Assembly: GCA_020049775.1 (NCBI GenBank)
Contig: JAGVLO010000015.1
Coordinates: 186,001-250,000, forward strand
DNA length: 64,000 bases
Reading direction: 5' to 3'
Source: Alphaproteobacteria bacterium
Lineage (GTDB): Bacteria; Pseudomonadota; Alphaproteobacteria; Rickettsiales; SXRF01
The notes under the pieces: generated by a model
What the model saw: only the letters and a program-made list of their open reading frames with translations
The model's database searches: none
Told to the model about the DNA's origin: nothing
Made by a program: the position numbers and the translations under genes
Part shown: in pieces, positions 1 through 64,000 of the stretch
Numbering within the stretch: position 1 is the first letter of the stretch
Layout of the letters: every line of letters starts with the position of its first letter

Positions 1-1
1 C

Positions 2-76
2 TCTGATGCAATGAAACAATCACTGGGATGGGCAAGTGAGCCTTCAAAACCAGCCGCTCAACGATTTCTGAGCTAA
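2..76 (+). CDS. C-terminal tail of an upstream gene (partial)
   Basis: A reading frame enters from the left edge and stays open for 24 codons before a TAA at 74-76, two bases before the TTG start of cobT. The tight spacing suggests a translationally coupled upstream gene. In many alphaproteobacteria cobS precedes cobT, but these residues do not show a CobS signature, so identity is left open. The frame is short enough to be open by chance. Confidence 0.35.
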
Positions 77-78
77 CA

Positions 79-1908
79 TTGCTGAATTCTGGAAACAAAA
101 AACTGGCCGCCTTCAAGGAAGCGCTTGTCTCTACCACGCGCGCGCTTTCGGCGAAGCGCAAACTGGAAGTCGGCTATGCCGATATGCCGACATCTAATGA
201 AGGCATTGTGCTGGATGCTTTGCCAGAAATCCCCTCGCCCATAGCGCTGCCTGCGGTGCGCGGTGCGGCAGACCACGCGGCGCTTTTATTACGCTACCAC
301 AACACGGTGCTGCATGCGCATTATCGGCCCACTGATTATATGGCCGCAAGCTTTTTTGATATGATGGAAAATGTGCGCACAGAAGCGCTCGGCAGCGAGC
401 ATCTGGCCGGTGTGCGCCACAATCTTTACCGCCGCTACGAGCAGCAATCCATGCAGCGCGGGCTGAACGCGGGCGTATTGCCGCTTGTCAATAAGCTGGA
501 GATATTTGCGCGCCGCTACATTCAGGAATTACCGATACCCGATTTTTTTGCAGGCGTGCTTGAATCGCCAGATGACAATGTAAAAAAAATCCTGCCGTTG
601 TTGAAAGAACTGCATGGCAAGATTGATAATCAGGAAGCGTTTGCGTCGCTGTCGCTGAAGATGATTGATATGCTATCGGAAGCGTCGAATTCAGCGCATG
701 CGGGCGATAGCGAAGGCGGCAGCGGCGACACAACCCAGCAGCGCGCGCCCTCAGATGATATGCAACAGCAGGAAGCTGCGCTGGTGGCAGCCGGAGACAT
801 GACGGAAGATGAGGCTACGCAAGCCGTGCAAAGCCAGATGTCGCCCGGCGGTTCTGCAAGCGAGGAAGCGCAGCCCAAAAAGGGCAAAGATGCCAAAGTG
901 GATTATGAATCGCCCTACCCGTTCAAGCATAATGAAATGAGGCCGGCGGATCACTACCACGCATACACAACGCAGTTTGACGAAGTTGTGCCAGCATCGC
1001 AGCTGGCTAACCCGCAAGAGTTGGATGGCTTGCGCCAGCAGCTTGACCAGAAACTCTCGCAGTTCCAGAGCGTAACTTCGCGCCTCGCTAGCCGCCTGCA
1101 GCGCCTGCTGATGGCTAAACAGGCGCGCCGCTGGATATTCGACGAGGAAGACGGCATCATCGACAGCCGTAAGCTATCACGCATCATCATCCACCCTGAT
1201 TACGAAAGAATATACAAGCGTGAACAGGACACCGAGTTCCGCGATACGGTGGTCACGCTGCTTATCGATAATTCCGGCTCTATGCGCGGCAGGCCGATTA
1301 CCATAGCGGCGCTGAGCGCCGACATCATCAGCCGCACGCTGGAGCGCTGCGGCGTGAAGGTGGAAATACTGGGCTTTACTACTAAGGAATGGAAAGGTGG
1401 CAGCAGCTATAAACATTGGGTGAAACAGAACAAGCCAAACTATCCTGGCCGCCTGAATGACTTGCGGCATATTGTGTACAAGTCTGCGGACAGCAGCTGG
1501 CGTAAATCACGCAAGAACCTTGGGCTGATGCTCAAAGATGGCATACTGAAAGAAAATATAGACGGTGAGGCACTGATGTGGGCGCATGACCGCTTGCTGG
1601 CGCGGCCGGAACAAAGGCGCATATTGATGGTGATATCAGACGGTGCGCCGGTGGATGACAGCACCTTATCGGTCAATGGCGGTAGTTATCTCGACATACA
1701 TCTGCGCGAAACGATACGGCGTATTGAATCAGGAAAATCGATTGAGCTGCTTGCTATCGGTATCGGCCATGACGTAACGCGCTACTACGAGCGCGCAGTC
1801 ACGATTTCGGAAATTGATAAACTAGGCGAAACAATGACACAGCAGCTCACGGCGCTGTTCAGCGAATCAAAACAAACTACAGGAAAAAAAGTTAAGCGGC
1901 CTGCTTAG
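79..1908 (+). CDS. cobT: Cobaltochelatase subunit CobT
   Basis: CobT is the VWA-domain subunit of the aerobic cobaltochelatase CobNST, which inserts cobalt into hydrogenobyrinic acid a,c-diamide in cobalamin synthesis; it pairs with the AAA+ subunit CobS in the cytosol. The 609-residue product has the family length. It shows an N-terminal helical region, a low-complexity acidic and Gln-rich linker (about residues 210-290), and a C-terminal VWA domain with the MIDAS motif DNSGSM near residue 397. The C-terminus carries the usual GIGHDV segment. The start is TTG at 79, directly after an upstream stop; no good ATG lies nearby. The last 17 bases overlap the 3' end of rpmB on the other strand. No other cobalamin gene is in the window. 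Family assignment is secure, the exact start less so. Confidence 0.93.
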
Positions 1909-2188
1909 TAGCCAGTTTGCGCTTAATCTGGCGCTTCAGTCTTCCGGCTTCCAGCGTCATTTTGCGCTCGGAGTGATTGAGCAGGTAAGAATCCAGCCCA
2001 CCGTTATGCTCAATGCTGCGCAGCGTAGCCGCGGTAACGCGCAGGCTAATGGTCACGCCCAGTGCATCGCTGATCAGCGAAACATGCTGCAGGTTGGGGA
2101 GAAAGCGGGTTTTGGTTTTGTGGTTTGAGTGGGAAACCTTGTGACCAAATTGTGTACCGGTACCCGTAATTGCACAGCGCCTAGACAT
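1892..2188 (-). CDS. rpmB: 50S ribosomal protein L28
   Basis: Large-subunit ribosomal protein L28, 98 residues, a normal alphaproteobacterial length. The N-terminus MSRRCAITG, the segment [18 protein letters not shown] and the phrase [20 protein letters not shown] are characteristic of the family. The gene stands alone and converges on cobT, sharing 17 bases with the cobT 3' end. No intrinsic terminator is evident at this junction, so the two transcripts probably overlap. Confidence 0.96.
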
Positions 2189-2356
2189 GATATTATTCCT
2201 TATTTTCTGGTCGTATAGTCCCCGAAACCACGTTTCAGGGATTTTGTGATGGAAAGTGTGAGTTTTTATGCGTTTTGAGGGGCTAAGTCAAGGCTTTTTG
2301 TAACTTGCGAAAAGCCAGCCAAGGAACAAGGCGGAAAACATAAAAACACCTGTAAG

Positions 2357-2815
2357 TTACTTAACTTTATAAATATTGTTAATGTAGCCCGTCCAGAAAT
2401 TCTCCAGCTGCTGCATGGTCTTGTTAATGGCACGAAGCTCGGCTTCATCCATTTCGCGTGACAGCATTTCAACATTGCGCTGGTAGAGTTCGTCGATTTT
2501 CTTGCAAAGCGCCATACCCTTTTCCGACAGCTTGATGCGCGTGGAGCGCTTGTCATGTGGGGCGCGTTCCTGCAGCAAATAGCCGTTTTCCACAAGCTTC
2601 TTTACGTTGTAAGACACGTTAGAGCCAAGGTAATAGCCACGGTTGGTCAATTCACCGATCGTGAGCTGCTCAGCGCTAATATTATAGAGAATCAGGGTTT
2701 GAACGTTATTGATGTCGTCCAGCTTCATGCGGTCGAGCTCGGTTTTGATAACGTCAAGGAAATGGCGGTGCAAACGCTCAATGAGCAGGATGGACTCGGT
2801 ATATACTTCTTTCAA
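2357..2815 (-). CDS. MarR-family regulator, LdtR-like
   Basis: A 152-residue winged-helix regulator of the MarR family. The sequence GYYLGSNVSYNVKKLVENGY is the recognition-helix region typical of the conserved alphaproteobacterial LdtR group, followed by the wing HDKRSTRIKLSEKG. LdtR of Liberibacter and relatives controls an L,D-transpeptidase and cell-wall or stress functions (established for that group; the target here is unknown). N- and C-terminal helices would form the dimer interface. A 17-bp perfect palindrome sits 24 bases upstream of the ATG, suggesting autoregulation. It lies downstream of the histidine kinase operon on the same strand but is separated by 105 bases, so it is probably transcribed independently. 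Confidence 0.88.
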   Translation of the reverse strand: MKEVYTESILLIERLHRHFLDVIKTELDRMKLDDINNVQTLILYNISAEQLTIGELTNRGYYLGSNVSYNVKKLVENGYLLQERAPHDKRSTRIKLSEKGMALCKKIDELYQRNVEMLSREMDEAELRAINKTMQQLENFWTGYINNIYKVK

Positions 2816-2838
2816 GACAGCCTCACTTTTAGGTTGTG

Positions 2839-2855
2839 TATTCTAGCCTAGAATA
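2839..2855. promoter_or_regulatory. Perfect 17-bp palindrome, probable MarR operator
   Basis: The arms TATTCTAG and CTAGAATA flank a single central C, giving a perfect palindrome 24 bases upstream of the MarR-family start codon. MarR dimers bind palindromes of this size and commonly repress their own promoter. No other copy of this palindrome was noticed in the window. Confidence 0.6.
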
Positions 2856-2920
2856 TCCGCGAATTGTTAAAATTCTGTTTAAATACAATAAAAAAGATTG
2901 GTTTATCCTTCCGGAAGCAC

Positions 2921-4447
2921 TTAGTCGTTGGACTTATACTCGGTTCCGGCTGGTGGTAAGGCAGGGAATGTAAGGGTCACAAGGGTGCCTTTGCCCACCT
3001 CGCTATCTATAGCAATCGTTCCATGGTGCAACTCCATTAGCTTCTTGGTCAGGGGCAGGCCAAGACCTGTTCCCTCGTATTTGCGGTTCAGGCCGCTATC
3101 GACCTGTCCGAAGCGCTGGAAAGCCTTTTCGACGTCTTCCATGCTCATTCCGATGCCAGTATCCTGCACGGTGATGATGAAATGCGTGACTTCGTTATCC
3201 ACGCCCTGAGTACGGATGGCTACATGCACCTTGCCGCCTGATTCGGTAAATTTGACAGCATTGGACACGATATTGAGAATAACCTGTATCAAACGTAAAC
3301 GGTCGGCCACCAGCGGCGGCAACATTTTTGGAATATCGGTAGTAATGGTAATGCTGCCTTTGGCTGCGCGTTCGGACATAATGGTCAATGATTTATTGAC
3401 AGCCTTGCCGATATGAACTTCTTCGTAACTGAGCGTAAGCTTACCTGCCTCTGCTTTCGAAAGGTCGAGAATGTCATTGATGATGTCCAGCAGGTGCGAG
3501 CCGGATTCGTTGATGTCCTTTACATATTCAAGGTATTTCTGGTCACCAATTGGGCCAAAAAGCTGGTTCATTAGAATAGATGAAAAGCCGATGATGGCGT
3601 TGAGCGGTGTGCGCAACTCATGGCTGATATTGGCAAGAAAGTGCGATTTTGCACGGTTGGCGGATTCTGCCGCATCCTTGGCTTTTTCCAGCTCGGTGTA
3701 TTGCTGCTTCAGCCGCTGGTCGCGCGCGCCTATTTCCGTCAACATGTCGTTGAAGGCGTTGGTCAGGATATGCATTTCATTCCTGTCTTCATTAACGGCG
3801 TCGCCCTCAAACTCTGCTCGTATATTATAGTCTTTGCGTATGGACACCTCACGTGCCGTGCTTGCGAGGTTGAGGATGGGGCGTGAAATAGTGCGCTGCA
3901 GGTAAATGGCGAGGATGTAGGATATGGCCAGCGTCGTAGCTACAACACTCAATGCGATGGTTGTCTGCTTTTCGATATAGCGCTTAACCGGATCGAGCGT
4001 GGATTCGAGGTAAATATAACCGATTTTTTCCTGCATTTTTTCTATCGGCTTCATAAGCTCGATAGAATCTTCGCCAATTTCGGCGCGTGGCTCAAGATTG
4101 GTGGGGCATAGCAGCTTTTTCTTTTCTTCGATGGCTTTATTGCCATAGCGGGCAAATTGCACGCCTGACTGGTTATACAGACACGCCTGCACGATAGTCT
4201 GCTGCACACTGAATACGTTCAGGTTTGCCTCGGCCTGCTTGTCGTCATTAAAGATAAGGGCTGCCGTGTTGCGGTCGCCCACGATAGAGGCCGAGACGTC
4301 CAGCTCCCTGAGAATAGAGAGCCGCAGGTTGTAAACCCCGATAATTGAAATGGCGAATGTAGTAAGCAGCACAGACACAGCGCTAATCGCCATGATGATG
4401 TAGGTCAGGCGCTGCTTGATGGATGTGTTTCTCAGGAACAGCAACAT
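2921..4447 (-). CDS. Hybrid-free sensor histidine kinase with CHASE8-like periplasmic domain
   Basis: A 508-residue inner-membrane histidine kinase. Visible order: TM1 about 18-40; a periplasmic domain of about 120 residues resembling CHASE8, the sensor domain of YfiN/DgcN (segment DRNTAALIFNDDKQAE); TM2 about 162-184; HAMP 185-240; a short coiled coil; HisKA with SHELRTPLNAI and phosphoacceptor His276; and HATPase_c with the N box around Asn392/396, DTGIGM and GTGLGL. No receiver domain is attached and no response regulator lies adjacent. The gene is the last of a TonB receptor - YfiR - kinase operon, starting 11 bases after yfiR. YfiR proteins inhibit CHASE8-bearing YfiN in Pseudomonas. I infer the YfiR homologue here controls this kinase in the same periplasmic manner, with kinase output replacing GGDEF. 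Confidence 0.92.
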   Translation of the reverse strand: MLLFLRNTSIKQRLTYIIMAISAVSVLLTTFAISIIGVYNLRLSILRELDVSASIVGDRNTAALIFNDDKQAEANLNVFSVQQTIVQACLYNQSGVQFARYGNKAIEEKKKLLCPTNLEPRAEIGEDSIELMKPIEKMQEKIGYIYLESTLDPVKRYIEKQTTIALSVVATTLAISYILAIYLQRTISRPILNLASTAREVSIRKDYNIRAEFEGDAVNEDRNEMHILTNAFNDMLTEIGARDQRLKQQYTELEKAKDAAESANRAKSHFLANISHELRTPLNAIIGFSSILMNQLFGPIGDQKYLEYVKDINESGSHLLDIINDILDLSKAEAGKLTLSYEEVHIGKAVNKSLTIMSERAAKGSITITTDIPKMLPPLVADRLRLIQVILNIVSNAVKFTESGGKVHVAIRTQGVDNEVTHFIITVQDTGIGMSMEDVEKAFQRFGQVDSGLNRKYEGTGLGLPLTKKLMELHHGTIAIDSEVGKGTLVTLTFPALPPAGTEYKSND

Positions 4448-4458
4448 GTCCGCCGCCC

Positions 4459-5010
4459 CTATTTGTCTATGACCTTGAGCGCAATTTCCAGTAATTGCGC
4501 ATCAACACGAAGGCCAGCAGAGGTAATCGACTTGGTATTGACGGCGATTTTTATTTTATTGTCACTCATGACGAAACCAATCATGCCCCCTTGTTCAGCG
4601 AACTGTTCATGATCACTGACGGTGAGTAAAGGTTTTGCCCTGAGTGTACCGAGTATTTCAGGAATATTGGATGATTCGGATGCGCTGATAAACAGTATAT
4701 GGCAATGCTTGTCAGAATTCCGCCAGTTGGCTTCAGGCACAAGGGAAAGCTTCAGCTTATCAGTGGATGCAGCCTGGAAGACCTTGCTGGCCTTATTGAT
4801 ACCGCTGCTGCCAACCGTGCAGATGTCAATGTTTGACAGCTTGCTGGTGGATTTATCACCCGGCCATTCGATAAATTTCACGAAATTATAGATGAAGGCA
4901 GCCTTGACGAGGCTTTCCTTTTCTTCGTCGGCAACAGCTGCGGGTGCGCTTACCAACACACTGCATGTGAAGCAGAGAGCAAAGGCTAGATGGTAGAGGA
5001 CTTTATTCAC
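4459..5010 (-). CDS. Periplasmic YfiR-family protein (DUF4154)
   Basis: A 183-residue exported protein. A signal peptide occupies about residues 1-27 (hydrophobic core followed by APAAVADE). The mature part has the DUF4154 hallmarks KAAFIYNFVKFIEWP near its start and the conserved C-terminal pattern GGMIGFVMSDNKIKIAVN followed by DAQLLEIA. The two conserved cysteine regions (DICTVG and KHCHILF) could form the redox-sensitive disulfides described for YfiR. It sits three bases downstream of the TonB receptor and 11 bases upstream of the kinase, so the three are almost certainly one transcript. The function as a redox- or envelope-stress-responsive repressor of the neighbouring kinase is inferred from the family. 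Confidence 0.88.
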   Translation of the reverse strand: MNKVLYHLAFALCFTCSVLVSAPAAVADEEKESLVKAAFIYNFVKFIEWPGDKSTSKLSNIDICTVGSSGINKASKVFQAASTDKLKLSLVPEANWRNSDKHCHILFISASESSNIPEILGTLRAKPLLTVSDHEQFAEQGGMIGFVMSDNKIKIAVNTKSITSAGLRVDAQLLEIALKVIDK

Positions 5011-5013
5011 GAA

Positions 5014-7005
5014 TTAAAACTTCCAAGTAATATTGCCGTACACGCTACGCGGTATTTGAGATTGTGATTGATAGAGGAAGCCTGTGAATTCCTTATGACG
5101 GTTATCAAGCAGGTTCTGACCTACGATGGAAAGTTCCAGTGAATCAAGTGCCTGCCATGCCAACCTTGTGTCGAGGCGTGTATATTGTGGAATCGCAAGA
5201 CGGTCAAGGTTATCTACGAAGTAAAGCGACGTATCAAACTGCACGTCATTAGGCAACTGGAATGACGAGCGGAAATTGATCTGGTTGATGGGTGACTTGC
5301 CTGCAAACGAGAAACCAAACGGATCTGGCTGGTCAAATTTGAGTTGCAGGTAGCTGTAGGTGGCGGTGAATTCTGCGTATGATGTAGCATTCCATTTTGC
5401 AACGGTTTCGAAGCCGTAGGAGCTTGCTGTACCCATGTTCACGGGCAATACCGGCACTACGACATAGGTGCCAAGCGACGTGGTAATCGGGCCGAACGGC
5501 GTTCCCTGCATACCCAGAACAAGTTTGTCGTAATCGTTATAGAAGGTTGCAATATCGAGCGAAGTGTTATCTGTCGGTTGTATGCGGTAACCGATTTCAT
5601 ATGTTACCACTTCTTCCGATTCCGTGTGCGGATCACCGTAGCGTACACCTATAACGCCGGCAGCAAGCGTTGCAGCTGAAAGCTGCAGGTCAGACTGACC
5701 TACGTTGGGTGTGCGTACAGCACGTGATATTGAACTCCACAGTGTGTGGTTTTCATTAATCAACCATGACAAGCGGGCGCTCGGTTCATATTCAAAATCG
5801 GTGTATTCGTTATATTCCAGTTTTGTGCCGAGAGTCAGGAACACTTCTTTTGGCAGGAGGGTGATTTTATCCTGTATGAAGGTACTCACCAGATTGTCCG
5901 AACGGCTTGGCGGAGCAAATTTAATATAGTCTGTGCCTTCAGTGCTGCTGTCGATAAAGCGATATGCCGCACCAACCACTATTTCCTGATTGGAAAAATC
6001 ACTTGTTGCATATTGTGTGTCTATGTCGAATGTCTGTATATTCGAGGAATATAATATGTTAGAGCGGCGTGCGTCGTCATAGTACATCTGTAAATTAAAT
6101 TCCGTGGTGTCAGATAATTTGTTTTTCCAGCGGCCAAGTATGTTCGCACCTCTTGCAGTTTCACGGTCGGAGAGTGAGCGCGCTGCGCCATCGGTTGGCA
6201 GATTTAGTGCATAACTTTCACTTACGCTGTAAATGTCGCCTTGGATTGTATAAGATTTCTTTTCACCTGCATCCATGTCTGCGCGGAAACCGGTTTGTAT
6301 TTTGTTCCAGTTATCGCCCGCGCCTGTGCCGGTATTGGTTTTAGCTTCGTCATTATCAGTATATTTTGCATATACCCGCATATGCCCCTTATCACCAATT
6401 TTTGCACCATAGCGGCCAGTAGTTTCAGCGTTCTTAAAACTACCCAGAGTTAAAGAAGCAAGCCCGCCTTGCGTATCTTCTGCTTTTTTGGTGATGATGT
6501 TGATTACGCCGTTAACCGCATTTGCGCCCCACAGCGTTGCGCCCGGGCCGCGGATAACTTCGATGCGTTCAATGTCTTGAAGCGGTGTATCCTGAACATC
6601 CCAATACACACCCGAGAATAATGGCGTATATATGGTGCGTCCGTCCATTAACACCAGAAGTTTATTGGAAAACTGGTCGTTTGACCCGCGTGAGCTGACA
6701 GCCCACTGGTGCGAGCCGGATTGTGCCACATTGAGGCCGGGAACCATGCGGAGTGCCTCGGGAATGGATGTTGCGCCGCTGCGCTTTATGTCTTCCGGTG
6801 TGATTACGAAAATGGCCGCTGCCGCCTCGCTCGCTTTTTCAGAGCGCTTGGATACCGAGGTCACCTCGATGTTGCTGAGCTGCTCGAGAGAAAGGCTGAG
6901 CAATTCGTTTGGGTTGAGTTCGGTTGCACTGGCGGCGGAAATGTTCAGGGCAAATGCAAATGACCCTAGTATGGTGCTACGGGCCAGATATGAAAGACGT
7001 GACAT
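5014..7005 (-). CDS. TonB-dependent outer-membrane receptor
   Basis: A 663-residue receptor: signal peptide about 1-27 ending in SAASA; plug domain about 45-165 with the motifs PEALRMVPG, SSRG, VLMDGRTIY, IEVIRGPG and WGANAVNGVINIITKK; then a 22-stranded barrel ending in the aromatic residue Phe (NITWKF), as expected for BamA-dependent insertion. The ligand cannot be read from the sequence. The plug resembles receptors found next to YfiR-type genes, so a signalling role is plausible. I considered vitamin B12 because of cobT, but the 149-base upstream gap has no recognisable cobalamin riboswitch. That gap holds only a weak 6-bp AAGGTT/AACCTT hairpin around 7054-7070. Confidence 0.93.
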   Translation of the reverse strand: MSRLSYLARSTILGSFAFALNISAASATELNPNELLSLSLEQLSNIEVTSVSKRSEKASEAAAAIFVITPEDIKRSGATSIPEALRMVPGLNVAQSGSHQWAVSSRGSNDQFSNKLLVLMDGRTIYTPLFSGVYWDVQDTPLQDIERIEVIRGPGATLWGANAVNGVINIITKKAEDTQGGLASLTLGSFKNAETTGRYGAKIGDKGHMRVYAKYTDNDEAKTNTGTGAGDNWNKIQTGFRADMDAGEKKSYTIQGDIYSVSESYALNLPTDGAARSLSDRETARGANILGRWKNKLSDTTEFNLQMYYDDARRSNILYSSNIQTFDIDTQYATSDFSNQEIVVGAAYRFIDSSTEGTDYIKFAPPSRSDNLVSTFIQDKITLLPKEVFLTLGTKLEYNEYTDFEYEPSARLSWLINENHTLWSSISRAVRTPNVGQSDLQLSAATLAAGVIGVRYGDPHTESEEVVTYEIGYRIQPTDNTSLDIATFYNDYDKLVLGMQGTPFGPITTSLGTYVVVPVLPVNMGTASSYGFETVAKWNATSYAEFTATYSYLQLKFDQPDPFGFSFAGKSPINQINFRSSFQLPNDVQFDTSLYFVDNLDRLAIPQYTRLDTRLAWQALDSLELSIVGQNLLDNRHKEFTGFLYQSQSQIPRSVYGNITWKF

Positions 7006-7154
7006 TGATAATCCTCTATTTTTTTATTGAAGAGCTACGAGGATTAGCAATCGAAGGTTAAAAAAACCTTATAGGATTTTAATAAAATGCAAAATATCGC
7101 ATTATCGCCGAGTTTTATAAGCCTTTTGTGATAATTAAGCTGCACAGCTTATGG

Positions 7155-8594
7155 CTAGGCCCTGCTGATTCTCACCCGCAAAGGATGCTTTAATTTCAGT
7201 GAGATACCAGGTTCCATCGGGTTGCCAAGTACGTTACATGCCTTAATATTAAAGAGAGGTAACAATTTTGCTATGACGACCTTGGCTTCCATTTCTACAA
7301 ATTTATAGCCTGTGCATTTTCGCGGCCCATGGGAGAATGGAAAATAAAGACCGTGGTCAACCGGCGTATCTTCTCCTTGGGCAAAACGCTCCGGAATAAA
7401 TGCGTTGGCATTTTCCCACCAGCGCGGGTGGCGATGCATTGTAATCTGTGGGATTACTACGGCAGTCCCCTTGCTGATTTTGTAGCCGCCAATTATTTCG
7501 TCTTCGATGGGTTCACGGCTGGTTACCCAAAATGGGGGATATAAACGCATTGTTTCCATAAACACCGCATTCAGGTAGCGCATCTTGCTGATGGCTTCAT
7601 AAGTAAGCGGCGTGCTGTCGGTGTTTGAGGTGTATGGTGCTGCGGTATGTATGTCATCGCGAAGTGTGCGCACGACATCAGGGCGGCTATCAAGTGCATA
7701 CCACAGCCACTGCATCAGTATTGATGTGCTTTCAAAACCGGCAAAAACCATACTCAGGGTATGGTCCATGATATCGTTATCGGTCATGGATTCAGGGTTG
7801 CCCTGCTGCGCCGCGTAAAGCAATGCCAGCATGTTATATTTATCGGTCAGAGAACCCTGGCGGTATTTTGCAAGCAGGTCACTGATGATTTCTTTAATCG
7901 AGATCAGCTCTTTGTTGAATACACGATAAGACGGCGTACCAAGCATTTTACGCATATCGACGCGAGGCAGAATACGCAGGTCTTTAAGGTAGGCGATGAA
8001 TATATTAAATGAATGATGTATCTGTGCAATTGTGCTGTCACTAAGATTATCTTTGCCGAAAATTGATTTTAGGATGATTTCGATGGTGACGGACGCCATC
8101 TCTTTTGTAATGTCGATTTCTGCCGCGCCTTTTTCAGTAAGTTTCAGCCAGCGCTGCTTGAAGCGATCGGCCACATGGTTGGAAATATCAAAATAATAGC
8201 CTTCAATCTGTTCGCGCTTGAACATCGGCTGTATTTTTTGGCGGTCGCGTTTCCATTTATCGCCGTTGCTGGTCAGCAAGCCCTGCCCCAGCACGGATTC
8301 AAAGCGTATGTAGGCGGCGCTCTTGCGGTAATTTTTATTATTTTCCATCAGCACATAGCGTACCAGATCGGGATGGTTTATCTGAATCGATTTCAAACCA
8401 AGCATCGGTATCGGGATAATGTCGCCATAGCGCAGCGAATTATCCGCCAGTACACCTATAGGGTCGCGTTTTACATGCAGCAACATACCCAGCAGCGGAT
8501 ATCCTTTTGGCCCACCTGTGGTTGTATATTGCACAGGTTCAATTTCCTGCGCGTATCCTTTTGTGCTGTCTGGGTAAATCTGTGCGCTTGCCAT
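7155..8594 (-). CDS. Cytochrome P450
   Basis: A 479-residue haem-thiolate monooxygenase without a membrane anchor. Visible landmarks: I-helix oxygen-activation motif AGFEST (285-290), K-helix ETMR (347-350), PERF region near 402, and the haem loop FSHGPRKCTG with axial Cys427. The substrate entry region resembles fatty-acid-type or CYP4/CYP102-like bacterial P450s, but the substrate is not determinable. It is divergent from a membrane fatty acid desaturase 108 bases away, so shared control and lipid-related oxidation is a reasonable inference. No dedicated redox partner is beside it; the [2Fe-2S]-like protein at 10.1 kb is of the thioredoxin-fold type and is not a typical P450 ferredoxin. Confidence 0.93.
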   Translation of the reverse strand: MASAQIYPDSTKGYAQEIEPVQYTTTGGPKGYPLLGMLLHVKRDPIGVLADNSLRYGDIIPIPMLGLKSIQINHPDLVRYVLMENNKNYRKSAAYIRFESVLGQGLLTSNGDKWKRDRQKIQPMFKREQIEGYYFDISNHVADRFKQRWLKLTEKGAAEIDITKEMASVTIEIILKSIFGKDNLSDSTIAQIHHSFNIFIAYLKDLRILPRVDMRKMLGTPSYRVFNKELISIKEIISDLLAKYRQGSLTDKYNMLALLYAAQQGNPESMTDNDIMDHTLSMVFAGFESTSILMQWLWYALDSRPDVVRTLRDDIHTAAPYTSNTDSTPLTYEAISKMRYLNAVFMETMRLYPPFWVTSREPIEDEIIGGYKISKGTAVVIPQITMHRHPRWWENANAFIPERFAQGEDTPVDHGLYFPFSHGPRKCTGYKFVEMEAKVVIAKLLPLFNIKACNVLGNPMEPGISLKLKHPLRVRISRA

Positions 8595-8702
8595 GTCGTT
8601 TTGTAGGCAGCCTGCAACACAAAGTCAAGAAATGCTACCGAACTGTACAATCAGTTGACTATCAAAAATTATTACCCATATATAGCTCGTTAATAAATAT
8701 GA

Positions 8703-9689
8703 ATGGATCAAGGCATGAATAAGGCAGACTACTTTGCCATAAAAAACCAGATTTCCTTCGATAAACCGCTGTGGATAACGCTGGCACTGATAGTTATAGA
8801 CCTTGGTATTCTTGCCACCGCGCTTTATTTCCTGACACTTGGTAGTTTGCCTGCATTCATCGCCGCGCAATTTCTGCTGACGCTTTTTTACTTCCATAAT
8901 TTCGGCATACTGCATGAAGCCGGACACGGTAATGTGCATCATGACCGCTGGATAAACACCGTTATCGGCCATTATTCGAGCATGTTCTGTTTTATGCCCT
9001 ATTTTCCGTGGAAACTGATTCATCAGGAACATCATGTCTGGGCGGGCAACATCGATAAAGACCCGACCATGGCCAACCTGAAAAAAATGCGCGAACAGAA
9101 AAAAGTATCTTGGCTGGTGAATTTCGCGTGGCGCAGCTGGATTCCGCTTGCGGCACTGTTGCAGCATTTCGTGTTCTGGCTTTACCCGCTCACCATGTGG
9201 GAAACCGGAAAAATGAACATGAAAAGCTTTTTACAAAGCCTGTTTTCCGTGGGGCTGATTGCCAGCTTCTATTACCTTGCGTTCACCTTGTTCCCCAATG
9301 TCGTAAACCTGCAGAATCTGTGGCCTTCATTGATTATGTACCTGATGGTAACTGAGCTGGTGAATTTGCCACACCATGTCAACCTGCCGACATTCCATAC
9401 TTCTGAAAAGCGCAACAAGTTGCACCCGTGGGAACAAAATGTCACTACACGTAGCTGCCACTATCCTTACGGGCTATCAGCCTTGTTCACACTTAATTTT
9501 AGTTACCATACCGAGCATCATTTTTTTCCAAACCTTCCATGGTATCGCTTGCCGCATCTGCGTTCCATCTTGAAACCTAAGCTGGCTGGCGATTACAACG
9601 AGGTTATCGGCATTGGCTGGAACCTGGCCAACCGCTCCCGCGATGCTAACGATATTGTGCTTCCTGAGATACAACATCCTATTTTGTAA
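8703..9689 (+). CDS. Membrane fatty acid desaturase family protein
   Basis: A 328-residue integral membrane di-iron enzyme. Three histidine boxes are visible: HEAGHGNVHH (71-80), HQEHH (107-111) and HTEHH (269-273), with hydrophobic pairs before and between them, as in acyl-lipid desaturases and related hydroxylases or carotenoid enzymes. The reaction and regiospecificity cannot be read. Start ATG at 8703 is followed by a second ATG four codons later; neither has a strong ribosome-binding site. It is divergent from the P450 gene, and the small gap between them must hold both promoters. Confidence 0.9.
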   Translation: MDQGMNKADYFAIKNQISFDKPLWITLALIVIDLGILATALYFLTLGSLPAFIAAQFLLTLFYFHNFGILHEAGHGNVHHDRWINTVIGHYSSMFCFMPYFPWKLIHQEHHVWAGNIDKDPTMANLKKMREQKKVSWLVNFAWRSWIPLAALLQHFVFWLYPLTMWETGKMNMKSFLQSLFSVGLIASFYYLAFTLFPNVVNLQNLWPSLIMYLMVTELVNLPHHVNLPTFHTSEKRNKLHPWEQNVTTRSCHYPYGLSALFTLNFSYHTEHHFFPNLPWYRLPHLRSILKPKLAGDYNEVIGIGWNLANRSRDANDIVLPEIQHPIL

Positions 9690-9766
9690 ACTGAATTTGC
9701 AACAATTGATTGTCATGCGCGTGGATTTCTGTATAACTGCCCCAGTTCAAACTATGTGAGGCCAAC

Positions 9767-10054
9767 ATGCTTAATCCTTTCGTGAATCTTCTGGGTGAAG
9801 CCATTCACCTTTATATGCTGGTCGTAATCATCTGGGCAATTATGGCCACGCTGATTGCATTCAAGATTATTAATGCCTTCCAGCCTGTTGTGCAGAAAAT
9901 TATGTATGTACTCAACCGTCTGGTTGATCCGGTGCTAAAGCCCATCCAGAAAAAAATGCCGGACCTTGGTGGAGTGGACATATCACCGATTATTTTGCTG
10001 CTTCTGCTGAATTTCACCCGCGAAGCGCTGTACACCTACCTCTATAATATCTGA
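9767..10054 (+). CDS. YggT family membrane protein
   Basis: A 95-residue protein with two hydrophobic spans (about 14-37 and 70-90) separated by the family signature LNRLVDPVLKPIQKKMPDLGGVDISPII. YggT proteins are small inner-membrane proteins linked to cell division and osmotic stress; the biochemical role is poorly defined. A ribosome-binding site GTGAGG lies just upstream of ATG. The next gene starts nine bases after its stop, suggesting one transcript. Confidence 0.9.
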   Translation: MLNPFVNLLGEAIHLYMLVVIIWAIMATLIAFKIINAFQPVVQKIMYVLNRLVDPVLKPIQKKMPDLGGVDISPIILLLLLNFTREALYTYLYNI

Positions 10055-10063
10055 TAATCTCTA

Positions 10064-10384
10064 ATGGAAAATCCGCGGCCCTTTTTTAAGGCGCATGTGT
10101 TCTGCTGCACTAACCGTAGGGAAGCAGGCCACACGCGCGGTTGCTGCGCTGAAAAAGATGCAGAAGGCCTGCGTGATTACATGAAGGCCAAGGTCAAAAC
10201 CCTTGGTATCGATAAAGTGCGTGTTAATAACTCCGGTTGTCTTGACCGCTGCGAACTTGGACCATGCATGGTGATTTACCCTGAAGGCATCTGGTATGCC
10301 TGTAAAACCAAAGCGGATGTGGATGAAGTGATTTCAGAGCATCTGCAAAACGGGCGGGTGGTAGAGCGGCTTAAGCTGCCTTAG
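10064..10384 (+). CDS. (2Fe-2S) ferredoxin domain protein, thioredoxin-like fold
   Basis: A 106-residue cytosolic protein. It has the cysteine arrangement of the thioredoxin-like [2Fe-2S] ferredoxin family: a CCTNRREAGHTRGCC segment near the N-terminus and NNSGCLDRCELGP in the middle, followed by VIYPEGIWY, a conserved signature. Members are found widely in alphaproteobacteria and are presumed electron carriers. It follows the YggT gene closely. Its last 14 bases overlap the 3' end of the opposed small gene at 10371-10628. Confidence 0.88.
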   Translation: MENPRPFFKAHVFCCTNRREAGHTRGCCAEKDAEGLRDYMKAKVKTLGIDKVRVNNSGCLDRCELGPCMVIYPEGIWYACKTKADVDEVISEHLQNGRVVERLKLP

Positions 10385-10628
10385 TCCTGAATTCTTCCAG
10401 CACTGATTCCGGCGGTTCGCTGCCATAGCCCCATTTCAGAACTTTGCCATAATCCTGCATGCGCATTGCGCCGCCAAGTTTGCGTTTGAAAATGTCCAGC
10501 TTCAGGCGATCGACAGCAACGATGCACCAATATTCAAGTTTTTTGCTTTTGCCGTTTACCAGAAACAACAAATCATTCCGGCTGCCGGCAATTTTTTTGG
10601 CAAAGGAACCTTCCGCGTTTATCATCAT
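10371..10628 (-). CDS. Small paralogous-family protein (copy A)
   Basis: An 85-residue protein of unknown function. Its second half contains WCIVAVDRLKLDIF, then DYGKVLKWGYGSEPPESV, a pattern shared with three other small proteins in this window (24227-24565, 52236-52595, 55236-55517). The shared core is a strand ending in an aromatic pair and V-A/V, a helix, then [DH][YF][GA]xVLxxGxGxP and a C-terminal helix. Copy A is shorter at the C-terminus and lacks the YGF ending. Its ATG overlaps the stop of the large duplicated-hydrolase gene by four bases, so the two are co-translated. The family is not one I recognise by name. Confidence 0.75.
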   Translation of the reverse strand: MMINAEGSFAKKIAGSRNDLLFLVNGKSKKLEYWCIVAVDRLKLDIFKRKLGGAMRMQDYGKVLKWGYGSEPPESVLEEFRTKAA

Positions 10629-13084
10629 GTACCCCTCGCCTGTTGTTTGGCGGGCGCGTTGATTTCCGTGCCTGCGGTTTCTTCCAACGGCGGCAGTTCA
10701 GAGCTGCGCGTTACGTCAATCCTGGTCATGGATTTTGCGAAATCCTGAAGCACGGCTTCCCTGTCAATTTCAGGGCTGGTTATTACGTCGCGCAATGTAG
10801 CCAGCAGTTGCGGGTTATTGCGCATACTTTCTATATAAAGCGCACGCGTGTGCTGTTCTCCACCATTAAAGTTATAATCCGTTCCCCAGCTTTGGAACTG
10901 ATGTGGCGGTTCCGGAGCTTCCAACACGTACACATTACTGTTTTGGATGTCTTCTGCCCCGATGTTGATTTTTACACGTACGCTTTCGAGATCCGGATCT
11001 TTAGGCAGGAATGCCTGCGCACGTGTTGATGCCGGATTAAACGCAATATGCATGTCGTCATCGGGCGCCTGCCAGTTGTATCCCATGGCGGGGCCAAGGT
11101 CGAACTGGAGTGCTTGCCCTGCAATCTTTTTGGCATCATCTTGCGAATATGGAGGCTGTACGACGGATGGGTCTATCATCATCTTTTCAAGTGATTCAAT
11201 AGTGCGCGATACTAGCTTGCCGCCAAAACTGTGCGTTACAAAATTAATGCGCATATTTGCTTTTGCTTCGTCAACTGCAAGTGGAACAAGGCTTTCGCCT
11301 TCCGGTTTTGTAACGCGTTTTAGCAGTACATTTCTGGCAAGGTATTCGCCTAGGCCCTCGTCGTCGTAATTAGGTATTTTTTCCTTTGCACCGGCAGTAA
11401 TCATAATGGCCTTGAATTTGCCGGCCGGTTGTCCGAGCGCATCGGCAAGTTCTGCAGGAAACTTCATGGTATTGCGCAGGCGCACGTCCTGATCGCTGCC
11501 CTGAAAATGGTCAAGGCCTCCGATGGTGATAGTATCACCCGGCTTTATATCCATAGGTATGGCAGAATCCAGAAGGCGCTTTTCTTCTTTTGCCTTACGG
11601 TTGGCGGCATTGCGGTTTTCTTCAACTATCTCTTCCCTAGGGTCCAGTGGATCAACCGGCTGCTGCGCTGCGGGTTTGCCGTCTGGCGCTTCTCCGGGAA
11701 AGCCGAACACAACTCCGTCTGGCACCTCAAACTTGGATGCAGGCTTCATGGTCGCCTTGCGTTCTTCCTTTTCAGACATGTCTTTACGTATGCGGTCTTC
11801 AAAATCATATGCCTTGCGTTCGTTGGCAGGAATTTTATCGAGTTCGCCCTTTTTGAGCTTCGCTTCCAACTGGTGACGGGCCATGATATTGGCGCGGTCA
11901 CTGAATACGCCATTTTCATTGTTTAGCACATAATCCTGCAGTGCTGCGGAACCGTCCATGGCTTTACCGAGGTTGGCGCGTTGGTTCCGGTCAGGGTCTA
12001 GTTGGATGCCGTCTTCCGTGTTCCTGATGGTAAGTATTTCGTTTGGTACCCCACCGCCCCTCTTAAAGAGAACTTTGTTATTTTGCGTATCTACAGTTAC
12101 ACCTTCTATGGCGGCAAGGCCTTGCAACAGCGGGTTGATAGCAGGGTTTACCGGTGTTGCTGCCGGCGTTGCACTGAACATTTCTTTAGGGTTCAGCTCA
12201 GGATTATCATTGAGAATAGATGCACGCTGTGCGATACCGTCCAGCGCCAGTGATGCATTATCGGGTAGCCTGTCAGCATTTATAAGCTGGTTTAATGCGC
12301 CTGACAGTTCTGGATTGTCGCGTATTGCCTCGAGATACCTGTCCTGATCATGCCCCTTGCCGTTGATGACAAACGCCTCGGGATAGGCTGCCGCTACTGA
12401 GCGAACGGATTCTTCCCTGTTGGCATAAAGGCCAATGTTATTTAATGGCGTATCTGGTGACGCATAGGATATTTCTCCGCTTTCGGCCATTTTAACGTGG
12501 TCGTAGTCAAGTGCTGCGCCCAAGCCAACTACGAGTATTTGTTTCGCGATGGCATTTGCCTGTTCAGCGGTGTAGGGTTTTTCAAAAATATCTGGATTTT
12601 GCAGGTCTTCGACGAGTTGTTTACCCATGCCGTTGGCGATGCGCTGGCCAAAGCTATGGGTTACAATATTAATGCGTGCGTTATTGAGCGCCTCTTCCAT
12701 GTCCAGCGCCATGAGCTTACCGCCTTCACCCGCCGTGGAAAGTCTTGGCAGCAGAAAATCTTTTTCAAAATTTTCACCAAGATCTGCAACTGATCCATCA
12801 CGCGCAAAACCGAAGGTGCGGCTTTCAGGAATGTTCAGGGCGTTTGCAGTATCTTTTGCCAGTGTCTTGGCGAGATCGCGTGAAGTTTCATTATCACCAA
12901 CAGTAAAATGGGCGACTTCGCCCATTGTGATAAGGCTTTTTGGCGGTAATTGGCTGGACGAAGTCAGGGCGATATTTCCATCAGGCCCATCGTTTGATGA
13001 GGGATAGACAAGCTTTAGTTTGTTATCTGGTGTTCCCTGTTCGTTCATGTGTACATTTTTGGGTACATTGTAGCTCAACGACAC
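10625..13084 (-). CDS. Large protein with two copies of an alpha/beta-hydrolase-like unit
   Basis: An 819-residue protein (GTG at 13084; an ATG 12 codons later at 13048 is equally possible) without signal peptide or membrane spans. It is built of two homologous halves. In each, a strand leads into a nucleophile-elbow-like motif: INIVTHSFGQR (Ser144) and INFVTHSFGGK (Ser619). Each is followed by a helix, a PYTAEQANAIAKQ / PYSQDDAKKIAGQ segment, a GLGAALDYDH / DLGPAMGYNW segment, and a His-containing HDQDRYLEAIRDNPEL / HTRALYIESMRNNPQL segment. The elbow has Thr in place of the first Gly of GxSxG, as in some lipase- or esterase-like folds. The halves are joined by a charged linker (about 420-520). 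Substrate and location are unknown; it may be an intracellular esterase or an effector-like protein. It is coupled to copy A of the small paralogous family. Confidence 0.85.
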   Translation of the reverse strand: MSLSYNVPKNVHMNEQGTPDNKLKLVYPSSNDGPDGNIALTSSSQLPPKSLITMGEVAHFTVGDNETSRDLAKTLAKDTANALNIPESRTFGFARDGSVADLGENFEKDFLLPRLSTAGEGGKLMALDMEEALNNARINIVTHSFGQRIANGMGKQLVEDLQNPDIFEKPYTAEQANAIAKQILVVGLGAALDYDHVKMAESGEISYASPDTPLNNIGLYANREESVRSVAAAYPEAFVINGKGHDQDRYLEAIRDNPELSGALNQLINADRLPDNASLALDGIAQRASILNDNPELNPKEMFSATPAATPVNPAINPLLQGLAAIEGVTVDTQNNKVLFKRGGGVPNEILTIRNTEDGIQLDPDRNQRANLGKAMDGSAALQDYVLNNENGVFSDRANIMARHQLEAKLKKGELDKIPANERKAYDFEDRIRKDMSEKEERKATMKPASKFEVPDGVVFGFPGEAPDGKPAAQQPVDPLDPREEIVEENRNAANRKAKEEKRLLDSAIPMDIKPGDTITIGGLDHFQGSDQDVRLRNTMKFPAELADALGQPAGKFKAIMITAGAKEKIPNYDDEGLGEYLARNVLLKRVTKPEGESLVPLAVDEAKANMRINFVTHSFGGKLVSRTIESLEKMMIDPSVVQPPYSQDDAKKIAGQALQFDLGPAMGYNWQAPDDDMHIAFNPASTRAQAFLPKDPDLESVRVKINIGAEDIQNSNVYVLEAPEPPHQFQSWGTDYNFNGGEQHTRALYIESMRNNPQLLATLRDVITSPEIDREAVLQDFAKSMTRIDVTRSSELPPLEETAGTEINAPAKQQARGT

Positions 13085-13123
13085 TATATAATAAGAATGT
13101 TAAGATTTAATGACGCAAATTAA

Positions 13124-13148
13124 CCAATTTTAAGCCCAATTTTAAGCC
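13124..13148. repeat. Tandem 12-bp repeat in the ffh / hydrolase intergenic region
   Basis: The 12-mer CCAATTTTAAGC occurs twice in immediate tandem (13124-13135 and 13136-13147), each copy containing a TTAA. It sits midway between the divergent starts of the duplicated hydrolase and ffh, where a regulator could bind. The TTAA spacing is not the 7 bases of a full CtrA box. Confidence 0.6.
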
Positions 13149-13241
13149 ACGAGCGCATGGACATGAAATTTGAACATGTTATAAGGCTATATTATTGAAA
13201 TACTTACAACCATGAACCTTTCCTAATGTATTGACCAGGCT

Positions 13242-14594
13242 ATGTTTTCTAATCTTTCCGGTAAACTGAACGATATTTTTTCGCGCCTGCGCAAACGCGG
13301 GGTGCTGACCGAGGCGGATATTGACGCCGCCATGCGTGAAATCCGCATTGCATTACTCGAGGCGGATGTCGCCCTGCCCGTAGTTAAAGATTTCATTGCA
13401 TCACTCAAAGTAAAAGCCGTTGGCACAGAAGTAATAGAAAGCATCAGCCCGGGCCAAATGGTGGTAAAACTGGTCAACGACCATCTTGCTGAATTGCTTG
13501 GCAGCGAACATCAGGTACTCAATCTCGCCGCGGAGCCGCCGGTGGTTGTCATGATGGTGGGTTTGCAAGGTTCAGGTAAAACTACATCCACCGGTAAACT
13601 TGCGCTTCGTCTGCGTACCAAACAGGGTAAAAAAGTGCTTGTGGCCTCACTCGACGTGTATCGCCCTGCCGCACAGCAACAGCTGGAACAGGTGGCGAAA
13701 AAAGCGGAAGTGGGCAGCCTTCCGATCGTTGAGGGAGAAAAACCACTGCAAATTACGGAGCGCGCCATGAAAGCGGCGCGTTTAGAAGGCTATGATGTAC
13801 TGCTGCTCGACACGGCAGGCCGTCTGCATATCGACGATGAGTTGATGGACGAGCTTAAAGCGGTCAAACAACTGTCAAATCCTTTGGAAACCATGCTTGT
13901 TGCCGATTCGCTGACGGGTCAGGATGCGGTGAATATCGCTAAGACATTCCACGAAAAAATTGGTGTTACAGGCATTATCCTCACCCGTGTGGACGGCGAT
14001 GGGCGCGGTGGTGCTGCGCTTTCTATGCGTACAGTCACTGGCCAGCCTATTAAATTCATCGGTGTGGGTGAAAAAATCGACGAATTCGAAGAATTCCACC
14101 CTGCCCGCATTGCCTCACGAATTTTGGATATGGGCGATATCGTTTCGCTGGTGGAAAAAGCTGCCGAGGTGGTAAGTGCAGGCGAAGCCGAGGAAATGGC
14201 CGCCCGCATGATGCAGGGCAGTTTTGATTTCAATGATCTGCTCGACCAGATGCGGAAAATGAAAAAAATGGGCGGAATTGGCAGCATGATGAAAATGCTC
14301 CCCGGGATGGGACAGCTAAAGGACAAGCTCGAAAATGCCAATGTCGATAAAAACATCCTGAATAAGCAGGAAGCCATTATTTTGGCTATGACGCCTAAGG
14401 AGCGTAAATTCCCCAAATTAATCAATGGGTCGCGCCGTTTGCGCATTGCCAAGGGAGCGGGTGTTCAGGTTCAGGACGTTAACCGCATACTCAAACAACA
14501 GCAGCAAATGCAGGACATGATGAAAAAATTTAAAAAAATGGGGCAGAAAGGTATGATGCGCGGCGGCATGCAAAATCTGTTGGGACTAAAATAA
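13242..14594 (+). CDS. ffh: Signal recognition particle protein Ffh
   Basis: The GTPase subunit of SRP, which binds 4.5S RNA and signal sequences of nascent membrane proteins and docks with FtsY. The 450-residue product has the N domain, the G domain with P-loop GLQGSGKTT near residue 107, DTAGR, TRVDGDGRGGAAL, and the methionine-rich M domain (MRKMKKMGGIGSMMKMLPGMG and a C-terminal MMRGGMQNLLG). Length is normal. In related genomes ffh is followed directly by rpsP; here an unknown gene and an acyltransferase lie between. Confidence 0.97.
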   Translation: MFSNLSGKLNDIFSRLRKRGVLTEADIDAAMREIRIALLEADVALPVVKDFIASLKVKAVGTEVIESISPGQMVVKLVNDHLAELLGSEHQVLNLAAEPPVVVMMVGLQGSGKTTSTGKLALRLRTKQGKKVLVASLDVYRPAAQQQLEQVAKKAEVGSLPIVEGEKPLQITERAMKAARLEGYDVLLLDTAGRLHIDDELMDELKAVKQLSNPLETMLVADSLTGQDAVNIAKTFHEKIGVTGIILTRVDGDGRGGAALSMRTVTGQPIKFIGVGEKIDEFEEFHPARIASRILDMGDIVSLVEKAAEVVSAGEAEEMAARMMQGSFDFNDLLDQMRKMKKMGGIGSMMKMLPGMGQLKDKLENANVDKNILNKQEAIILAMTPKERKFPKLINGSRRLRIAKGAGVQVQDVNRILKQQQQMQDMMKKFKKMGQKGMMRGGMQNLLGLK

Positions 14595-14735
14595 CCATTT
14601 GATTTATAATGTATTCGATTGTCATATTCGTGTCATATTTGCTGTCATGAAAGCTTAATTGGCTTATCTTGCTCAATTTTGGCAAAGTGGTGAGTATAGA
14701 AGACTTGTAACCACCAAATTTTGTATGGGTTTTAT

Positions 14736-14864
14736 ATGAATAAGTCAGGAAAACTTCATAAAATAGCAGTCAACATTATGTTTTTACTTATTTATTTGAC
14801 AAATCCGGCTTATTTCCAGCGCAAGGCACTAGTGCCGGTGCGTAAGAAGCACAATGCAAAGTAA
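14736..14864 (+). CDS. Possible 42-residue membrane peptide
   Basis: In the 358-base gap between ffh and the next gene, an ATG opens a 42-codon frame with a basic N-terminus, one hydrophobic stretch (AVNIMFLLIYL) and a strongly basic tail (RKALVPVRKKHNAK). It looks like a single-span small protein, but there is no convincing ribosome-binding site, so it may be chance. The rest of the gap is AT-rich and holds nothing else I can recognise. Confidence 0.25.
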   Translation: MNKSGKLHKIAVNIMFLLIYLTNPAYFQRKALVPVRKKHNAK

Positions 14865-14952
14865 ATAAAACTACTAAAAATTAACAATATAATTGTATTA
14901 TTTAGAATAAAATAGAATAGCCTAATAGAAGGCAAGACAGGAGTTTAAGATA

Positions 14953-16794
14953 ATGTCCAGTCCAACCACACCCCCGGCACCGGCTACGGTTGCGCCCCCA
15001 GTAGGCGCACCACTGGTCACTACACCTACAGCGGGCGCAGCGCCGTCCACAGGTGGCGGTTTTCTTGACACCATCAAAAACATGTTTGTCGATTCATCGG
15101 GCAAAATGAAGCTTGGTACTGTTATAGCTACCGTCGCTCTTGGTGGTTTAGGCGCATATTTAGGCAGCGGTTCCGGCATAATGGGTATGCTCGGTTTTGG
15201 TGCCGCAGGCGCTGTGGGCGGTACATTGCTCGGACCGATGGTTTCCGGATTACTTGACAGCTTGCTTGGTACGAATAACGCGGCATCATTTGCACGCACG
15301 CCGATGGTGCAGGCTACACCGGATGCCGTTACCAGAACACAGCAACCAATACTTCAGCCTGGTGCGCCAACCGTAAACACCACGCTTGTAACTCCCAACC
15401 TCGATCGCTTTGCTGCGTTGAATAGCGACAACGCCAGCCTGCTTACGAGTTTGGAACAGCGCCGCCGCGCTATTGAAAACCTTGCTATCAACGACCCTAA
15501 CCGCGCGCGCCATATCGACGCGCATCTGGGCGCTGAAGGCACAGTACAGCAATATTCAGCGAATGCCGAGGAATGGAACCGCGTGGCCACCGAGTGGAAC
15601 CGTGGTGAGCGCAATACAATTAATACAGCCTACAATCAGGCCAGAAGCGGTCTTGGTTTCGCTGCTCCGGCTCCGGGTGCTGCTCCGGCGCTTCGTGAAG
15701 CCCCGACTGGTAATTTGAACATACCAAGGCCAGGTGGCACGTTTGGCAGCGTATCCGTAGATTTGTTTGATGCGGCTAACCCTGGTCGTAACAGGGCGCA
15801 AAACGAGACCGCATGGAATGCACTCACACCCCGCCAGCAAAATCAGCAGGCTATGTTGTTGGTCGAGGAGCGCGTTGCTCTCCTGCGTCCGGGTGGTGGT
15901 GGCCCGATTGACTGGAGTACCGAAAATGCCAGCCGTTCCTGGGGCCGCACGTTTAATAATGTTGTCAGCCTTGGTGGTAACATCACCTGGTGGAACAGCG
16001 CTCTTGAAGAAAAAGATGGCACCCAGAATGGTATTTGCAGCTGGGGTGACTGTAAGCGTGACGCTGTCCATATTTTGAGGGATAGCGAACGCTACCAGCC
16101 GACGAATGAAACACTTGATAACGCCATGGTTAAAATCCAGAACGGTATCCGTATGGCGCAGGAAGATGGCAACCAGAAGGAAGCCGACAACTTCAGGCTG
16201 ATGGAACAGTATGTGAATTCACTGCGTGCGCGTGGCGAAGGTCGTGACGCAATGCAGACTATGAACCGTAACCTTGCAGAATATGTCAATGGTCCGGCAA
16301 ACGAATTTAAGGGCTTCGTCACCGAAGTACAGGGTTTCCGTGATAACGTGAACCAGATGAACCAGCAGGTTGCTTCACTCAACCAGCAGCAGGTGCGTGT
16401 GAAAGCGCGTGGTGCAACCACCACTCCGCCGGATGCAAACAAGCAGTTCATTACTGTGATTGATGACCGCAATAATACAACTGTCACCATGGTTGCCGAA
16501 AAAGTCGGCGGCAACTGGCAGGTTACTAATTCATTCCAGGGCGATTTCAATGCAGCGAATGTAAACGAAACTACGCGCCTGCAGACACCGATGCCGAGTG
16601 CAGATATATTCACGGATAATGGTATAAAAACGACAGCTAACTTGGGTAACACCATGCGTCAGGTGTTGATGCCGATGCAGGCACGCCTTGGCCTTGCTGC
16701 ACCGACAGTTGCTGTTGCTCCGCCGACGGTTGGTGGATCGGTATCGCCATTGGCCACGCCGACAGGACCAGCGGCAGCGCCGGGACTCATCTAA
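14953..16794 (+). CDS. Unknown Pro/Ala-rich protein with a glycine-zipper segment
   Basis: A 613-residue protein I do not recognise. It begins with about 40 residues rich in Pro, Ala and Thr. Residues about 55-110 form a hydrophobic Gly-rich region (LGGLGAYLGSGSGIMGMLGF and AAGAVGGTLLGP) of glycine-zipper type that could insert into or line a membrane. The remainder is hydrophilic and Asn/Gln-rich, with helical segments around 440-500, and ends in a second Pro/Ala-rich tail. There is no signal peptide. A ribosome-binding site AGGAG precedes the ATG. It is monocistronic: a strong terminator follows 21 bases after the stop. It interrupts the usual ffh-rpsP neighbourhood. A similar Gly/Ala-zipper occurs in the protein at 42739-43788. 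Confidence 0.85.
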   Translation: MSSPTTPPAPATVAPPVGAPLVTTPTAGAAPSTGGGFLDTIKNMFVDSSGKMKLGTVIATVALGGLGAYLGSGSGIMGMLGFGAAGAVGGTLLGPMVSGLLDSLLGTNNAASFARTPMVQATPDAVTRTQQPILQPGAPTVNTTLVTPNLDRFAALNSDNASLLTSLEQRRRAIENLAINDPNRARHIDAHLGAEGTVQQYSANAEEWNRVATEWNRGERNTINTAYNQARSGLGFAAPAPGAAPALREAPTGNLNIPRPGGTFGSVSVDLFDAANPGRNRAQNETAWNALTPRQQNQQAMLLVEERVALLRPGGGGPIDWSTENASRSWGRTFNNVVSLGGNITWWNSALEEKDGTQNGICSWGDCKRDAVHILRDSERYQPTNETLDNAMVKIQNGIRMAQEDGNQKEADNFRLMEQYVNSLRARGEGRDAMQTMNRNLAEYVNGPANEFKGFVTEVQGFRDNVNQMNQQVASLNQQQVRVKARGATTTPPDANKQFITVIDDRNNTTVTMVAEKVGGNWQVTNSFQGDFNAANVNETTRLQTPMPSADIFTDNGIKTTANLGNTMRQVLMPMQARLGLAAPTVAVAPPTVGGSVSPLATPTGPAAAPGLI

Positions 16795-16815
16795 ATTACA
16801 ACGACCTTTAGATAA

Positions 16816-16851
16816 AAGGGCTGTAACCAAAGGTTACAGCCCTTCTCTTTT
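16816..16851 (+). terminator. Strong intrinsic terminator
   Basis: A perfect 13-bp stem (AAGGGCTGTAACC with GGTTACAGCCCTT) around an AAA loop, followed by CTCTTTT. It ends the transcript of the 613-residue protein. Confidence 0.93.
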
Positions 16852-16869
16852 GTGGAGAATTATGAAAAT

Positions 16870-17565
16870 TTATTCCTTCGGTTCGGGAATCGAGTATTTG
16901 AGCTTGAGTACAACTTCCTGCAGGTAGTTGACGCTCACTTGGTCTGCCGGTATCGCGGGGCCACAGATAACGGTTATTTTACGTCCCCATCTACGTGGCC
17001 AGAAGCGGAAACGCGATTTCATGTATTTCCTGCTATATATGCTACCCCACAGGCCGGAGATGGCGATGGGAATAATCGGCACGTCGGGGTCACGCTTGGT
17101 TATCCATTCAATACCCGGGCGGAAACGCCCCAAGCTGCCGGTGAAAGTCAGGTAGCCTTCAGGGAAAATACATACCAAATCGCCTCCACGCAGCCCGTCT
17201 GAAATTTCATCAAAGGCCTTTTCCACGCTTTTGCGGTTGTAGGAAATGGGAATCGAGCGGTTAAGGCTCATCAGGTAATGCACGACGGGAAGATTATAGA
17301 TGTCCTGATCAATAAGGTAGCGTATGGGGCGGTTGCAGCCTGCGTCTATAATCGGGCCGTCAACGTAGGACACGTGGTTGCTGATAAGGATGGCCGGACC
17401 GTCTTTTGGAATGTTTTCAAAGCCGATATACTCTATGCTGTAAACGCTACGTGTAAGGCTATGTATAAATCTGCGGTAGTAGGGGGAAGGATCGAAGGAA
17501 AATGTCTTTATTTTTCCTACAGGTAAACGCCATTTCATCATGTAAGCGATTGCTGCATCACGCAT
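16870..17565 (-). CDS. 1-acyl-sn-glycerol-3-phosphate acyltransferase family protein (PlsC-like)
   Basis: A 231-residue membrane-associated acyltransferase of the LPLAT superfamily. The catalytic block appears as SNHVSYVDGP (an NHxxxxD variant with one residue fewer between His and Asp), the acyl-acceptor motif as FPEGYLTFTG, and the third block as VPIIPIAISGLWGS. The sequence is closest in style to the acyltransferase domain of fused Aas/LplT-type lysophospholipid enzymes, so it may act on lysophospholipids and not in de novo phosphatidate synthesis. It is opposed to its neighbours and lies between a terminator and the rpsP promoter region. Confidence 0.85.
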   Translation of the reverse strand: MRDAAIAYMMKWRLPVGKIKTFSFDPSPYYRRFIHSLTRSVYSIEYIGFENIPKDGPAILISNHVSYVDGPIIDAGCNRPIRYLIDQDIYNLPVVHYLMSLNRSIPISYNRKSVEKAFDEISDGLRGGDLVCIFPEGYLTFTGSLGRFRPGIEWITKRDPDVPIIPIAISGLWGSIYSRKYMKSRFRFWPRRWGRKITVICGPAIPADQVSVNYLQEVVLKLKYSIPEPKE

Positions 17566-17790
17566 AAACCAGTTCCTATGTACTGATTATAAAGGATTTT
17601 TGACTTTATTTCGATGTTTATTTTGCCTGCCGTGGCAAAAAATTCAGAATAATTGGGCGTTTGTAAGACTGATTCTTGCGCAAAGCCGCAGTTTCGCTAG
17701 GGTGCAGGGCTTTATTTTTCTGCTTTACCTGTAGTGCGGGAGCTGCTATAAAACGCGCCCTTAAACATTATATCTGCGAGCAAGGAAACT

Positions 17791-18129
17791 ATGCCGACTA
17801 CTATCAGAATGTCCCGCGCCGGAACCAAGAAGCGCCCCTATTACCACATTGTCGTGACCAGCTCGCGCAGCCCGCGTGACAGCAAGTTCATCGAGAAGAT
17901 CGGCACGTACAATCCGCTGCTGGCCAATGAAAATGAAAAACGCGTTACCATCAACGCCGAGCGCGCAAAGCACTGGTTGTCCACCGGCGCACAGATGAGC
18001 GCCCGCGTTCACCTGTTCTTCAACAAGGCTGGTATTGTTGCTACCAAGCCGGCACAGCGCGCTGCACGCAAGTCCAAAAAGGACAAGGGTGCCGAAGCCG
18101 GTGCTGAAGCAGCTCCAGTAGCTGCTTAA
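17791..18129 (+). CDS. rpsP: 30S ribosomal protein S16
   Basis: S16 of the small subunit, 112 residues with the usual alphaproteobacterial basic, Ala-rich C-terminal extension. Signature residues: IRMSRAGTKKRPYYHIVV, then SPRDSKFIEKIGTYNPL and the KHWLSTGAQ motif. A clear ribosome-binding site AAGGAAA precedes ATG. First gene of the rpsP-rimM-trmD-rplS operon. The 225-base gap upstream must carry its promoter. Confidence 0.97.
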   Translation: MPTTIRMSRAGTKKRPYYHIVVTSSRSPRDSKFIEKIGTYNPLLANENEKRVTINAERAKHWLSTGAQMSARVHLFFNKAGIVATKPAQRAARKSKKDKGAEAGAEAAPVAA

Positions 18130-18152
18130 TCCGTTAGCGGCTCAGGCTGTGT

Positions 18153-18692
18153 ATGCAGCGGCCTGAAAGCAGTAATCCAAAATCCCCTGTAAAAGTAGGC
18201 GTAATATCGTCTGCCCATGGTATTCGCGGTCAGGTCAAGTTGCACAGCTACCTCGCCACGCCAGAGGATATTTTCACCTGCCCCGTACTCACAGATAAAA
18301 CAGGCCGCAAGACATTCGGCATCAAGCTGGAAGGCCGCAAGGACAACCCGTTTATTGTAAGCATTGACGGAGTGAATGACCGCAATGCCGCTGAGATGCT
18401 CAAAGGCATCGAACTATACGGCGATATAAAATCGGCTTCAAAACCCAAGAAGAATGAATGGTACTATAGCGACCTCAAAGGGCTTGAAGCCCGCCTTTCC
18501 AACGGTAAAACATACGGCAAAGTGCTTGCCGTTTATGATTTTGGTGCAGGCGACATCATTGAAATAGAATTCGAGGGCGGCAAAACCGAAATGCTGCCCT
18601 TCCGCGAGTCGTTTTTCGGCGAGGTGAATGTAAAAAAAGGCTATCTGGTGGTTATCCCGCCGGAATATGTCGAGGGCGAGCCTGAAGAATGA
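18153..18692 (+). CDS. rimM: Ribosome maturation factor RimM
   Basis: A 179-residue 16S rRNA processing factor that binds S19 and assists 30S head assembly. The N-terminal RimM barrel has [21 protein letters not shown]. The C-terminal PRC-barrel has [12 protein letters not shown] and ends with the [24 protein letters not shown] pattern, broken here only by phrasing. Position and length are standard. Its last four bases overlap trmD (ATGA), implying coupled translation. Confidence 0.95.
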
Positions 18693-19414
18693 GCGCCTCT
18701 CCCCTGTTTTCATCCATTGCCCTGACGCTGTTTCCCGAAATGTTCCCCGGCCCGCTCGGGCAATCATTGGCCGGAAAAGCACTGGAAAAAGGTATCTGGT
18801 CGCTGGAAGCCATGGATATACGCGATTTTGCCCACGACAAGCACTCAACGGTGGACGATAAATCCTTCGGTGGTGGTATTGGCATGGTCATGAAGCCCGA
18901 CGTGGTCGATGAGGCTATAGAAGCTGCCAAAGCCAAACTGCCCAAGGCTAGGCTGGTCTATACCTCGCCGCGCGGCGTGCCGCTGACACAGGGGCTGGTT
19001 GAGCAGCTAAAAAATACTGGAATGATAATACTTTGCGGGCGTTTTGAAGGGGTGGATCACCGCGTCATCGAGCATCACGGGATGCTGGAGGTCAGTCTGG
19101 GTGATTTTGTGCTGTCCGGTGGGGAAATCGCCGCCTTGGCCATGCTGGACGCCTGTGTGCGCCTGCTTCCAGGGGTTATCAGCAAGGAAGACGCCATCAC
19201 TCAGGAAAGTTTTACAACTAGCTCAGAATATGCTGGACTGCTGGAATATCCTCATTATACTAGGCCCTCTTTTTGGAAGGGGTATCCGGTTCCCGAGGTG
19301 CTTCTTTCAGGAAACCATGAGCAAATAAGGTTATGGCGGCTTGAGCAGGCCAAAAAAATTACAGCTGCTCGCCGTCCGGACATGTGGTCAAAGATTGTAG
19401 ATAAAAAGGAATAA
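18689..19414 (+). CDS. trmD: tRNA (guanine37-N1)-methyltransferase TrmD
   Basis: A SPOUT-fold methyltransferase that makes m1G37 in tRNA and prevents +1 frameshifting. The 241-residue product shows [10 protein letters not shown] near the start, [15 protein letters not shown], the SAM-binding knot with [16 protein letters not shown] and [20 protein letters not shown], and the C-terminal [15 protein letters not shown]. Start overlaps rimM. rplS follows after four bases. Confidence 0.97.
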
Positions 19415-19418
19415 GACG

Positions 19419-19799
19419 ATGAATACGCTGCAGAAGATTGAACAACAGAGCATGAAGAAGCTGTCAGAAGGCAAGCGCCTTGATGACTTTGCTCAGGGCG
19501 ACACTGTTCGCGTAAACGTACGCATCGTCGAAGGCGCTACCGAGCGCGTTCAGGCGTTTGAAGGCGTAGTAATCGGCCGCAAGAATGCTGGCCTGCGCAG
19601 CGCATTCACCGTTCGCAAAATCAGCCACGGCGAAGGCGTTGAGCGTGTGTTCCCGCTTTACTCTCCGCGTGTTGAAAGCGTTGAACTGGTTCGCAAGGGC
19701 GACGTTCGCCGCGCCAAGCTGTACTATCTGCGTGGACTCACCGGCAAAGCCGCACGAATTACCGAAAAACGCGACGTAGCTGTTAAGGGCGAGGAGTAA
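19419..19799 (+). CDS. rplS: 50S ribosomal protein L19
   Basis: L19 of the large subunit, at the interface with the 30S. 126 residues with typical segments [40 protein letters not shown] and the [19 protein letters not shown] stretch. Last gene of the ribosomal operon; an intrinsic terminator follows. Confidence 0.97.
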
Positions 19800-19827
19800 T
19801 CCCCCTTTTCAATTCGTCGAAAGAAAT

Positions 19828-19854
19828 ATGGGCTGCATCGTCAGCCCATTTTTC
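19828..19854 (+). terminator. Intrinsic terminator after rplS
   Basis: An 8-bp stem ATGGGCTG / CAGCCCAT around a 6-base loop, followed by five T residues. It separates the ribosomal operon from leuC, 39 bases before the leuC start. Confidence 0.85.
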
Positions 19855-19892
19855 TATCTAGCAGTTTTCAACTACACTGATTTTACCGACTT

Positions 19893-21305
19893 ATGCCAAA
19901 AACACTTTACGACAAAATCTGGGAAAGCCATTTAGTTCACTCGCAGGATGATGGCACCTGCCTAATGTATGTTGACCGCCACCTCGTTCACGAGGTTACC
20001 AGCCCGCAGGCGTTTGAAGGTTTGCGCGTTGCTGGCCGCAAGGTTCGCCGCCCGCACGCTACGCTGGCCGTGCCTGACCATAACGTACCCACAACACCGG
20101 AACGCAAGCAGGGCATCATCAAGGATGAAACAGCGCGCATACAGGTGCAGACGCTGGCCGACAACACAAAAGAATTCGGCATCACCTATTACGCTATGGA
20201 CGACAAGCGCCAAGGCATCGTGCATATCGTCGGCCCCGAGCAGGGTTTCACCCAGCCGGGCATGACCATTGTTTGCGGTGATAGCCATACTTCTACGCAT
20301 GGTGCGTTCGGTGCGCTGGCGTTTGGCATCGGCACCAGCGAAGTCGAACATGTCCTCGCTACGCAAACACTCATACAGCGCCGTGCCAAAAACATGCTGG
20401 TGCGCGTGGACGGAAAACTTACGCTTGGCGTTACCGCGAAAGATATCGTGCTGGCCATCATCGGTAAAATCGGCACCGCAGGCGGTACAGGTTACGTTAT
20501 CGAATATGCAGGCGAAGCTATCCGCAGCCTTTCCATGGAAGGCCGTATGACCGTGTGCAACATGTCTATCGAGGCAGGCGCGCGCGCAGGCCTTATCGCG
20601 CCTGACGAAATTACGTTTGCCTATCTCAAGGGCCGCCCGCAATCACCCAAAGGCACAGATTGGGATAAGGCCGTCGCCTTCTGGAAAACCTTTCCCTCAG
20701 ACGCAGGCGCAAAATACGACGCGGAAATTATTTTAAACGCTGCCGACATCGTGCCGCAGGTGACATGGGGTACCAGCCCCGAGCAGGTGCTGCCGATTAC
20801 GGCCAACGTACCTGACCCGAAAGCCGCTAAGGACGACACACAGCGCAAAATGATTGAACGCTCGCTGGAATATATGGGCCTGACCGCCGGCATGAAGCTC
20901 ACCGATGTCGTGATTGATAAAGTGTTCATCGGCTCATGCACCAATGGCCGCATCGAAGATCTGCGTGAAGCGGCAAGCATGGCCAAGGGGCGTCACGTTG
21001 CCAAAAATGTAAAGCTGGCAATGGTTGTTCCTGGTTCCGGTTTGGTTAAGGAACAGGCGGAAAAAGAGGGCCTCGATAAAGTATTTATCGAAGCAGGCTT
21101 TGAATGGCGCGAGCCGGGCTGCTCCATGTGCCTTGCCATGAACGCCGACAGGCTGGACCCGGGCGAACGCTGCGCTTCCACGTCGAACCGCAATTTCGAA
21201 GGCCGCCAGGGACGCGGCGGACGCACACACCTCGTCAGCCCCGCTATGGCTGTGGCCGCTGCCGTGACCGGTAAACTAGCAGATGTCAGGACATTAAAGG
21301 GGTAA
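19893..21305 (+). CDS. leuC: 3-isopropylmalate dehydratase large subunit
   Basis: Aconitase-family [4Fe-4S] enzyme that, with LeuD, isomerises 2-isopropylmalate to 3-isopropylmalate in leucine synthesis. The 470 residues contain [20 protein letters not shown] and the three cluster cysteines in GSCTNG (near residue 349) and the CSMC motif (near 411-414), and end with [19 protein letters not shown]. It lies directly downstream of the ribosomal block, as in many alphaproteobacteria. Four bases after it begins a small unknown gene. Confidence 0.97.
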
Positions 21306-21309
21306 CGCT

Positions 21310-21642
21310 ATGAGCATGATTCTTACATGTGGGCCATTCGCCGCCACCAGCAGCAACGGAAACTGCTTCATCACCTTCCCGCTGCGCACGCAGGGTGACT
21401 GGGTGAACACCGATGAAGGGCATGATGCCATGGAGAAAGCGGTCAATTCGCTTGCTTGTGCCTCGGACGAAGGAAAAATCCATAAAAATTCGGACGTGCA
21501 ATGGCGCGGCGACGACGTAGCCATTGTCAGTGTGCCTTATGAAAGCTGGGAAGCCGCCATGAAAGATGGCGCTGCACTGAAAGACAGGATAGCAAAAATC
21601 ACCGGCGCCACCGTGACCGACATGGCTAGGAGTATAAAATAA
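21310..21642 (+). CDS. Hypothetical protein between leuC and leuD
   Basis: A 110-residue protein of unknown function. The first 30 residues (MILTCGPFAATSSNGNCFIT) look like a compact beta-structured N-terminus. The rest is mixed alpha/beta with a C-terminal helix-strand-helix (DGAALKDRIAKITGATVTDM). No signal peptide is obvious. It starts four bases after leuC and should be co-transcribed, so it probably arrived before the GIY-YIG element that follows. No catalytic motif is seen. Confidence 0.7.
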   Translation: MSMILTCGPFAATSSNGNCFITFPLRTQGDWVNTDEGHDAMEKAVNSLACASDEGKIHKNSDVQWRGDDVAIVSVPYESWEAAMKDGAALKDRIAKITGATVTDMARSIK

Positions 21643-21650
21643 TTTTTATT

Positions 21651-21674
21651 GTCATTCCCGCGTAGGCGGGAATC
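21651..21674. repeat. REP-like palindromic repeat, left copy
   Basis: GTCATTCCCGCGTAGGCGGGAATC. The 8-base arms ATTCCCGC and GCGGGAAT enclose a 4-base loop. An inverted copy lies on the other side of the GIY-YIG gene. The GTCATTCCCGC-type palindrome is a common dispersed repeat in proteobacteria. Confidence 0.85.
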
Positions 21675-21688
21675 TCTACGAGATATAA

Positions 21689-21985
21689 ATGGAGAAGCTT
21701 TTTTATGTATACATTCTTGCAAGTCGCCCAGATGGAGCGATTTATATAGGGGTAACTTCTAACCTTACTAAGCGCGTTTATGAGCATCGCAATAAAATTA
21801 TGAAAGGCCATACAAGTAAGTATAACATCAAAAATCTTGTATATTATGAAGTCTTTGAAGATGTGGAACAGGCTATTTTACGAGAGAAGCGCTTGAAAAA
21901 ATGGGATCGGTCTATGAAAAACGACTTAATTGATAGGCAGAACCCGTTATGGGAAGACTTATACCCTAAAGTAGCCTCTGCATAA
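21689..21985 (+). CDS. GIY-YIG nuclease family protein
   Basis: A 98-residue single-domain GIY-YIG endonuclease-like protein (UvrC/SLX1 type). The eponymous motif appears as FYVYILASRPDGAIYIGVTS. The catalytic Arg is in TKRVYEHRN, and the C-terminal LREKRLKKWDRSMKNDLI matches the common bacterial small GIY-YIG family. It is bracketed by inverted REP-like palindromes (21651-21674 and 22018-22042) and separates leuC from leuD. Genes of this class often travel with such palindromes, so this looks like an inserted cassette. Confidence 0.93.
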   Translation: MEKLFYVYILASRPDGAIYIGVTSNLTKRVYEHRNKIMKGHTSKYNIKNLVYYEVFEDVEQAILREKRLKKWDRSMKNDLIDRQNPLWEDLYPKVASA

Positions 21986-22017
21986 TTTTATTCATCGACG
22001 GGTGAAAATGGAGAAAG

Positions 22018-22042
22018 GGATTCCCGCCTTCGCGGGAATGAC
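22018..22042. repeat. REP-like palindromic repeat, right copy (inverted)
   Basis: Contains ATTCCCGC and GCGGGAAT arms followed by GAC, the reverse complement of the left copy outside the loop. With the copy at 21651-21674 it brackets the GIY-YIG gene. Confidence 0.85.
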
Positions 22043-22077
22043 AGAAGTATAAAACGAAAGGAATTTGACGAGATATT

Positions 22078-22686
22078 ATGCAAGCATTCACCAGCCTCTC
22101 CTCTGTTGCCGCAGCACTGCCGATTGAAAATGTCGATACCGACATGATCATTCCCAAGCAGTTCCTCACCACTATCAAACGCACCGGCCTGAAAGACGGC
22201 CTGTTCTACGAAATGCGCTATGACGTGGATGGCCGCAAGATAAACAGCTTTGTGCTGCACCGCGTGCCGTTCAACACTGCAAAAATTATTGTGTCCGGCA
22301 GCAATTTCGGTTGTGGTTCCAGTCGTGAGCATGCGCCGTGGGCGTTACTTGATTTCGGCATACGCTGCGTGATTGCCCCCTCGTTTGCCGATATTTTCTT
22401 CAACAACTGCTTCAAGAACGGCATCCTCCCCATCGTGCTGCCGAAAGATACGGTCGAGAAGCTGATGAAGCATGCCGACGAAGGCAAGGAGCTGACTGTT
22501 GACCTTGAAAAACAGGTAGTATCCGGCGAAGGCCTCGGCCTCATACGCTTCGATGTCGAGCCGTTCCGCAAGCATTGCATGCTCGGTGGGCTGGACGATA
22601 TCGGCCTTACGCTGCAAAAGCTGGATGCGATTGCCGCGTTCGAAGCAAAACAGAATTCACAAACCCCATGGCTTTACAATAATTAG
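22078..22686 (+). CDS. leuD: 3-isopropylmalate dehydratase small subunit
   Basis: The swivelling-domain partner of LeuC. 202 residues with [14 protein letters not shown] near the start, the [16 protein letters not shown] substrate loop, and [20 protein letters not shown]. Length is standard. It is separated from leuC by a small unknown gene and the GIY-YIG cassette (about 770 bases), so continued transcription through the cassette, or a promoter inside it, is needed. Confidence 0.97.
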
Positions 22687-22691
22687 ACTTT

Positions 22692-23819
22692 ATGAAAACT
22701 AAACATATACTCCTTCTCCCTGGCGACGGCATCGGCCCTGAAGTAGTCGCTGAAACGGTAAAAATCATTCGCTGGTTCAGCGATAATGGCGCGGTGAAAT
22801 TCACCACCAGCGAAGCATTGCTCGGCGGCGCAGCCTATGACGCGGTCGGCACGCCCTTCCCCGATGAAACGGTAGTTGTCGCTAAAAAATCCGACGCGGT
22901 ATTGCTCGGCGCGGTCGGCGGCCCGAAATGGGAACCGCTTCCGATTGCCTCGCGTCCTGAAAAAGGCCTGCTGGGCATACGCAAGGCGCTTGGCCTGTTT
23001 GCTAATTTACGCCCCGCTATTTGTTTTGACGAACTGGCGGATGCTTCCAGCCTGAAAAAAGATATCGTCGGTGGTCTGGACATCATGATTGTGCGCGAAC
23101 TCACCGGCGGTATTTATTTCGGCCAGCCGCGCGGCGTGGAAACATTGCCCGACGGCACGCGCCGTGGTTTCAACACCGAAGTCTATACCAGCCCCGAAGT
23201 TATCCGCATCGCCCGCGTGGCGTTTGACCTTGCGGCAAAGCGCGGCGGCCGCGTCTGCTCGGTGGATAAGGCGAACGTGCTGGAATGCACCGAAATGTGG
23301 CGCGAGGAAGTGACTAAAATCCACCAGAAGGAATATGCAAAACTAGAACTGTCGCACATGTATGTCGATAACGCCGCTATGCAGCTGGTGCGTAACCCCA
23401 AGCAGTTTGACGTGATGGTCACCAACAACATGTTTGGCGATATTCTTTCCGATATCGCATCCATGCTTACAGGTTCGCTGGGTATGCTCCCCTCGGCTTC
23501 GCTCGGTGAAGCCGGAACGCCAGGATTGTACGAACCCGTACACGGCTCGGCGCCGGACATTGCGGGCCAAGGCGTTGCCAACCCGCTTGCCACCATATTG
23601 TCGTTTGCCATGATGCTGCGTTACTCGTTCGACATGAAAAAAGAAGCCGACCAGCTCGAGGCGGCCGTCCGCAAGGTGCTGGCTGACGGACTTCGCACCG
23701 GCGACATCATGCAGCCGGGCATGAAGAAGGTATCTACCAGTGAAATGGGGGATGCTATTCTGAAGGCGCTCGGCAGCGTGGCTGCTAGCTCGGGGCAGAA
23801 GCGAGCTTCTGCATCCTGA
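22692..23819 (+). CDS. leuB: 3-isopropylmalate dehydrogenase
   Basis: NAD-dependent oxidative decarboxylase that makes 2-oxoisocaproate in leucine synthesis. The 375-residue product has [14 protein letters not shown] at the start, the substrate arginines in the [15 protein letters not shown] segment, [11 protein letters not shown], and the [12 protein letters not shown] and [20 protein letters not shown] metal/NAD regions (split here for brevity). It starts five bases after leuD and ends facing an opposed small gene. Confidence 0.97.
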
Positions 23820-23830
23820 TTGTATTTAGA

Positions 23831-24139
23831 TTAAAGACCGCGCCCCTTTAAGGGGTTTTCCATGCCGAGGTTTTTGTATACGCCGTCGAGATATGCGCTC
23901 ATATAATTATTTAACAAAGTTACATCACTCCGTTCTAATAACGGATTGAGTATCAAGGCCCTAGATGCTCCCCTAACATAGCCAAACAATTCTTCCGGGG
24001 TTTTGGATTGCTGCATTCCCTGACGTAGCGGAACAAGCTGCATAACCAGACCTTCAAAACCGTCTCGTTGCTTAGCAACCACCTCGTTAGCGGCCTGATA
24101 TCCTGCTTCGTGAATTTCTCTGGTAAGTTCTGTAGTCAT
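23831..24139 (-). CDS. Hypothetical helical protein, 102 residues
   Basis: Unrecognised. The sequence is predicted by eye to be almost wholly helical (EIHEAGYQAANEVVAKQRDG, then MQQSKTPEELFGYVRGASRA) with no cysteines, signal peptide or membrane span. It faces leuB tail to tail; its last codons contain a CCCC-TTTAA-GGGG-TTTT hairpin that may stop leuB transcription. An AT-rich 87-base gap with several TTAA elements lies upstream. Confidence 0.65.
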   Translation of the reverse strand: MTTELTREIHEAGYQAANEVVAKQRDGFEGLVMQLVPLRQGMQQSKTPEELFGYVRGASRALILNPLLERSDVTLLNNYMSAYLDGVYKNLGMENPLKGRGL

Positions 24140-24226
24140 GTTGCAATCTCCATTTTTACAATGGATAGTTAACTATTATTAATTAATGTTTATGTCAAGC
24201 GGCTACAGATAAATATATTATATATA

Positions 24227-24565
24227 TTAAACAGCGGCGTTGGATTGTAAGTTGCCTGACTCACTTGCGTAGAAATCGTGGTCAAAGCCGTAGTAAGCTT
24301 TTATTTTTGCTTTAACTTCAGCGGTCGGGTCGCCCTGCCCCTTTTCCACCACTACGGCAAAATGTGGTATGTCGCCCGTTTTCAGGCTTTTCATCATTTC
24401 ATCATGCAATAGGTCGCTGGCGATGGCGTAGAAATACAGTTTGCTGCCCGTCTGTTCGTCCCGAGCTGGCACAAAATAGACATGGATTTTTTTAGCTGCG
24501 TCATATTTCGCACGGTAGTGCGGCAGCTTCTCCATCATATTATCGGATTCGTCTATATCACCCAT
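24227..24565 (-). CDS. Small paralogous-family protein (copy C)
   Basis: A 112-residue protein sharing the core of the small family seen at 10371-10628, 52236-52595 and 55236-55517: LYFYAIASDLLHDEMM, then HFAVVVEKGQGDPTAEVKAK and the ending YYGFDHDFYAS. It starts 14 bases after the valS stop and is probably the last gene of the asd-valS operon. Function unknown. Confidence 0.75.
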   Translation of the reverse strand: MGDIDESDNMMEKLPHYRAKYDAAKKIHVYFVPARDEQTGSKLYFYAIASDLLHDEMMKSLKTGDIPHFAVVVEKGQGDPTAEVKAKIKAYYGFDHDFYASESGNLQSNAAV

Positions 24566-24579
24566 CGGCTTAACGCGGC

Positions 24580-27486
24580 TTATTTTTGTTTTTGCAATGA
24601 ATCAGGCAAACTGCCTACCTGTGTTTTTACCACATGTTTGCTTAAATCCGGGTTACCGGGGCCATGTAAAACATTGCCTTCCAGTTTTTCATGGGCGGCT
24701 TGGTCGGGGTTGCGGCGCTGTTCCTCGACCTTCAGGATGGTTACGCCCACGGTGAACCAGCCCTTGTCGGTGGTGTAGGCGAGCTTGCCACCGTCTGACT
24801 TCACCACATTTTCGGTGTTGCCGGCGGCCTTGAGGTCAGCCAGTACGGACGCAAGATGCTTCCAGCCCGGCTCGTCGCCCTTAGCTAACACCTGCACCTC
24901 GGCCACAGGGTATTTGATGGACACATTGGCCTCAGACTTGGCTTTGCGGATAACGTTCAGTACGTCCACACAGGCCATGCCCGACAGTTCGGCGGCGGCG
25001 TCATATGGGTATTGTTCCGCTTTGGGCCACATACCCCGTGCGTGTACCGAGCCGGACTTGGCGTATTGCTCGTCAAAGATATGGCTGTACAGGTCTTCGG
25101 TGACGTGCGGCACGAAGGGCGCGAACAGGCGAAGCAGCGCCTCAAGGCAATGATGGATGGTATAAAGCGCCGATTGCTGGGCGGCGGGCGTCGGCTTTGG
25201 AAGCGTGCCTTCCGACTCACCGTAGGCTCTCGCTTTGACCAGCTCGAGATAGTTGTCGCAGAAATCGTTCCAGAAGAAATCTTCAATGGCGACGCGCGCA
25301 TCGCAATATTCAAATATTTCAAATTGCTGGGTGGTTTTCTTAATGCACTGACTTAGGCGCGACAAAATCCACATATCCAGCGTCTCGGTGATGAGTCCTT
25401 TTTTGGTATCGTCAGCAGCGGTGGATGGTTTGCCAGTCAGCTTACTTAAGTTCAGCGAGGCAAAATTGCTGGCATTCCAGAGTTTTGTAACCAGCTTCTT
25501 ACCTATTTTCAAAAGGTCTTCGGAAAAGGCGGTGTCTGTGCCGAGGCGCGAGGTGGATGCCCAGTAGCGCACGGCGTCGCTGCCCTTTTCCTCGATAAGC
25601 GCCACGGGGGTGACCACGTTACCCTTGGACTTGCTCATTTTTGTTTTGTCGGCGGCCAAGCACCAACCGGAAATCATCACATTTTTCCAGGGGATTGTGT
25701 TCTGGTGTAAATGTGCTTTCACAATAGTGTAGAACGCCCATGTGCGGATGATTTCATGCGCCTGCGGGCGGATGTCGGCGGGGAAGAGTTTGGCGTGGCG
25801 CTTGGCGTCCAGCGCAAAGCCATCGCAGATGCCGCGCGAGTTGAGTTGCGGGCTGATGGACGAAGTCGCCCATGTGTCCATGACGTCTGTATCAGCAATA
25901 ATGCGCAAAGTTTTGCCTGTCTCAGTATCTAAAACAAACCTACTATTCTCATCATCCCAATCGTCTGGCGTATTTTCTTTATATCGCGGAGTAAGATATT
26001 TTTTTGGCAAACAAGTTGTTGGATCAACTGGCAACTCATCAAATTCAGCGTGTACTTTCTCAATGAATGCACTGTCGTTAATGCTCTTAGTATCAGTACA
26101 ATCATATACATACCAAATAGGGAACGGAACACCGAAAAACCGCTGGCGGCTGATGCACCAGTCTTCCTTCAGGCCCTCGATCCACTGGTTGAGGCGGATA
26201 CGCATATATTCGGGATTCCATGTGCAGGCCGCGCCCTTGGCCAGCAGCTCATCTTTTTTATCAACAATGCGCACGAACCACTGGTGCGTCGGGATTATTT
26301 CAATCGGCGTGCCAGAGCGCTCGGCGCATTTGACGGTATGCACCATCTGCGTCTGTTTCAGCAGCTTGCCCTCGGCCTGCAACAGCTCAATCATTTTGGC
26401 ATTGGCCTGTTTGGGCTTGAGGCCTAAAATTTGTTCAAAAATTTGCTTAGTTTTCTGAATACTAACGCAATTAAGCATTGATAGTCCAGAGTGTGACCCG
26501 TAGTTATGGTTTGGAATTGATCCTTCTCTTGAGCCAGAAAAGGCGATAGTTGGATGATTATCATAGGATTCGTAAAACTTGAACGAAACCTTTCCATCTA
26601 ATCCCAGTATGGGTCTTGAGGGGAAATCATACTTTCTCCACCACTCCTTGTCTGTGTCATCACCAAAGGTACAACACATGACAAGGCCAGTGCCTTTTTC
26701 ACGTTCAACGGCTTCGTCATCAATCATCGGTACTTTGACGCCGAATAGCGGGGTAATAGCGGTCTTGCCCTTATATTTGGCAGCGTTGGGGTCTTCAGGG
26801 TGATACATGACGGCCACGCACGCACCGAGTAACTCTGGGCGAGTGGTCATAATCACCAATGGCGAGCCGTCTTCCAGCGCGAACTCGATTTCATTCATCG
26901 TGCCGGGCAGTTCTTTATTCTCAATTTCCGCTTGTGCAATCGCCGTCTGGTCAACCCAGTCCCAGTAAGTCGGGCGGAAATCGCGGTAGGCGTGATTATT
27001 CTTATATAAATCCACAAACGAGGCCTGCGAAAGCTGGCGGCACTGGTCGCTGATGGTCTGGTATTCCTGACGCCAGTCAACGGAAAGCGCCGTGCTTTTG
27101 AACAGTCGGCGGAACTCGTCCTCGGCGTCTTTGACCACTTCGCGGCACAGTGCCACGAACTCAGCCCTTGGCATGGCGCTTCCGCGCACGTTCTTGGTTT
27201 TTTCAACTAAGCGTTCGGTGGGCAAGCCGTTATCGTCAAAGCCCATGGGGTAGAACACGTCCTTGCCGGACATGCGCTGGTAGCGCGCCACGAAGTCGGC
27301 CTGCGTGTAGCTGAAGATATGGCCCATATGCAATATGCCCGACACGGTCGGCGGCGGGGTATCAATAACAAACGTCTGGTCGCGCGGCTGGTCGTCACGG
27401 AAATGGTATGTTCCCGCGCTTACCCAGTGTTCCTGCCAGTGTTTTTCGCGTTCCTTGTGTTCGTAATTCTTGGGCAATGATTTCAT
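24580..27486 (-). CDS. valS: Valyl-tRNA synthetase
   Basis: Class I aminoacyl-tRNA synthetase that charges tRNA-Val and edits Thr. The 968-residue product has the HIGH signature as HMGH (53-56) after PPPTVSGIL, the CP1 editing domain (about 190-400), the KMSKSKG loop near 615, an anticodon-binding domain, and a variable C-terminal region. The MGFDDNGLPTERLVEK segment and lack of a long C-terminal coiled coil resemble the short ValS type of Rickettsiales and related alphaproteobacteria. It starts three bases after the stop of the membrane protein gene upstream. Confidence 0.95.
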   Translation of the reverse strand: MKSLPKNYEHKEREKHWQEHWVSAGTYHFRDDQPRDQTFVIDTPPPTVSGILHMGHIFSYTQADFVARYQRMSGKDVFYPMGFDDNGLPTERLVEKTKNVRGSAMPRAEFVALCREVVKDAEDEFRRLFKSTALSVDWRQEYQTISDQCRQLSQASFVDLYKNNHAYRDFRPTYWDWVDQTAIAQAEIENKELPGTMNEIEFALEDGSPLVIMTTRPELLGACVAVMYHPEDPNAAKYKGKTAITPLFGVKVPMIDDEAVEREKGTGLVMCCTFGDDTDKEWWRKYDFPSRPILGLDGKVSFKFYESYDNHPTIAFSGSREGSIPNHNYGSHSGLSMLNCVSIQKTKQIFEQILGLKPKQANAKMIELLQAEGKLLKQTQMVHTVKCAERSGTPIEIIPTHQWFVRIVDKKDELLAKGAACTWNPEYMRIRLNQWIEGLKEDWCISRQRFFGVPFPIWYVYDCTDTKSINDSAFIEKVHAEFDELPVDPTTCLPKKYLTPRYKENTPDDWDDENSRFVLDTETGKTLRIIADTDVMDTWATSSISPQLNSRGICDGFALDAKRHAKLFPADIRPQAHEIIRTWAFYTIVKAHLHQNTIPWKNVMISGWCLAADKTKMSKSKGNVVTPVALIEEKGSDAVRYWASTSRLGTDTAFSEDLLKIGKKLVTKLWNASNFASLNLSKLTGKPSTAADDTKKGLITETLDMWILSRLSQCIKKTTQQFEIFEYCDARVAIEDFFWNDFCDNYLELVKARAYGESEGTLPKPTPAAQQSALYTIHHCLEALLRLFAPFVPHVTEDLYSHIFDEQYAKSGSVHARGMWPKAEQYPYDAAAELSGMACVDVLNVIRKAKSEANVSIKYPVAEVQVLAKGDEPGWKHLASVLADLKAAGNTENVVKSDGGKLAYTTDKGWFTVGVTILKVEEQRRNPDQAAHEKLEGNVLHGPGNPDLSKHVVKTQVGSLPDSLQKQK

Positions 27487-27489
27487 AGG

Positions 27490-28416
27490 TCACATCTTGA
27501 TATATTTAGCTTTAATCTTCCACGCTTCGGCGCTGATGCCGGAAAACAGCAAACCCAGCAATATCAGCGTTATCGGCCAGCCGATGGAATCGACGAAATT
27601 CTGGATGGTGAAGTAAGCGATATACGACAACATCGCCCCTACGCTCACCGTCATCAACACACGGCTGTGACTGAGTACACTCATATACACCATAAAGCAG
27701 GTGATGCCCAGATAGAGTATTTCTAGTGGGCTGTCTTTTAAAACATCAAAAACATTGGTCAAAAACAATATGCTGCCAACAAGATACCAGAAACCACTCA
27801 TGCTGGTGGGGCGCACCTTGTTTATGCCGTATATCAGGGAAACAATGGAAATGCCGATGATTGCGCCGTTGATGTTATAATTTAGCCCCAGCAGGTCAAA
27901 CGCCGTGGCAAAGAACATGGCACCAAAAGCAATGGTGAAAAACAAAAGCGTGGAGCTGCGCAGGGAATAAAATGTGATGCCCTGCTGCAGGAACATAAGC
28001 CCGAACACGAACAGCGCCGACCAGCTGTCGTTGGTGGGTAGCTCCCATTCTTGCATGGCTACGAACAGGCCGGTGGGCTGCAGTACGGCGGCCATTTGAA
28101 ACATGGGCGACGATGCACGGGAGTAGCGCGCGTCTTTGGTGAATACCAGCGCGACGATATAAAGCACAAAGCCACTGCCGAGAGTGATGATGATGCGCTC
28201 GTAGCTGTTCATGGCATGCCAGAACATGTTGATGTAGGCGCAGATGCCGGAAAACAGGCAGATGCCGCTTAGATACGCGAACAATCGGCGCATTGGGCCA
28301 TAGCTGGATTTCTGGTCTTCGGAAGTGCGCATAGCGTTAGAAAATTCGCGCACCGTGACTTTGTGGGTGGTGGCGAGTTCTATAATTTTTTTCAGGGCTT
28401 CGTCACGCGGGGTCAT
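27490..28416 (-). CDS. DUF2157-like multispanning membrane protein
   Basis: A 308-residue protein. An N-terminal cytosolic helical region (about 1-45, with VTVREFSNAM) is followed by about nine or ten hydrophobic spans. The layout and the short soluble N-terminus match DUF2157-type proteins; function unknown. Its start overlaps the stop of the single-span protein upstream by four bases (ATGA), and valS follows after three bases, so it is embedded in the asd-valS operon. Confidence 0.72.
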   Translation of the reverse strand: MTPRDEALKKIIELATTHKVTVREFSNAMRTSEDQKSSYGPMRRLFAYLSGICLFSGICAYINMFWHAMNSYERIIITLGSGFVLYIVALVFTKDARYSRASSPMFQMAAVLQPTGLFVAMQEWELPTNDSWSALFVFGLMFLQQGITFYSLRSSTLLFFTIAFGAMFFATAFDLLGLNYNINGAIIGISIVSLIYGINKVRPTSMSGFWYLVGSILFLTNVFDVLKDSPLEILYLGITCFMVYMSVLSHSRVLMTVSVGAMLSYIAYFTIQNFVDSIGWPITLILLGLLFSGISAEAWKIKAKYIKM

Positions 28417-29003
28417 GGTTTTTTCGCCCTTTCCACTATCCAGCCTATGAATTCCGGCGTGTAGTAGTTGCGTTCGGTCGTGGGAGGCGTGACGGAAACA
28501 ATACGCCCGTTTTTGACGATATGAATGGCACTGCGTTGGCTGCCGGAGAAAAATATAAGCCCGAGGTCGCTGGTGCGGCGGAAGTCATTGTGCAGGCTGT
28601 AGCCGTCGGGCGCTATCAGCTCGGGGCTGATTTTCCAGCCATCTGTTTCAGGCAATGCCAAGCTTGACCAGCCATTGCCGCCATTGCTTGCGCTCGGCAG
28701 CGTGATTTCATGCGCATGACCTGTTGCCGCTTCATACCAATACAGGCGGTAACTGTTGCTGCCCGTGCCTTTTGATTCCGGAACTTTACGCGATTGCAGC
28801 TTAAGTTGTTCCTTATCGACTGTGAATTTATATTCGCGGTCGTTTTCGCGGGAGTAACTTTTAACGCTGAACAGGAAATCATAGGCCGGATCATCGACCA
28901 GAAGCTTAGGCACTAGTGCTGCAAAAGAAAACAGAATAACCAATAGCACCGGAAGCAGGATACCGGTAGCAAGCGCAGGGTTTTTCCTTATCAGTTGTAT
29001 CAT
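28413..29003 (-). CDS. Membrane-anchored protein of unknown function
   Basis: A 196-residue protein with one N-terminal span (about 12-34, LATGILLPVLLVILFSFAAL) and an exported-looking beta-rich domain. DUF2157 proteins are often paired with GDYxxLxY-domain proteins; I looked for that motif and it is absent, so the pairing is by position only. Its ATG lies five bases after asd, and its stop overlaps the next gene. Confidence 0.7.
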   Translation of the reverse strand: MIQLIRKNPALATGILLPVLLVILFSFAALVPKLLVDDPAYDFLFSVKSYSRENDREYKFTVDKEQLKLQSRKVPESKGTGSNSYRLYWYEAATGHAHEITLPSASNGGNGWSSLALPETDGWKISPELIAPDGYSLHNDFRRTSDLGLIFFSGSQRSAIHIVKNGRIVSVTPPTTERNYYTPEFIGWIVERAKKP

Positions 29004-29007
29004 CGGC

Positions 29008-30042
29008 TTAGTGTGATTTTTTGGGTGCCAGTCCGTAATTTTTGACGAGTTCTTCCGCTATTTGCACGGCGTTGAGCGCCGCGCCTTTGCGCAGATTGTC
29101 GGATACCACCCACATGGACAAGCCATGCTTCACTGTTGGGTCGGTACGCAGACGTGAAATAAATACGCCGTCTTCACCCACTGATTCCAGCGGGGTGCAG
29201 TATCCGCCGTCTTTCATTTCGTCATACATGGCCACACCCTCGGCATCCGTCAGGATTTCGCGGGCCTCATCCACCGATAGTGGCGTTTCAAATTCCACAT
29301 TTACCGATTCCGAGTGGCCGACAAATACCGGCACGCGGACGCAGGTAGCGTTTACGGCAATGGACGCATCGAGAATTTTTTTGGTTTCATTGACCATCTT
29401 CCATTCTTCCTTGGTGGAGCCGTCATCCATGAACACGTCAATATGCGGGATGACATTGAAAGCAATTGGCTTAGTAAATCTTTGTGGTTCTTTATGGTCG
29501 TTTACGAAAAGCGCTTTGGTCTGGTCGAATAATTCGTCCATGCCGTCTTTTCCGGCGCCGCTTACTGACTGATAGGTGGAAACTACTATGCGCTTGATTT
29601 TGGCGGCATCATGCAATGGCTTGAGCGCCACGACCATCTGGATAGTGGAGCAGTTTGGATTGGCGATGATGTTGCGTTTGCGGAAATCCTTGAGCGCTTG
29701 CGGATTGACTTCCGGCACGACCAGCGGGATTTCAGGGTCCATGCGGAAATACGACGTGTTATCAATAACTACGCAGCCTGCTTCGGCGGCCTTGGGTGCA
29801 AATATTTTGGACACAGCCGAGCCGGGTGAAAATAAGGCGATGTCGGTATCGGAGAAGTCATAATCTTCCAGCGATCTTACTTTCAGTATGTCGTCATCAC
29901 CGAAGCTGACTTCCTTGCCGATGGATTTGCGTGATGCCAGTGCCACCACTTCACGCACAGGGAAATTACGATCGGAAAGAATATCCAGAATTTCACGGCC
30001 AACATTACCTGTGGCGCCTACGACTGCAACCTTGTAACTCAT
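29008..30042 (-). CDS. asd: Aspartate-semialdehyde dehydrogenase
   Basis: NADP-dependent enzyme of the Lys/Met/Thr and diaminopimelate pathways. The 344-residue product has the Rossmann start VAVVGATGNVGREIL, the active-site Cys in NPNCSTIQM (near 131), and the substrate-binding GAGKDGMDEL region. Length is normal. In many relatives asd is close to leuB on the same strand; here it heads an opposed operon with two membrane proteins, valS and a small unknown gene. Confidence 0.97.
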   Translation of the reverse strand: MSYKVAVVGATGNVGREILDILSDRNFPVREVVALASRKSIGKEVSFGDDDILKVRSLEDYDFSDTDIALFSPGSAVSKIFAPKAAEAGCVVIDNTSYFRMDPEIPLVVPEVNPQALKDFRKRNIIANPNCSTIQMVVALKPLHDAAKIKRIVVSTYQSVSGAGKDGMDELFDQTKALFVNDHKEPQRFTKPIAFNVIPHIDVFMDDGSTKEEWKMVNETKKILDASIAVNATCVRVPVFVGHSESVNVEFETPLSVDEAREILTDAEGVAMYDEMKDGGYCTPLESVGEDGVFISRLRTDPTVKHGLSMWVVSDNLRKGAALNAVQIAEELVKNYGLAPKKSH

Positions 30043-30169
30043 TGTTAATTCTCATTTAATTAAAATAATGCTCAGAGGTTGGCAGTGTATGCAAAACTAT
30101 GACCTATTGCAATGGTAAATAAGGTTTTTTTTATCACTGAAAGTCAGGCATCTATTTGACATAAAATTT

Positions 30170-30197
30170 TTGACTCTATAGGCTAAAGTAATATTAA
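30170..30197 (+). promoter_or_regulatory. Candidate sigma-70-type promoter
   Basis: TTGACT at 30170-30175 and TATTAA at 30192-30197 are separated by 16 bases, about 75 bases upstream of the small gene starting at 30273. A second TTGACA lies at 30156. Matches are good but not unique in AT-rich DNA. Confidence 0.35.
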
Positions 30198-30272
30198 ATT
30201 AACGATTGGGGCGGATAATGAGTTAATCCATGTTAATTATTGGATTTCCAACTGAAATCAGAGGGGTTTGCT

Positions 30273-30509
30273 ATGGGTACGGGTGATAGAAATTTTGAAG
30301 ATGAATTGAAAGCTGGACGTCAGGCAGATACAAGCCAGACCAAGAAATTCACTGACATGCAAAAAGGCATGGATGGGCGTACACAGCGCGGCGAGCAGGT
30401 AAATGAAGGCCCTACCGAAGCTGATAGATATGCTGAGATGCGCAAGCAAATGGGCTGGGCTGACCGCACTACTGATTCCAAGCCTAAAGGACCGCGCGGT
30501 GTGGGCTGA
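30273..30509 (+). CDS. Small hydrophilic hypothetical protein, 78 residues
   Basis: Highly charged, low in hydrophobic residues and probably disordered (FEDELKAGRQADTSQTKK ... GPTEADRYAEMRKQMGW). I chose ATG at 30273 because a purine-rich AGAGGGG ribosome-binding site lies seven bases upstream; a TTG at 30240 in the same frame has none. It faces the ParB-like gene tail to tail. Function unknown. Confidence 0.6.
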   Translation: MGTGDRNFEDELKAGRQADTSQTKKFTDMQKGMDGRTQRGEQVNEGPTEADRYAEMRKQMGWADRTTDSKPKGPRGVG

Positions 30510-30537
30510 TTAGCCTCTTACCTGATTACACAGTATT

Positions 30538-32232
30538 CTAGTGGAGTGTGCGTTCCGTGCCTTTGGTGCGGTCGGCGGTTACTTTGTCTGTATATCCGCT
30601 TGCACTGTCTTTATAGGGATCACTGAATTGGGCGCTGAAGCCTTGTGAGGTATCTGCCTTGCGCGGTACGCGGGAGGCAAAGGATTTATCGTCGGGGTTA
30701 GTTTTGTTCTGTATCTGTTCCTTGATGACCGACATCACCGATTCCTGGCTCTTGGAATCGCTTACACGGCTCGCCACCTCCACCGCCATATCCACCGGCA
30801 CATCACCTTTGGCAACCATGTCCAATGATTTGTCCGAAAGCCCTGACAGGGTATAGGACAGGCGCAAATTGCCCTTGTCCATTTGCAGCTGTGGCAGCCA
30901 TTCGGTGTGGATTTTACCTGAATACGCTTCCTTGAATACACGCGCCGTTTCCACGGGGTCGGTTTTGCCGTGTGAAATATTTTTATAGGCGGCGATGATT
31001 TTTACGTCTTCCGGCGTGTAGCCGTCAGCTTCGCGCAGTACCATGGTGGCGACGTTGCCAGGACCTTTGCCTTCGTTATTAAGGCGCTTTGCCAATTCCA
31101 GCCTGTGATGGCCGTCGGCTACGAATACGATACCGTCAAGGCGCTCATGCACCAGCAGCGGATCGCCGTGAAGGATAGGGTCCCACTGCGCTGCTTCGTA
31201 TTTCCCTTTTTTGGTAACACCGGACGACTGGTCATAGTTAGAGCGGAACTGGTAGGTGGCGGGGTCGCTCTTTATATTGGCGGGGTCGAGCATACTCAAT
31301 GTGGTTTTAAGGCCTGGTGACTGGCTGGCTTTTTCCACCAGCTTGTCAAAATTCACATCAATCTGGCGGGCGATGGAGTCCATGGCCAACGCGATGTTCA
31401 CCTGCTCCGGCTCAATTGCCGCACCCGCGGTTTCCACATTGAATGAAGCGGGAAGCACGGATTTTGCGGCAGCATCCTGATAGCGCAGGTAAGGCTGGTT
31501 TGAAATAACCAGCACGTCGCCGCTGGCAGGTTCGGGGTTGGCGTCTAGCCATGTTTGAATCGTGTCACGTGTGTTGGCGGGGCGGCCGTCCACATCAAAA
31601 CTGTTTACGGCAAAGGTGGAAACCTGCTTGAGCGATTCCTGCCAGTTGTTACGTTTGTCGTAATAGCTGGCCTTGAGCATTTGCGTTTCGGTGGCAAGCG
31701 TTTCCCCCGTTTTGCCGGGGATATTGGCGATTCTTTCCTGAGTGCCGTCGAGCGGGCGTTCGTTACCCAGCAGGTGGATGTTGTCGAAGCGTATGCCCTC
31801 TTCCCAGAGTTGTTTTATGCTGTCCATGCGGGTTTCGGCGGTGGGTTCCATTGCGCCGAGCAACAGCACATGTTTGTAGGATTTGAGCCTGGGCTTTACT
31901 TCAGATATTGCGCCCGCATCATTAAGCGCTATTAGCAATGCACCCCTGTTAGCCTGAAAATCGGCACGGTCCGGTGTTTCTGCGCGCGATTTACCGTTTT
32001 CGCGTTTCATGGTTTCCTGTGTCAGGTCGTGCAGCCAGTCTGCAGCGGATTTTATGTTGTCGAACTGAACGTTCTTGAGAATGGCGTCGGCTTGCCTGTC
32101 ATTGACCACACCGTCAACGCCCGGCAGCTTGCCAAATGCGCCTGCGGCCTGCAGCAATTTCACCATGCCGCGTTGCTGCTGCTCTGTCTGATAGCCTAGT
32201 GCGTTTAATACTGGTTCTAGCGTGACGCTCAT
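30538..32232 (-). CDS. Unknown protein with a ParB/DUF1015-like motif
   Basis: A 564-residue cytosolic protein. The middle (about 120-270) has a Rossmann-like pattern, HVLLLGAMEPTAETRM ... VLVISNQPYLRYQDAA, reminiscent of DUF218/YdcF-type folds. The later part has DGIVFVADGHHRLELAKRL, the GHxR-type motif of ParB N-terminal (nuclease or CTPase) and DUF1015 domains, followed by helical segments with AVEVASRVSDSKSQESVM. The mixture is not one I recognise. It is transcribed away from the GTA-like cluster's lysis end but separated from it by a terminator. It may be chromosomal housekeeping, regulatory or effector-like; I cannot choose. Confidence 0.8.
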   Translation of the reverse strand: MSVTLEPVLNALGYQTEQQQRGMVKLLQAAGAFGKLPGVDGVVNDRQADAILKNVQFDNIKSAADWLHDLTQETMKRENGKSRAETPDRADFQANRGALLIALNDAGAISEVKPRLKSYKHVLLLGAMEPTAETRMDSIKQLWEEGIRFDNIHLLGNERPLDGTQERIANIPGKTGETLATETQMLKASYYDKRNNWQESLKQVSTFAVNSFDVDGRPANTRDTIQTWLDANPEPASGDVLVISNQPYLRYQDAAAKSVLPASFNVETAGAAIEPEQVNIALAMDSIARQIDVNFDKLVEKASQSPGLKTTLSMLDPANIKSDPATYQFRSNYDQSSGVTKKGKYEAAQWDPILHGDPLLVHERLDGIVFVADGHHRLELAKRLNNEGKGPGNVATMVLREADGYTPEDVKIIAAYKNISHGKTDPVETARVFKEAYSGKIHTEWLPQLQMDKGNLRLSYTLSGLSDKSLDMVAKGDVPVDMAVEVASRVSDSKSQESVMSVIKEQIQNKTNPDDKSFASRVPRKADTSQGFSAQFSDPYKDSASGYTDKVTADRTKGTERTLH

Positions 32233-32274
32233 CTATATAAACTGGGCAAGGTTGCAGTTACTGGTTTACTTATG

Positions 32275-32300
32275 GAAAACCCCCGTTTTTAGGCGGGGGC
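32275..32300 (-). terminator. Intrinsic terminator (minus strand)
   Basis: On the minus strand CCCCCG and CGGGGG pair around an 8-base loop, followed by TTTT. It lies 39 bases after the stop of the 109-residue gene and closes the right-hand minus-strand cluster from the ParB-like gene. Confidence 0.88.
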
Positions 32301-32338
32301 TTTCGGAGACTGTTATGTATAACTTCCTAAGCTGAAGC

Positions 32339-32668
32339 TTATGGGGTTGGAGCGCGACCACCCATTTGACCGCCCTTGTAAATGGCGAGGCCAGATAGCG
32401 CAAGCAGCAGTGCATCCGTGCCGATGGTCACAAGACCCGCAGCTTCTTTTTGTTTGCCGGTTTCATCCACGCCAGCGTTTACAACGCCCAGCGCCTGACC
32501 GGTATGATTTATAAGATCGTATGATTTTTTCAGGAATCCAAGAGTGCCAACGGTGGTCAACGCACCTGATGTAAAGCTCCTGCTCGGACCCCTCACACCA
32601 TCATTGATCATGCCACCTGCTGCGACGATAGCGTCTTTGCCTTGGCTTAAATAATCTGAAATACCCAT
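32339..32668 (-). CDS. Small hydrophobic protein, possible holin-like
   Basis: A 109-residue Gly-rich protein with two moderately hydrophobic segments (about 35-50 and 80-98). Placement immediately after the lysozyme gene would fit a holin or other lysis accessory, but the hydrophobicity is weak and there is no family match that I recognise. The segment VTIGTDALLLALSGLAIYKG is the most membrane-like. It ends at a terminator. Confidence 0.5.
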   Translation of the reverse strand: MGISDYLSQGKDAIVAAGGMINDGVRGPSRSFTSGALTTVGTLGFLKKSYDLINHTGQALGVVNAGVDETGKQKEAAGLVTIGTDALLLALSGLAIYKGGQMGGRAPTP

Positions 32669-32751
32669 AACGTTCTCCGCGTTTCAATTGGTTAATACTT
32701 AATCACAGCTTAAATATAGCTCAAAAAGCTGTCTTGTGTGTGACAATTTTG

Positions 32752-33207
32752 TTAAAACCCACTTTTTTTACTAAACAGCTGACTTTCTTCTGCTCTTCGG
32801 GCTATTAGGCCCTTATTTTTCTGCTTTTTTACATATATCCAACGGTTGAATTCAGTGGTAGTTTTTTCAAAATCTCCAAAGTTCAAATATCTCAATAAAC
32901 CTGATGTTTCAAAAGCATACACCCCTATATTATAGACTAATGAGACAAGGGCGTCAAATTGGTTTGAGCTAATAGGAATTTCCACAAGATTATTTATAGC
33001 GGCTTGATATATATTAACATCTTGTTTTAGAAGAATTTCCCCTTCCTCAAGGCTTATTCCGCTATCCGGCATATTTTCCCCCTCGCGGATCACATGCCCA
33101 TAGCCAATGGTTTTACGACCTGCGGGGCATATATATGGAGTGGCAGAAAAACCCTCGAATTTGCGAATCAGAGCCAGTCCCTGCTCCGATATGGTCATTT
33201 GATTCAT
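32752..33207 (-). CDS. GH24 phage-type lysozyme (endolysin)
   Basis: A 151-residue muramidase of the T4-lysozyme family without signal peptide. The catalytic region is RKFEGFSATPYICPAGRKT: Glu, then Cys at the position of T4 Asp20, then Thr, the accepted E-(8)-C/D-(5)-T pattern. IGYGH follows. Its ATG overlaps the stop of the small membrane protein upstream (ATGA), so release presumably depends on that protein or on a holin. It is located after the tail genes, consistent with a GTA or prophage lysis function. Confidence 0.93.
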   Translation of the reverse strand: MNQMTISEQGLALIRKFEGFSATPYICPAGRKTIGYGHVIREGENMPDSGISLEEGEILLKQDVNIYQAAINNLVEIPISSNQFDALVSLVYNIGVYAFETSGLLRYLNFGDFEKTTTEFNRWIYVKKQKNKGLIARRAEESQLFSKKSGF

Positions 33208-33473
33208 TGCCTAATCAGCCTTTCCGTAAGCTGCGCCAGCAGCCTTTTGAGGGCGTCTGTGTCATGTTTAACGTTATCCAGCCTTTCTTCCAGCCTGCCG
33301 AAGCGCTCATTGAGTGAATATGTGCCTGTGCTTTGCTGTTCAATATGATTTACGCGTGCATCAAGCTGTGTGGCCCAGATGAGCGTGCCTGCCACCTGCA
33401 CCAGCAGGGTGATAATGACTGCCAGCGGTATGCGCTTGTCTATCTTCCAGCGTTCCCCTTCGTGTTTTCTCAT
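33204..33473 (-). CDS. Small membrane protein with coiled coil, lysis-module partner
   Basis: An 89-residue protein: basic N-terminus, one span (about 15-33, PLAVIITLLVQVAGTLIWAT), then a heptad-like coiled coil to the end (HIEQQSTGTYSLNERFGRL and onward). This topology resembles phage-encoded anchors found upstream of endolysins. I chose the ATG at 33473 because it overlaps the preceding stop as ATGA; seven extra codons are possible upstream. Overlaps the lysozyme start in the same way. Confidence 0.75.
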   Translation of the reverse strand: MRKHEGERWKIDKRIPLAVIITLLVQVAGTLIWATQLDARVNHIEQQSTGTYSLNERFGRLEERLDNVKHDTDALKRLLAQLTERLIRQ

Positions 33474-34552
33474 GTGAATTCTGCCACCTCCCACGATGCA
33501 GTGACGTTGTTTGTACTGCCGTTACGTGCAACGGTTACGGTAGTTGCGTTGGTAAGTGCCGCATGAGGTTGCACGTTTGAAATGTTGGACGAAGTCTGGC
33601 TGGCTGTGAAATGCAGCAGGTTGATAATCGACTTGCTGGTGTCCACGCTTGATATGGTGGATGTATTAGAGCTAACAGCGGTAAGTGTGGTGGTGCCGCG
33701 CTGGACGGCGCTGTTCAGCACGCCGGAGGCAAATTCTACCACAAAGAAATTATACTGACAGGAAATAGATCCGGCAGAATTGGTGCTGATAGTAACTGTG
33801 GTGCCATCGGTCAGAACCGCTTGCTGCTGTGTGTTGGCGGCGTTACCGGTACTGTTGCCGTTGCTGCCGGCGTAGATAAGGATAGTGTTATCTACATCAA
33901 CGCTGGTAATGGATTGTGTGGTGGACGTAGAGCTGTTGGTCCATGATTTCTGGTAGCTTTGTATAGTCTGGTTACATGCCGCGCTCTGGAATTCCAGAAC
34001 CACGAATTCGACATCCAGTGTGTTGATTGAGGCTGCCAGACGTGTCGCTGTAACGGTAGTGCCTGAAACACTTAACACTGCCTCGATACCGGTATAAGAC
34101 AGGCTGGTTTGTGACGAGTTTATGCCAAGCAGGTGAATGGCTGTATAGCTGGAATTGGTTGAACTGATAGTTGCTGTGCCGGATGTACTGCTTGCGGCAA
34201 TAGACACTGTGCCAAACTGTACTGACGCCAGCAGGCTGCTGGTGGCATCCACAACAACGCAGCGTACGGTGGTGGTTTGCGTTGCGGAGCTGCTGTTGCG
34301 GTAGGCGGTAACAGTGGTGGAATCGGTAAGCTCCAGCCTTACGAAAGAAATGCTGCTGTTGCTAGAGGAAGTGGCAAGAAACCCGTCATGTAATATAAAG
34401 GCGTATGAACCCACAGCGCTGATGGTGGCAGTGGCGCTGGTGACATTGACGGGGATCGTGATGGTGACATGCTGTACGCTGTTGACATACGATCCGCCCC
34501 CTCCTCCGCCTACGGGCGGTTCACTCCAGAAAGTTGCGGGGAAAGTAACCAT
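33470..34552 (-). CDS. Ser/Thr-rich four-repeat beta protein, probable tail fibre or adhesin
   Basis: A 360-residue protein made of about four repeats of 80-90 residues. Each starts with a beta strand (VQHVTITIP, VQFGTVSIA, QTIQSYQKS, VQRGTTTLT), passes through an S/T-rich ATISS-type turn and a hydrophobic LL-containing strand, then a TTVTxxR/T strand. Repeats 2-4 end with a V-x-EF motif; the first ends differently. Composition and repeats suggest a surface-exposed beta structure such as a trimeric fibre. I chose ATG at 34552, which shares one base with the upstream stop (TGATG). A cysteine-poor glycine stretch (GGGGGG) near residue 18 may be a hinge. Function by context only. Confidence 0.75.
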   Translation of the reverse strand: MVTFPATFWSEPPVGGGGGGSYVNSVQHVTITIPVNVTSATATISAVGSYAFILHDGFLATSSSNSSISFVRLELTDSTTVTAYRNSSSATQTTTVRCVVVDATSSLLASVQFGTVSIAASSTSGTATISSTNSSYTAIHLLGINSSQTSLSYTGIEAVLSVSGTTVTATRLAASINTLDVEFVVLEFQSAACNQTIQSYQKSWTNSSTSTTQSITSVDVDNTILIYAGSNGNSTGNAANTQQQAVLTDGTTVTISTNSAGSISCQYNFFVVEFASGVLNSAVQRGTTTLTAVSSNTSTISSVDTSKSIINLLHFTASQTSSNISNVQPHAALTNATTVTVARNGSTNNVTASWEVAEFT

Positions 34553-35652
34553 CACGCGAACCCTTTCTGCGCCACACCGTACATGTTTGTACCGTCGGTG
34601 ATGAAGGTAAGTATGTCGGTGGCGTTGGCAGTAGTGGTAAGCACGGGCGCGGTGCCTGACGGCCATTTATAGGCGCTGTCATAAGCCAGTGTGCGCGAGC
34701 CTGTGCCATCCTGCTTTACAATCAACGTATAGCTTGCGCCTGCTTGCAAGTTGGTGGGGTTGGAAAGCGTGCGGTTGCCGCCGAGCGTGACAGTAGCCGC
34801 TTGGTTGGTGCTTGCGTCCCATGAAATACTTGATGCGTCGGTGAGCGTTGTCTGCGCGAAATATTGCTGCTTGGTAAAAGCATTGGCTTGTCCGAGACAG
34901 GCAATGCTGTCGGATGCATTGGGCAGCGTGAATGTTTTGGTGCTGGTAGCGGGGCCGCTGAAAGCGGTGAATCCGTTGGCTGTGCCGCCATTGGCCGCGG
35001 GAAGTATGCCCGTGACTTTGGTGGTGAGGTCGATACTGCCCGCTAGCATGGCGTTAGTGACTGAGTTATTTGCGATAGTGGTTGCGAAACTACCTGTGCC
35101 TGAACCCGTGACGTTACCCGTAAGCGTAATAGTCTGGTCGCCTGTATTGGTGCCTGACAAGTTGGAACCGGTGATAGCTCCCGATGCTGTGACCGAGCTG
35201 GGCGTGATGGCGCCGAGTGTAAGCGTGATGGCTGGTGTTGTAGTTGCGGTGGCAACGCTGCCTGACACGCCGTTGGCGGTGGTAACGGAAACAGATGTTA
35301 CCGTACCTGTGCCGGAACCGCTGGGTACAACCCAGTCAGTGCCGTCGTAGCTGTAAAGCAGGTCTTCGTCATTGACCCACATGGACATACCCTCGTTGGG
35401 TACTACGAAGCGCCATATCTGGTCGAAATAGGCAAGCTGTCTGGCCTTGCCAGACCATGATCCGGTGGGTAACGCACCTATAATATAAATGGCTCCGGCG
35501 GCGGGTGATCCAGGCGGCGTACTTACGGCCTGACTTACTGCGCCGGTGTTGAGTATGGCATCGATGCGCGTCAGCGCTTCGTTAACGGTGACTTCTTTCT
35601 GTGCCTGAGCTTGCTCAAGCAGCGTTACACCAAGATGGCTGGTGGTTGTCAT
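34552..35652 (-). CDS. DUF2793-containing tail-fibre-like protein
   Basis: A 366-residue protein. The first 110 residues match the DUF2793 pattern of alphaproteobacterial prophages and GTAs (EQAQAQKEVTVNEALTRID, then GDWVV-like TDWVVP after LLYSYDG). The rest is a repetitive S/T/G-rich beta region typical of tail fibres (GAITGSNLSGTNTGDQTITL). AAGGAG ribosome-binding site just before ATG. Co-translated with the four-repeat protein downstream. A role in cell-surface attachment is inferred. Confidence 0.85.
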   Translation of the reverse strand: MTTTSHLGVTLLEQAQAQKEVTVNEALTRIDAILNTGAVSQAVSTPPGSPAAGAIYIIGALPTGSWSGKARQLAYFDQIWRFVVPNEGMSMWVNDEDLLYSYDGTDWVVPSGSGTGTVTSVSVTTANGVSGSVATATTTPAITLTLGAITPSSVTASGAITGSNLSGTNTGDQTITLTGNVTGSGTGSFATTIANNSVTNAMLAGSIDLTTKVTGILPAANGGTANGFTAFSGPATSTKTFTLPNASDSIACLGQANAFTKQQYFAQTTLTDASSISWDASTNQAATVTLGGNRTLSNPTNLQAGASYTLIVKQDGTGSRTLAYDSAYKWPSGTAPVLTTTANATDILTFITDGTNMYGVAQKGFA

Positions 35653-35730
35653 GATTTCTCCTTAAGTAAAAAATGCTTCATTTACGTTAGCTAACTGGTA
35701 TTATGGCGGCGCAATTAACAAGGGGGTGCG

Positions 35731-36255
35731 ATGCCAACGCTAGAACAAGTCAAGCAGCAGGTGGCGAATTATCCGCACACCTATATTTTCTGGACGTGGA
35801 AAGAAGTTCGCGCCCTGCCCTCTATCCTTGAAGAAGGCGAGCCGATTAAGGCAGTGACTTCCGGCATGATGAGCAATGCTACATGGCTGCTGGTATGCAC
35901 CGATCGCCGCCTGATATTCCTCAATTGCGGTATGTTCTTTGGCCTTCGTCAGGTGCAGATGCCTCTCGACCGCATACAATCCATCGATTACTCATTCGTA
36001 ATCTGCTTTGGTTCCATCACTGTGTGGGATGGTGCGAGTTCCTTTTCTATCGGCATGATTGCTCGCGCCTCCATTATGCCGTTTGTGAAAACAGTTCAGG
36101 AACTCATATCCGTTATGCGAAAAGGCGGCGGCAAAGGTGGTGCAACGGGTAACGATATCGCAAGCCAACTTGAACGGCTTGCAGGCCTTAAAGAAAAAGG
36201 CCATATCACCCAGCAGGAATTTGACGAGCAGAAAAAGAAACTGCTCTCGCAATAA
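35731..36255 (+). CDS. PH-like and SHOCT domain protein, antisense to the tail genes
   Basis: A 174-residue protein. Residues about 30-125 resemble a bacterial PH domain (VTSGMMSNATWLLVCTDRRL, then QMPLDRIQSIDYS), and the C-terminus is a SHOCT domain (LERLAGLKEKGHITQQEFDE). Such proteins are generally cytosolic or membrane-proximal with unknown partners. It is encoded on the plus strand between the fibre operon and the megatron gene, whose stop it nearly touches, with its own RBS (AAGGGGG). It is therefore an independently expressed cargo gene. Confidence 0.85.
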   Translation: MPTLEQVKQQVANYPHTYIFWTWKEVRALPSILEEGEPIKAVTSGMMSNATWLLVCTDRRLIFLNCGMFFGLRQVQMPLDRIQSIDYSFVICFGSITVWDGASSFSIGMIARASIMPFVKTVQELISVMRKGGGKGGATGNDIASQLERLAGLKEKGHITQQEFDEQKKKLLSQ

Positions 36256-36257
36256 AC

Positions 36258-39200
36258 CTAAATGGTTGCCATGCCTGCGTAGCCTCGCCCGATGACGCCT
36301 GACATTTGATATATACGAACGGCAAGTGATGACTGCGTCGCGCCAAAATCACTTACCTGATGGGCAGCGCTGTAGCTGGCTGCTGTAGTAATGCTATTGA
36401 TAGTGCGGACAACGTCGCTACCATCCATGATATCCACTTCATAAAGTTCGGTTGTTTCATTCAGCGGCACGTCTGCTCCGTCGAGCCAGTTGCCACCCAG
36501 CCTGCTGCGCCGAACCCAGTTGATGCTAAGATTTGCGCTGCTGTCGCGCCCGCCTGTGATATGCACGGGGCCGTAGGGTTTGAGTGCCACGCCTGAATAA
36601 GCGAATTCTTGTGCGCTGCTATCAGGCAGGCTGGAGCCAAAGCTGACGGGTTTGTAATGGCGCGTCAGGCCGATGACGTTGTTGGCCATAATCTGGCGGC
36701 CAAGACTGCTGTCGAGCAGCACGAAACGTTCACCCGCCACATGAGTTGCACATGCCCATTCGCTGCCAAGCCTGCCACGCAATAGGCCGCCAAGCGTATA
36801 TTTTCCTGGCTCCACAAGTGTGGCAGTGGCGAACTGAATAAGTTCATTGCCGATGATGGCGGCATTCGCACCGTTTAGCACTGCAAGCTCGGTTACGCTC
36901 TGTAACTGGCTGTTGCCAATAAGTATGACCGTTACACCATTGCTGTAGTCAAATACAGTTACAGGCCCGTCTGCCAGCGTAGTGATGGCTGTACCGATGG
37001 CGGAAGGCGCATTTATATCCAGCAGGCGCGAGTAGTTTGCGCCATTATCGTCGGAACGGTAGATGGCACTGCCTGTCCAGTTTTCTGAGATGCCGGCAGC
37101 AGCAAGGCGCAACACACCCTTGTCGCTAGTGTCATCGGGGAATGCGGGGATATCAAGAAATTCCAGCCGCGTTTTTGCGATATCGCGATTTTCTTGTAGC
37201 AAACCTCCGGTATTTGCAGGTGATGCGTAGAAATCAAATACGGACGTGTCTTCGGCCACAGCCTGCACTTTGATGAGTGATGGTGTGCTGATGGTGGTTG
37301 AAGCAATGCGCATGCGGTGCAGCGTGCCGTCAACAATGACACCGATAACATCCGATGGTTCAAGCCGTGCATATTTAACGGGCAGGTAAAACTGGTAGCT
37401 GGTGCGCCCCATCCACAGGGAATATAAAGTAACGTCGGCAATATTGCGTGCAATCTGGTCAGGGAAAACGATAGGAAGGTCAAGCGTCATGCTCTCGCGG
37501 CTTAAGGTCGCCTCGCGCTGCGCATATTGCGTCAGGCTCTGGTAATTGATAAGCCTGCTGAGATACACGATATTCACGCGCTTTGGCAGCTCCACTTCCT
37601 GCACGCGCTTGACGGAAAATAGCTCGCCTTCCACGGGCGCTAAATCGCCCTCTTCAATCGTCATTACCTGACTGCCGCCGCGTGGCACAAATTTGCAGAT
37701 ACCGCCGGAATCCACCGCGTCAAAGAAATAGGCGAGCTGTAATGTTTCAATGGTGTCGCGCACAGTCTGCTGGCTATTGATAACAAATCCTTCAAGCTGG
37801 CTGACCAGACCATTCACATTAATGACGCCGGACGGAATGCCCGCGCGCTGGCACAGGTCGGAGATGATGGCAGCAACGCTGGATATACCCAGCTTGCCCT
37901 GCACCCAGTGGCCGGTTTTCCACGCAGGGCCGTCTGTCCATACATTCACGAGGTCGGGCCAGTAGGGAAACGGCCGCGCATCCCATGTCCATATGAACAT
38001 CTGCTCCACCATGGCGGAATCTTTCCACTTTATCTGCGTCGCCATATGTGCGGCGCGCTGCGCCATAAAATCGATGCGGCCTTTGGAATGGTATGGTAGC
38101 GCGCTTGAGCTGCTATTCGGGTCGTAGAACACGTTTGGCTGGTTGGCCGCGCCGTCCACGCTGGGAAAGCCATATTCGGTGAACCATATTTTTTTGGATT
38201 CGGGAATCCAGCCAGTCATGCTGCTATCGGGATTTACATGCTCGTTGCTCCAGAACCATGACAGGTTTTTCCAAGCGTATTCGGCGCTTAAGTTCACCTG
38301 CGTGGTGCGCTCAACATCGCTGTAGTACCAGTCATAGCCCTCGCACGATGTCCAGCCGTCTATCAGCGCTTCAATGTCATAGCCGCTCTGCGGTTCATCG
38401 CTGAGCGGGAAATAGGCATCGATGCCTATCATATCAATATCGTCAGAAGCCCAGAGCGGGTCGAGGTTATACCAGCCGCCATCCGTGTGGTGATATTCCG
38501 ACCAGTCGGCGGCGTAGGTTACTTTCACGCCTGAACCAACCGTGGCTTTAACTGCAGCGGCGAGATCCACCAGTTCATTGACGGCAGGATAGTTGCCGGG
38601 TGTGTCGGTGACTTTGGTCAGACCTTTTAATTCCGAGCCGATAATGAAGGCATCCACCTTGTCTTTCACAAGGTCGGCATAATGATTGATGAATGCGTTA
38701 TAGCCGTTGGTTTTGGTAAAGAAGGTAGTGGTATTCGCCGCGCTTCCCGTGAGGTCGCCGCGCCATGGCTTGCCGCTGACATCCATAAACATCATAGGAT
38801 AAAAAGCGATGCTGTAGCCACGCGCAATCAGTTCGTCGAGATAGCGCAATATGCTGCTGTCCGAAGGCGTTCCGCCATATTGCGGAGAAGCTTCCACCAG
38901 CGTTATCTGGTGTGCGCTGCCACGCGTAAAACCCGCCACCTGCCAACTGTCGGGGCTGGTGATAGCGCCTTCCTGATATTCCACGCCGGGTAGCACGGTG
39001 CATGTTCCGGCATCCATGCTAGTGCCGAACCAGCTTACGACAACCGATACCCATTCAACATTCAGGCAGGTTTTTTCCAGCTGGTCGAGCGCAAGCAGGG
39101 CATTGGCCTTACCTGCGGCATTATGCATATTGATGCGTTCTTGCGAACCCTGCTGCACCCAGCTGCTGCCCACCTGCGTACCGGGTATTTTATATTGAGT

Positions 39201-39926
39201 TTGCGTGTCATACACAAATTCACCAGCACCCGGAATCATCACCATGCCGGTTATCATGTCTTCCAGCGTTTCGTTGTCGTAGTCGGCGTGCTGCGCGCGC
39301 TTGCGGACTTCGAAAGTGAAATTGGGGATACGGTTGCCGTAATCGGCCAGCGGAAAATCTTCAATCACCACATATGCCAGCCCACGGTAGGCGGGCGTAT
39401 TGGCCGCGCCTTCGATGGATTGTATGAGAGTGTCCGGCAATTGCGTTTCGTCGCCATTATACATGCGCAGCACATATTGCGACAGATCGAGCTGTTTGGC
39501 ATCTGCCCAGATGCGCGTGATTTCATCCAGCGGCCCTTCGCATATACCGATGGCCAGTGTTGCCGTGTAGCTGTAGCTGGTTGCACTTTGCGTTACTTTG
39601 CCGCCACCACCCTTGCCCACGCCGCCAGCCGAGCTGGTGGATGTAGTGATAATTTCCCTGATGGGCAGAGACCATATGATGTTGCCGCCGATACGCATGA
39701 TGCCGTACACAATGGGGATGACCTTGCCATAGGTGGAGGTCTGTACCCCTAGTTCCGCAAGACGCGGGCCGTAAAGCGGTTTTAGCGTGCGTTTGGGCGT
39801 GAACAGTGCGTTATCAAAATTATTGCCGACATTGCGCCCGAATTGCGACAATAGCGCAGGCGCGAAAGGCAGGCCTGTTGCTTTGCCGGCAGCAGCGCTT
39901 ACGCTACCCAGTACAATGGATGCCAT
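36258..39926 (-). CDS. GTA host-specificity protein with TIM-barrel domain (g15-like, 'megatron')
   Basis: The largest protein of the window, 1222 residues. The N-terminal 300 residues match the tail-tip part of GTA g15 (KPLYGPRLAELGVQTSTYGK, PIVYGIMRIGGNIIW). The middle (about 420-740) is the GTA TIM-barrel-like domain with FIIGSELKGL, GVKVTYAADWSEYH, IDMIGIDAYFPLSD, WFTEYGFPSVDG and FIWTWDARPFP, a glycoside-hydrolase-like core. The C-terminal third is the phage-tail-3-type beta domain. Full length relative to family (about 1200-1300). It probably forms the baseplate hub and contacts or degrades the cell envelope. It overlaps no gene but ends two bases from the antisense PH-SHOCT gene. Confidence 0.95.
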   Translation of the reverse strand: MASIVLGSVSAAAGKATGLPFAPALLSQFGRNVGNNFDNALFTPKRTLKPLYGPRLAELGVQTSTYGKVIPIVYGIMRIGGNIIWSLPIREIITTSTSSAGGVGKGGGGKVTQSATSYSYTATLAIGICEGPLDEITRIWADAKQLDLSQYVLRMYNGDETQLPDTLIQSIEGAANTPAYRGLAYVVIEDFPLADYGNRIPNFTFEVRKRAQHADYDNETLEDMITGMVMIPGAGEFVYDTQTQYKIPGTQVGSSWVQQGSQERINMHNAAGKANALLALDQLEKTCLNVEWVSVVVSWFGTSMDAGTCTVLPGVEYQEGAITSPDSWQVAGFTRGSAHQITLVEASPQYGGTPSDSSILRYLDELIARGYSIAFYPMMFMDVSGKPWRGDLTGSAANTTTFFTKTNGYNAFINHYADLVKDKVDAFIIGSELKGLTKVTDTPGNYPAVNELVDLAAAVKATVGSGVKVTYAADWSEYHHTDGGWYNLDPLWASDDIDMIGIDAYFPLSDEPQSGYDIEALIDGWTSCEGYDWYYSDVERTTQVNLSAEYAWKNLSWFWSNEHVNPDSSMTGWIPESKKIWFTEYGFPSVDGAANQPNVFYDPNSSSSALPYHSKGRIDFMAQRAAHMATQIKWKDSAMVEQMFIWTWDARPFPYWPDLVNVWTDGPAWKTGHWVQGKLGISSVAAIISDLCQRAGIPSGVINVNGLVSQLEGFVINSQQTVRDTIETLQLAYFFDAVDSGGICKFVPRGGSQVMTIEEGDLAPVEGELFSVKRVQEVELPKRVNIVYLSRLINYQSLTQYAQREATLSRESMTLDLPIVFPDQIARNIADVTLYSLWMGRTSYQFYLPVKYARLEPSDVIGVIVDGTLHRMRIASTTISTPSLIKVQAVAEDTSVFDFYASPANTGGLLQENRDIAKTRLEFLDIPAFPDDTSDKGVLRLAAAGISENWTGSAIYRSDDNGANYSRLLDINAPSAIGTAITTLADGPVTVFDYSNGVTVILIGNSQLQSVTELAVLNGANAAIIGNELIQFATATLVEPGKYTLGGLLRGRLGSEWACATHVAGERFVLLDSSLGRQIMANNVIGLTRHYKPVSFGSSLPDSSAQEFAYSGVALKPYGPVHITGGRDSSANLSINWVRRSRLGGNWLDGADVPLNETTELYEVDIMDGSDVVRTINSITTAASYSAAHQVSDFGATQSSLAVRIYQMSGVIGRGYAGMATI

Positions 39927-39956
39927 ATTACCTCGAAATGAATGTTAAAATTGTGG

Positions 39957-40403
39957 TTATGGTATGCGGAACACGCACACGACACGGCTTTGCCACCATG
40001 TATCCAGCTCGTGTTCAACTACCGCCCTTGCGGGTGCGTAGGCGTGTATGATGCGATATTCGCCTTTTTCTATACTTGCTACGGCCAGATGTTGCGGGCT
40101 ACCCTGAATATCCAGAAGCAGGATATCGCCTGAATCCATTTGTTCGCGTGGTATGCGTTGCAATAGTTCTGAAAGTCTTTTAGCGAGGTGTTTGCTGTCT
40201 GGATTATGCGGGTAGCTGGTTTCGTCATACAGCACCAACGCATTGCCCTTGCTATCCCGTAAGCCCAGCTCGACGGCGATCCCCACCAGCAGGCCGAGAC
40301 AATCCACCCCGCCCTTATGCGCGGCGGATTTTTTAAGCCTGCCCTGATGGTGAAAGCGCGTGCCTAGCCAGCCGCGTGCTGCGACTACTATTGCGTGTTC
40401 CAT
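39957..40403 (-). CDS. NlpC/P60-type tail peptidase (g14-like)
   Basis: A 148-residue cell-wall peptidase carried on the tail. The catalytic Cys is in GGVDCLGLLVG, with His in QHLAVASI and a third polar residue after HAYAPARAVVEH. The ending LDTWWQSRVVCVFRIP is typical of the GTA g14 family. It lies between the hub protein and the megatron as in RcGTA, separated from g13 by two inserted small genes. Confidence 0.92.
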   Translation of the reverse strand: MEHAIVVAARGWLGTRFHHQGRLKKSAAHKGGVDCLGLLVGIAVELGLRDSKGNALVLYDETSYPHNPDSKHLAKRLSELLQRIPREQMDSGDILLLDIQGSPQHLAVASIEKGEYRIIHAYAPARAVVEHELDTWWQSRVVCVFRIP

Positions 40404-40417
40404 AACGTTGGTTGATT

Positions 40418-40933
40418 TTATTCTTCGGTCTGCTGATGTTCAGCGCGGTCTTTTTGCGGACGGAAATGCGTGCGCATGGTCGGACGGCCAAACAGCGGGC
40501 GCTGGCCCATGCTCTTTGCATATGCCCAGACAAGCCCCGCCATGACCACAATGGACATGCCGAATACCCAGATGAAGGCGGCAATCGTCGTGTTGCCATA
40601 AACACCAATGATGCTGGCAGACACGAATACGGAAACAGCTATGAAGAAGCCAAGGAACTGGCCAAGCATGGTCGAAAAGCGGTAAATGCTCAGCGCCTGC
40701 TTTTCCCATTCATGGCGGTGTTTCTGTTCAATTTCGAACATATTGAGAATCATTTTTGCCGAGCCATCGACCACATAGTTGTAGCTTTCCAGCACTTCCG
40801 GATGCGGCAGCATTTCTACCGTACGATTCTGGACACGCTCGCGGTTATTGTTGTTTTGACGATAGCCGCCGGTTTTAATAGGGCGCTGTTCGTGGCCGCT
40901 TTGCTGATCGTTGTTATTCTGGTCGTTGCTCAT
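40418..40933 (-). CDS. DUF2335-like two-span membrane protein (inserted)
   Basis: A 171-residue protein: disordered Asn/Gln-rich N-terminus (about 1-35), the motif MLPHPEVLESYNYVVDGSAK (DUF2335 hallmark), an amphipathic helix, then two membrane spans (about 92-112 and 118-138) and a polar tail. DUF2335 proteins occur in prophages and on chromosomes; function is unknown, though two-span topology invites comparison with holins. It sits where g13 and g14 normally adjoin. Its start overlaps the 64-residue gene by 20 bases. Confidence 0.85.
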   Translation of the reverse strand: MSNDQNNNDQQSGHEQRPIKTGGYRQNNNNRERVQNRTVEMLPHPEVLESYNYVVDGSAKMILNMFEIEQKHRHEWEKQALSIYRFSTMLGQFLGFFIAVSVFVSASIIGVYGNTTIAAFIWVFGMSIVVMAGLVWAYAKSMGQRPLFGRPTMRTHFRPQKDRAEHQQTEE

Positions 40934-41108
40934 GCTGCTTATGTTCTTCCAGTTTATCCATTACGTTTTTGATGTCTTTGCCAATGCTCTGCCAGTCGGC
41001 GCGAATCCCCTCTGCCGACGTGCGGTATGGGTAGCGATAGACCATCGGGCCCCCTAAAACTTTCAAGACCGATATAAGCCCTTGGAGAAATGTGAGAATA
41101 ATTTTCAT
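40914..41108 (-). CDS. Small protein, 64 residues, coupled to DUF2335
   Basis: Unrecognised. An N-terminal hydrophobic stretch of about 17 residues (IILTFLQGLISVLKVLGGP) is followed by a polar helical tail. The overlap of its 3' end with the DUF2335 start suggests the two are co-expressed and may be membrane partners. Confidence 0.6.
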   Translation of the reverse strand: MKIILTFLQGLISVLKVLGGPMVYRYPYRTSAEGIRADWQSIGKDIKNVMDKLEEHKQHEQRPE

Positions 41109-41185
41109 GGTGCGACCCAGTTATCACTTCAACTATCTTGAATATATAACGCCATAGTTAAATAAAGTATTAAAATTAAAGCACT

Positions 41186-42049
41186 TTATTGGCTTCTTGT
41201 GCCTGCCGTTTCCAATATACGGTCCAGGCCAGGCACATGTGGCTCGCCACGAAAATTAGCAATATTATCAAAGCGTTGCTTGCATATCCCCAGTGTTTTA
41301 TCACAACCTTTGGTTATGCTGTAGCTGTCTGTAATTGATACAGTGTAGGGCATGGGCAACACGAGAATAATCTCACCGCCACTGGCAGACGAATGCAGGT
41401 ATTCCTTCACTTCCATACTGATTCCGGCATTAGAGCCGCCGGTAAATGTAATCATCCCCGAGGTGAACAAACCACTGGTTTCGCTGCGGCTGTTGTCGGT
41501 GAACTGCTGGTCGGATATTTTGGAAGTAACGCTGCCGGAAACAGTGTGTGATGCAATATTCACCTTACATCTTCCGTCGCCCAGTGTGGCGCGGCAAGAG
41601 GGAGAATACAACTCACCAATGGTTTGCGAGAGTTGCTGCGTCAAACCGCGTATTTCAGCCACAAACTGTTTTTTGTGAACCGACACCTCGCCCAGAATGC
41701 CAGACTTCAGATGTAATTTGCCCTGCGAAAGATCGGTATAGTTTACCTGAAATATCTCGATGGCAGCTAAATCGTAACGCCCACTTAGTATATCTTTTTC
41801 AGTGATAATATCGGCGCTCAGTATGCCATCGACATCGAGATTATCTACACTCAGCGCACCAGATGTTTCAATGGCGCTTGGAGTGAAGCCGCTGGAGGCT
41901 TTGTAGGTCGCGCTTTCAAAAACAATGTCGCGGTCGTGGCTGGTGAAGCCGAATACGGTATTATCTTTTCTGGTCAGCTTCCAGCAGGTAGCAAGCGATG
42001 TTACTTCCCCACTGATATGTGTTTCCAGTTCTGTGGATATGGTTTTCAT
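41186..42049 (-). CDS. DUF2163 / phage BR0599-family hub protein (g13-like)
   Basis: A 287-residue tail-tip protein. The family's cysteine pattern is present: SPSCRATLGDGRCKVN in the middle and GCDKTLGICKQRFDNIANF with RGEPHVPG near the C-terminus. These cysteines are thought to bind a metal or Fe-S cluster in the GTA hub. It starts five bases after the DUF2460 gene. Confidence 0.93.
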   Translation of the reverse strand: MKTISTELETHISGEVTSLATCWKLTRKDNTVFGFTSHDRDIVFESATYKASSGFTPSAIETSGALSVDNLDVDGILSADIITEKDILSGRYDLAAIEIFQVNYTDLSQGKLHLKSGILGEVSVHKKQFVAEIRGLTQQLSQTIGELYSPSCRATLGDGRCKVNIASHTVSGSVTSKISDQQFTDNSRSETSGLFTSGMITFTGGSNAGISMEVKEYLHSSASGGEIILVLPMPYTVSITDSYSITKGCDKTLGICKQRFDNIANFRGEPHVPGLDRILETAGTRSQ

Positions 42050-42053
42050 GTCG

Positions 42054-42653
42054 CTATACCCTTATCTCTACCAGTGGAATATCATTCCAGCTGTTGCTTC
42101 CGTAAGTGTCGAGTGTGGCGCTCAGTCGGTCCGTATCGAAACGCACGGGTACGTCAAACTCGAAATCAGCAGTGATTACTACGCCGGATGTCGGTGCGGT
42201 GGTGAATGTGACCTTGCCAGTGGACGTATCAAGGCTGTAACCGCTGCTTTGCAAAATGGAATTTGCATAGATATTTACAGTTCCGGCGATCGGCTTGCTG
42301 ATAATGCGCGACTCGGTAACCGTGCCACTATTGTAGCTTTTTAACAACTGGAAGATGGTTTGTATGCCGTTGCCGGTACCTATAGGCTGGCCGCTAGCGT
42401 TGTAGTCTGTCCAGTCTTTGAAGCGGAAGCCGTCAGCCATGCCTTTGCGCGCGCGGAAAAATGCAATCAATGTATTTAGCTGTGCTTGTGTTTTTATACC
42501 GTGGGCTACGTTGTAGCGTGCGCGTGCCTGTGACCAATTGCTATTGCGTTGCTCATAGCCGCTCTGACTTATGACAATGTCTGTGGAATATTCCGGTCCG
42601 CCGCCAGAGCCGTATGAAATATCGGTGGGGAAGCGTGTTTCGATGAACGCCAT
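42054..42653 (-). CDS. DUF2460 distal tail protein (g12-like)
   Basis: A 199-residue protein with the DUF2460 signature FIETRFPTDISYGSGGG near the start, the SRARYNVAHG-type segment (SQARARYNVAHGIKTQAQL) and GFRFKDWTDY. It forms the distal tail ring in RcGTA. It is the first gene of a unit that begins just after a minus-strand terminator, so the tail-tip genes have their own promoter, unlike the single long GTA transcript of Rhodobacter. Confidence 0.93.
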   Translation of the reverse strand: MAFIETRFPTDISYGSGGGPEYSTDIVISQSGYEQRNSNWSQARARYNVAHGIKTQAQLNTLIAFFRARKGMADGFRFKDWTDYNASGQPIGTGNGIQTIFQLLKSYNSGTVTESRIISKPIAGTVNIYANSILQSSGYSLDTSTGKVTFTTAPTSGVVITADFEFDVPVRFDTDRLSATLDTYGSNSWNDIPLVEIRV

Positions 42654-42683
42654 AAAGTTTCCTGTAGTTAGTTAAATGAGTGC

Positions 42684-42713
42684 AAAAAAATAGCCCGCTG
42701 GAAGCGGGCTATT
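42684..42713 (-). terminator. Strong intrinsic terminator between the unknown block and g12
   Basis: On the minus strand an 11-bp perfect stem (AATAGCCCGCT paired with AGCGGGCTATT, 3-base loop) is followed by a run of T residues. It stops the three-gene unknown operon before DUF2460. Confidence 0.93.
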
Positions 42714-42738
42714 CGTGATAATCGAGCTACAGGCTTTG

Positions 42739-43788
42739 CTAAGCGCCCATAGAATATTGTGCATCTTTTGCTGTACGCATATCTTGGCTCATCTGTACAG
42801 ATGGAACAACAATCGGATCACTTACCAATCCAGCCTGCCTTGCATCTTCCAGCGAATAGTTTGGCAGCATAGATTTATTTAGCACCAGATCTTTTGCCGG
42901 AAGCTGCCTTGCATTAACCCATTCCGTAAGCTGGTCGGCGACATGACGGTCGAGATTCTGGCTATCCGGCGTCATACCCACTTGCACGCGCATGGCCTTT
43001 TCATAAACCTTGTTGCTCATCATCTGGCGGATTTCAGCAAATTTATTTTGCTCTATCGCTTCGTTGAAATCACTGGTGCCGGTTTTATCCTTCAGGTCCT
43101 GATCAAGTTGGTTCGCGAGATCACCTTTTTGCGAGGCTGCCCATTGGGCGAATACTGCTTCTGCCGGTACGTCCTGCCCCAGCCTCTGGGCATCGGCAAT
43201 TTTTACCGCAAGGTCAATTTCGTCTTTCTGGTCTGGCTTGATGACTGCGTCATAGCCTTTGCCTCCGACATAACCACCAGCGGACGCCGCCGCACCACCT
43301 GCAAGAATTGCTGTCCATGATGCGCCTGTTGCTGCGGTAGCTGCAACAGCTGTTCCCGTTGCCGCTCCGGCCACTGCAGTTCCTGCTGCTGCTCCTGCTG
43401 CTGTTCCCGGGCCAGGTAAGAAAAAGCTTCCGACAATACCGCCCACCACTGCGGCTGCGGTAGCGGCCGTAGCTGCCTTACCCACATTCATCTGCCAGCG
43501 GTTAGAGTTCTTCTCTTTACGGTTTTGAATGGAACTATTGTACTTGGCCTGTGAGCTATGTACGTCGATACCAGCTTTTGCCAGACGCTCTTCATCCTGC
43601 CGTTCCTGAAGACTGCCTTTAACACCGGCAAGCCCGATATCAGCTGCTGAGCCGATAATTTTACCACCGGGAATAAAATCCGCTGCAAGTCCTACCGCGC
43701 CACCAGCAATATCCACCGTGTTCATGGCGGTTTCTGTTTTTACGCCGAATACTTTGCCGCTATCGACAGTTTTTTTACCATTTGCCAT
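42739..43788 (-). CDS. Unknown Gly/Ala-zipper protein (third of a three-gene block)
   Basis: A 349-residue protein with no signal peptide. Residues about 105-185 form a long Ala/Gly-rich hydrophobic segment (VVGGIVGSFFLPGPGTAAGA and onward), of the glycine-zipper kind that can span or perforate membranes. The flanks are charged and helical. I chose ATG at 43788; a GTG five codons upstream is possible. It occupies the site of the missing g10-g11 genes together with two larger upstream partners. Function unknown. Confidence 0.75.
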   Translation of the reverse strand: MANGKKTVDSGKVFGVKTETAMNTVDIAGGAVGLAADFIPGGKIIGSAADIGLAGVKGSLQERQDEERLAKAGIDVHSSQAKYNSSIQNRKEKNSNRWQMNVGKAATAATAAAVVGGIVGSFFLPGPGTAAGAAAGTAVAGAATGTAVAATAATGASWTAILAGGAAASAGGYVGGKGYDAVIKPDQKDEIDLAVKIADAQRLGQDVPAEAVFAQWAASQKGDLANQLDQDLKDKTGTSDFNEAIEQNKFAEIRQMMSNKVYEKAMRVQVGMTPDSQNLDRHVADQLTEWVNARQLPAKDLVLNKSMLPNYSLEDARQAGLVSDPIVVPSVQMSQDMRTAKDAQYSMGA

Positions 43789-43831
43789 AATAATCTCGCT
43801 CACTTTTTTTATTTGTTAGGCAATTCTTGTT

Positions 43832-45517
43832 TTATGCAATTCCTTGGGCAACCCCCGCAAGCTGCGCTTCCTGGTTTGCTTTGGCTGTAAATTTTCCTAA
43901 AGTCTGACGCTCGCTCTGCACGCCACCTGCACCTTGACGGTTGGCAAAGCCCTGCTGTTCTTGTACCGGTGCGGCCATTTGCGCTTTATCAACGCCCTGC
44001 GTAAGCGTGTTGATACGGTCCATGAGCTTGCCGTTGCTCAGTTCCTGCAACAAATCGCCCGGGGATATATTTTCAGCGGCAAACTGCTGGCCGATTGCCA
44101 TAGCAAATTGCTGGCCGGTTTCGCCGCGCGATTTAAGTTCTTTACTGGCGGAATAGAGGTAAGCCGCATAAAATTCTGCAGGAATTTTTCTGCCTGATTT
44201 ATGAGCATCGCTGAATGCCTTGTGTACGGGGAGAATCGACTCGCCCATCAAGCCTTCGACAGCGCTTGAAGCAAGCGATGTACCCACCATGGCGCCAATA
44301 GCTTTCCATGAAGAACCCCATTTGGGGTTGATCATCATGGCGACGTTCATGGCAATATTGCCGAGGCTCAAGCCTTGTTTGACACCATATTTTGAAACAA
44401 GATGGTTGCGTGCTTCGTTCACCGGCTCTGGCAGGCTTCCGGTCAGTAGTTTCAAGGTAGAAACTTTTTGCGGATCTTCGCCCGTTACATCGGAATACAT
44501 TTGGCGCAATGAATCAAGGTTCTGTGCAAAGCCACGCGCATCACCGAACATTTTCATGCCTGACATGCCGATAAAGGCTGCGTTCATGATGCCGTGTGCT
44601 GCAGATGTGTCGCCTAATTTTTCCGGCGCGCTCTTGACGGCCCCGCCGACATCATTCCATCCGGCTGCCTTGTTTTGATGCAGCAGCGAGTCCTCAACAC
44701 TGCCTAGAAACTGCTGGCCAACGTCACTAAGTGGTGTTGTTTTGCTGGCTTCTTTTGCGGCTGTAATCAGGCCGCTGACATCCGTACTGGCGGCTAAATC
44801 ACCAACACCCGAGACTCCCATGACCTTGCCTTGCAACTCACTAAGCACTGTCGCGTCACCTGCTGTCAGTGTCATGCCCTTGGCGGCGTCAAAAAGCTTG
44901 CCTGCTTCGGCCGTGTTTGCTCCTGCACGCCAGCCGCTGAGACCGCTTTTATCAGCGAGCCATTGTATAGGGCCGGAAATCCAGTTGGCGCCTGCCTGAA
45001 CAGCGGTACCCACTGGCTTTTGAAGGCCTGTAGCGCCACCGACTTCGTTAAATGTAATGCTGTTCCAGCTTCTCTCCGGAATATACGAGCCAACTTTTTC
45101 GGCCAGTGACGGGCTTACAAAGCCCGTAAGGAACGTACCCGTTTTGGTTACCGCCTTCGTGGCAAGTTGCGCACCACCGACCAGAAGCGGAGCGGCGGCT
45201 GCAATTTCGAGTCCAAAATTAACATTGCCGACGACCTTGTCGGTCATGCTTGGGCCAACAACATTCTGAGCGGCATCTTCTACGATGGCGCGACCTGATT
45301 GTGCCTCGCGCTGTATGACCGCAGCTTCCTGTGCTGCAGGCGCAAGATTAGATGGGACTCGATTGATGGAACCCTTCAATCCGTTGATTTCAGAGGCTAC
45401 GTGCGAGTATTGACGGGCCATATCATCAGCATGCGTAAGTACCGTGCCACCCGGCGCAGATACCAGCCTTGTGGCATTCATCAGCTGCTTTGTTTGATTG
45501 GGGCCGAGTGCAATCAT
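43832..45517 (-). CDS. Unknown 561-residue protein (second of the block)
   Basis: Not recognised. It has an N-terminal helical part, a modest hydrophobic stretch near 100-125 (FGLEIAAAAPLLVGGAQLAT), and another near 385-425 (SLGNIAMNVAMMINPK and IGAMVGTSLASSAVEGLMG). The C-terminus is Gln-rich (VDKAQMAAPVQEQQGFANRQ). There are no cysteines of note. It starts three bases after the upstream gene. The helix and hydrophobic-patch layout could suit a tape-measure-like or membrane-associated protein, but this is guesswork. Confidence 0.75.
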   Translation of the reverse strand: MIALGPNQTKQLMNATRLVSAPGGTVLTHADDMARQYSHVASEINGLKGSINRVPSNLAPAAQEAAVIQREAQSGRAIVEDAAQNVVGPSMTDKVVGNVNFGLEIAAAAPLLVGGAQLATKAVTKTGTFLTGFVSPSLAEKVGSYIPERSWNSITFNEVGGATGLQKPVGTAVQAGANWISGPIQWLADKSGLSGWRAGANTAEAGKLFDAAKGMTLTAGDATVLSELQGKVMGVSGVGDLAASTDVSGLITAAKEASKTTPLSDVGQQFLGSVEDSLLHQNKAAGWNDVGGAVKSAPEKLGDTSAAHGIMNAAFIGMSGMKMFGDARGFAQNLDSLRQMYSDVTGEDPQKVSTLKLLTGSLPEPVNEARNHLVSKYGVKQGLSLGNIAMNVAMMINPKWGSSWKAIGAMVGTSLASSAVEGLMGESILPVHKAFSDAHKSGRKIPAEFYAAYLYSASKELKSRGETGQQFAMAIGQQFAAENISPGDLLQELSNGKLMDRINTLTQGVDKAQMAAPVQEQQGFANRQGAGGVQSERQTLGKFTAKANQEAQLAGVAQGIA

Positions 45518-45520
45518 GCT

Positions 45521-47281
45521 CTACCCTGCCAACGTTGGAGATTCGCTGCCTTTGCTGCTGCGGCGTTGTGTTTCACGTTCTGTGGCAGTAGCAACTTCCA
45601 TGGAACTTGGCTTCACACGGTCTGCATGACCCGTGCCTTCAGCGCTTTTTGATTTCAACTCACCATTTTCGAGCTTTTCACGGAAAGATGCGCCTTTTTT
45701 GACGGTCTCAGTCCAGACTTTTTCGCCTGCTTCTGTACCCTCGGTGATTTGCTCCTGAAGTGTAGCGGTGGCAACAGCCCGCGCAACGGTACGGTCACTG
45801 CCGTCCACAGCAAGCTTCACTTTTTCTTCATTGCCCCGGCGGATATCTTTCGCCAGATCCTGAATTCCCTCTATTTCTTTTTTGCTTAGGCCAATTTTAT
45901 TAAGCACTTCGGGGTCTTTTTCGGCAAGCTCAAGGGTTTTTGCGGCTACTATATCGTACACCAGTGATTGCGCTTCTTTCCTGTTGCTGGCTATTTCATC
46001 TTTATTCATCCCTGCCAGTTTCAAAATGTCATCAGGGAACACGGAAACGAAGACAGCCCTTTCACTACCCTTAAGATCTTTCATGTTCTGCTTAACTACT
46101 TTTTCAGCAAGCATTGGGTCGGCAAATTTGTCGTAGAACTCTTTTGCATCGACAGTGTCCTTAGACGTGTTGACGCCAACCAATTCCTGAATTGCGGCTT
46201 CGGCTTTTTCTTCACCTACGAAAGAGCGAATACCATTCTCATTAACTTTAATCAGCTTCTGGTTACCCACGAGGTAAAGGAGTCCTGATTTTGCATCCAA
46301 AGTGCCTTTTGCAATACCATCAGCCACCATGTTAATGGCAGGTGTTAATTCCTCTACAACGCGTTCACCAAGTTTTTCGCGACCCTGATCAATTTCGCTC
46401 TGGTTGATAACGTCAAGAATGTATTTTTTGAGCGGAATATTCCCAACGCGAATTCTATTCGCTTCCTGCCCCAGCATCTGTTCGCCCATAGAATCACCGA
46501 GCTTCTGGATTTTTTTCCATGCAAGGGGAGCTGGTTTTTTGATTTCCGTCATTTCATCGACAGCGGTCTTCACCAAACCTTCGGTAGCAACACTGGTTGT
46601 ACCCAGCATCGCCAGTTTTTCTTCCATGGTAGTTCCACTGGTAAATCTAGAAAATATGCTGCCGCTTTTAGCTGGTTCGGCACCTGCATCCACGTCGGGC
46701 GCGGCAGGTGCTGCAGGATCGGTACTTTTAGTTGTTTTGGTAAATACGATAGCACCCTGAAGGCCAGCTTTGGCAAGGTCTGGGACCTGACTATAGGTCT
46801 CGCGCTTCCACCTTGCGTAAAGATTGTCCAACTCAGCCCTTACGAGAGTATTGGTTCCAAGATCGGCGGGCGTACCTGCTATGGTATCCTGAAACTCACT
46901 TATCATTTCCGAGCGTTGTGAGAAGAAATCCTTATTTACGGAAACAAACTGCGTAAGCGGTTTGGCCAAAACAATGCCAACTTTGGTTGCTGCGACCGTG
47001 AAATTACCGATATTCTTAACAGTGGCTTCTGAGTTGGTAAAGGCTCTGGCGCCTGCTTCAGCTGCATAGCGCATCCACTCCGAGCCATGCTGAGTGATTG
47101 GCTGTATTCCTAAGTCCCATGCCAAGTTTACAGCAGCAGCTACTGTTCTTGAGGTTTTGTAACCCAAGACACGGCTATCGCCACCTTTGTCTTCCTTGGC
47201 ACGCAGATTTTTTGCAAGGTCAGCGATTGACTTGTCCACCTGACGGTCAGAGACATCAAACTCGCTTAAGTCCTTTGTCAT
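45521..47281 (-). CDS. Unknown 586-residue protein (first of the block)
   Basis: Not recognised. Almost entirely helical and charged, with a Pro/Ala linker (STDPAAPAAPDVDAGAEPAK) near 185-205. The second half alternates Lys/Glu-rich helices (LAEKDPEVLNKIGLSKKEIE). No signal peptide, membrane span or catalytic motif. Heads a three-gene operon ending in a terminator, with a 235-base AT-rich gap upstream where its promoter must lie. Length and helicity would be compatible with a structural or effector protein. Confidence 0.75.
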   Translation of the reverse strand: MTKDLSEFDVSDRQVDKSIADLAKNLRAKEDKGGDSRVLGYKTSRTVAAAVNLAWDLGIQPITQHGSEWMRYAAEAGARAFTNSEATVKNIGNFTVAATKVGIVLAKPLTQFVSVNKDFFSQRSEMISEFQDTIAGTPADLGTNTLVRAELDNLYARWKRETYSQVPDLAKAGLQGAIVFTKTTKSTDPAAPAAPDVDAGAEPAKSGSIFSRFTSGTTMEEKLAMLGTTSVATEGLVKTAVDEMTEIKKPAPLAWKKIQKLGDSMGEQMLGQEANRIRVGNIPLKKYILDVINQSEIDQGREKLGERVVEELTPAINMVADGIAKGTLDAKSGLLYLVGNQKLIKVNENGIRSFVGEEKAEAAIQELVGVNTSKDTVDAKEFYDKFADPMLAEKVVKQNMKDLKGSERAVFVSVFPDDILKLAGMNKDEIASNRKEAQSLVYDIVAAKTLELAEKDPEVLNKIGLSKKEIEGIQDLAKDIRRGNEEKVKLAVDGSDRTVARAVATATLQEQITEGTEAGEKVWTETVKKGASFREKLENGELKSKSAEGTGHADRVKPSSMEVATATERETQRRSSKGSESPTLAG

Positions 47282-47516
47282 GCAATCTAGCCCCTGTTTC
47301 CAAATTCGGACATTTTAACTTAAATGCCTATAAAATAACAAAAAATATGTTTTCTCACGCTATCATTATAGCAATAGTTTATTCAACTTAACCAGCCATT
47401 TTTTATGACATTTTGGTTACGCAGAGCAGGTTTTTTATTTGGCAAATAATCTATATTTTACAGATAACTAACAATTAATGAGTTGCATGGCTTACAGACT
47501 GTAACAGTTTTGACTT

Positions 47517-47897
47517 TTATAAGTCTCTACCGAGTGACCTTGTGATGTTTCTGGTCAGGCTGGTCCATATTTGACGTTGGCTAAGCCTGAAAATATTGCT
47601 GTGGTGGAAGGGGGAGTACTCTGATAAATCACGGTTATGTATATTGCTCATTTTATTAGATTTATTGCTGTTTTCCGCTAGGTCTGCGGAAGGATCAAGA
47701 TACTGCATGGACTCAAGCTTTGACAGCAAGCCCTTGTCAGGCCCGTCAAGGCCAACGCGTTGCAATTCCCTGTCCTGCTTACGTACCGACCTTCCGGTAA
47801 TTTTCTGTATGCGGGAATAGATGTTTTTCATGCGTGAAAAATGATTTTCCATACCCGACAACCGAAGCATCAACGAGGAGCGTGATTCTCTGTTCAT
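47517..47897 (-). CDS. Hypothetical protein, 126 residues, basic
   Basis: Unrecognised. Strongly basic with helical N-terminal half (MKNIYSRIQKITGRSVRKQD) and Ser/Asn-rich middle. I compared it with GTA g10 (tail assembly chaperone), whose position it occupies, and see no resemblance. It is divergent from the lectin-like gene on the plus strand. Confidence 0.55.
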   Translation of the reverse strand: MNRESRSSLMLRLSGMENHFSRMKNIYSRIQKITGRSVRKQDRELQRVGLDGPDKGLLSKLESMQYLDPSADLAENSNKSNKMSNIHNRDLSEYSPFHHSNIFRLSQRQIWTSLTRNITRSLGRDL

Positions 47898-47979
47898 AGC
47901 GAGACCTGTAATATTAGTTTAAGGTAATGTTTCTAAATACTTGCATGTGCCTTTGTTAAGAGGCATAGTGCCGTCCATT

Positions 47980-48441
47980 ATGGCATTCAAAATTCATCTG
48001 ATTATTGTTTCAATAGTGATAGTTATTATGTATGTGGGTTGGCGCGTTCATGTGGCCTCTACTGTCGTGCCTGAGGCGCGAACCATAACCAAAACAACCT
48101 ATAATATTTCCATTATTCATGCCAGCTGGGGGCTTAATTGCCCGCTTTTTGTGGATGGTAAGTCAAACAGCCTCGATCAAGCCTATGTACAGGATAAATC
48201 TAACACTAATAAGCCGCATGCCGACAACGTATTGAAGCAAGTGTCAGAGTCCTGTAATGGCAAGGAGACATGCAGCATAACGGCTTCTGACGACGTATTT
48301 GGCGATATACTTCCAAAAGACTGTACTGAGCGGCAGCTGGACGTTGAATATCGCTGTTATGCATTTGACCGCCCGTGGCGCGAGCAGACCACCAGTAACA
48401 GCCTAGAGATAGACTGCACCTTAAAATACCCCACGCAATAA
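47980..48441 (+). CDS. Membrane-anchored protein with a SUEL/rhamnose-binding-lectin-like domain
   Basis: I chose ATG at 47980 (153 residues), which begins directly with a signal anchor (FKIHLIIVSIVIVIMYVGW); an upstream in-frame start at 47941 adds 13 residues. The exported part contains CNGKETCSITASDDVFGD, then CTERQLDVEYRC. This is the cysteine and VFGD pattern of the galactose/rhamnose-binding SUEL lectin domain, known mainly from animals and sporadically in bacteria. Additional cysteines (LNCPLF, DCTLKY) could complete the disulfides. Encoded on the plus strand inside the GTA-like cluster, next to a two-span PQ-rich protein. It may bind surface sugars; that is inferred from the motif. 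Confidence 0.72.
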   Translation: MAFKIHLIIVSIVIVIMYVGWRVHVASTVVPEARTITKTTYNISIIHASWGLNCPLFVDGKSNSLDQAYVQDKSNTNKPHADNVLKQVSESCNGKETCSITASDDVFGDILPKDCTERQLDVEYRCYAFDRPWREQTTSNSLEIDCTLKYPTQ

Positions 48442-48506
48442 ATCTCCGCTAGCCATATGGCGTCCAGATTAGTACACATATAGCAGGACAGGGAGACAAC
48501 AAAATC

Positions 48507-49592
48507 ATGTTGCCGTTTGTAGTTGCAGGCTTATTTCTGGTGGCGCTGGTGTTTAGTGCATATTGGCACAACACACAGAATAAACGTCTTATTGACCAGC
48601 TCAAGCGTGAGATGGACAAGGAAACGGCGCAATGGCTGGGAGAATTTACCTGGGCGCGTACCTTTCAATTATGGGCTGCTCTTGCCTGCGCGGTTTTGTT
48701 TACCGCAGTGACCGGATGGGAACTTTATTCCGCAAGACAGACTATCGGTGATTTTGATGTAGCACTTAAAAAAAGCGTGGATGAAATCAATAAATCCCGT
48801 ACGCAGATTGCACAGATGGAGCAGATAACATCGCATTACCCGCCACTGGTAGCGAACGCCCCTCCCTCCCAACCACCCCGGCAACCTCAGGTAGCACAAC
48901 AACAGCCGCCACAAAATAATGCACAGCCGCAAGTAGCTGCGCCAGTAGATGCTCCGGCTATTAATCCTCCTGCATGGCCACAAAATAATAATGCACCAGC
49001 AACACAGGTACAAATGCAACCACAGTCTCAGCAACAGCCTCCCGCGCAAGTACCCAGTGTCTCGGTTTCCGCGCAGGCGGTCGATGGCTATGACGAAGCA
49101 GCGGGTCTTGCACCTTCGGCTCAGAACGTGACAATTATATCGAGTCTGAATGATGGCAATATGAATGGCGTGAATCCCGAGGCGCCAAATGCGGCACAGC
49201 TGGAAACAGAGATTAATACGCAGCTGGCCAGTAACAACAATGCCGCTACGGTGGGAGACGTATATAATCCCGAGGAAATGTCATCAGATAAGCAATCGGC
49301 TATGGACTCGATAAAGAAAAGATATGAAGTCCTTCTCGTGAATTATCTTTTCCTGAAAAAATGCGGACTGATTAATCCGCAGGATTACCATGCCATCATT
49401 TCTTCCCTCGCCCGCGAGATGTCTTCAGTGAATGCACCCGGCCGGCTGGAGCATGACATAATGACAGCGGCAAAAGGCTCTTATGATGAAATGTACGCCA
49501 AAAGCAACTGCAACGACCAGAACACCAGCCAGCTTCATGCGCAATACAGCAATTATATAAACGCTATCTCGCAGAACCTGCCTACACCCTAG
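48507..49592 (+). CDS. Two-span membrane protein with Pro/Gln-rich region
   Basis: A 361-residue protein: span 1 about 3-20, a cytosolic-looking coiled segment, span 2 about 50-68, a short coiled coil (LKKSVDEINKSRTQIAQMEQ), then 100 residues rich in Pro, Gln and Asn, and a helical C-terminal domain with cysteines (FLKKCGLINPQDYH; KSNCND). The Pro/Gln tether suggests a periplasm-spanning linker. It follows the lectin-like gene after 65 bases and ends three bases from the opposed tail-protein stop. Not recognised as a family. Confidence 0.72.
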   Translation: MLPFVVAGLFLVALVFSAYWHNTQNKRLIDQLKREMDKETAQWLGEFTWARTFQLWAALACAVLFTAVTGWELYSARQTIGDFDVALKKSVDEINKSRTQIAQMEQITSHYPPLVANAPPSQPPRQPQVAQQQPPQNNAQPQVAAPVDAPAINPPAWPQNNNAPATQVQMQPQSQQQPPAQVPSVSVSAQAVDGYDEAAGLAPSAQNVTIISSLNDGNMNGVNPEAPNAAQLETEINTQLASNNNAATVGDVYNPEEMSSDKQSAMDSIKKRYEVLLVNYLFLKKCGLINPQDYHAIISSLAREMSSVNAPGRLEHDIMTAAKGSYDEMYAKSNCNDQNTSQLHAQYSNYINAISQNLPTP

Positions 49593-49595
49593 CCA

Positions 49596-50012
49596 TTAGC
49601 CAGCCGCCGTATATTCCACCGCTCCGGCGCTCGTAAGTGTCATCTTATATATTTCTACATCGTCGTGTTCGCCGCTGCACTCATATTCCGTGATATGGAA
49701 CGATGCCGTAACGTAATCGCCATTGGCATAGAAAAAACGGTAGCGGTTTGCCTGTGTTCCAAACGCATGTGACCGCATCAGGCTTTCCGAGGCGCTGTCC
49801 ATAAAAATGCCGCTGCCTTTGATAGTCAATTCTTTGAGACCGGAAGCTTGCAGCAACTGCTGCCATGCGCCGGACTCTATATTGCTGCTTTCCAGCATCT
49901 GGCTATTAATGCGCATGACGGAAGTGCGGATACCGCCAATGGTCTGGAATGTTTCCGGACTACCGCCATTGCTGATTTTTATGAGTACCAGCTCCCCTTT
50001 TTTTGCCGACAT
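49596..50012 (-). CDS. Major tail protein, TP901-1 type (g9-like)
   Basis: A 138-residue tail-tube subunit. Typical features are KGELVLIKISNGGSPETFQT, the VMRINSQMLESSNIESGAW segment and the ending ITEYECSGEHDDVEIYKMTL. It follows DUF3168 after 14 bases, as g9 follows g8 in GTAs. The next GTA gene in standard order (g10) is not found downstream. Confidence 0.9.
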   Translation of the reverse strand: MSAKKGELVLIKISNGGSPETFQTIGGIRTSVMRINSQMLESSNIESGAWQQLLQASGLKELTIKGSGIFMDSASESLMRSHAFGTQANRYRFFYANGDYVTASFHITEYECSGEHDDVEIYKMTLTSAGAVEYTAAG

Positions 50013-50026
50013 AATCTATCCTGTTG

Positions 50027-50434
50027 TTATTCGCTATCATGCATCATAGCGTGCAGCTTGAGCATGCCGTGATATGTCCAGCCGTCATTTTCAAGAGTGA
50101 TGCTGCTTGCTATGAAACGCATGAAAACAAGTGATTGTCCGATGATGCTGATATTCTGGTTGTGCAGCAGGCTGTAGATTCTTTCCATGATGGAGGCAGT
50201 TTGCTTGCGCCCACCTTCCCTGCTCCATATATGTATTTCAAGTTCGTGCTTTGTGCCTGTGCTGGTTTTTGTGGACCAGTCACTGCACACAGATTCACCG
50301 ATGGTAATGTAGGGAAAGTCTGTATTCTGCGCTGGCCGGTCGAAAATTCCTGTTGCCATGCCTGACAAGGTTGCGTCACCTGACAACGTACCGTACAGCG
50401 CTGACTGCAGCGCGTTATGCGTTAATGTACTCAT
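50027..50434 (-). CDS. DUF3168 tail terminator (g8-like)
   Basis: A 135-residue protein of the DUF3168 family, which caps the tail tube at the neck. Visible signature: ALQSALYGTLSGDATL, FPYITIGESVCSDWSTKT, and the HIWSREGGRKQ segment. Overlaps the g7 gene by four bases (ATGA). Confidence 0.9.
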   Translation of the reverse strand: MSTLTHNALQSALYGTLSGDATLSGMATGIFDRPAQNTDFPYITIGESVCSDWSTKTSTGTKHELEIHIWSREGGRKQTASIMERIYSLLHNQNISIIGQSLVFMRFIASSITLENDGWTYHGMLKLHAMMHDSE

Positions 50435-50796
50435 GATGCCACACCTTCTTCCGCCAATATGTCGAGCTGTTCATTGCGCTCGTAATCATTAGCGACATGG
50501 CGTATGTTGAAAGCCCTGTCTTCAAACAGCAGGCGCATTGCCGTGGTTACCCCGCTGCGGTAACGCAGTATGATTTTATGCGTAAGCCGTGACTGGATTT
50601 GTCCCGCAAATAACTGCTCGCCACCGTGTGTTTTATTGCCGCTGCCGTTTTCGAGCGGAACAATTTCTGCCCATACATCGGCTATATTCTGCCAGCCACG
50701 TGTATAGCCTCCTTGGGTATCTGGCGTCATAACTTCTTCCTGTAGTGTCAATCTGTGGCGCAGGCGCGAGGACTTGTTTTTGCGTTTCCAGATCAT
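50431..50796 (-). CDS. Head-tail closure protein (g7-like, SPP1 gp16 type)
   Basis: A 121-residue stopper protein. Pattern LRHRLTLQEEV, GGYTRGWQNIADVWAEIVPL and the C-terminal FEDRAFNIRHVAN are standard for the phage head-tail adaptor family. Four-base overlaps with both g6 and g8 show coupled translation in an intact neck module. Confidence 0.9.
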   Translation of the reverse strand: MIWKRKNKSSRLRHRLTLQEEVMTPDTQGGYTRGWQNIADVWAEIVPLENGSGNKTHGGEQLFAGQIQSRLTHKIILRYRSGVTTAMRLLFEDRAFNIRHVANDYERNEQLDILAEEGVAS

Positions 50797-51365
50797 AACA
50801 TCACCTCGCGGAATGGCGCGAACAGGCTCAATGTTTGTTCCGGAATGGCGTTTTGCTCCTGCTCGCCACGGCTGTCGTACATACTTGCGATGTGCGACAA
50901 CATGCCCTGGCGAATAGGCATCGGCACGCCGGATGCATCTGCGCTGTAACCTGCGTTGTAAACAATCTCGATGTGAAAGCCGCCGGGAGCGCTGTCGAAC
51001 ATCAGCGCTGTCTTCGCAGTATTGAGATAATAGCCTGTGCTGTTGACGGCCTGTGTGCTTGCATCACGATTGATAATGGTAACACTGGTGATGCTATTCA
51101 CTGGCCCCATCGGCAGGTAAACCGATTCCGGCAGCATGTCGTCATAGCCAAGCTTCCATACCTGATTTATCAGCGAGCGGCGAAGCCAGTTTTCTGCTGT
51201 CATCCTTGATGCCACAATCATATCAGTAATAATCGTGTCTTCTGTTGTGCCGTCAATGCGTAGGTATGTTTTTGCCTGCGCGAGGGTTACCGGTTCTGAT
51301 GCCGGCGCGGTTATTCTTGTAAGCAGGCGGTGCGTTCCGCAGCTATTATTGTGATGATTATACAT
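50793..51365 (-). CDS. Head-tail connector (g6-like)
   Basis: A 190-residue adaptor of the gp6 family. Features: PASEPVTLAQAKTYLRIDG, DTIITDMIVASRMTAENWL and SVYLPMGPVNSITSVTI. I chose ATG at 51365 because a strong AAGGAG lies seven bases upstream; the frame extends 23 codons further without one. It begins the neck module g6-g7-g8-g9. Confidence 0.9.
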   Translation of the reverse strand: MYNHHNNSCGTHRLLTRITAPASEPVTLAQAKTYLRIDGTTEDTIITDMIVASRMTAENWLRRSLINQVWKLGYDDMLPESVYLPMGPVNSITSVTIINRDASTQAVNSTGYYLNTAKTALMFDSAPGGFHIEIVYNAGYSADASGVPMPIRQGMLSHIASMYDSRGEQEQNAIPEQTLSLFAPFREVML

Positions 51366-51460
51366 ATGTCTCCTTTGTGGATTAAGGCCACGCAATACGA
51401 ATCCTTCCCCGCTGCTGCGATGAGGTTCAATCATTAGAATTTTTATGAATGGGTTAGCGA

Positions 51461-52171
51461 TTAGCCTTTGGCAGGCGAACCCTGCAGGTGATTTTGGAAA
51501 ATGCCGCCAATACCGGCAGCCATGCCAAGGAGGTTTGGCAGTTCCCAGATAATTGCCATGGATGAGAGTTCTTTGGCTTTCTTTTCAGGAATACCAGCCT
51601 TGGTAAGTATGTTGGTGGAGCTGTTTATCATTTCATCTGTCATGCCTGCTCCTACTGTGTTCATCAACAATATGGATCCGTAATGTACACCTTCATCATA
51701 GAGCAGAATGCGTTTTTCATTTGCTGATAATAATCCACCAGCCGGCACAGCTTCATCCGCAATACCTACGGCGCGGTTGAATAAACGGCGGGTGGCGATT
51801 TTTGCGAGCATACTGGTCGCCCATGCCGTACTGAACACAATCATGGTTTTTGCAAGGCTTTCAGCCCGCTCTGCGCGTGTTTTTGTTTTGTCAGGTTGGC
51901 ATTCCTTGAGTTTACAGAGAGTACCCAATGTACTTTCAATGGGTTCAAGGAAAGGCTCGATAACATGCTTGCCTACAAATTTACTGACGTCTTTTATCAG
52001 GTTGGGTGCAAGTGTATCGGCAACCCCCACAACAAGCAGAGAGGTACTCATAGACACCATCTCGGCCAGTGCAAAGCCACCGGACTCTTTGGCTATATTG
52101 CCATAGACCAACTTTTTATCGGGTGATGTCACGTATGGCTGCCCTAAAAACGATACAGTTTTCCATGGCAC
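51461..52171 (-). CDS. Unknown helical protein with hydrophobic segments
   Basis: A 236-residue protein not recognised. Hydrophobic stretches around 38-55 (MVSMSTSLLVVGVADTL), 108-125 and 200-222 could be peripheral or transmembrane. One CKLKEC pair sits near residue 87. It lies between the capsid-side genes and the connector, where RcGTA has none. It follows a terminator and a TTAA-N7-TTAA match (52225-52239), so it is probably transcribed on its own. Confidence 0.65.
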   Translation of the reverse strand: MPWKTVSFLGQPYVTSPDKKLVYGNIAKESGGFALAEMVSMSTSLLVVGVADTLAPNLIKDVSKFVGKHVIEPFLEPIESTLGTLCKLKECQPDKTKTRAERAESLAKTMIVFSTAWATSMLAKIATRRLFNRAVGIADEAVPAGGLLSANEKRILLYDEGVHYGSILLMNTVGAGMTDEMINSSTNILTKAGIPEKKAKELSSMAIIWELPNLLGMAAGIGGIFQNHLQGSPAKG

Positions 52172-52212
52172 AGACTACCATAAAAGTTAACAAGCTGTAT
52201 TACAATTTTGTT

Positions 52213-52233
52213 AAAAAACAGGGCTTAACCCTG
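52213..52233 (-). terminator. Intrinsic terminator after small-family copy D
   Basis: On the minus strand CAGGG and CCCTG pair around a TTAAG loop, followed by six T residues. Short stem but a good U-tract, beginning three bases after the stop of the 52236-52595 gene. Confidence 0.7.
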
Positions 52234-52235
52234 CA

Positions 52236-52595
52236 TTAATTTTCGTCGGTCTTTATGTTTGCCGCCATAGCGTAGCTGGAAAGATTGCTGCTAAGCTCAT
52301 GGGCTTTCGCGACATCCGGTATATCGAGCATACCTTCATGATTGAATCCATATTCCTTGGTCATTTTCTGCCTTACTTCTTCAGAAGGCTCACCTTCGCC
52401 GGTATCAAGGATAATGCCATAGTCCTCGGGGTAAAATGTACCCTGTTTCTGGGCGGCCATGAACGCTTCAAGCTTATCTGCCCTTATGGCCACATAAGCA
52501 TACATCTTTACGCCGTTTAGATTTTCACCGCGTATAAGCAAAACACAGACTGTTTTTTCAGCAATAATCTGTTCCGTACGGGTCAACTTAGACAC
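52236..52595 (-). CDS. Small paralogous-family protein (copy D)
   Basis: A 119-residue protein. I chose the GTG at 52595 because AAAGGAA lies upstream at proper spacing; an in-frame ATG is 23 codons earlier. The core matches copies A-C: MYAYVAIRADKLEAFMAAQ, then DYGIILDTGEGEPSEEVRQ and KEYGFNHE. A Ser/Ala-rich tail follows. Located between capsid-side genes and the connector of the GTA-like cluster and ends at its own terminator. Function unknown. Confidence 0.75.
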   Translation of the reverse strand: MSKLTRTEQIIAEKTVCVLLIRGENLNGVKMYAYVAIRADKLEAFMAAQKQGTFYPEDYGIILDTGEGEPSEEVRQKMTKEYGFNHEGMLDIPDVAKAHELSSNLSSYAMAANIKTDEN

Positions 52596-52754
52596 TAAAA
52601 AATTCCTTTGGTGTAAGGGTAATCTAATATTCAATAGCTTAACTAAACCCATTATATAGGTCAAGCTGCTTAAAAAACTATTAAATCAATGAATTAGCTA
52701 TTTATGACCTGTGGATTGGTGTCTGTTTGTTGTATTTATGCACCAGTAAAGTGA

Positions 52755-52788
52755 TTCCTGCCCCGCCATTTTAACAGCAGGGCAGGAA
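52755..52788 (-). terminator. Hairpin after the 137-residue capsid-side gene
   Basis: TTCCTGCCC and GGGCAGGAA form a 9-bp stem around a 16-base loop just after the stop at 52795 (minus strand). There is no strong U-tract, so it may stabilise a 3' end and not terminate alone. Confidence 0.45.
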
Positions 52789-52794
52789 ATCAGC

Positions 52795-53208
52795 TTACAT
52801 GGCAGGCATGTAGGATGGAGTGCCGCGTACGGCAACAATACCCATCGGAGTGCCATTGGTGTGGGTACCAGATGGTGTCGCAGTAGCACGCAGGTAGCGT
52901 TTGCTGCCCACGTAGCCAAAATTATGGGCGGTTTCGTCCAGTGACGCGGAATCTACAACGACAGAGTTGGCGCCGTTGCTTAGTTCTGCAGCTACAACTG
53001 CGCTGTAGCTGGAGTCGTCATCGCTATGAAGGATGGCCAGCGTCCAATAAACGCTGCCTGAAAGCGTATCGCCCGACTGTCCGATATCAAACGTGATAAC
53101 AGCGCTGTCAAAGCCCTTCAGGTCAACGGTAGCTGAGGTTTTAGTAGTGGTGGCTACTACAGGACTCAGCATCTGGGTAACTTTAATATTGTGATAAATA
53201 TCTCTCAT
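52795..53208 (-). CDS. Capsid-associated beta protein, probable head decoration or minor head protein
   Basis: A 137-residue protein directly downstream (28 bases) of the major capsid gene. The pattern TTKTSATVDLKGFDSAVITF ... VYWTLAILHSDDDSSYSAVV and YVGSKRYLRATATPSGTH is that of small beta-sandwich proteins that follow capsid genes in many tailed phages of alphaproteobacteria. The role is inferred from position and pattern; RcGTA itself has no equivalent here. Confidence 0.75.
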   Translation of the reverse strand: MRDIYHNIKVTQMLSPVVATTTKTSATVDLKGFDSAVITFDIGQSGDTLSGSVYWTLAILHSDDDSSYSAVVAAELSNGANSVVVDSASLDETAHNFGYVGSKRYLRATATPSGTHTNGTPMGIVAVRGTPSYMPAM

Positions 53209-53236
53209 GGTTTTAGTCCTGAAATAATGATTGGTT

Positions 53237-54448
53237 TTAGCTCAGAGCAAGCAACTTGACGGCGTCGAAATTGACCACATCACCACCTACACGGGCGGTG
53301 GCGTAGAACTTCACAAACGGCTTTTCAGTAAATGGATCGCGCAGGATGCGGATGCCCTGACGGTCAACAATCTGGTAAGCCGCCTTGAAATCGCTGACAG
53401 CAACCGACAGCGAACCGGCAGAAGCCAGCGGCATGTCAGAAGCCATGACCACCGGAACACCAAGAAGTGTGTCCGGAGTGCCGGCAGCAAGACCAGGCTG
53501 CCACATATACTGGTTGGTGGTGGATTCCTTCAGGAGGCGCACAGACTGCACAACGGTGCGGTGCATCATGAAGTTCGCACGCTTCATGTGTGCGTCTTTA
53601 AGGCTATAAAACAGTGTGATAAGCGAATCCGCAGTGACAACACCGCTAGAACCGCTGGCTACCTGTTGAATCTGCCCCCAGCTGGTGCCTGACGCATAGG
53701 TCAGGATGCCGCGTGGCTGACCTACGCCATTGCCTGAAACGAATGCGGTGTTTTGCTTGCGCGAGAAGATGTCGGCGATTTTGGATGCCAGCCAGCTCTC
53801 GATATCAATAGCAGCGTCATCCACCAGTTTCTGTGTGGCTTTGGGTTGTGCATAAAGCTCATGCGTCGGCAGGTTGCGCTTTGCAAGCGTCGGCGTTGAA
53901 GTTTCGGTGACAGTTGCAGTCTCCGAGGTCCAGCCTGCAGCGGCCTGGTCGTGGTCGTCGATAAGCTCGAGCGCGTCAGACGAAATGGTCTCGATGGAGG
54001 CCATCTGGCGCATGGGCGAGCTTTCAAAGATAGCCTGCACGATTTTTGATGACATGGTGGGGGTTACCAGATAGCCGCCGTCAGGGTCAGAACCTACGGA
54101 AAGTGACTTGGTCTGGATAGCTTCCAGACCGGCGTCCATACCCTTGCGTAGGTAGTTACGGAAGGCCTTACCGTATTCATTGTTTTTCTGGTTGTAAGAC
54201 CCATCATAATGTCTATGAGACTCAACGTCGCCAGAAATTAACGGGCGGTTGTAGGCGGTCTCTAACTGGTCGAGTCGATTTTTATAGTTATCGAGCGATG
54301 TACTTATATTGTTTAAGTGTTCGTTATACAAAGGATCTGCATAGCCTTTACGCTCGATTTCACGCAGGCGTGCATCATTAATTTGTTTAAATTGTTCCCA
54401 CGCATTACCAAGGCCGGCAACGCGTTCGGTGATTTCTGAAATGCTCAT
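53237..54448 (-). CDS. HK97-fold major capsid protein (g5-like)
   Basis: A 403-residue capsid precursor. The N-terminal delta domain is a coiled coil (about 1-75). The HK97 core begins near 105 and contains SVGSDPDGGYLVTPTMSSKI, then the SPMRQMASIETISSDALELI region, FVSGNGVGQPRGIL and DTLLGVPVVMASDMPLAS. I chose ATG at 54448, which has AAAGAGGA upstream; 13 more codons are open. A hairpin with a T-run lies in its leader. It is separated from the protease by two plus-strand cargo genes. Confidence 0.95.
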   Translation of the reverse strand: MSISEITERVAGLGNAWEQFKQINDARLREIERKGYADPLYNEHLNNISTSLDNYKNRLDQLETAYNRPLISGDVESHRHYDGSYNQKNNEYGKAFRNYLRKGMDAGLEAIQTKSLSVGSDPDGGYLVTPTMSSKIVQAIFESSPMRQMASIETISSDALELIDDHDQAAAGWTSETATVTETSTPTLAKRNLPTHELYAQPKATQKLVDDAAIDIESWLASKIADIFSRKQNTAFVSGNGVGQPRGILTYASGTSWGQIQQVASGSSGVVTADSLITLFYSLKDAHMKRANFMMHRTVVQSVRLLKESTTNQYMWQPGLAAGTPDTLLGVPVVMASDMPLASAGSLSVAVSDFKAAYQIVDRQGIRILRDPFTEKPFVKFYATARVGGDVVNFDAVKLLALS

Positions 54449-54470
54449 AAATTCCTCTTTAGTGTTAATA

Positions 54471-54504
54471 ATAAAAAGCCATGTCACTGAGTGATGGCAT
54501 GGCT
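54471..54504 (-). promoter_or_regulatory. Terminator-like hairpin in the capsid gene leader
   Basis: On the minus strand AGCCATG...CATGGCT arms, extended by TCACT/AGTGA with a 3-base bulge, are followed by TTTTT. The hairpin is 22 bases upstream of the capsid ATG. A TTGACA element lies further upstream on the same strand (around 54540). It could be an attenuator for the capsid gene, or a terminator stopping transcription that comes from the protease side. Confidence 0.5.
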
Positions 54505-54608
54505 AGGCTTGACATTAATTTTTAAGTTGGTTCTACTGGTGTCAATTCTTCGAGAAATAAGAACTCAAAAAAGCTAGGGCGCTTACGTAAAAAGCTCGGC
54601 AAAATGAA

Positions 54609-55229
54609 GTGAACGGGATATTGGGCATGCTGCAAGACAATGACAACACTATTAGTGTGGGTATCATCGCTGACCCCTCAAATTATGCAGCGGAACAATT
54701 CTTCGAAAAGCAACTATCCCTTACCATAAGCCGTGACTCTGACTCAAATCCGTATCACGTTACCTCTGATGCGCTTACCCAAAGTATAAGCTCGCGCCTG
54801 CTTACCGATGAAATAGGTGGCAAACTCAATAAAGGATATCAGGTAGTCGTGGCCATTCTTGGTGTGCCGGACGCATCAGGTTATAAAACTGATGTGCATG
54901 GCCTGCTCAATGCGTGGGAGCGTTCAGCACAAAAACCCGCTTTGCTTCTTGTAAGCAACAAGCCCGAACTCACTCGTGAAATGGTTGAAAGCTGGCAGGG
55001 TTGGAAAAAACTTCCACAGGAATTGAAGTCAGCTATCAAGGTTAATGATGAATATCTGGTCATTAACGCCAATAAATCACTCGATGCTATCAAGGAGCGG
55101 GCGAAGTGTGCCTGCGACCTGAAGCGCCAGCTTTGTGAAACACTGAACGCAGTTGTTGAGCCACTTATCATGAGGCCGGTATTCGTACAAAGTAGCGTGC
55201 TTACTATGCCTTATGTGGTGAAAGGCTAA
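54609..55229 (+). CDS. Unknown 206-residue protein, antisense cargo
   Basis: Not recognised. Alternating strands and helices (ISVGIIADPSNYAAEQFFEK; GYQVVVAILGVPDASGYKTD; KPALLLVSNKPELTREMVES) look like an alpha/beta nucleotide-binding-type fold without a P-loop. It has a Cys pair (KCACDLKRQLC) near 165. GTG at 54609 or ATG at 54627 could start it. It lies on the plus strand between the capsid and protease genes, seven bases before small-family copy B, so the two are a cargo pair. Confidence 0.65.
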   Translation: MNGILGMLQDNDNTISVGIIADPSNYAAEQFFEKQLSLTISRDSDSNPYHVTSDALTQSISSRLLTDEIGGKLNKGYQVVVAILGVPDASGYKTDVHGLLNAWERSAQKPALLLVSNKPELTREMVESWQGWKKLPQELKSAIKVNDEYLVINANKSLDAIKERAKCACDLKRQLCETLNAVVEPLIMRPVFVQSSVLTMPYVVKG

Positions 55230-55235
55230 CTAGTT

Positions 55236-55517
55236 ATGTTCAGCAACGCCATCCTGCCCAAGCAAAGCTTTATCCATCAAGCCGCACACGCCAAACTGGA
55301 AAATATATTTTTTGTGCGCGGACAGGACATCACCGGAAACGACGTGTGGTTCTACCTGCTTGTTGACTCGGGAAAGACCCGCGCATTCAAGACCGCCAAA
55401 AACGCACAGCTCATGAAGTTGCTGGATTTCGGTAAAGTGCTTTATTCCGGCTTTGGCGACCAGCCATCTGACTTAATCAAATGGCAGATGGAAAAGAAAT
55501 ACGGCTTCAAGGAATAG
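55236..55517 (+). CDS. Small paralogous-family protein (copy B)
   Basis: A 93-residue protein with the family core VWFYLLVDSGKTRAF, then DFGKVLYSGFGDQPSDLIKW and the ending KKYGFKE. It forms a plus-strand pair with the 206-residue gene and ends three bases from the opposed protease stop. It is closest to copy A in the FGKVL/YGKVL segment. Function unknown. Confidence 0.75.
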   Translation: MFSNAILPKQSFIHQAAHAKLENIFFVRGQDITGNDVWFYLLVDSGKTRAFKTAKNAQLMKLLDFGKVLYSGFGDQPSDLIKWQMEKKYGFKE

Positions 55518-55520
55518 TGA

Positions 55521-56117
55521 CTAGCTGCGCAACTGTGCTATTGCGTTGTCCAGTGTGTCAGACAACTTTACCAACTCACCGCTCCTGCGCGCATTTTCCC
55601 ATAAACTTTCCTCAGCGTAGCCCATGGCCTTTACTTTGGTTATGGACGCATCACTGTTTGCCGGAAAAGTCACGATACTGATTTCCCATAAATCCACTTC
55701 CGCTAGCAAACGAACGCCGGTTTGAGGATCGATGGTATAGCGCAGCGGAGAATAGCCGATAGACAGCCCACTGATAGCCCCCACTTTCAGTAATGTGTAG
55801 GCTTCGTTTGCACGCTGCACATTTAACAGCAGCATGCCCTCGACGTATAATCCATGTTCATCTTCCGACAGCTTTGTCAGGACGCCGATAGGCTCTTCCT
55901 GCTGGTGCTGCCAAAGGAATTTGATGGATGACAGCGGCTTTTTTACTGTGCTTGCAAATGCGCCGCGCAGCATGATGTCACGCTGGTTATCGACGATATT
56001 GAAAACACTGGCATAGCCGCTGAAACGCCCTTCCCTGTCTAGCGATTTAAGCTGCAGGGAAAAGTCGAGATGCTTGCGCTCACGCATGGTGGCGCTTACT
56101 TTTTTATCGATATACAT
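55521..56117 (-). CDS. HK97-family prohead protease (g4-like)
   Basis: A 198-residue maturation protease (herpesvirus-type fold). Features: GYASVFNIVDNQRDIMLRGA, catalytic His in FLWQHQQEEPIG, catalytic Ser in GAISGLSIGY, and VDLWEISIVTFPAN. It processes the capsid precursor; family and order (after portal, before capsid) match RcGTA g4, with b561/YceI inserted upstream. Confidence 0.95.
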   Translation of the reverse strand: MYIDKKVSATMRERKHLDFSLQLKSLDREGRFSGYASVFNIVDNQRDIMLRGAFASTVKKPLSSIKFLWQHQQEEPIGVLTKLSEDEHGLYVEGMLLLNVQRANEAYTLLKVGAISGLSIGYSPLRYTIDPQTGVRLLAEVDLWEISIVTFPANSDASITKVKAMGYAEESLWENARRSGELVKLSDTLDNAIAQLRS

Positions 56118-56140
56118 AGGAAACCTTTTAGAAAATGCTG

Positions 56141-56707
56141 TTACAGCTTTTGTGCCGTGATGTGAAACTCGACGCGCACTTCATTTTTAATGCTTTCGTC
56201 TTTTGCCCACTCGCCTTCACCGACATTAAAATCATTACGCATGATGGTGGCGCTGCCGCTGGCAACGGCAGATGTGTCATCCATTTTTTCCATTACAAAA
56301 TGCAAGGCAACGGGAAGCGTCTTGTTTTTAAGCGTTAGTGTGCCTTCTGCGGTATATTTATTGTCCTTTAAATGTGTGATGACAGTGGCTTTATATAGCG
56401 CTTTAGGGAAATCTTTAGCCGCGAACCACTCGGAGCCAGCCAGCGTCTGCGCAACGGACATGTCCGCCATGTGCAGGCTGGCAAGGTCTATTTCCACATC
56501 AATGCTACTTTTATCAAGCTGCTTCGGGTCAAATAGAATTTTAGCCGTAAATGTTTTGAATGTGCCTTCAAGCGGCGCGTTGTTCTGCGTGGTAATAAAT
56601 TTAAGGGAGCTTTTATCGGCGACAACACTATAGGTAGGCACATCCGCCAGAGCAGCGGGGATAAAACATAGCAGGCTAGCAACCAGCCATAGTATCGGAT
56701 TGCGCAT
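56141..56707 (-). CDS. YceI-like periplasmic lipocalin-fold protein
   Basis: A 188-residue exported protein: signal peptide about 1-21 (ending ALADVPTY), then a YceI beta barrel that binds isoprenoids such as ubiquinone (SSLKFITTQNNAPLEGTFKT; IDLASLHMADMSVAQTLAGS; MRNDFNVGEG). YceI proteins are commonly encoded with cytochrome b561, as here, with a 32-base overlap. The pair is out of place between portal and protease genes. Confidence 0.93.
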   Translation of the reverse strand: MRNPILWLVASLLCFIPAALADVPTYSVVADKSSLKFITTQNNAPLEGTFKTFTAKILFDPKQLDKSSIDVEIDLASLHMADMSVAQTLAGSEWFAAKDFPKALYKATVITHLKDNKYTAEGTLTLKNKTLPVALHFVMEKMDDTSAVASGSATIMRNDFNVGEGEWAKDESIKNEVRVEFHITAQKL

Positions 56708-57269
56708 AGGAATCGTCCTTCAGTTTGCCGTAAGGCAACATTCTTCTCAGAATATTATCTTTGTAAATAAAATGGTGCAGTAAAGCCGCGCCCGCATGTA
56801 ATGCAATGGTCGCCATCAGGCCCCACGCCATTAGTGCATGGGCTTCTTTAAAAAATCCCCTTAAGTCCTGTGATGGCCCAATGAGGTCAGGCATGGTGAA
56901 TAAACCAAACACCGAAACAGGATAGCCCGCCGCAGACGACATGGCCCAGCCGGAAAGTGGCATGGCGAACATGAAAAAATACAATAGCAGGTGCGCGCCA
57001 GTCGCCGCTTTCTTTTGCCATTGCTTAAGTGAATTCGGCATTAGCGGCGACTGGTTACGCAGTTTCCACACCAGCCGGAGCGCTGCAAGGAACAACACGA
57101 TGATGCCAATAGCTTTATGATTGCCTATCAGTTTGAGCTTGTCGGGGCTTGTGTCCATGTCGGCCATTATCAGTCCGATAATAATCAGCCCAATAATTAG
57201 AACGGCCATCAACCAGTGCAACAACTTGGTAATGCTTCCGTAAACCAGCGAATTATTTTTTAATGGCAT
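56676..57269 (-). CDS. Cytochrome b561 family protein
   Basis: A 197-residue four-span quinol-oxidising dihaem cytochrome of the bacterial b561 type. Haem-ligand histidines are visible in KLLHWLMAV, GNHKAIG, GAHLLLY and the C-terminal IALHAGAALLHHFIYKD. It probably moves electrons from ubiquinol to an acceptor such as superoxide. Coupled to YceI; inserted between the portal and protease genes. Confidence 0.93.
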   Translation of the reverse strand: MPLKNNSLVYGSITKLLHWLMAVLIIGLIIIGLIMADMDTSPDKLKLIGNHKAIGIIVLFLAALRLVWKLRNQSPLMPNSLKQWQKKAATGAHLLLYFFMFAMPLSGWAMSSAAGYPVSVFGLFTMPDLIGPSQDLRGFFKEAHALMAWGLMATIALHAGAALLHHFIYKDNILRRMLPYGKLKDDSYAQSDTMAGC

Positions 57270-57332
57270 AGGCTCACTGTCGTTATATCTGACAGTAGCA
57301 GATTGGCTTGTTTTTAATTTTGTCGCAAGTAT

Positions 57333-58604
57333 TTATGCGTCTGGCTTTACGGCGCGACGCTTTGGGCCATAGCCAACGGCGGCGCGCTTTTCATCTTCGG
57401 TCAGGAAGCTGGCTTTTTCCACCCTTTCCCAGATAAGCTGGTTACGACCGGCAAGTGCCGACACATTATCCGTATCCGGCACCAGTTCGGCGCGTTCATT
57501 GAACAAGAAAGGCAGCCAGTTGTTCAGGCCATCGGTGGTGGCCTGCACCAGCGGCAGCACCGTTTGCTCCCAAAGGGCGAGCCTTGCTTCCTGCAGGTTG
57601 GAATAGGTGTTGTCACCCGGTATGCCCAGCAATTGCGGCGGCACACCGAAGGCAAGCGCAATATCACGCGCAGAGGCGTGCTTGGCTTCGATAAAGTCCA
57701 TATCACGCGGGGACATGCTCATTTCTTTCCACTCAAGCCCGCCTTCAAGCAGTATTGGACGTCCTGCATTGGCTGCGCCTGTAAACTGTTCATCAATTTG
57801 CTGCTTCACGCGGTGGTATTGGTCTTCGGAAAGAACGGAGTTTCCGGTTTTATCGCCACGCACGACCAGCGCACCGCTTGGGCGTGCGCCATTCTGCAAT
57901 AGTGACTGATTCCATGCACCGGACTGGTTATGCTGATCTATGCTGTAGGCCGCCGCCTCTACAGGGGAAAGCCCATACCAGTCATTGAGCGGGTGGAACG
58001 TTTTTAAATGCAATATGCGAGAGCGGCCTGTGATGCGATCCACAGGGAAATCGATGCCCTGATTATTTACCGTATATCTATACCCCGCAGGCAACCCGCC
58101 CTTGCCCGCCAGCACTGCCACGCGGTCGGGCCGCAGCAGATGCAACTCTGCCGGAGGCCTGTCTTTGGGTCCGATAGACTGTACAAACGCGTTTCCGCTA
58201 ATCAGTAGATATTGATACATGGAGTGCAGGAACGCACCATTCGCCTGCGTGGGGTTGGGGCGCTTGAGTAATTCAATAATCGGGTGAGCGCTTGCTTCAC
58301 GCCGCGCACCGCGCTGACCTGTTATATATAAGGTAAAACCAACCGAGGCCGCCGCCCATGCCACCATATTGATAGAGCGGTTGGCAATAACGTTACGTAC
58401 ATAGGCTTCCATTGAAAACTGAGCGTAGTTCCTGTCCATCCATACCGGCTGGCCGGGCATGACCATATAGGAGCGCTGCTGCGAACTTCCATGCAACTCG
58501 CTATAAACCCCGCCATGTTTCTTTTCCGGCGTGGCGGCGAACCATCTATTCAGAAGTCTGGAAAATACGCTACCCCGTGCAGCATTGCCTTGCAGTGCCT
58601 TCAT
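57333..58604 (-). CDS. HK97-type portal protein (g3-like)
   Basis: A 423-residue portal. Features: SMEAYVRNVIANRSINMVA, HPIIELLKRPNPTQANGAFL, LRPDRVAVLAG, then FHPLNDWYGLSPVEAAAYSI and GVPPQLLGIPGDNTYSNLQE. ATG at 58604 has AAGGAG upstream; the frame stays open 17 codons further. Length is normal for the family. It is preceded by a terminator, so it has its own promoter between 58605 and 58720. Confidence 0.95.
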   Translation of the reverse strand: MKALQGNAARGSVFSRLLNRWFAATPEKKHGGVYSELHGSSQQRSYMVMPGQPVWMDRNYAQFSMEAYVRNVIANRSINMVAWAAASVGFTLYITGQRGARREASAHPIIELLKRPNPTQANGAFLHSMYQYLLISGNAFVQSIGPKDRPPAELHLLRPDRVAVLAGKGGLPAGYRYTVNNQGIDFPVDRITGRSRILHLKTFHPLNDWYGLSPVEAAAYSIDQHNQSGAWNQSLLQNGARPSGALVVRGDKTGNSVLSEDQYHRVKQQIDEQFTGAANAGRPILLEGGLEWKEMSMSPRDMDFIEAKHASARDIALAFGVPPQLLGIPGDNTYSNLQEARLALWEQTVLPLVQATTDGLNNWLPFLFNERAELVPDTDNVSALAGRNQLIWERVEKASFLTEDEKRAAVGYGPKRRAVKPDA

Positions 58605-58720
58605 GCCTGTCTCCTTGGAATAATATATGTGGGATTGTCTGCCAGCTGCGGTCACACGAAAGCCAGCGTATATTTAAGTTTGTAATGCGCGTTCTCGTGT
58701 CCCGGAAGGAGGAAAATGCA

Positions 58721-58748
58721 CAAAAGAAAAACCAGCCCGCAGGCTGGC
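58721..58748 (-). terminator. Intrinsic terminator before the portal gene
   Basis: On the minus strand CCAGCC and GGCTGG pair around a 4-base loop, followed by TTTTTCTTTT. It closes the short unit of the 93- and 59-residue genes and isolates the portal gene. Confidence 0.85.
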
Positions 58749-58791
58749 TTAAACTCTAAAGGGAATGATATTTTTTTCTTTTTCTTATTTA

Positions 58792-58971
58792 TTAGCGGCT
58801 GCGGCTGTTATCGCGCGTACCCATGCCGGCCTCACGAATGCTGTCCATCAATTCAGGCGGCGGCGGATTTTCAGCCATCAACGCTACAACATCTGCCTGC
58901 AAGCCACTCGAATTATTGCCTACTGCAGCTGTCAGTTCTTCCGTAGTTGCGCCACTCATGTCAATTGACAT
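58792..58971 (-). CDS. 59-residue hypothetical protein
   Basis: A short frame from ATG at 58971 to TAA at 58794, with a GGGAG ribosome-binding site and a terminator 44 bases after it. Composition (SGATTEELTAAVGNNSSGLQ ... ENPPPPELMDSIREAG) looks like a genuine small soluble protein, with a Pro run. It lies 14 bases after the 93-residue gene. In RcGTA a small unknown gene (g3.5) lies near the portal, but I see no clear homology. Confidence 0.65.
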   Translation of the reverse strand: MSIDMSGATTEELTAAVGNNSSGLQADVVALMAENPPPPELMDSIREAGMGTRDNSRSR

Positions 58972-58985
58972 AGCCCACTCCCGTA

Positions 58986-59267
58986 TTAGTTACGTTTTTC
59001 TTCTTGTTTTCTGACGAGGTCTTGTGCCACGTTCAAAGCAATTGCACGCACTTTTGCAGGCTGAACCAGCATGCCGTGTTCATCACGCACATTGGCAAAA
59101 AGACTGGTAAGCCAAGGACGTAATTTTTCGGCAACTTCCATAATGATGTTGCCTTTAGTCACGGGTACAGCACGTTTAACGACCTGTACCCCTCCCGCGC
59201 GGTTATCTGCGCTTTCGGTGTGGCTTTTCGCCTTTTCTACCCAATTATTAATAGCGTCGTTTGACAT
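58986..59267 (-). CDS. 93-residue hypothetical protein after the terminase
   Basis: Unrecognised soluble helical protein (MSNDAINNWVEKAKSHTESA; AVPVTKGNIIMEVAEKLRPW). It starts 62 bases downstream of a perfect TTAA-N7-TTAA box and forms a two-gene unit with the 59-residue protein. A packaging-related role is possible by position only. Confidence 0.6.
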   Translation of the reverse strand: MSNDAINNWVEKAKSHTESADNRAGGVQVVKRAVPVTKGNIIMEVAEKLRPWLTSLFANVRDEHGMLVQPAKVRAIALNVAQDLVRKQEEKRN

Positions 59268-59328
59268 AGCGATAACCGCAGATTTATTAATGTTTTATCT
59301 AATTATTAACGATAATACGTCAATAGAT

Positions 59329-59343
59329 TTAATAATAGGTTAA
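59329..59343. promoter_or_regulatory. Perfect CtrA-type box (TTAA-N7-TTAA)
   Basis: TTAATAATAGGTTAA lies in the AT-rich gap between the truncated terminase and the 93-residue gene, 62 bases upstream of that gene's start. CtrA controls GTA expression in Rhodobacter and relatives. In DNA of this composition one to three chance matches in 64 kb are expected, so this is suggestive only. Confidence 0.4.
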
Positions 59344-59369
59344 TATGGTAACTAATTTTAGCCGTACAA

Positions 59370-60347
59370 CTAAAGCACTCTAACCCTTAGTTTTTCTAAT
59401 ACACCCAGGCGTAGCCAATCGAGATACTGGGTTAGTGCATCCACCTGATCATCATGCATTCCATTCGGAAACCGGAGCAATTCATCTTCAAATGCAGCCA
59501 GCCATGGCGCATCTTCGGGCAGCACAAGCCTGCCTGCCTCGATCATGGCGGATACGGCGGCAAAGCGCGTTACCTTATCGTTCTTTGGCATCAGCCCGAT
59601 GACCGCTATTTCGCCTTCCCTGCGTAAATCCTGTATGAGCTGCTGGCCGCTGGCTTTGTCTTCCACCAGCACCGCGTGCGGTTTACAGCGCGTGTAAAGA
59701 TTATAGACGGACTTTTTCAGGTCGGGATATTCGCAGCGCATAACGGCAACATCGATCAGGTAGCTGCGTCCATCATGCTCATGAAATGTCAGGCACACGC
59801 TGGCATCATTGCGCGCACCCGATTTTATCGCCGTGTCCCAGCTTTGCACCCGCCGTGTAATATCCATAGGTACTGTCTTGTAGCGGCCAAACCACCAGGC
59901 ACGTAGCATGTTGCCTTCTTCCGGCACAGGTTGCTGCTGGAACTGTGCGGAAAATGCCATGCTGCCTAACTCCCTTTTTGTGCGCTCTATGGTTTCTGCA
60001 TTTTCGCGCCCATCATGAAGGAACTCGCCTATTTCACGTGTTTTACACACTGCGCCAAAATCATGCACTTCGCGGGCAGCCGCCACCATCGGCAGGCAAA
60101 GATGCTGCCACCCGCCTTTTTCCAGTAAATAGCCTGTTAAATCGTCCTGATGCAGGCGCTGCATCACCAGTACAATTACACCTTTTCGTTTGTCATTGAG
60201 CCTGCTGGCAAAGGTATGGTCGAACCATTGGTTGACCAGCTTGCGGTGCAGCGGGCTGATGGCCTGCATAGGGTTGATGGGATCGTCGAGAATCAGGAAA
60301 TTGCCGCCCTCGCCCGTTAAACTACCGCCGACGGATGGGCGCGCCAT
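59370..60347 (-). CDS. Terminase large subunit, N-terminally truncated (g2-like)
   Basis: A 325-residue remnant or variant of TerL. Present: GGSLTGEGGNFLILDDPI with the Walker B segment near residue 20, QRLHQDDLTGYLLEKGGWQH (coupling motif), and the RNase-H-like nuclease with acidic residues in VQSWDTAIKSG, VLVEDKASG and HDDQVDALTQYLDW. Missing: the first 150-200 residues with the Walker A P-loop. The frame continues only nine codons upstream (P-E-L-C-K-E-K-W-P) to a stop, and neither that region nor the other frames encode the absent part. No ribosome-binding site precedes its ATG. It may be a pseudogene, a deletion allele, or a nuclease-only protein. Confidence 0.88.
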   Translation of the reverse strand: MARPSVGGSLTGEGGNFLILDDPINPMQAISPLHRKLVNQWFDHTFASRLNDKRKGVIVLVMQRLHQDDLTGYLLEKGGWQHLCLPMVAAAREVHDFGAVCKTREIGEFLHDGRENAETIERTKRELGSMAFSAQFQQQPVPEEGNMLRAWWFGRYKTVPMDITRRVQSWDTAIKSGARNDASVCLTFHEHDGRSYLIDVAVMRCEYPDLKKSVYNLYTRCKPHAVLVEDKASGQQLIQDLRREGEIAVIGLMPKNDKVTRFAAVSAMIEAGRLVLPEDAPWLAAFEDELLRFPNGMHDDQVDALTQYLDWLRLGVLEKLRVRVL

Positions 60348-60577
60348 GGGCCATTTTTCCTTACATAGTTCTGGTTACGACCACATCACCCTAACCGCTA
60401 ATATATTGTTCAGGAATAGGAAACCGGCTGTCATAAATTGTACGCCATGTCGTCATATAGCTGTCACATTTCACTTAACCCCCGTGTAATAAGGCACTTA
60501 ATGGACAGTTCACACCGTTTGCCCCTGCCCTTTGGTATTCTGAATTTAAGAACACAACAAAAACTAAGGGCAAGAAA

Positions 60578-60769
60578 ATGGAAGCAGTTCATGAAATGTA
60601 CGAAGACCTCGGAGCGAGCGGTAACGTACTTGGCGGCCTCAGCCCCACCTTCCATACAAGCTCTACAGCCAGTCACTCCGCAGCCGATATAGACATTACC
60701 GCAGAACTGGCAAAGCTCGGCGCAGTCATCGCGAAGTTTAACCCCCGGGAAGTGAACATATGGGGTTAA
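60578..60769 (+). CDS. 63-residue hypothetical protein, divergent from the terminase
   Basis: ATG with an AAGGGCAAG ribosome-binding site. Sequence MYEDLGASGNVLGGLSPTFH, then a Ser/His/Ala stretch and a C-terminal helix (ITAELAKLGAVIAKFN). No known domain. Its 3' end overlaps the next gene by ten bases, indicating coupled expression. It begins a plus-strand set that runs to 62909. Confidence 0.6.
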   Translation: MEAVHEMYEDLGASGNVLGGLSPTFHTSSTASHSAADIDITAELAKLGAVIAKFNPREVNIWG

Positions 60770-61491
60770 TGAAATTCATCTACCACGAAGCCGGATCCGG
60801 ATACCAGCAGACACTGAAAAAACTCAGTGATGATTTCTGGGAGGGTATGGGCGGTAAACAGCCAGACAAATTTGAGTGTGAAAATGTTGACGCAGCAGGC
60901 GCACCTTCTCATACACCTGACGAATCACCCATTAGGTTAAAAGACCCAAACGAAGTGAATGGCATTGTGTTGCCGCAGAATGTAATCAATCAGCTGCGTC
61001 TTTTAGGCCTGCCTATCGAAGCATATACAGCCGGTGAATTGCAGGACGCAGTACTTGCCTGCTCTGCTGACGCAACACTGGTAGATGATCATGAGGGCAT
61101 TGGTCTTCGTGATAAACTTCGCCTTGATGGAAGTGAAAAAGAAGAACGCCGCCTGAGAAGGGAAGCACGCATCTGCAGAATGCAGGAAGAAGAAAAACAC
61201 CATTGTGATGAAATGCATAAAGAGCATTTGCTGATGGAAGAGCATGATGAATACACGATGTCAGATTTGCATCTTGATATTAGAACGCGTAATGAGCGTA
61301 TCCGCGAACGTCAGGAAGAACGCGCAAGGCGCAGAGCAACCAGGCCTGTAGAGAATATATTCACGGGCCTTAAGCTACTTTCTAACCCAATTGAAATTTC
61401 AGAGTGTGATGATTTTAGCCATGGCCTGAGTGCAATTCCCTACCTGCACATGCAGAAATGCCATGAGGCAACAGTAGCTTTCGCTGCCTAA
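60760..61491 (+). CDS. Hypothetical charged helical protein, 243 residues
   Basis: Not recognised. A central region of about 70 residues is very rich in Glu, Arg and His (EEERRLRR-type helix with KHHCDEMHKEHLLMEEHDEY) and would be a long charged coiled coil. The N-terminal region is Asp/Pro-rich and the C-terminal region less charged. Coupled to the preceding 63-residue gene. An AT-rich gap with the palindrome AGGATATATCCT follows. Confidence 0.65.
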   Translation: MGLMKFIYHEAGSGYQQTLKKLSDDFWEGMGGKQPDKFECENVDAAGAPSHTPDESPIRLKDPNEVNGIVLPQNVINQLRLLGLPIEAYTAGELQDAVLACSADATLVDDHEGIGLRDKLRLDGSEKEERRLRREARICRMQEEEKHHCDEMHKEHLLMEEHDEYTMSDLHLDIRTRNERIRERQEERARRRATRPVENIFTGLKLLSNPIEISECDDFSHGLSAIPYLHMQKCHEATVAFAA

Positions 61492-61667
61492 TTTCCCCCT
61501 TCCCGACAATGGATATTTCCTAATATCATCTGGATAAGTCGTATTCATAGGAATTTTATATTTTTTAATTAATCTATATATATCAATAGATATAAAATAG
61601 CCGTTGATACAAATTAGGATATATCCTATTTAGTGGGTAAATCTTATTATCTGGGGCGGGGATTTTG

Positions 61668-62087
61668 ATGGAAGGCATTCAGAAATCGAAAAAGAACACA
61701 AAAATGGTAAAAGCCACACCAATAGATTTCCTTGGCAAAACCTATGATAGCACACGTGGAGAAACAGCCCTGTGGTCAGCTGTCATTACGCAAGCGCTAA
61801 TGGACGCGCTCACCCGCTCCCGCAATCCCGAAGCCCTCTATAGTAAACACACGGCCATTGCATGGCTAACAGGCAACAGCAAGGATTTTATCATGGTGTG
61901 CCTGTGTGCCGGTTTTGAGCCGGATTATGTACGCAAGAAAGCAAAACGCGCTATCGCCTCGCCCCAGCGCTGGCGAGCCGAACCCGGAAAGGGCAAACGT
62001 TATCTGGAGCGCAAGAAATACCGCAACACAAAAAGCAGTAAATCTACGGAATCACCGCCAGTTGCACCCGTAAATGAATATGCATGA
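61668..62087 (+). CDS. Probable DNA-binding protein of a phage/GTA-associated type
   Basis: A 139-residue basic protein. The core NPEALYSKHTAIAWLTGNSK, then VCLCAGFEPDYVRKKAKRAI, is the pattern of a small protein class seen near phage and GTA genes in alphaproteobacteria, with a helical, likely DNA-binding fold; the C-terminus is Lys/Arg-rich. ATG at 61668 follows a GGGGCGGGG purine-rich site. It is the first of three closely spaced genes (61668-62909). Confidence 0.65.
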   Translation: MEGIQKSKKNTKMVKATPIDFLGKTYDSTRGETALWSAVITQALMDALTRSRNPEALYSKHTAIAWLTGNSKDFIMVCLCAGFEPDYVRKKAKRAIASPQRWRAEPGKGKRYLERKKYRNTKSSKSTESPPVAPVNEYA

Positions 62088-62106
62088 ATCAAGTAAGGAA
62101 TAAAAA

Positions 62107-62379
62107 ATGATATCATCACTATTAAATAATTCACTATCTGTGCAACCTTCGCGATTAAGCGAAATTGTTAGCTCTATTGCATCGGAATGCAGCCTTTCCA
62201 ACACGGAAGAGCGACAGCTTTATAGCGCAGTGAAACACCTCCCTGAAGATATCCTGTGCGCGGCTTATGTACATTTGCGCAGGCGGCATTTTGCATCGTT
62301 GCATTTTCTGCTGGCGGCATTGCATGAGTTTATAGCGCCTGAGTTACTTCATAGGAGCAATCACCATCAGGAGGTATAA
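62107..62379 (+). CDS. Hypothetical helical protein, 90 residues
   Basis: Unrecognised. Predicted by eye as four helices (LSEIVSSIASECSLSNTEER; LPEDILCAAYVHLRRRHFAS). It lies between the two putative DNA-binding proteins, and the AGGAGG ribosome-binding site of the next gene is within its last codons, so the three are one operon. Confidence 0.6.
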   Translation: MISSLLNNSLSVQPSRLSEIVSSIASECSLSNTEERQLYSAVKHLPEDILCAAYVHLRRRHFASLHFLLAALHEFIAPELLHRSNHHQEV

Positions 62380-62381
62380 TC

Positions 62382-62909
62382 ATGCCCTCAGTCAATGAAC
62401 CACATGCTGTAATATTGCGTTTTCCACGCAGGCGCGGCCGGCCAAGGATTATCCGCGCGGAAAAAGACCGTGGTACGCCCGAGCTGATTCAGAAAAAATG
62501 CATGGGAGAAACGTCGGAGGTACTGGATCTGTGCTTCGAGCGTAGGCTCATTACGCCGGAGCAGCACTGGTGTGGCATTCATTTGCGCTGGCTCTACACC
62601 CTGCGTTACGGTATTCCCACCATACGCGCCATAGACCCCACCCATATGGGGGGGCTTGAAACAAAAGCAAACGACCAGCAATGGCGTATCCAGCGTGAGA
62701 AAGAATATAGTGACGCCATTACATGCCTGAACAAGACCGGCCACGCGTCATTGCTGATGAGTATATGTATATATAATGAGAGGCCGCCATTGATGAACAG
62801 ATCAAAACTTACAGGTGCAAGGCAATCCAGGAGATCGCTGGCCTTCATTCATGCCCTTACCTTGGGACTAGATGCACTCCATGAGCATTGGAAGGCTACT
62901 CAAGACTAA
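62382..62909 (+). CDS. AT-hook-like DNA-binding protein of unknown role
   Basis: A 175-residue protein. An N-terminal RRRGRPRIIR is an AT-hook-type motif (core RGRP). The next block, GTPELIQKKCMGETSEVLDL followed by ITPEQHWCGIHLRWLYTLRY, is a compact helical domain conserved in proteins of this type in alphaproteobacteria as I recall it. A strong AGGAGG site precedes the ATG. Placement upstream of the pilin and divergent from the GTA genes makes a regulatory role plausible, but unproven. Confidence 0.65.
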   Translation: MPSVNEPHAVILRFPRRRGRPRIIRAEKDRGTPELIQKKCMGETSEVLDLCFERRLITPEQHWCGIHLRWLYTLRYGIPTIRAIDPTHMGGLETKANDQQWRIQREKEYSDAITCLNKTGHASLLMSICIYNERPPLMNRSKLTGARQSRRSLAFIHALTLGLDALHEHWKATQD

Positions 62910-63241
62910 AAAAACGCGTGGTTAATATGATAAGTTAATCGTATTTTTTCGCAAAAATTATTTAAAATCACATTTAGTTAGCCATATTAGTTAATTATCT
63001 TTGCATAAAAAAGCGTATTTGTGCTTATGATTCATAACGCATATTTACAATTGTCGTTAACCTCGAGTGATGCGTTAATATCAATTTAAGTAAAAATTTA
63101 GACTTTTTTTACTCAAAACGCATTGAAATTAAATAAGAAAATAGCGTTTTTTAACTTGTGGGCCTCACCGCTTTTTGATACATTAATAATTAGCTGATGA
63201 GTTCAGCGTTTTTAGGTTAAAAAGTAAAAGGAGTAATGACC
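62910..63241. other. 332-base AT-rich gene-free region upstream of the pilin
   Basis: No coding frame was seen. It holds the CtrA-type box at 63075-63089, further single TTAA elements, and five A-rich GCGT/ACGC words (for example AAAACGC near 63115 and GCGTTTTTT near 63150, which form an inverted pair). It is the likely promoter and regulatory region of the Flp pilin. Confidence 0.6.
63075..63089. promoter_or_regulatory. Perfect CtrA-type box upstream of the Flp pilin
   Basis: TTAATATCAATTTAA matches TTAA-N7-TTAA exactly, 153 bases before the pilin ATG. Caulobacter pilA is a known CtrA-activated gene, so this site is biologically reasonable. Confidence 0.6.
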
Positions 63242-63403
63242 ATGACAAACATGATTCGCTTTCTGAAAGATGAAGATGGTGCAACCGCTATTGAGTACGG
63301 CCTTATCGCTGCTCTGATTTCCGTTGCTGCCATCACCGCAATGGGCGCTCTGGGTAGTGCGCTTACCACTCTGTTCAATAACGTAGCGACCAACCTGCGT
63401 TAA
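63242..63403 (+). CDS. Flp/Fap-type pilin
   Basis: A 53-residue type IVb pilin subunit: short basic leader (MTNMIRFLKDEDG), the conserved ATAIEYGLIAAL processing and helix region, then a hydrophobic helix and a short tail ending TNLR. Prepilin peptidase would cut before the A/T-A-I-E segment, leaving Glu at position five. Built by a Tad secretion system located elsewhere. AAGGAG site at proper distance; own terminator 30 bases after the stop. Confidence 0.96.
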   Translation: MTNMIRFLKDEDGATAIEYGLIAALISVAAITAMGALGSALTTLFNNVATNLR

Positions 63404-63432
63404 TTGACAGAAGGGTAGAAACCCACTGAAAA

Positions 63433-63462
63433 GACCCGCCCCCTAAAAAGGGCGGGTTTTTT
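63433..63462 (+). terminator. Intrinsic terminator after the pilin gene
   Basis: ACCCGCCC and GGGCGGGT pair around an 8-base CCTAAAAA-type loop, followed by six T residues. Confidence 0.93.
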
Positions 63463-63516
63463 AATGTCGTGTAATTGTGTTTTGACACCACATATAGATT
63501 GATGTAGTGTGTGTTT

Positions 63517-63870
63517 ATGCAATATGTAGGTTATTGTAAGAACTTTACCTTCCTGCCGGCGGCTTCAAACGATAATGATGACTTGCTGGCCCTTTCTGTC
63601 CCCTCTTATGATCTGGCCTTTATTCGCGATATAAAGCGCCATTTAAGGCATGAGAATGCCCAAAGCGGGATTTTGCTCAGCTCACGCAAAGAGCGTCGCT
63701 TTTTCCAGGAAGTCGTGGATGCCGAGCGTTATATCATTTTGCGCTATTTTACCATCAACACACCGGAAGATGTCCTGCGTAGCCTGAAACGGCACATTCT
63801 GGACCATTACTTCTTCCCGCGCATGAAGCGTAAACACAAAAACAAGCGGATGAAAAAGCCCGCTGACTAA
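63517..63870 (+). CDS. Hypothetical protein, 117 residues, basic C-terminus
   Basis: Unrecognised. Mixed alpha/beta (LALSVPSYDLAFIRDIKRHL; RRFFQEVVDAERYIILRYFT) with a Lys/Arg-rich tail (MKRKHKNKRMKKPAD) that suggests nucleic-acid contact. ATG at 63517 is used; a GTG six bases earlier is possible. It meets the opposed gene at 63867 tail to tail with a four-base overlap. Confidence 0.6.
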   Translation: MQYVGYCKNFTFLPAASNDNDDLLALSVPSYDLAFIRDIKRHLRHENAQSGILLSSRKERRFFQEVVDAERYIILRYFTINTPEDVLRSLKRHILDHYFFPRMKRKHKNKRMKKPAD

Positions 63871-64000
63871 GGGATTTTCTTAGGCGTAAGACTTAGCGCC
63901 GTTTCTTCTGATGTCTTTCTTTCAACACTGTTGAGCGCCACCAGCCCGTCTTTGGTCAGGTAACCGCCTTTACCTATTATACCGTCACTGGTCAGTTGTT
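63867..64000 (-). CDS. C-terminal part of an unknown protein (partial)
   Basis: A minus-strand frame is open from the right edge to a TAG at 63867-63869, giving 43 residues (GGYLTKDGLVALNSVERKTS, ending LTPKKIP). Too short to identify. Confidence 0.5.
   Translation of the reverse strand, partial: QLTSDGIIGKGGYLTKDGLVALNSVERKTSEETALSLTPKKIP

Follow-up and report, generated by a model that had tools for sequence, protein, structure and literature searches.

The 64,000-nucleotide stretch of DNA analysed here (the window) carries an RcGTA-like gene cluster from which, with a probability of roughly 0.78, one in-place deletion of ~0.77 kb removed the packaging genes and thereby abolished packaging. 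Most likely this is a real feature, a packaging-null gene transfer agent (GTA) of fairly recent date, ordinary in kind and instructive in detail. The original prediction had recognised a large terminase subunit (TerL) without its ATPase half and offered lost packaging, a motor supplied elsewhere or a nuclease-only protein as explanations, of which the first is best supported and the other two are not borne out. Beyond that prediction, we found that a small terminase (TerS)-sized ORF is gone as well, that the start codon of the surviving ORF is apparently that of the lost one, and that the element is RcGTA-like.

What is left of TerL comprises the Walker B part of the ATPase domain and the whole nuclease domain:

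59370–60347, minus strand: TerL remnant ORF, 325 aa, reading MARP and then TerL residue 142 to the end
60279–60299, minus strand: Walker B region FLILDDP (residues 17–23), placed by alignment, kept without a P-loop
59424–59843, minus strand: TerL RNase H-like nuclease domain (residues 169–308), from PF17289, conserved acidic residues and predicted fold

The remnant ORF begins with ATG and, as originally described, is preceded by nine open codons and then a stop, giving an open frame of 334 codons. In an alignment with 29 relatives, homology starts at S5 (SVGG...), shortly before Walker B as had been proposed, and the P-loop-like PPRxxKS motif and the N-terminal half of the relatives' TerL are absent. 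Since S5 pairs with residue 142 of the L004 TerL, ~141 residues have been lost, which upholds the predicted absence of the P-loop half and lowers the 150 to 200 missing residues first estimated. The remnant covers only positions 393–704 of the 760 in the PHROG 38 (large terminase) profile, and a Pfam search matched its residues 169–308 to PF17289 (TerL nuclease). The nuclease residues are intact, in agreement with the original prediction: across the 23 rows of an alignment D171, E229, D299, D300 and D303 do not vary, and D230 hardly does. A predicted model (mean pLDDT 83.6, pTM 0.72, residues 1–12 disordered) resembles solved terminases and isolated terminase nuclease domains, including that of phage G20c (5m1q, TM-score 0.68 by target length); a sequence search of the remnant against solved structures gave no matches at E 0.1. 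Sequence and model together place the remnant among the RNase H-like TerL nucleases. C185 likely occupies the column of the GTA-type cysteine, judged from an alignment containing no RcGTA sequence, and is shared by three of five IMG/VR sequences; a passage of PMC7947584 places this cysteine of the TerL nuclease domain at RcGTA position 292.

The boundary of the missing segment lies at about 60335/60336 and was located by comparison with the same-genus genome G001, the nearest relative:

60336–60347, minus strand: codons M-A-R-P, the start codon aligning with that of the G001 TerS-like ORF
60398–60557, no strand assigned: retained upstream non-coding DNA, a 162-column match (74.7%) to the DNA preceding the G001 TerS-like ORF
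60578–60769, plus strand: small divergent ORF, 63 aa, with a similar ORF at the same place in G001 (L173:2698-2928) by eye
60760–61491, plus strand: divergent flanking gene, 243 aa, syntenic upstream of TerL in relatives
61665–62087, plus strand: divergent flanking gene, 140 aa, syntenic in relatives
62382–62909, plus strand: divergent flanking gene, 175 aa, syntenic in relatives

In a global alignment, ATGGCGCGCCCA of the window pairs with ATGGCACCCCCC of G001 at the start codon, and MARP stands opposite MAPP. Given this alignment, the ORF can be read as MARP joined in frame to TerL from residue 142 on: its first four residues align with the TerS-like ORF start and do not belong to TerL, and the codon after MARP is TerL S142 (L004 numbering). 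The TerS-sized ORF and TerL codons 1–141 are gone from the window, ~0.77 kb as judged by G001, where 357 bp between the two start codons are added to 423 bp of TerL. By chance, a deletion would end in frame one time in three. The flanking genes and promoter-side DNA of the window are collinear with those of relatives, with their order kept; between the small divergent ORF and the start codon lie 231 bp in the window and 265 bp in G001. The 60398–60557 match was found at one of 14 loci searched, that of G001, and went undetected at the 13 others. This non-coding DNA is a candidate GTA promoter or regulator site.

Three other origins of the short ORF were rejected. Truncation by a contig end does not apply, the ORF being internal to a 283 kb contig, and a rearrangement displacing the N-terminal half is contradicted by the collinear flanks and by the failure to find that half in the assembly. 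A decayed or frameshifted N-terminal half upstream was likewise dismissed, as a search of window positions 60341–64000 with the TerL N-terminal halves of the family and the G001 TerS-like protein returned nothing better than E 0.09.

Full-length TerL (461–484 aa) is present in 12 of the 16 genomes of the family sample, which includes the window genome, and the idea that the short form is universal, named originally as something that would refute the prediction, is therefore rejected. G012 has only a decayed TerL remnant of 212 aa, TerL was not found in G014 (55% complete), and the G001 contig ends within the N-terminal half, so the nuclease half of the nearest relative is not visible. Among 71 relatives, the C-terminal half was matched in 55 and the N-terminal half in 54, with the C-terminal half only in the window genome (G000), G012 and G048, and the N-terminal half only in G001 and G022. 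Directly upstream of TerL, all 12 full-length family loci and G001 carry an ORF of 109–137 aa, which we read as TerS by its place, size and weak mutual similarity; at annotation threshold it matched no Pfam or PHROG family. The g1 gene of RcGTA is also small and directly precedes terL, according to a passage of PMC6854486. A small-terminase ORF directly upstream of terL, a criterion for a large RcGTA-like element, is missing from the window locus, as is a TerL with both ATPase and nuclease domains, the nuclease being there and the P-loop half gone.

A second TerL was sought in the window genome assembly (2.54 Mb in 15 contigs, listed as 100% complete with 0.05% contamination) using PHROG 38, PF03354, PF03237 and the N-terminal half as queries. 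The 59370–60347 locus was the sole PHROG 38 match, PF03354 had no match in the assembly, and the N-terminal query returned only a 20-residue overlap with the remnant, or nothing. PF03237 also had no matches, a result of little weight because the full-length TerL of a relative was equally unmatched by this family. Thus neither the separate N-terminal half nor the second full TerL that the original prediction had proposed looking for was found. The best match of a TerS query in the same genome (E 0.225) lay on another contig, within an open frame of 519 codons, and is unconvincing. TerS appears too variable for such a search, as G005 and G013 gave no match at E ≤1 though both carry the upstream ORF, and a displaced TerS copy could consequently exist in the window genome.

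The rest of the cluster is laid out as follows:

58986–59267, minus strand: 93-aa ORF, which follows TerL in family loci
57333–58655, minus strand: portal, closest solved structure RcGTA Rcc01684 (E 6.7e-94)
56676–57269, minus strand: cytochrome b561-like gene, inside the head module
56141–56707, minus strand: YceI-like gene, inside the head module
55521–56117, minus strand: HK97-type prohead protease
53237–54487, minus strand: major capsid protein, closest solved structure RcGTA Rcc01687 (E 7.1e-76)
49596–51434, minus strand: head-tail connector, head closure, 135-aa ORF and tail-tube-like ORF by NCBIfam, the 135-aa ORF having no NCBIfam match and the tail-tube match lying below the cut-off
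42054–42653, minus strand: distal tail protein, Rcc01695 family (TIGR02217)
41186–42049, minus strand: phage/gene transfer agent baseplate hub protein (TIGR02218), best solved structure an RcGTA chain (E 3.1e-49)
39957–40403, minus strand: 148-aa ORF, conserved in relatives (PHROG 329, minor tail)
36258–39926, minus strand: 1222-aa tail protein (PHROG 4271), at the RcGTA gp15 place
33204–33494: holin-like ORF, 96 aa, preceding the lysozyme, by eye
32752–33207, minus strand: phage lysozyme (PF00959), endolysin candidate

Portal, protease, capsid, head-tail connector, distal tail, hub and gp15-like tail protein were identified by family or solved-structure searches. Likeness to RcGTA was measured directly for four of the products, and we regard the cluster as an RcGTA-like element because the portal, capsid and hub are closest to RcGTA structures and the distal tail protein is of the Rcc01695 family. 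An ordinary prophage was rejected on the same ranking of portal, capsid and hub among solved structures. By position, the 148-aa ORF presumably corresponds to the RcGTA cell-wall peptidase. Apart from TerL, 19 ORFs of the cluster have open frames; for 16 of these there are relatives of similar length, and three large ORFs of the tape-measure region (45521, 43832, 42739) have weak or partial relatives only. Among viral contigs, no portal relative was found, nor any close relative (best identity 50% among the best 80 of 268).

Several genes are interspersed in this order. The cytochrome b561 and YceI pair (56141–57269) lies between portal and protease and recurs in the same stretch in G001, G002, G007, G009, G011 and G012; it is absent from the fetched loci of G003 and G008. 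A DUF2335 membrane protein (40418–40933), encoded between the hub and peptidase-like genes, shows 61–78% identity in six of the searched loci of relatives, placing it among the better-conserved cluster genes. The tail module also contains a lectin-like gene (SUEL_Lectin) and a 361-aa gene on the opposite strand (47941–49592), whose place is conserved in relatives.

In a conserved-site test limited to sequences with more than 75% query coverage (which excluded G012 and G001 for TerL), the TerL remnant departs at two of 70 otherwise family-invariant sites (M87, F136), and intact genomes (n=13) bracket this value with 0 to 9 departures at 68 to 77 invariant TerL sites. Other window proteins depart at 4 of 162 (portal), 4 of 142 (capsid) and 1 of 52 (protease) such sites. 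With so few departures, the remnant has not been long in free drift, which points either to a recent loss or to a remnant still under constraint, which these data do not separate.

TerL genes in more than one piece occur elsewhere in the order Rickettsiales, where PHROG 38 matched 252 of 343 genomes; split genes were counted in 60 chosen genomes that were searched again, which are not a random sample. In family f29, nine of the 12 TerL-bearing genomes encode separate ATPase and nuclease ORFs and three a single ORF:

L302–L310: f29 split loci, in G327, G317, G323, G321, G320, G322, G326, G316 and G319

The ATPase ORFs (297–322 aa) and nuclease ORFs (162–208 aa) are separated at the domain linker; they overlap in three genomes and lie up to ~15 kb apart in G326. 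PPRxxKS is found in all nine ATPase ORFs and a Walker B pattern in four; SWDT, ED(K/R)ASG and HDD occur in all nine nuclease ORFs, and a portal gene was found in six of the nine fetched loci. As judged from these sequences, a TerL nuclease can occupy its own gene. The TerL of G278 (family f15, L311/L312) looks split too, across two contigs. In the titles and abstract beginnings of the literature searched, no split bacterial or GTA TerL was recognised, and the f29 arrangement is a side finding that is perhaps more novel than the window lesion. A two-gene TerL family would make the coupling of motor and nuclease, a long-standing question, directly testable. It is not what the window shows, because the f29 nuclease has an ATPase partner and a different break.

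Other TerL genes of the order are disrupted or displaced. In G022 (L188:7766-8872), the N-terminal half runs in frame into the tail hub, joining it at about hub residue 82, and queries with the TerL C-terminal half, portal and capsid found no match, the nuclease half being absent at the locus. The TerL of G024 has a stop and a frameshift, and that of G063 is interrupted by ORFs resembling transposase by eye. Breaks in several genera seem clustered just before or at Walker B, an impression for which the window, G022, G024 and G063 were read directly and the rest taken from local-match ends, which can mislead. In genus g6 (G006, G010; L034–L037, L176, L177) the full-length TerL is remote from the portal and capsid genes, at ~0.39 Mb on the same contig in G006 and on a different contig in G010.

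Might TerS and TerL be intact in the real genome, or in most cells, the join having come from the assembler or from a minority strain? We think this unlikely. The junction is known from a single assembly, the conserved sites of the remnant resemble those of a working gene, and the junction has no exact matches in the viral contigs, a collection that possibly lacks very near genomes; but the join is tidy, in frame and well inside a long contig of a 15-contig assembly listed as complete, and the left and right flanks of relatives have, by eye, no long shared stretch that could mislead an assembler. The nuclease-only protein of the original prediction, a fused ORF selected as a stand-alone nuclease under the GTA promoter with or without packaging, gained no positive support, and we judge it highly improbable. 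It would suit that the frame is kept across the join, that the upstream DNA is still in place, that the nuclease residues are intact and that divergence is ordinary, as would the fit of the model (mean pLDDT 83.6) to solved terminase nucleases and the stand-alone nuclease ORFs of f29. Against this, ~130–150 residues of broken ATPase domain are kept, needless for a dedicated nuclease; in f29 the cut falls at the domain linker and the nuclease ORF is accompanied by an ATPase ORF, no such partner being found in the window genome; and the form was seen in no other genome examined. A bolder version, in which the in-frame join is selected and working, a stand-alone terminase nuclease is expressed from the GTA promoter and the former DNA-transfer agent is now a DNA-free particle or lysis device needing neither TerS nor motor, strikes us as more doubtful still.

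Hardest to credit is a terminase completed in trans by the ATPase of another phage or of a separate gene. Distant ATPase and nuclease genes such as those of f29, up to ~15 kb apart, would be a precedent, but the PHROG 38, PF03354 and N-terminal half queries showed no second TerL in the 2.54 Mb, contrary to the motor supplied elsewhere that had originally been considered; moreover, the remnant keeps the second part of the ATPase domain, unlike the f29 split, and the TerS-like ORF is missing as well.

Deletion of the packaging genes remains our preferred reading. A single and recent event would have removed the TerS-like ORF almost entirely, together with TerL codons 1–141 (the P-loop half of the ATPase), joined the first four TerS-like codons in frame to TerL codon 142, and left the GTA promoter region and the remaining head, tail and lysis genes in place. 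Once the cluster was switched on, portal and capsid would assemble, no DNA would be threaded into the capsid for want of a motor, and maturation and tail joining would come to a halt, as they do when g1 is deleted in R. capsulatus; the nuclease half would be made with no motor to serve. Packaging would thus be dead, and the cluster probably makes empty particles. Cheats that produce no particles are considered a threat to GTA clusters, and pseudogenised clusters have been interpreted as recent cheats (PMC10883770), of which this locus would be an early example. With the lysis genes still present, the lesion may not spare its carrier from lysis. It gives the impression of a system in the first stages of being lost and not of a new machine, and packaging lost with head, tail and lysis genes kept would be a clear, dateable first step that lets one ask whether packaging goes first.

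The overall gene order of the window cluster is, we take it, that of RcGTA. It differs from RcGTA in having no TerS-like ORF and no P-loop half of TerL, and in the cytochrome b561, YceI and DUF2335 genes inside it. The split TerLs of f29 resemble the window in that the ORF for the nuclease does not include the ATPase half, whereas their break falls at the domain linker with the ATPase ORF kept, and that of the window within the ATPase domain (TerL residue 142), with no partner found. Closer in expected outcome are the R. capsulatus g1 (TerS) deletion mutants treated in passages of PMC6854486, in which, as in the window, the small terminase is lost and capsid and portal genes are kept; those mutants are laboratory-made with TerL whole, whereas here half of TerL has gone too. 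Cells without gp1 release capsid-portal particles in which DNA is undetectable and which have almost no tail proteins, as a portion of that report describes (PMC6854486). By analogy, the same or an earlier stop would be expected here, because both TerS and the ATP-binding half of TerL are gone. Pseudogenised GTA clusters have been described in alphaproteobacteria and, in a section of a 2024 discussion, considered possible recent cheats (PMC10883770). Like the window cluster, those covered there are disabled in one lineage and kept by relatives; unlike them, the window cluster has been hit in its packaging genes only, with the rest still open.
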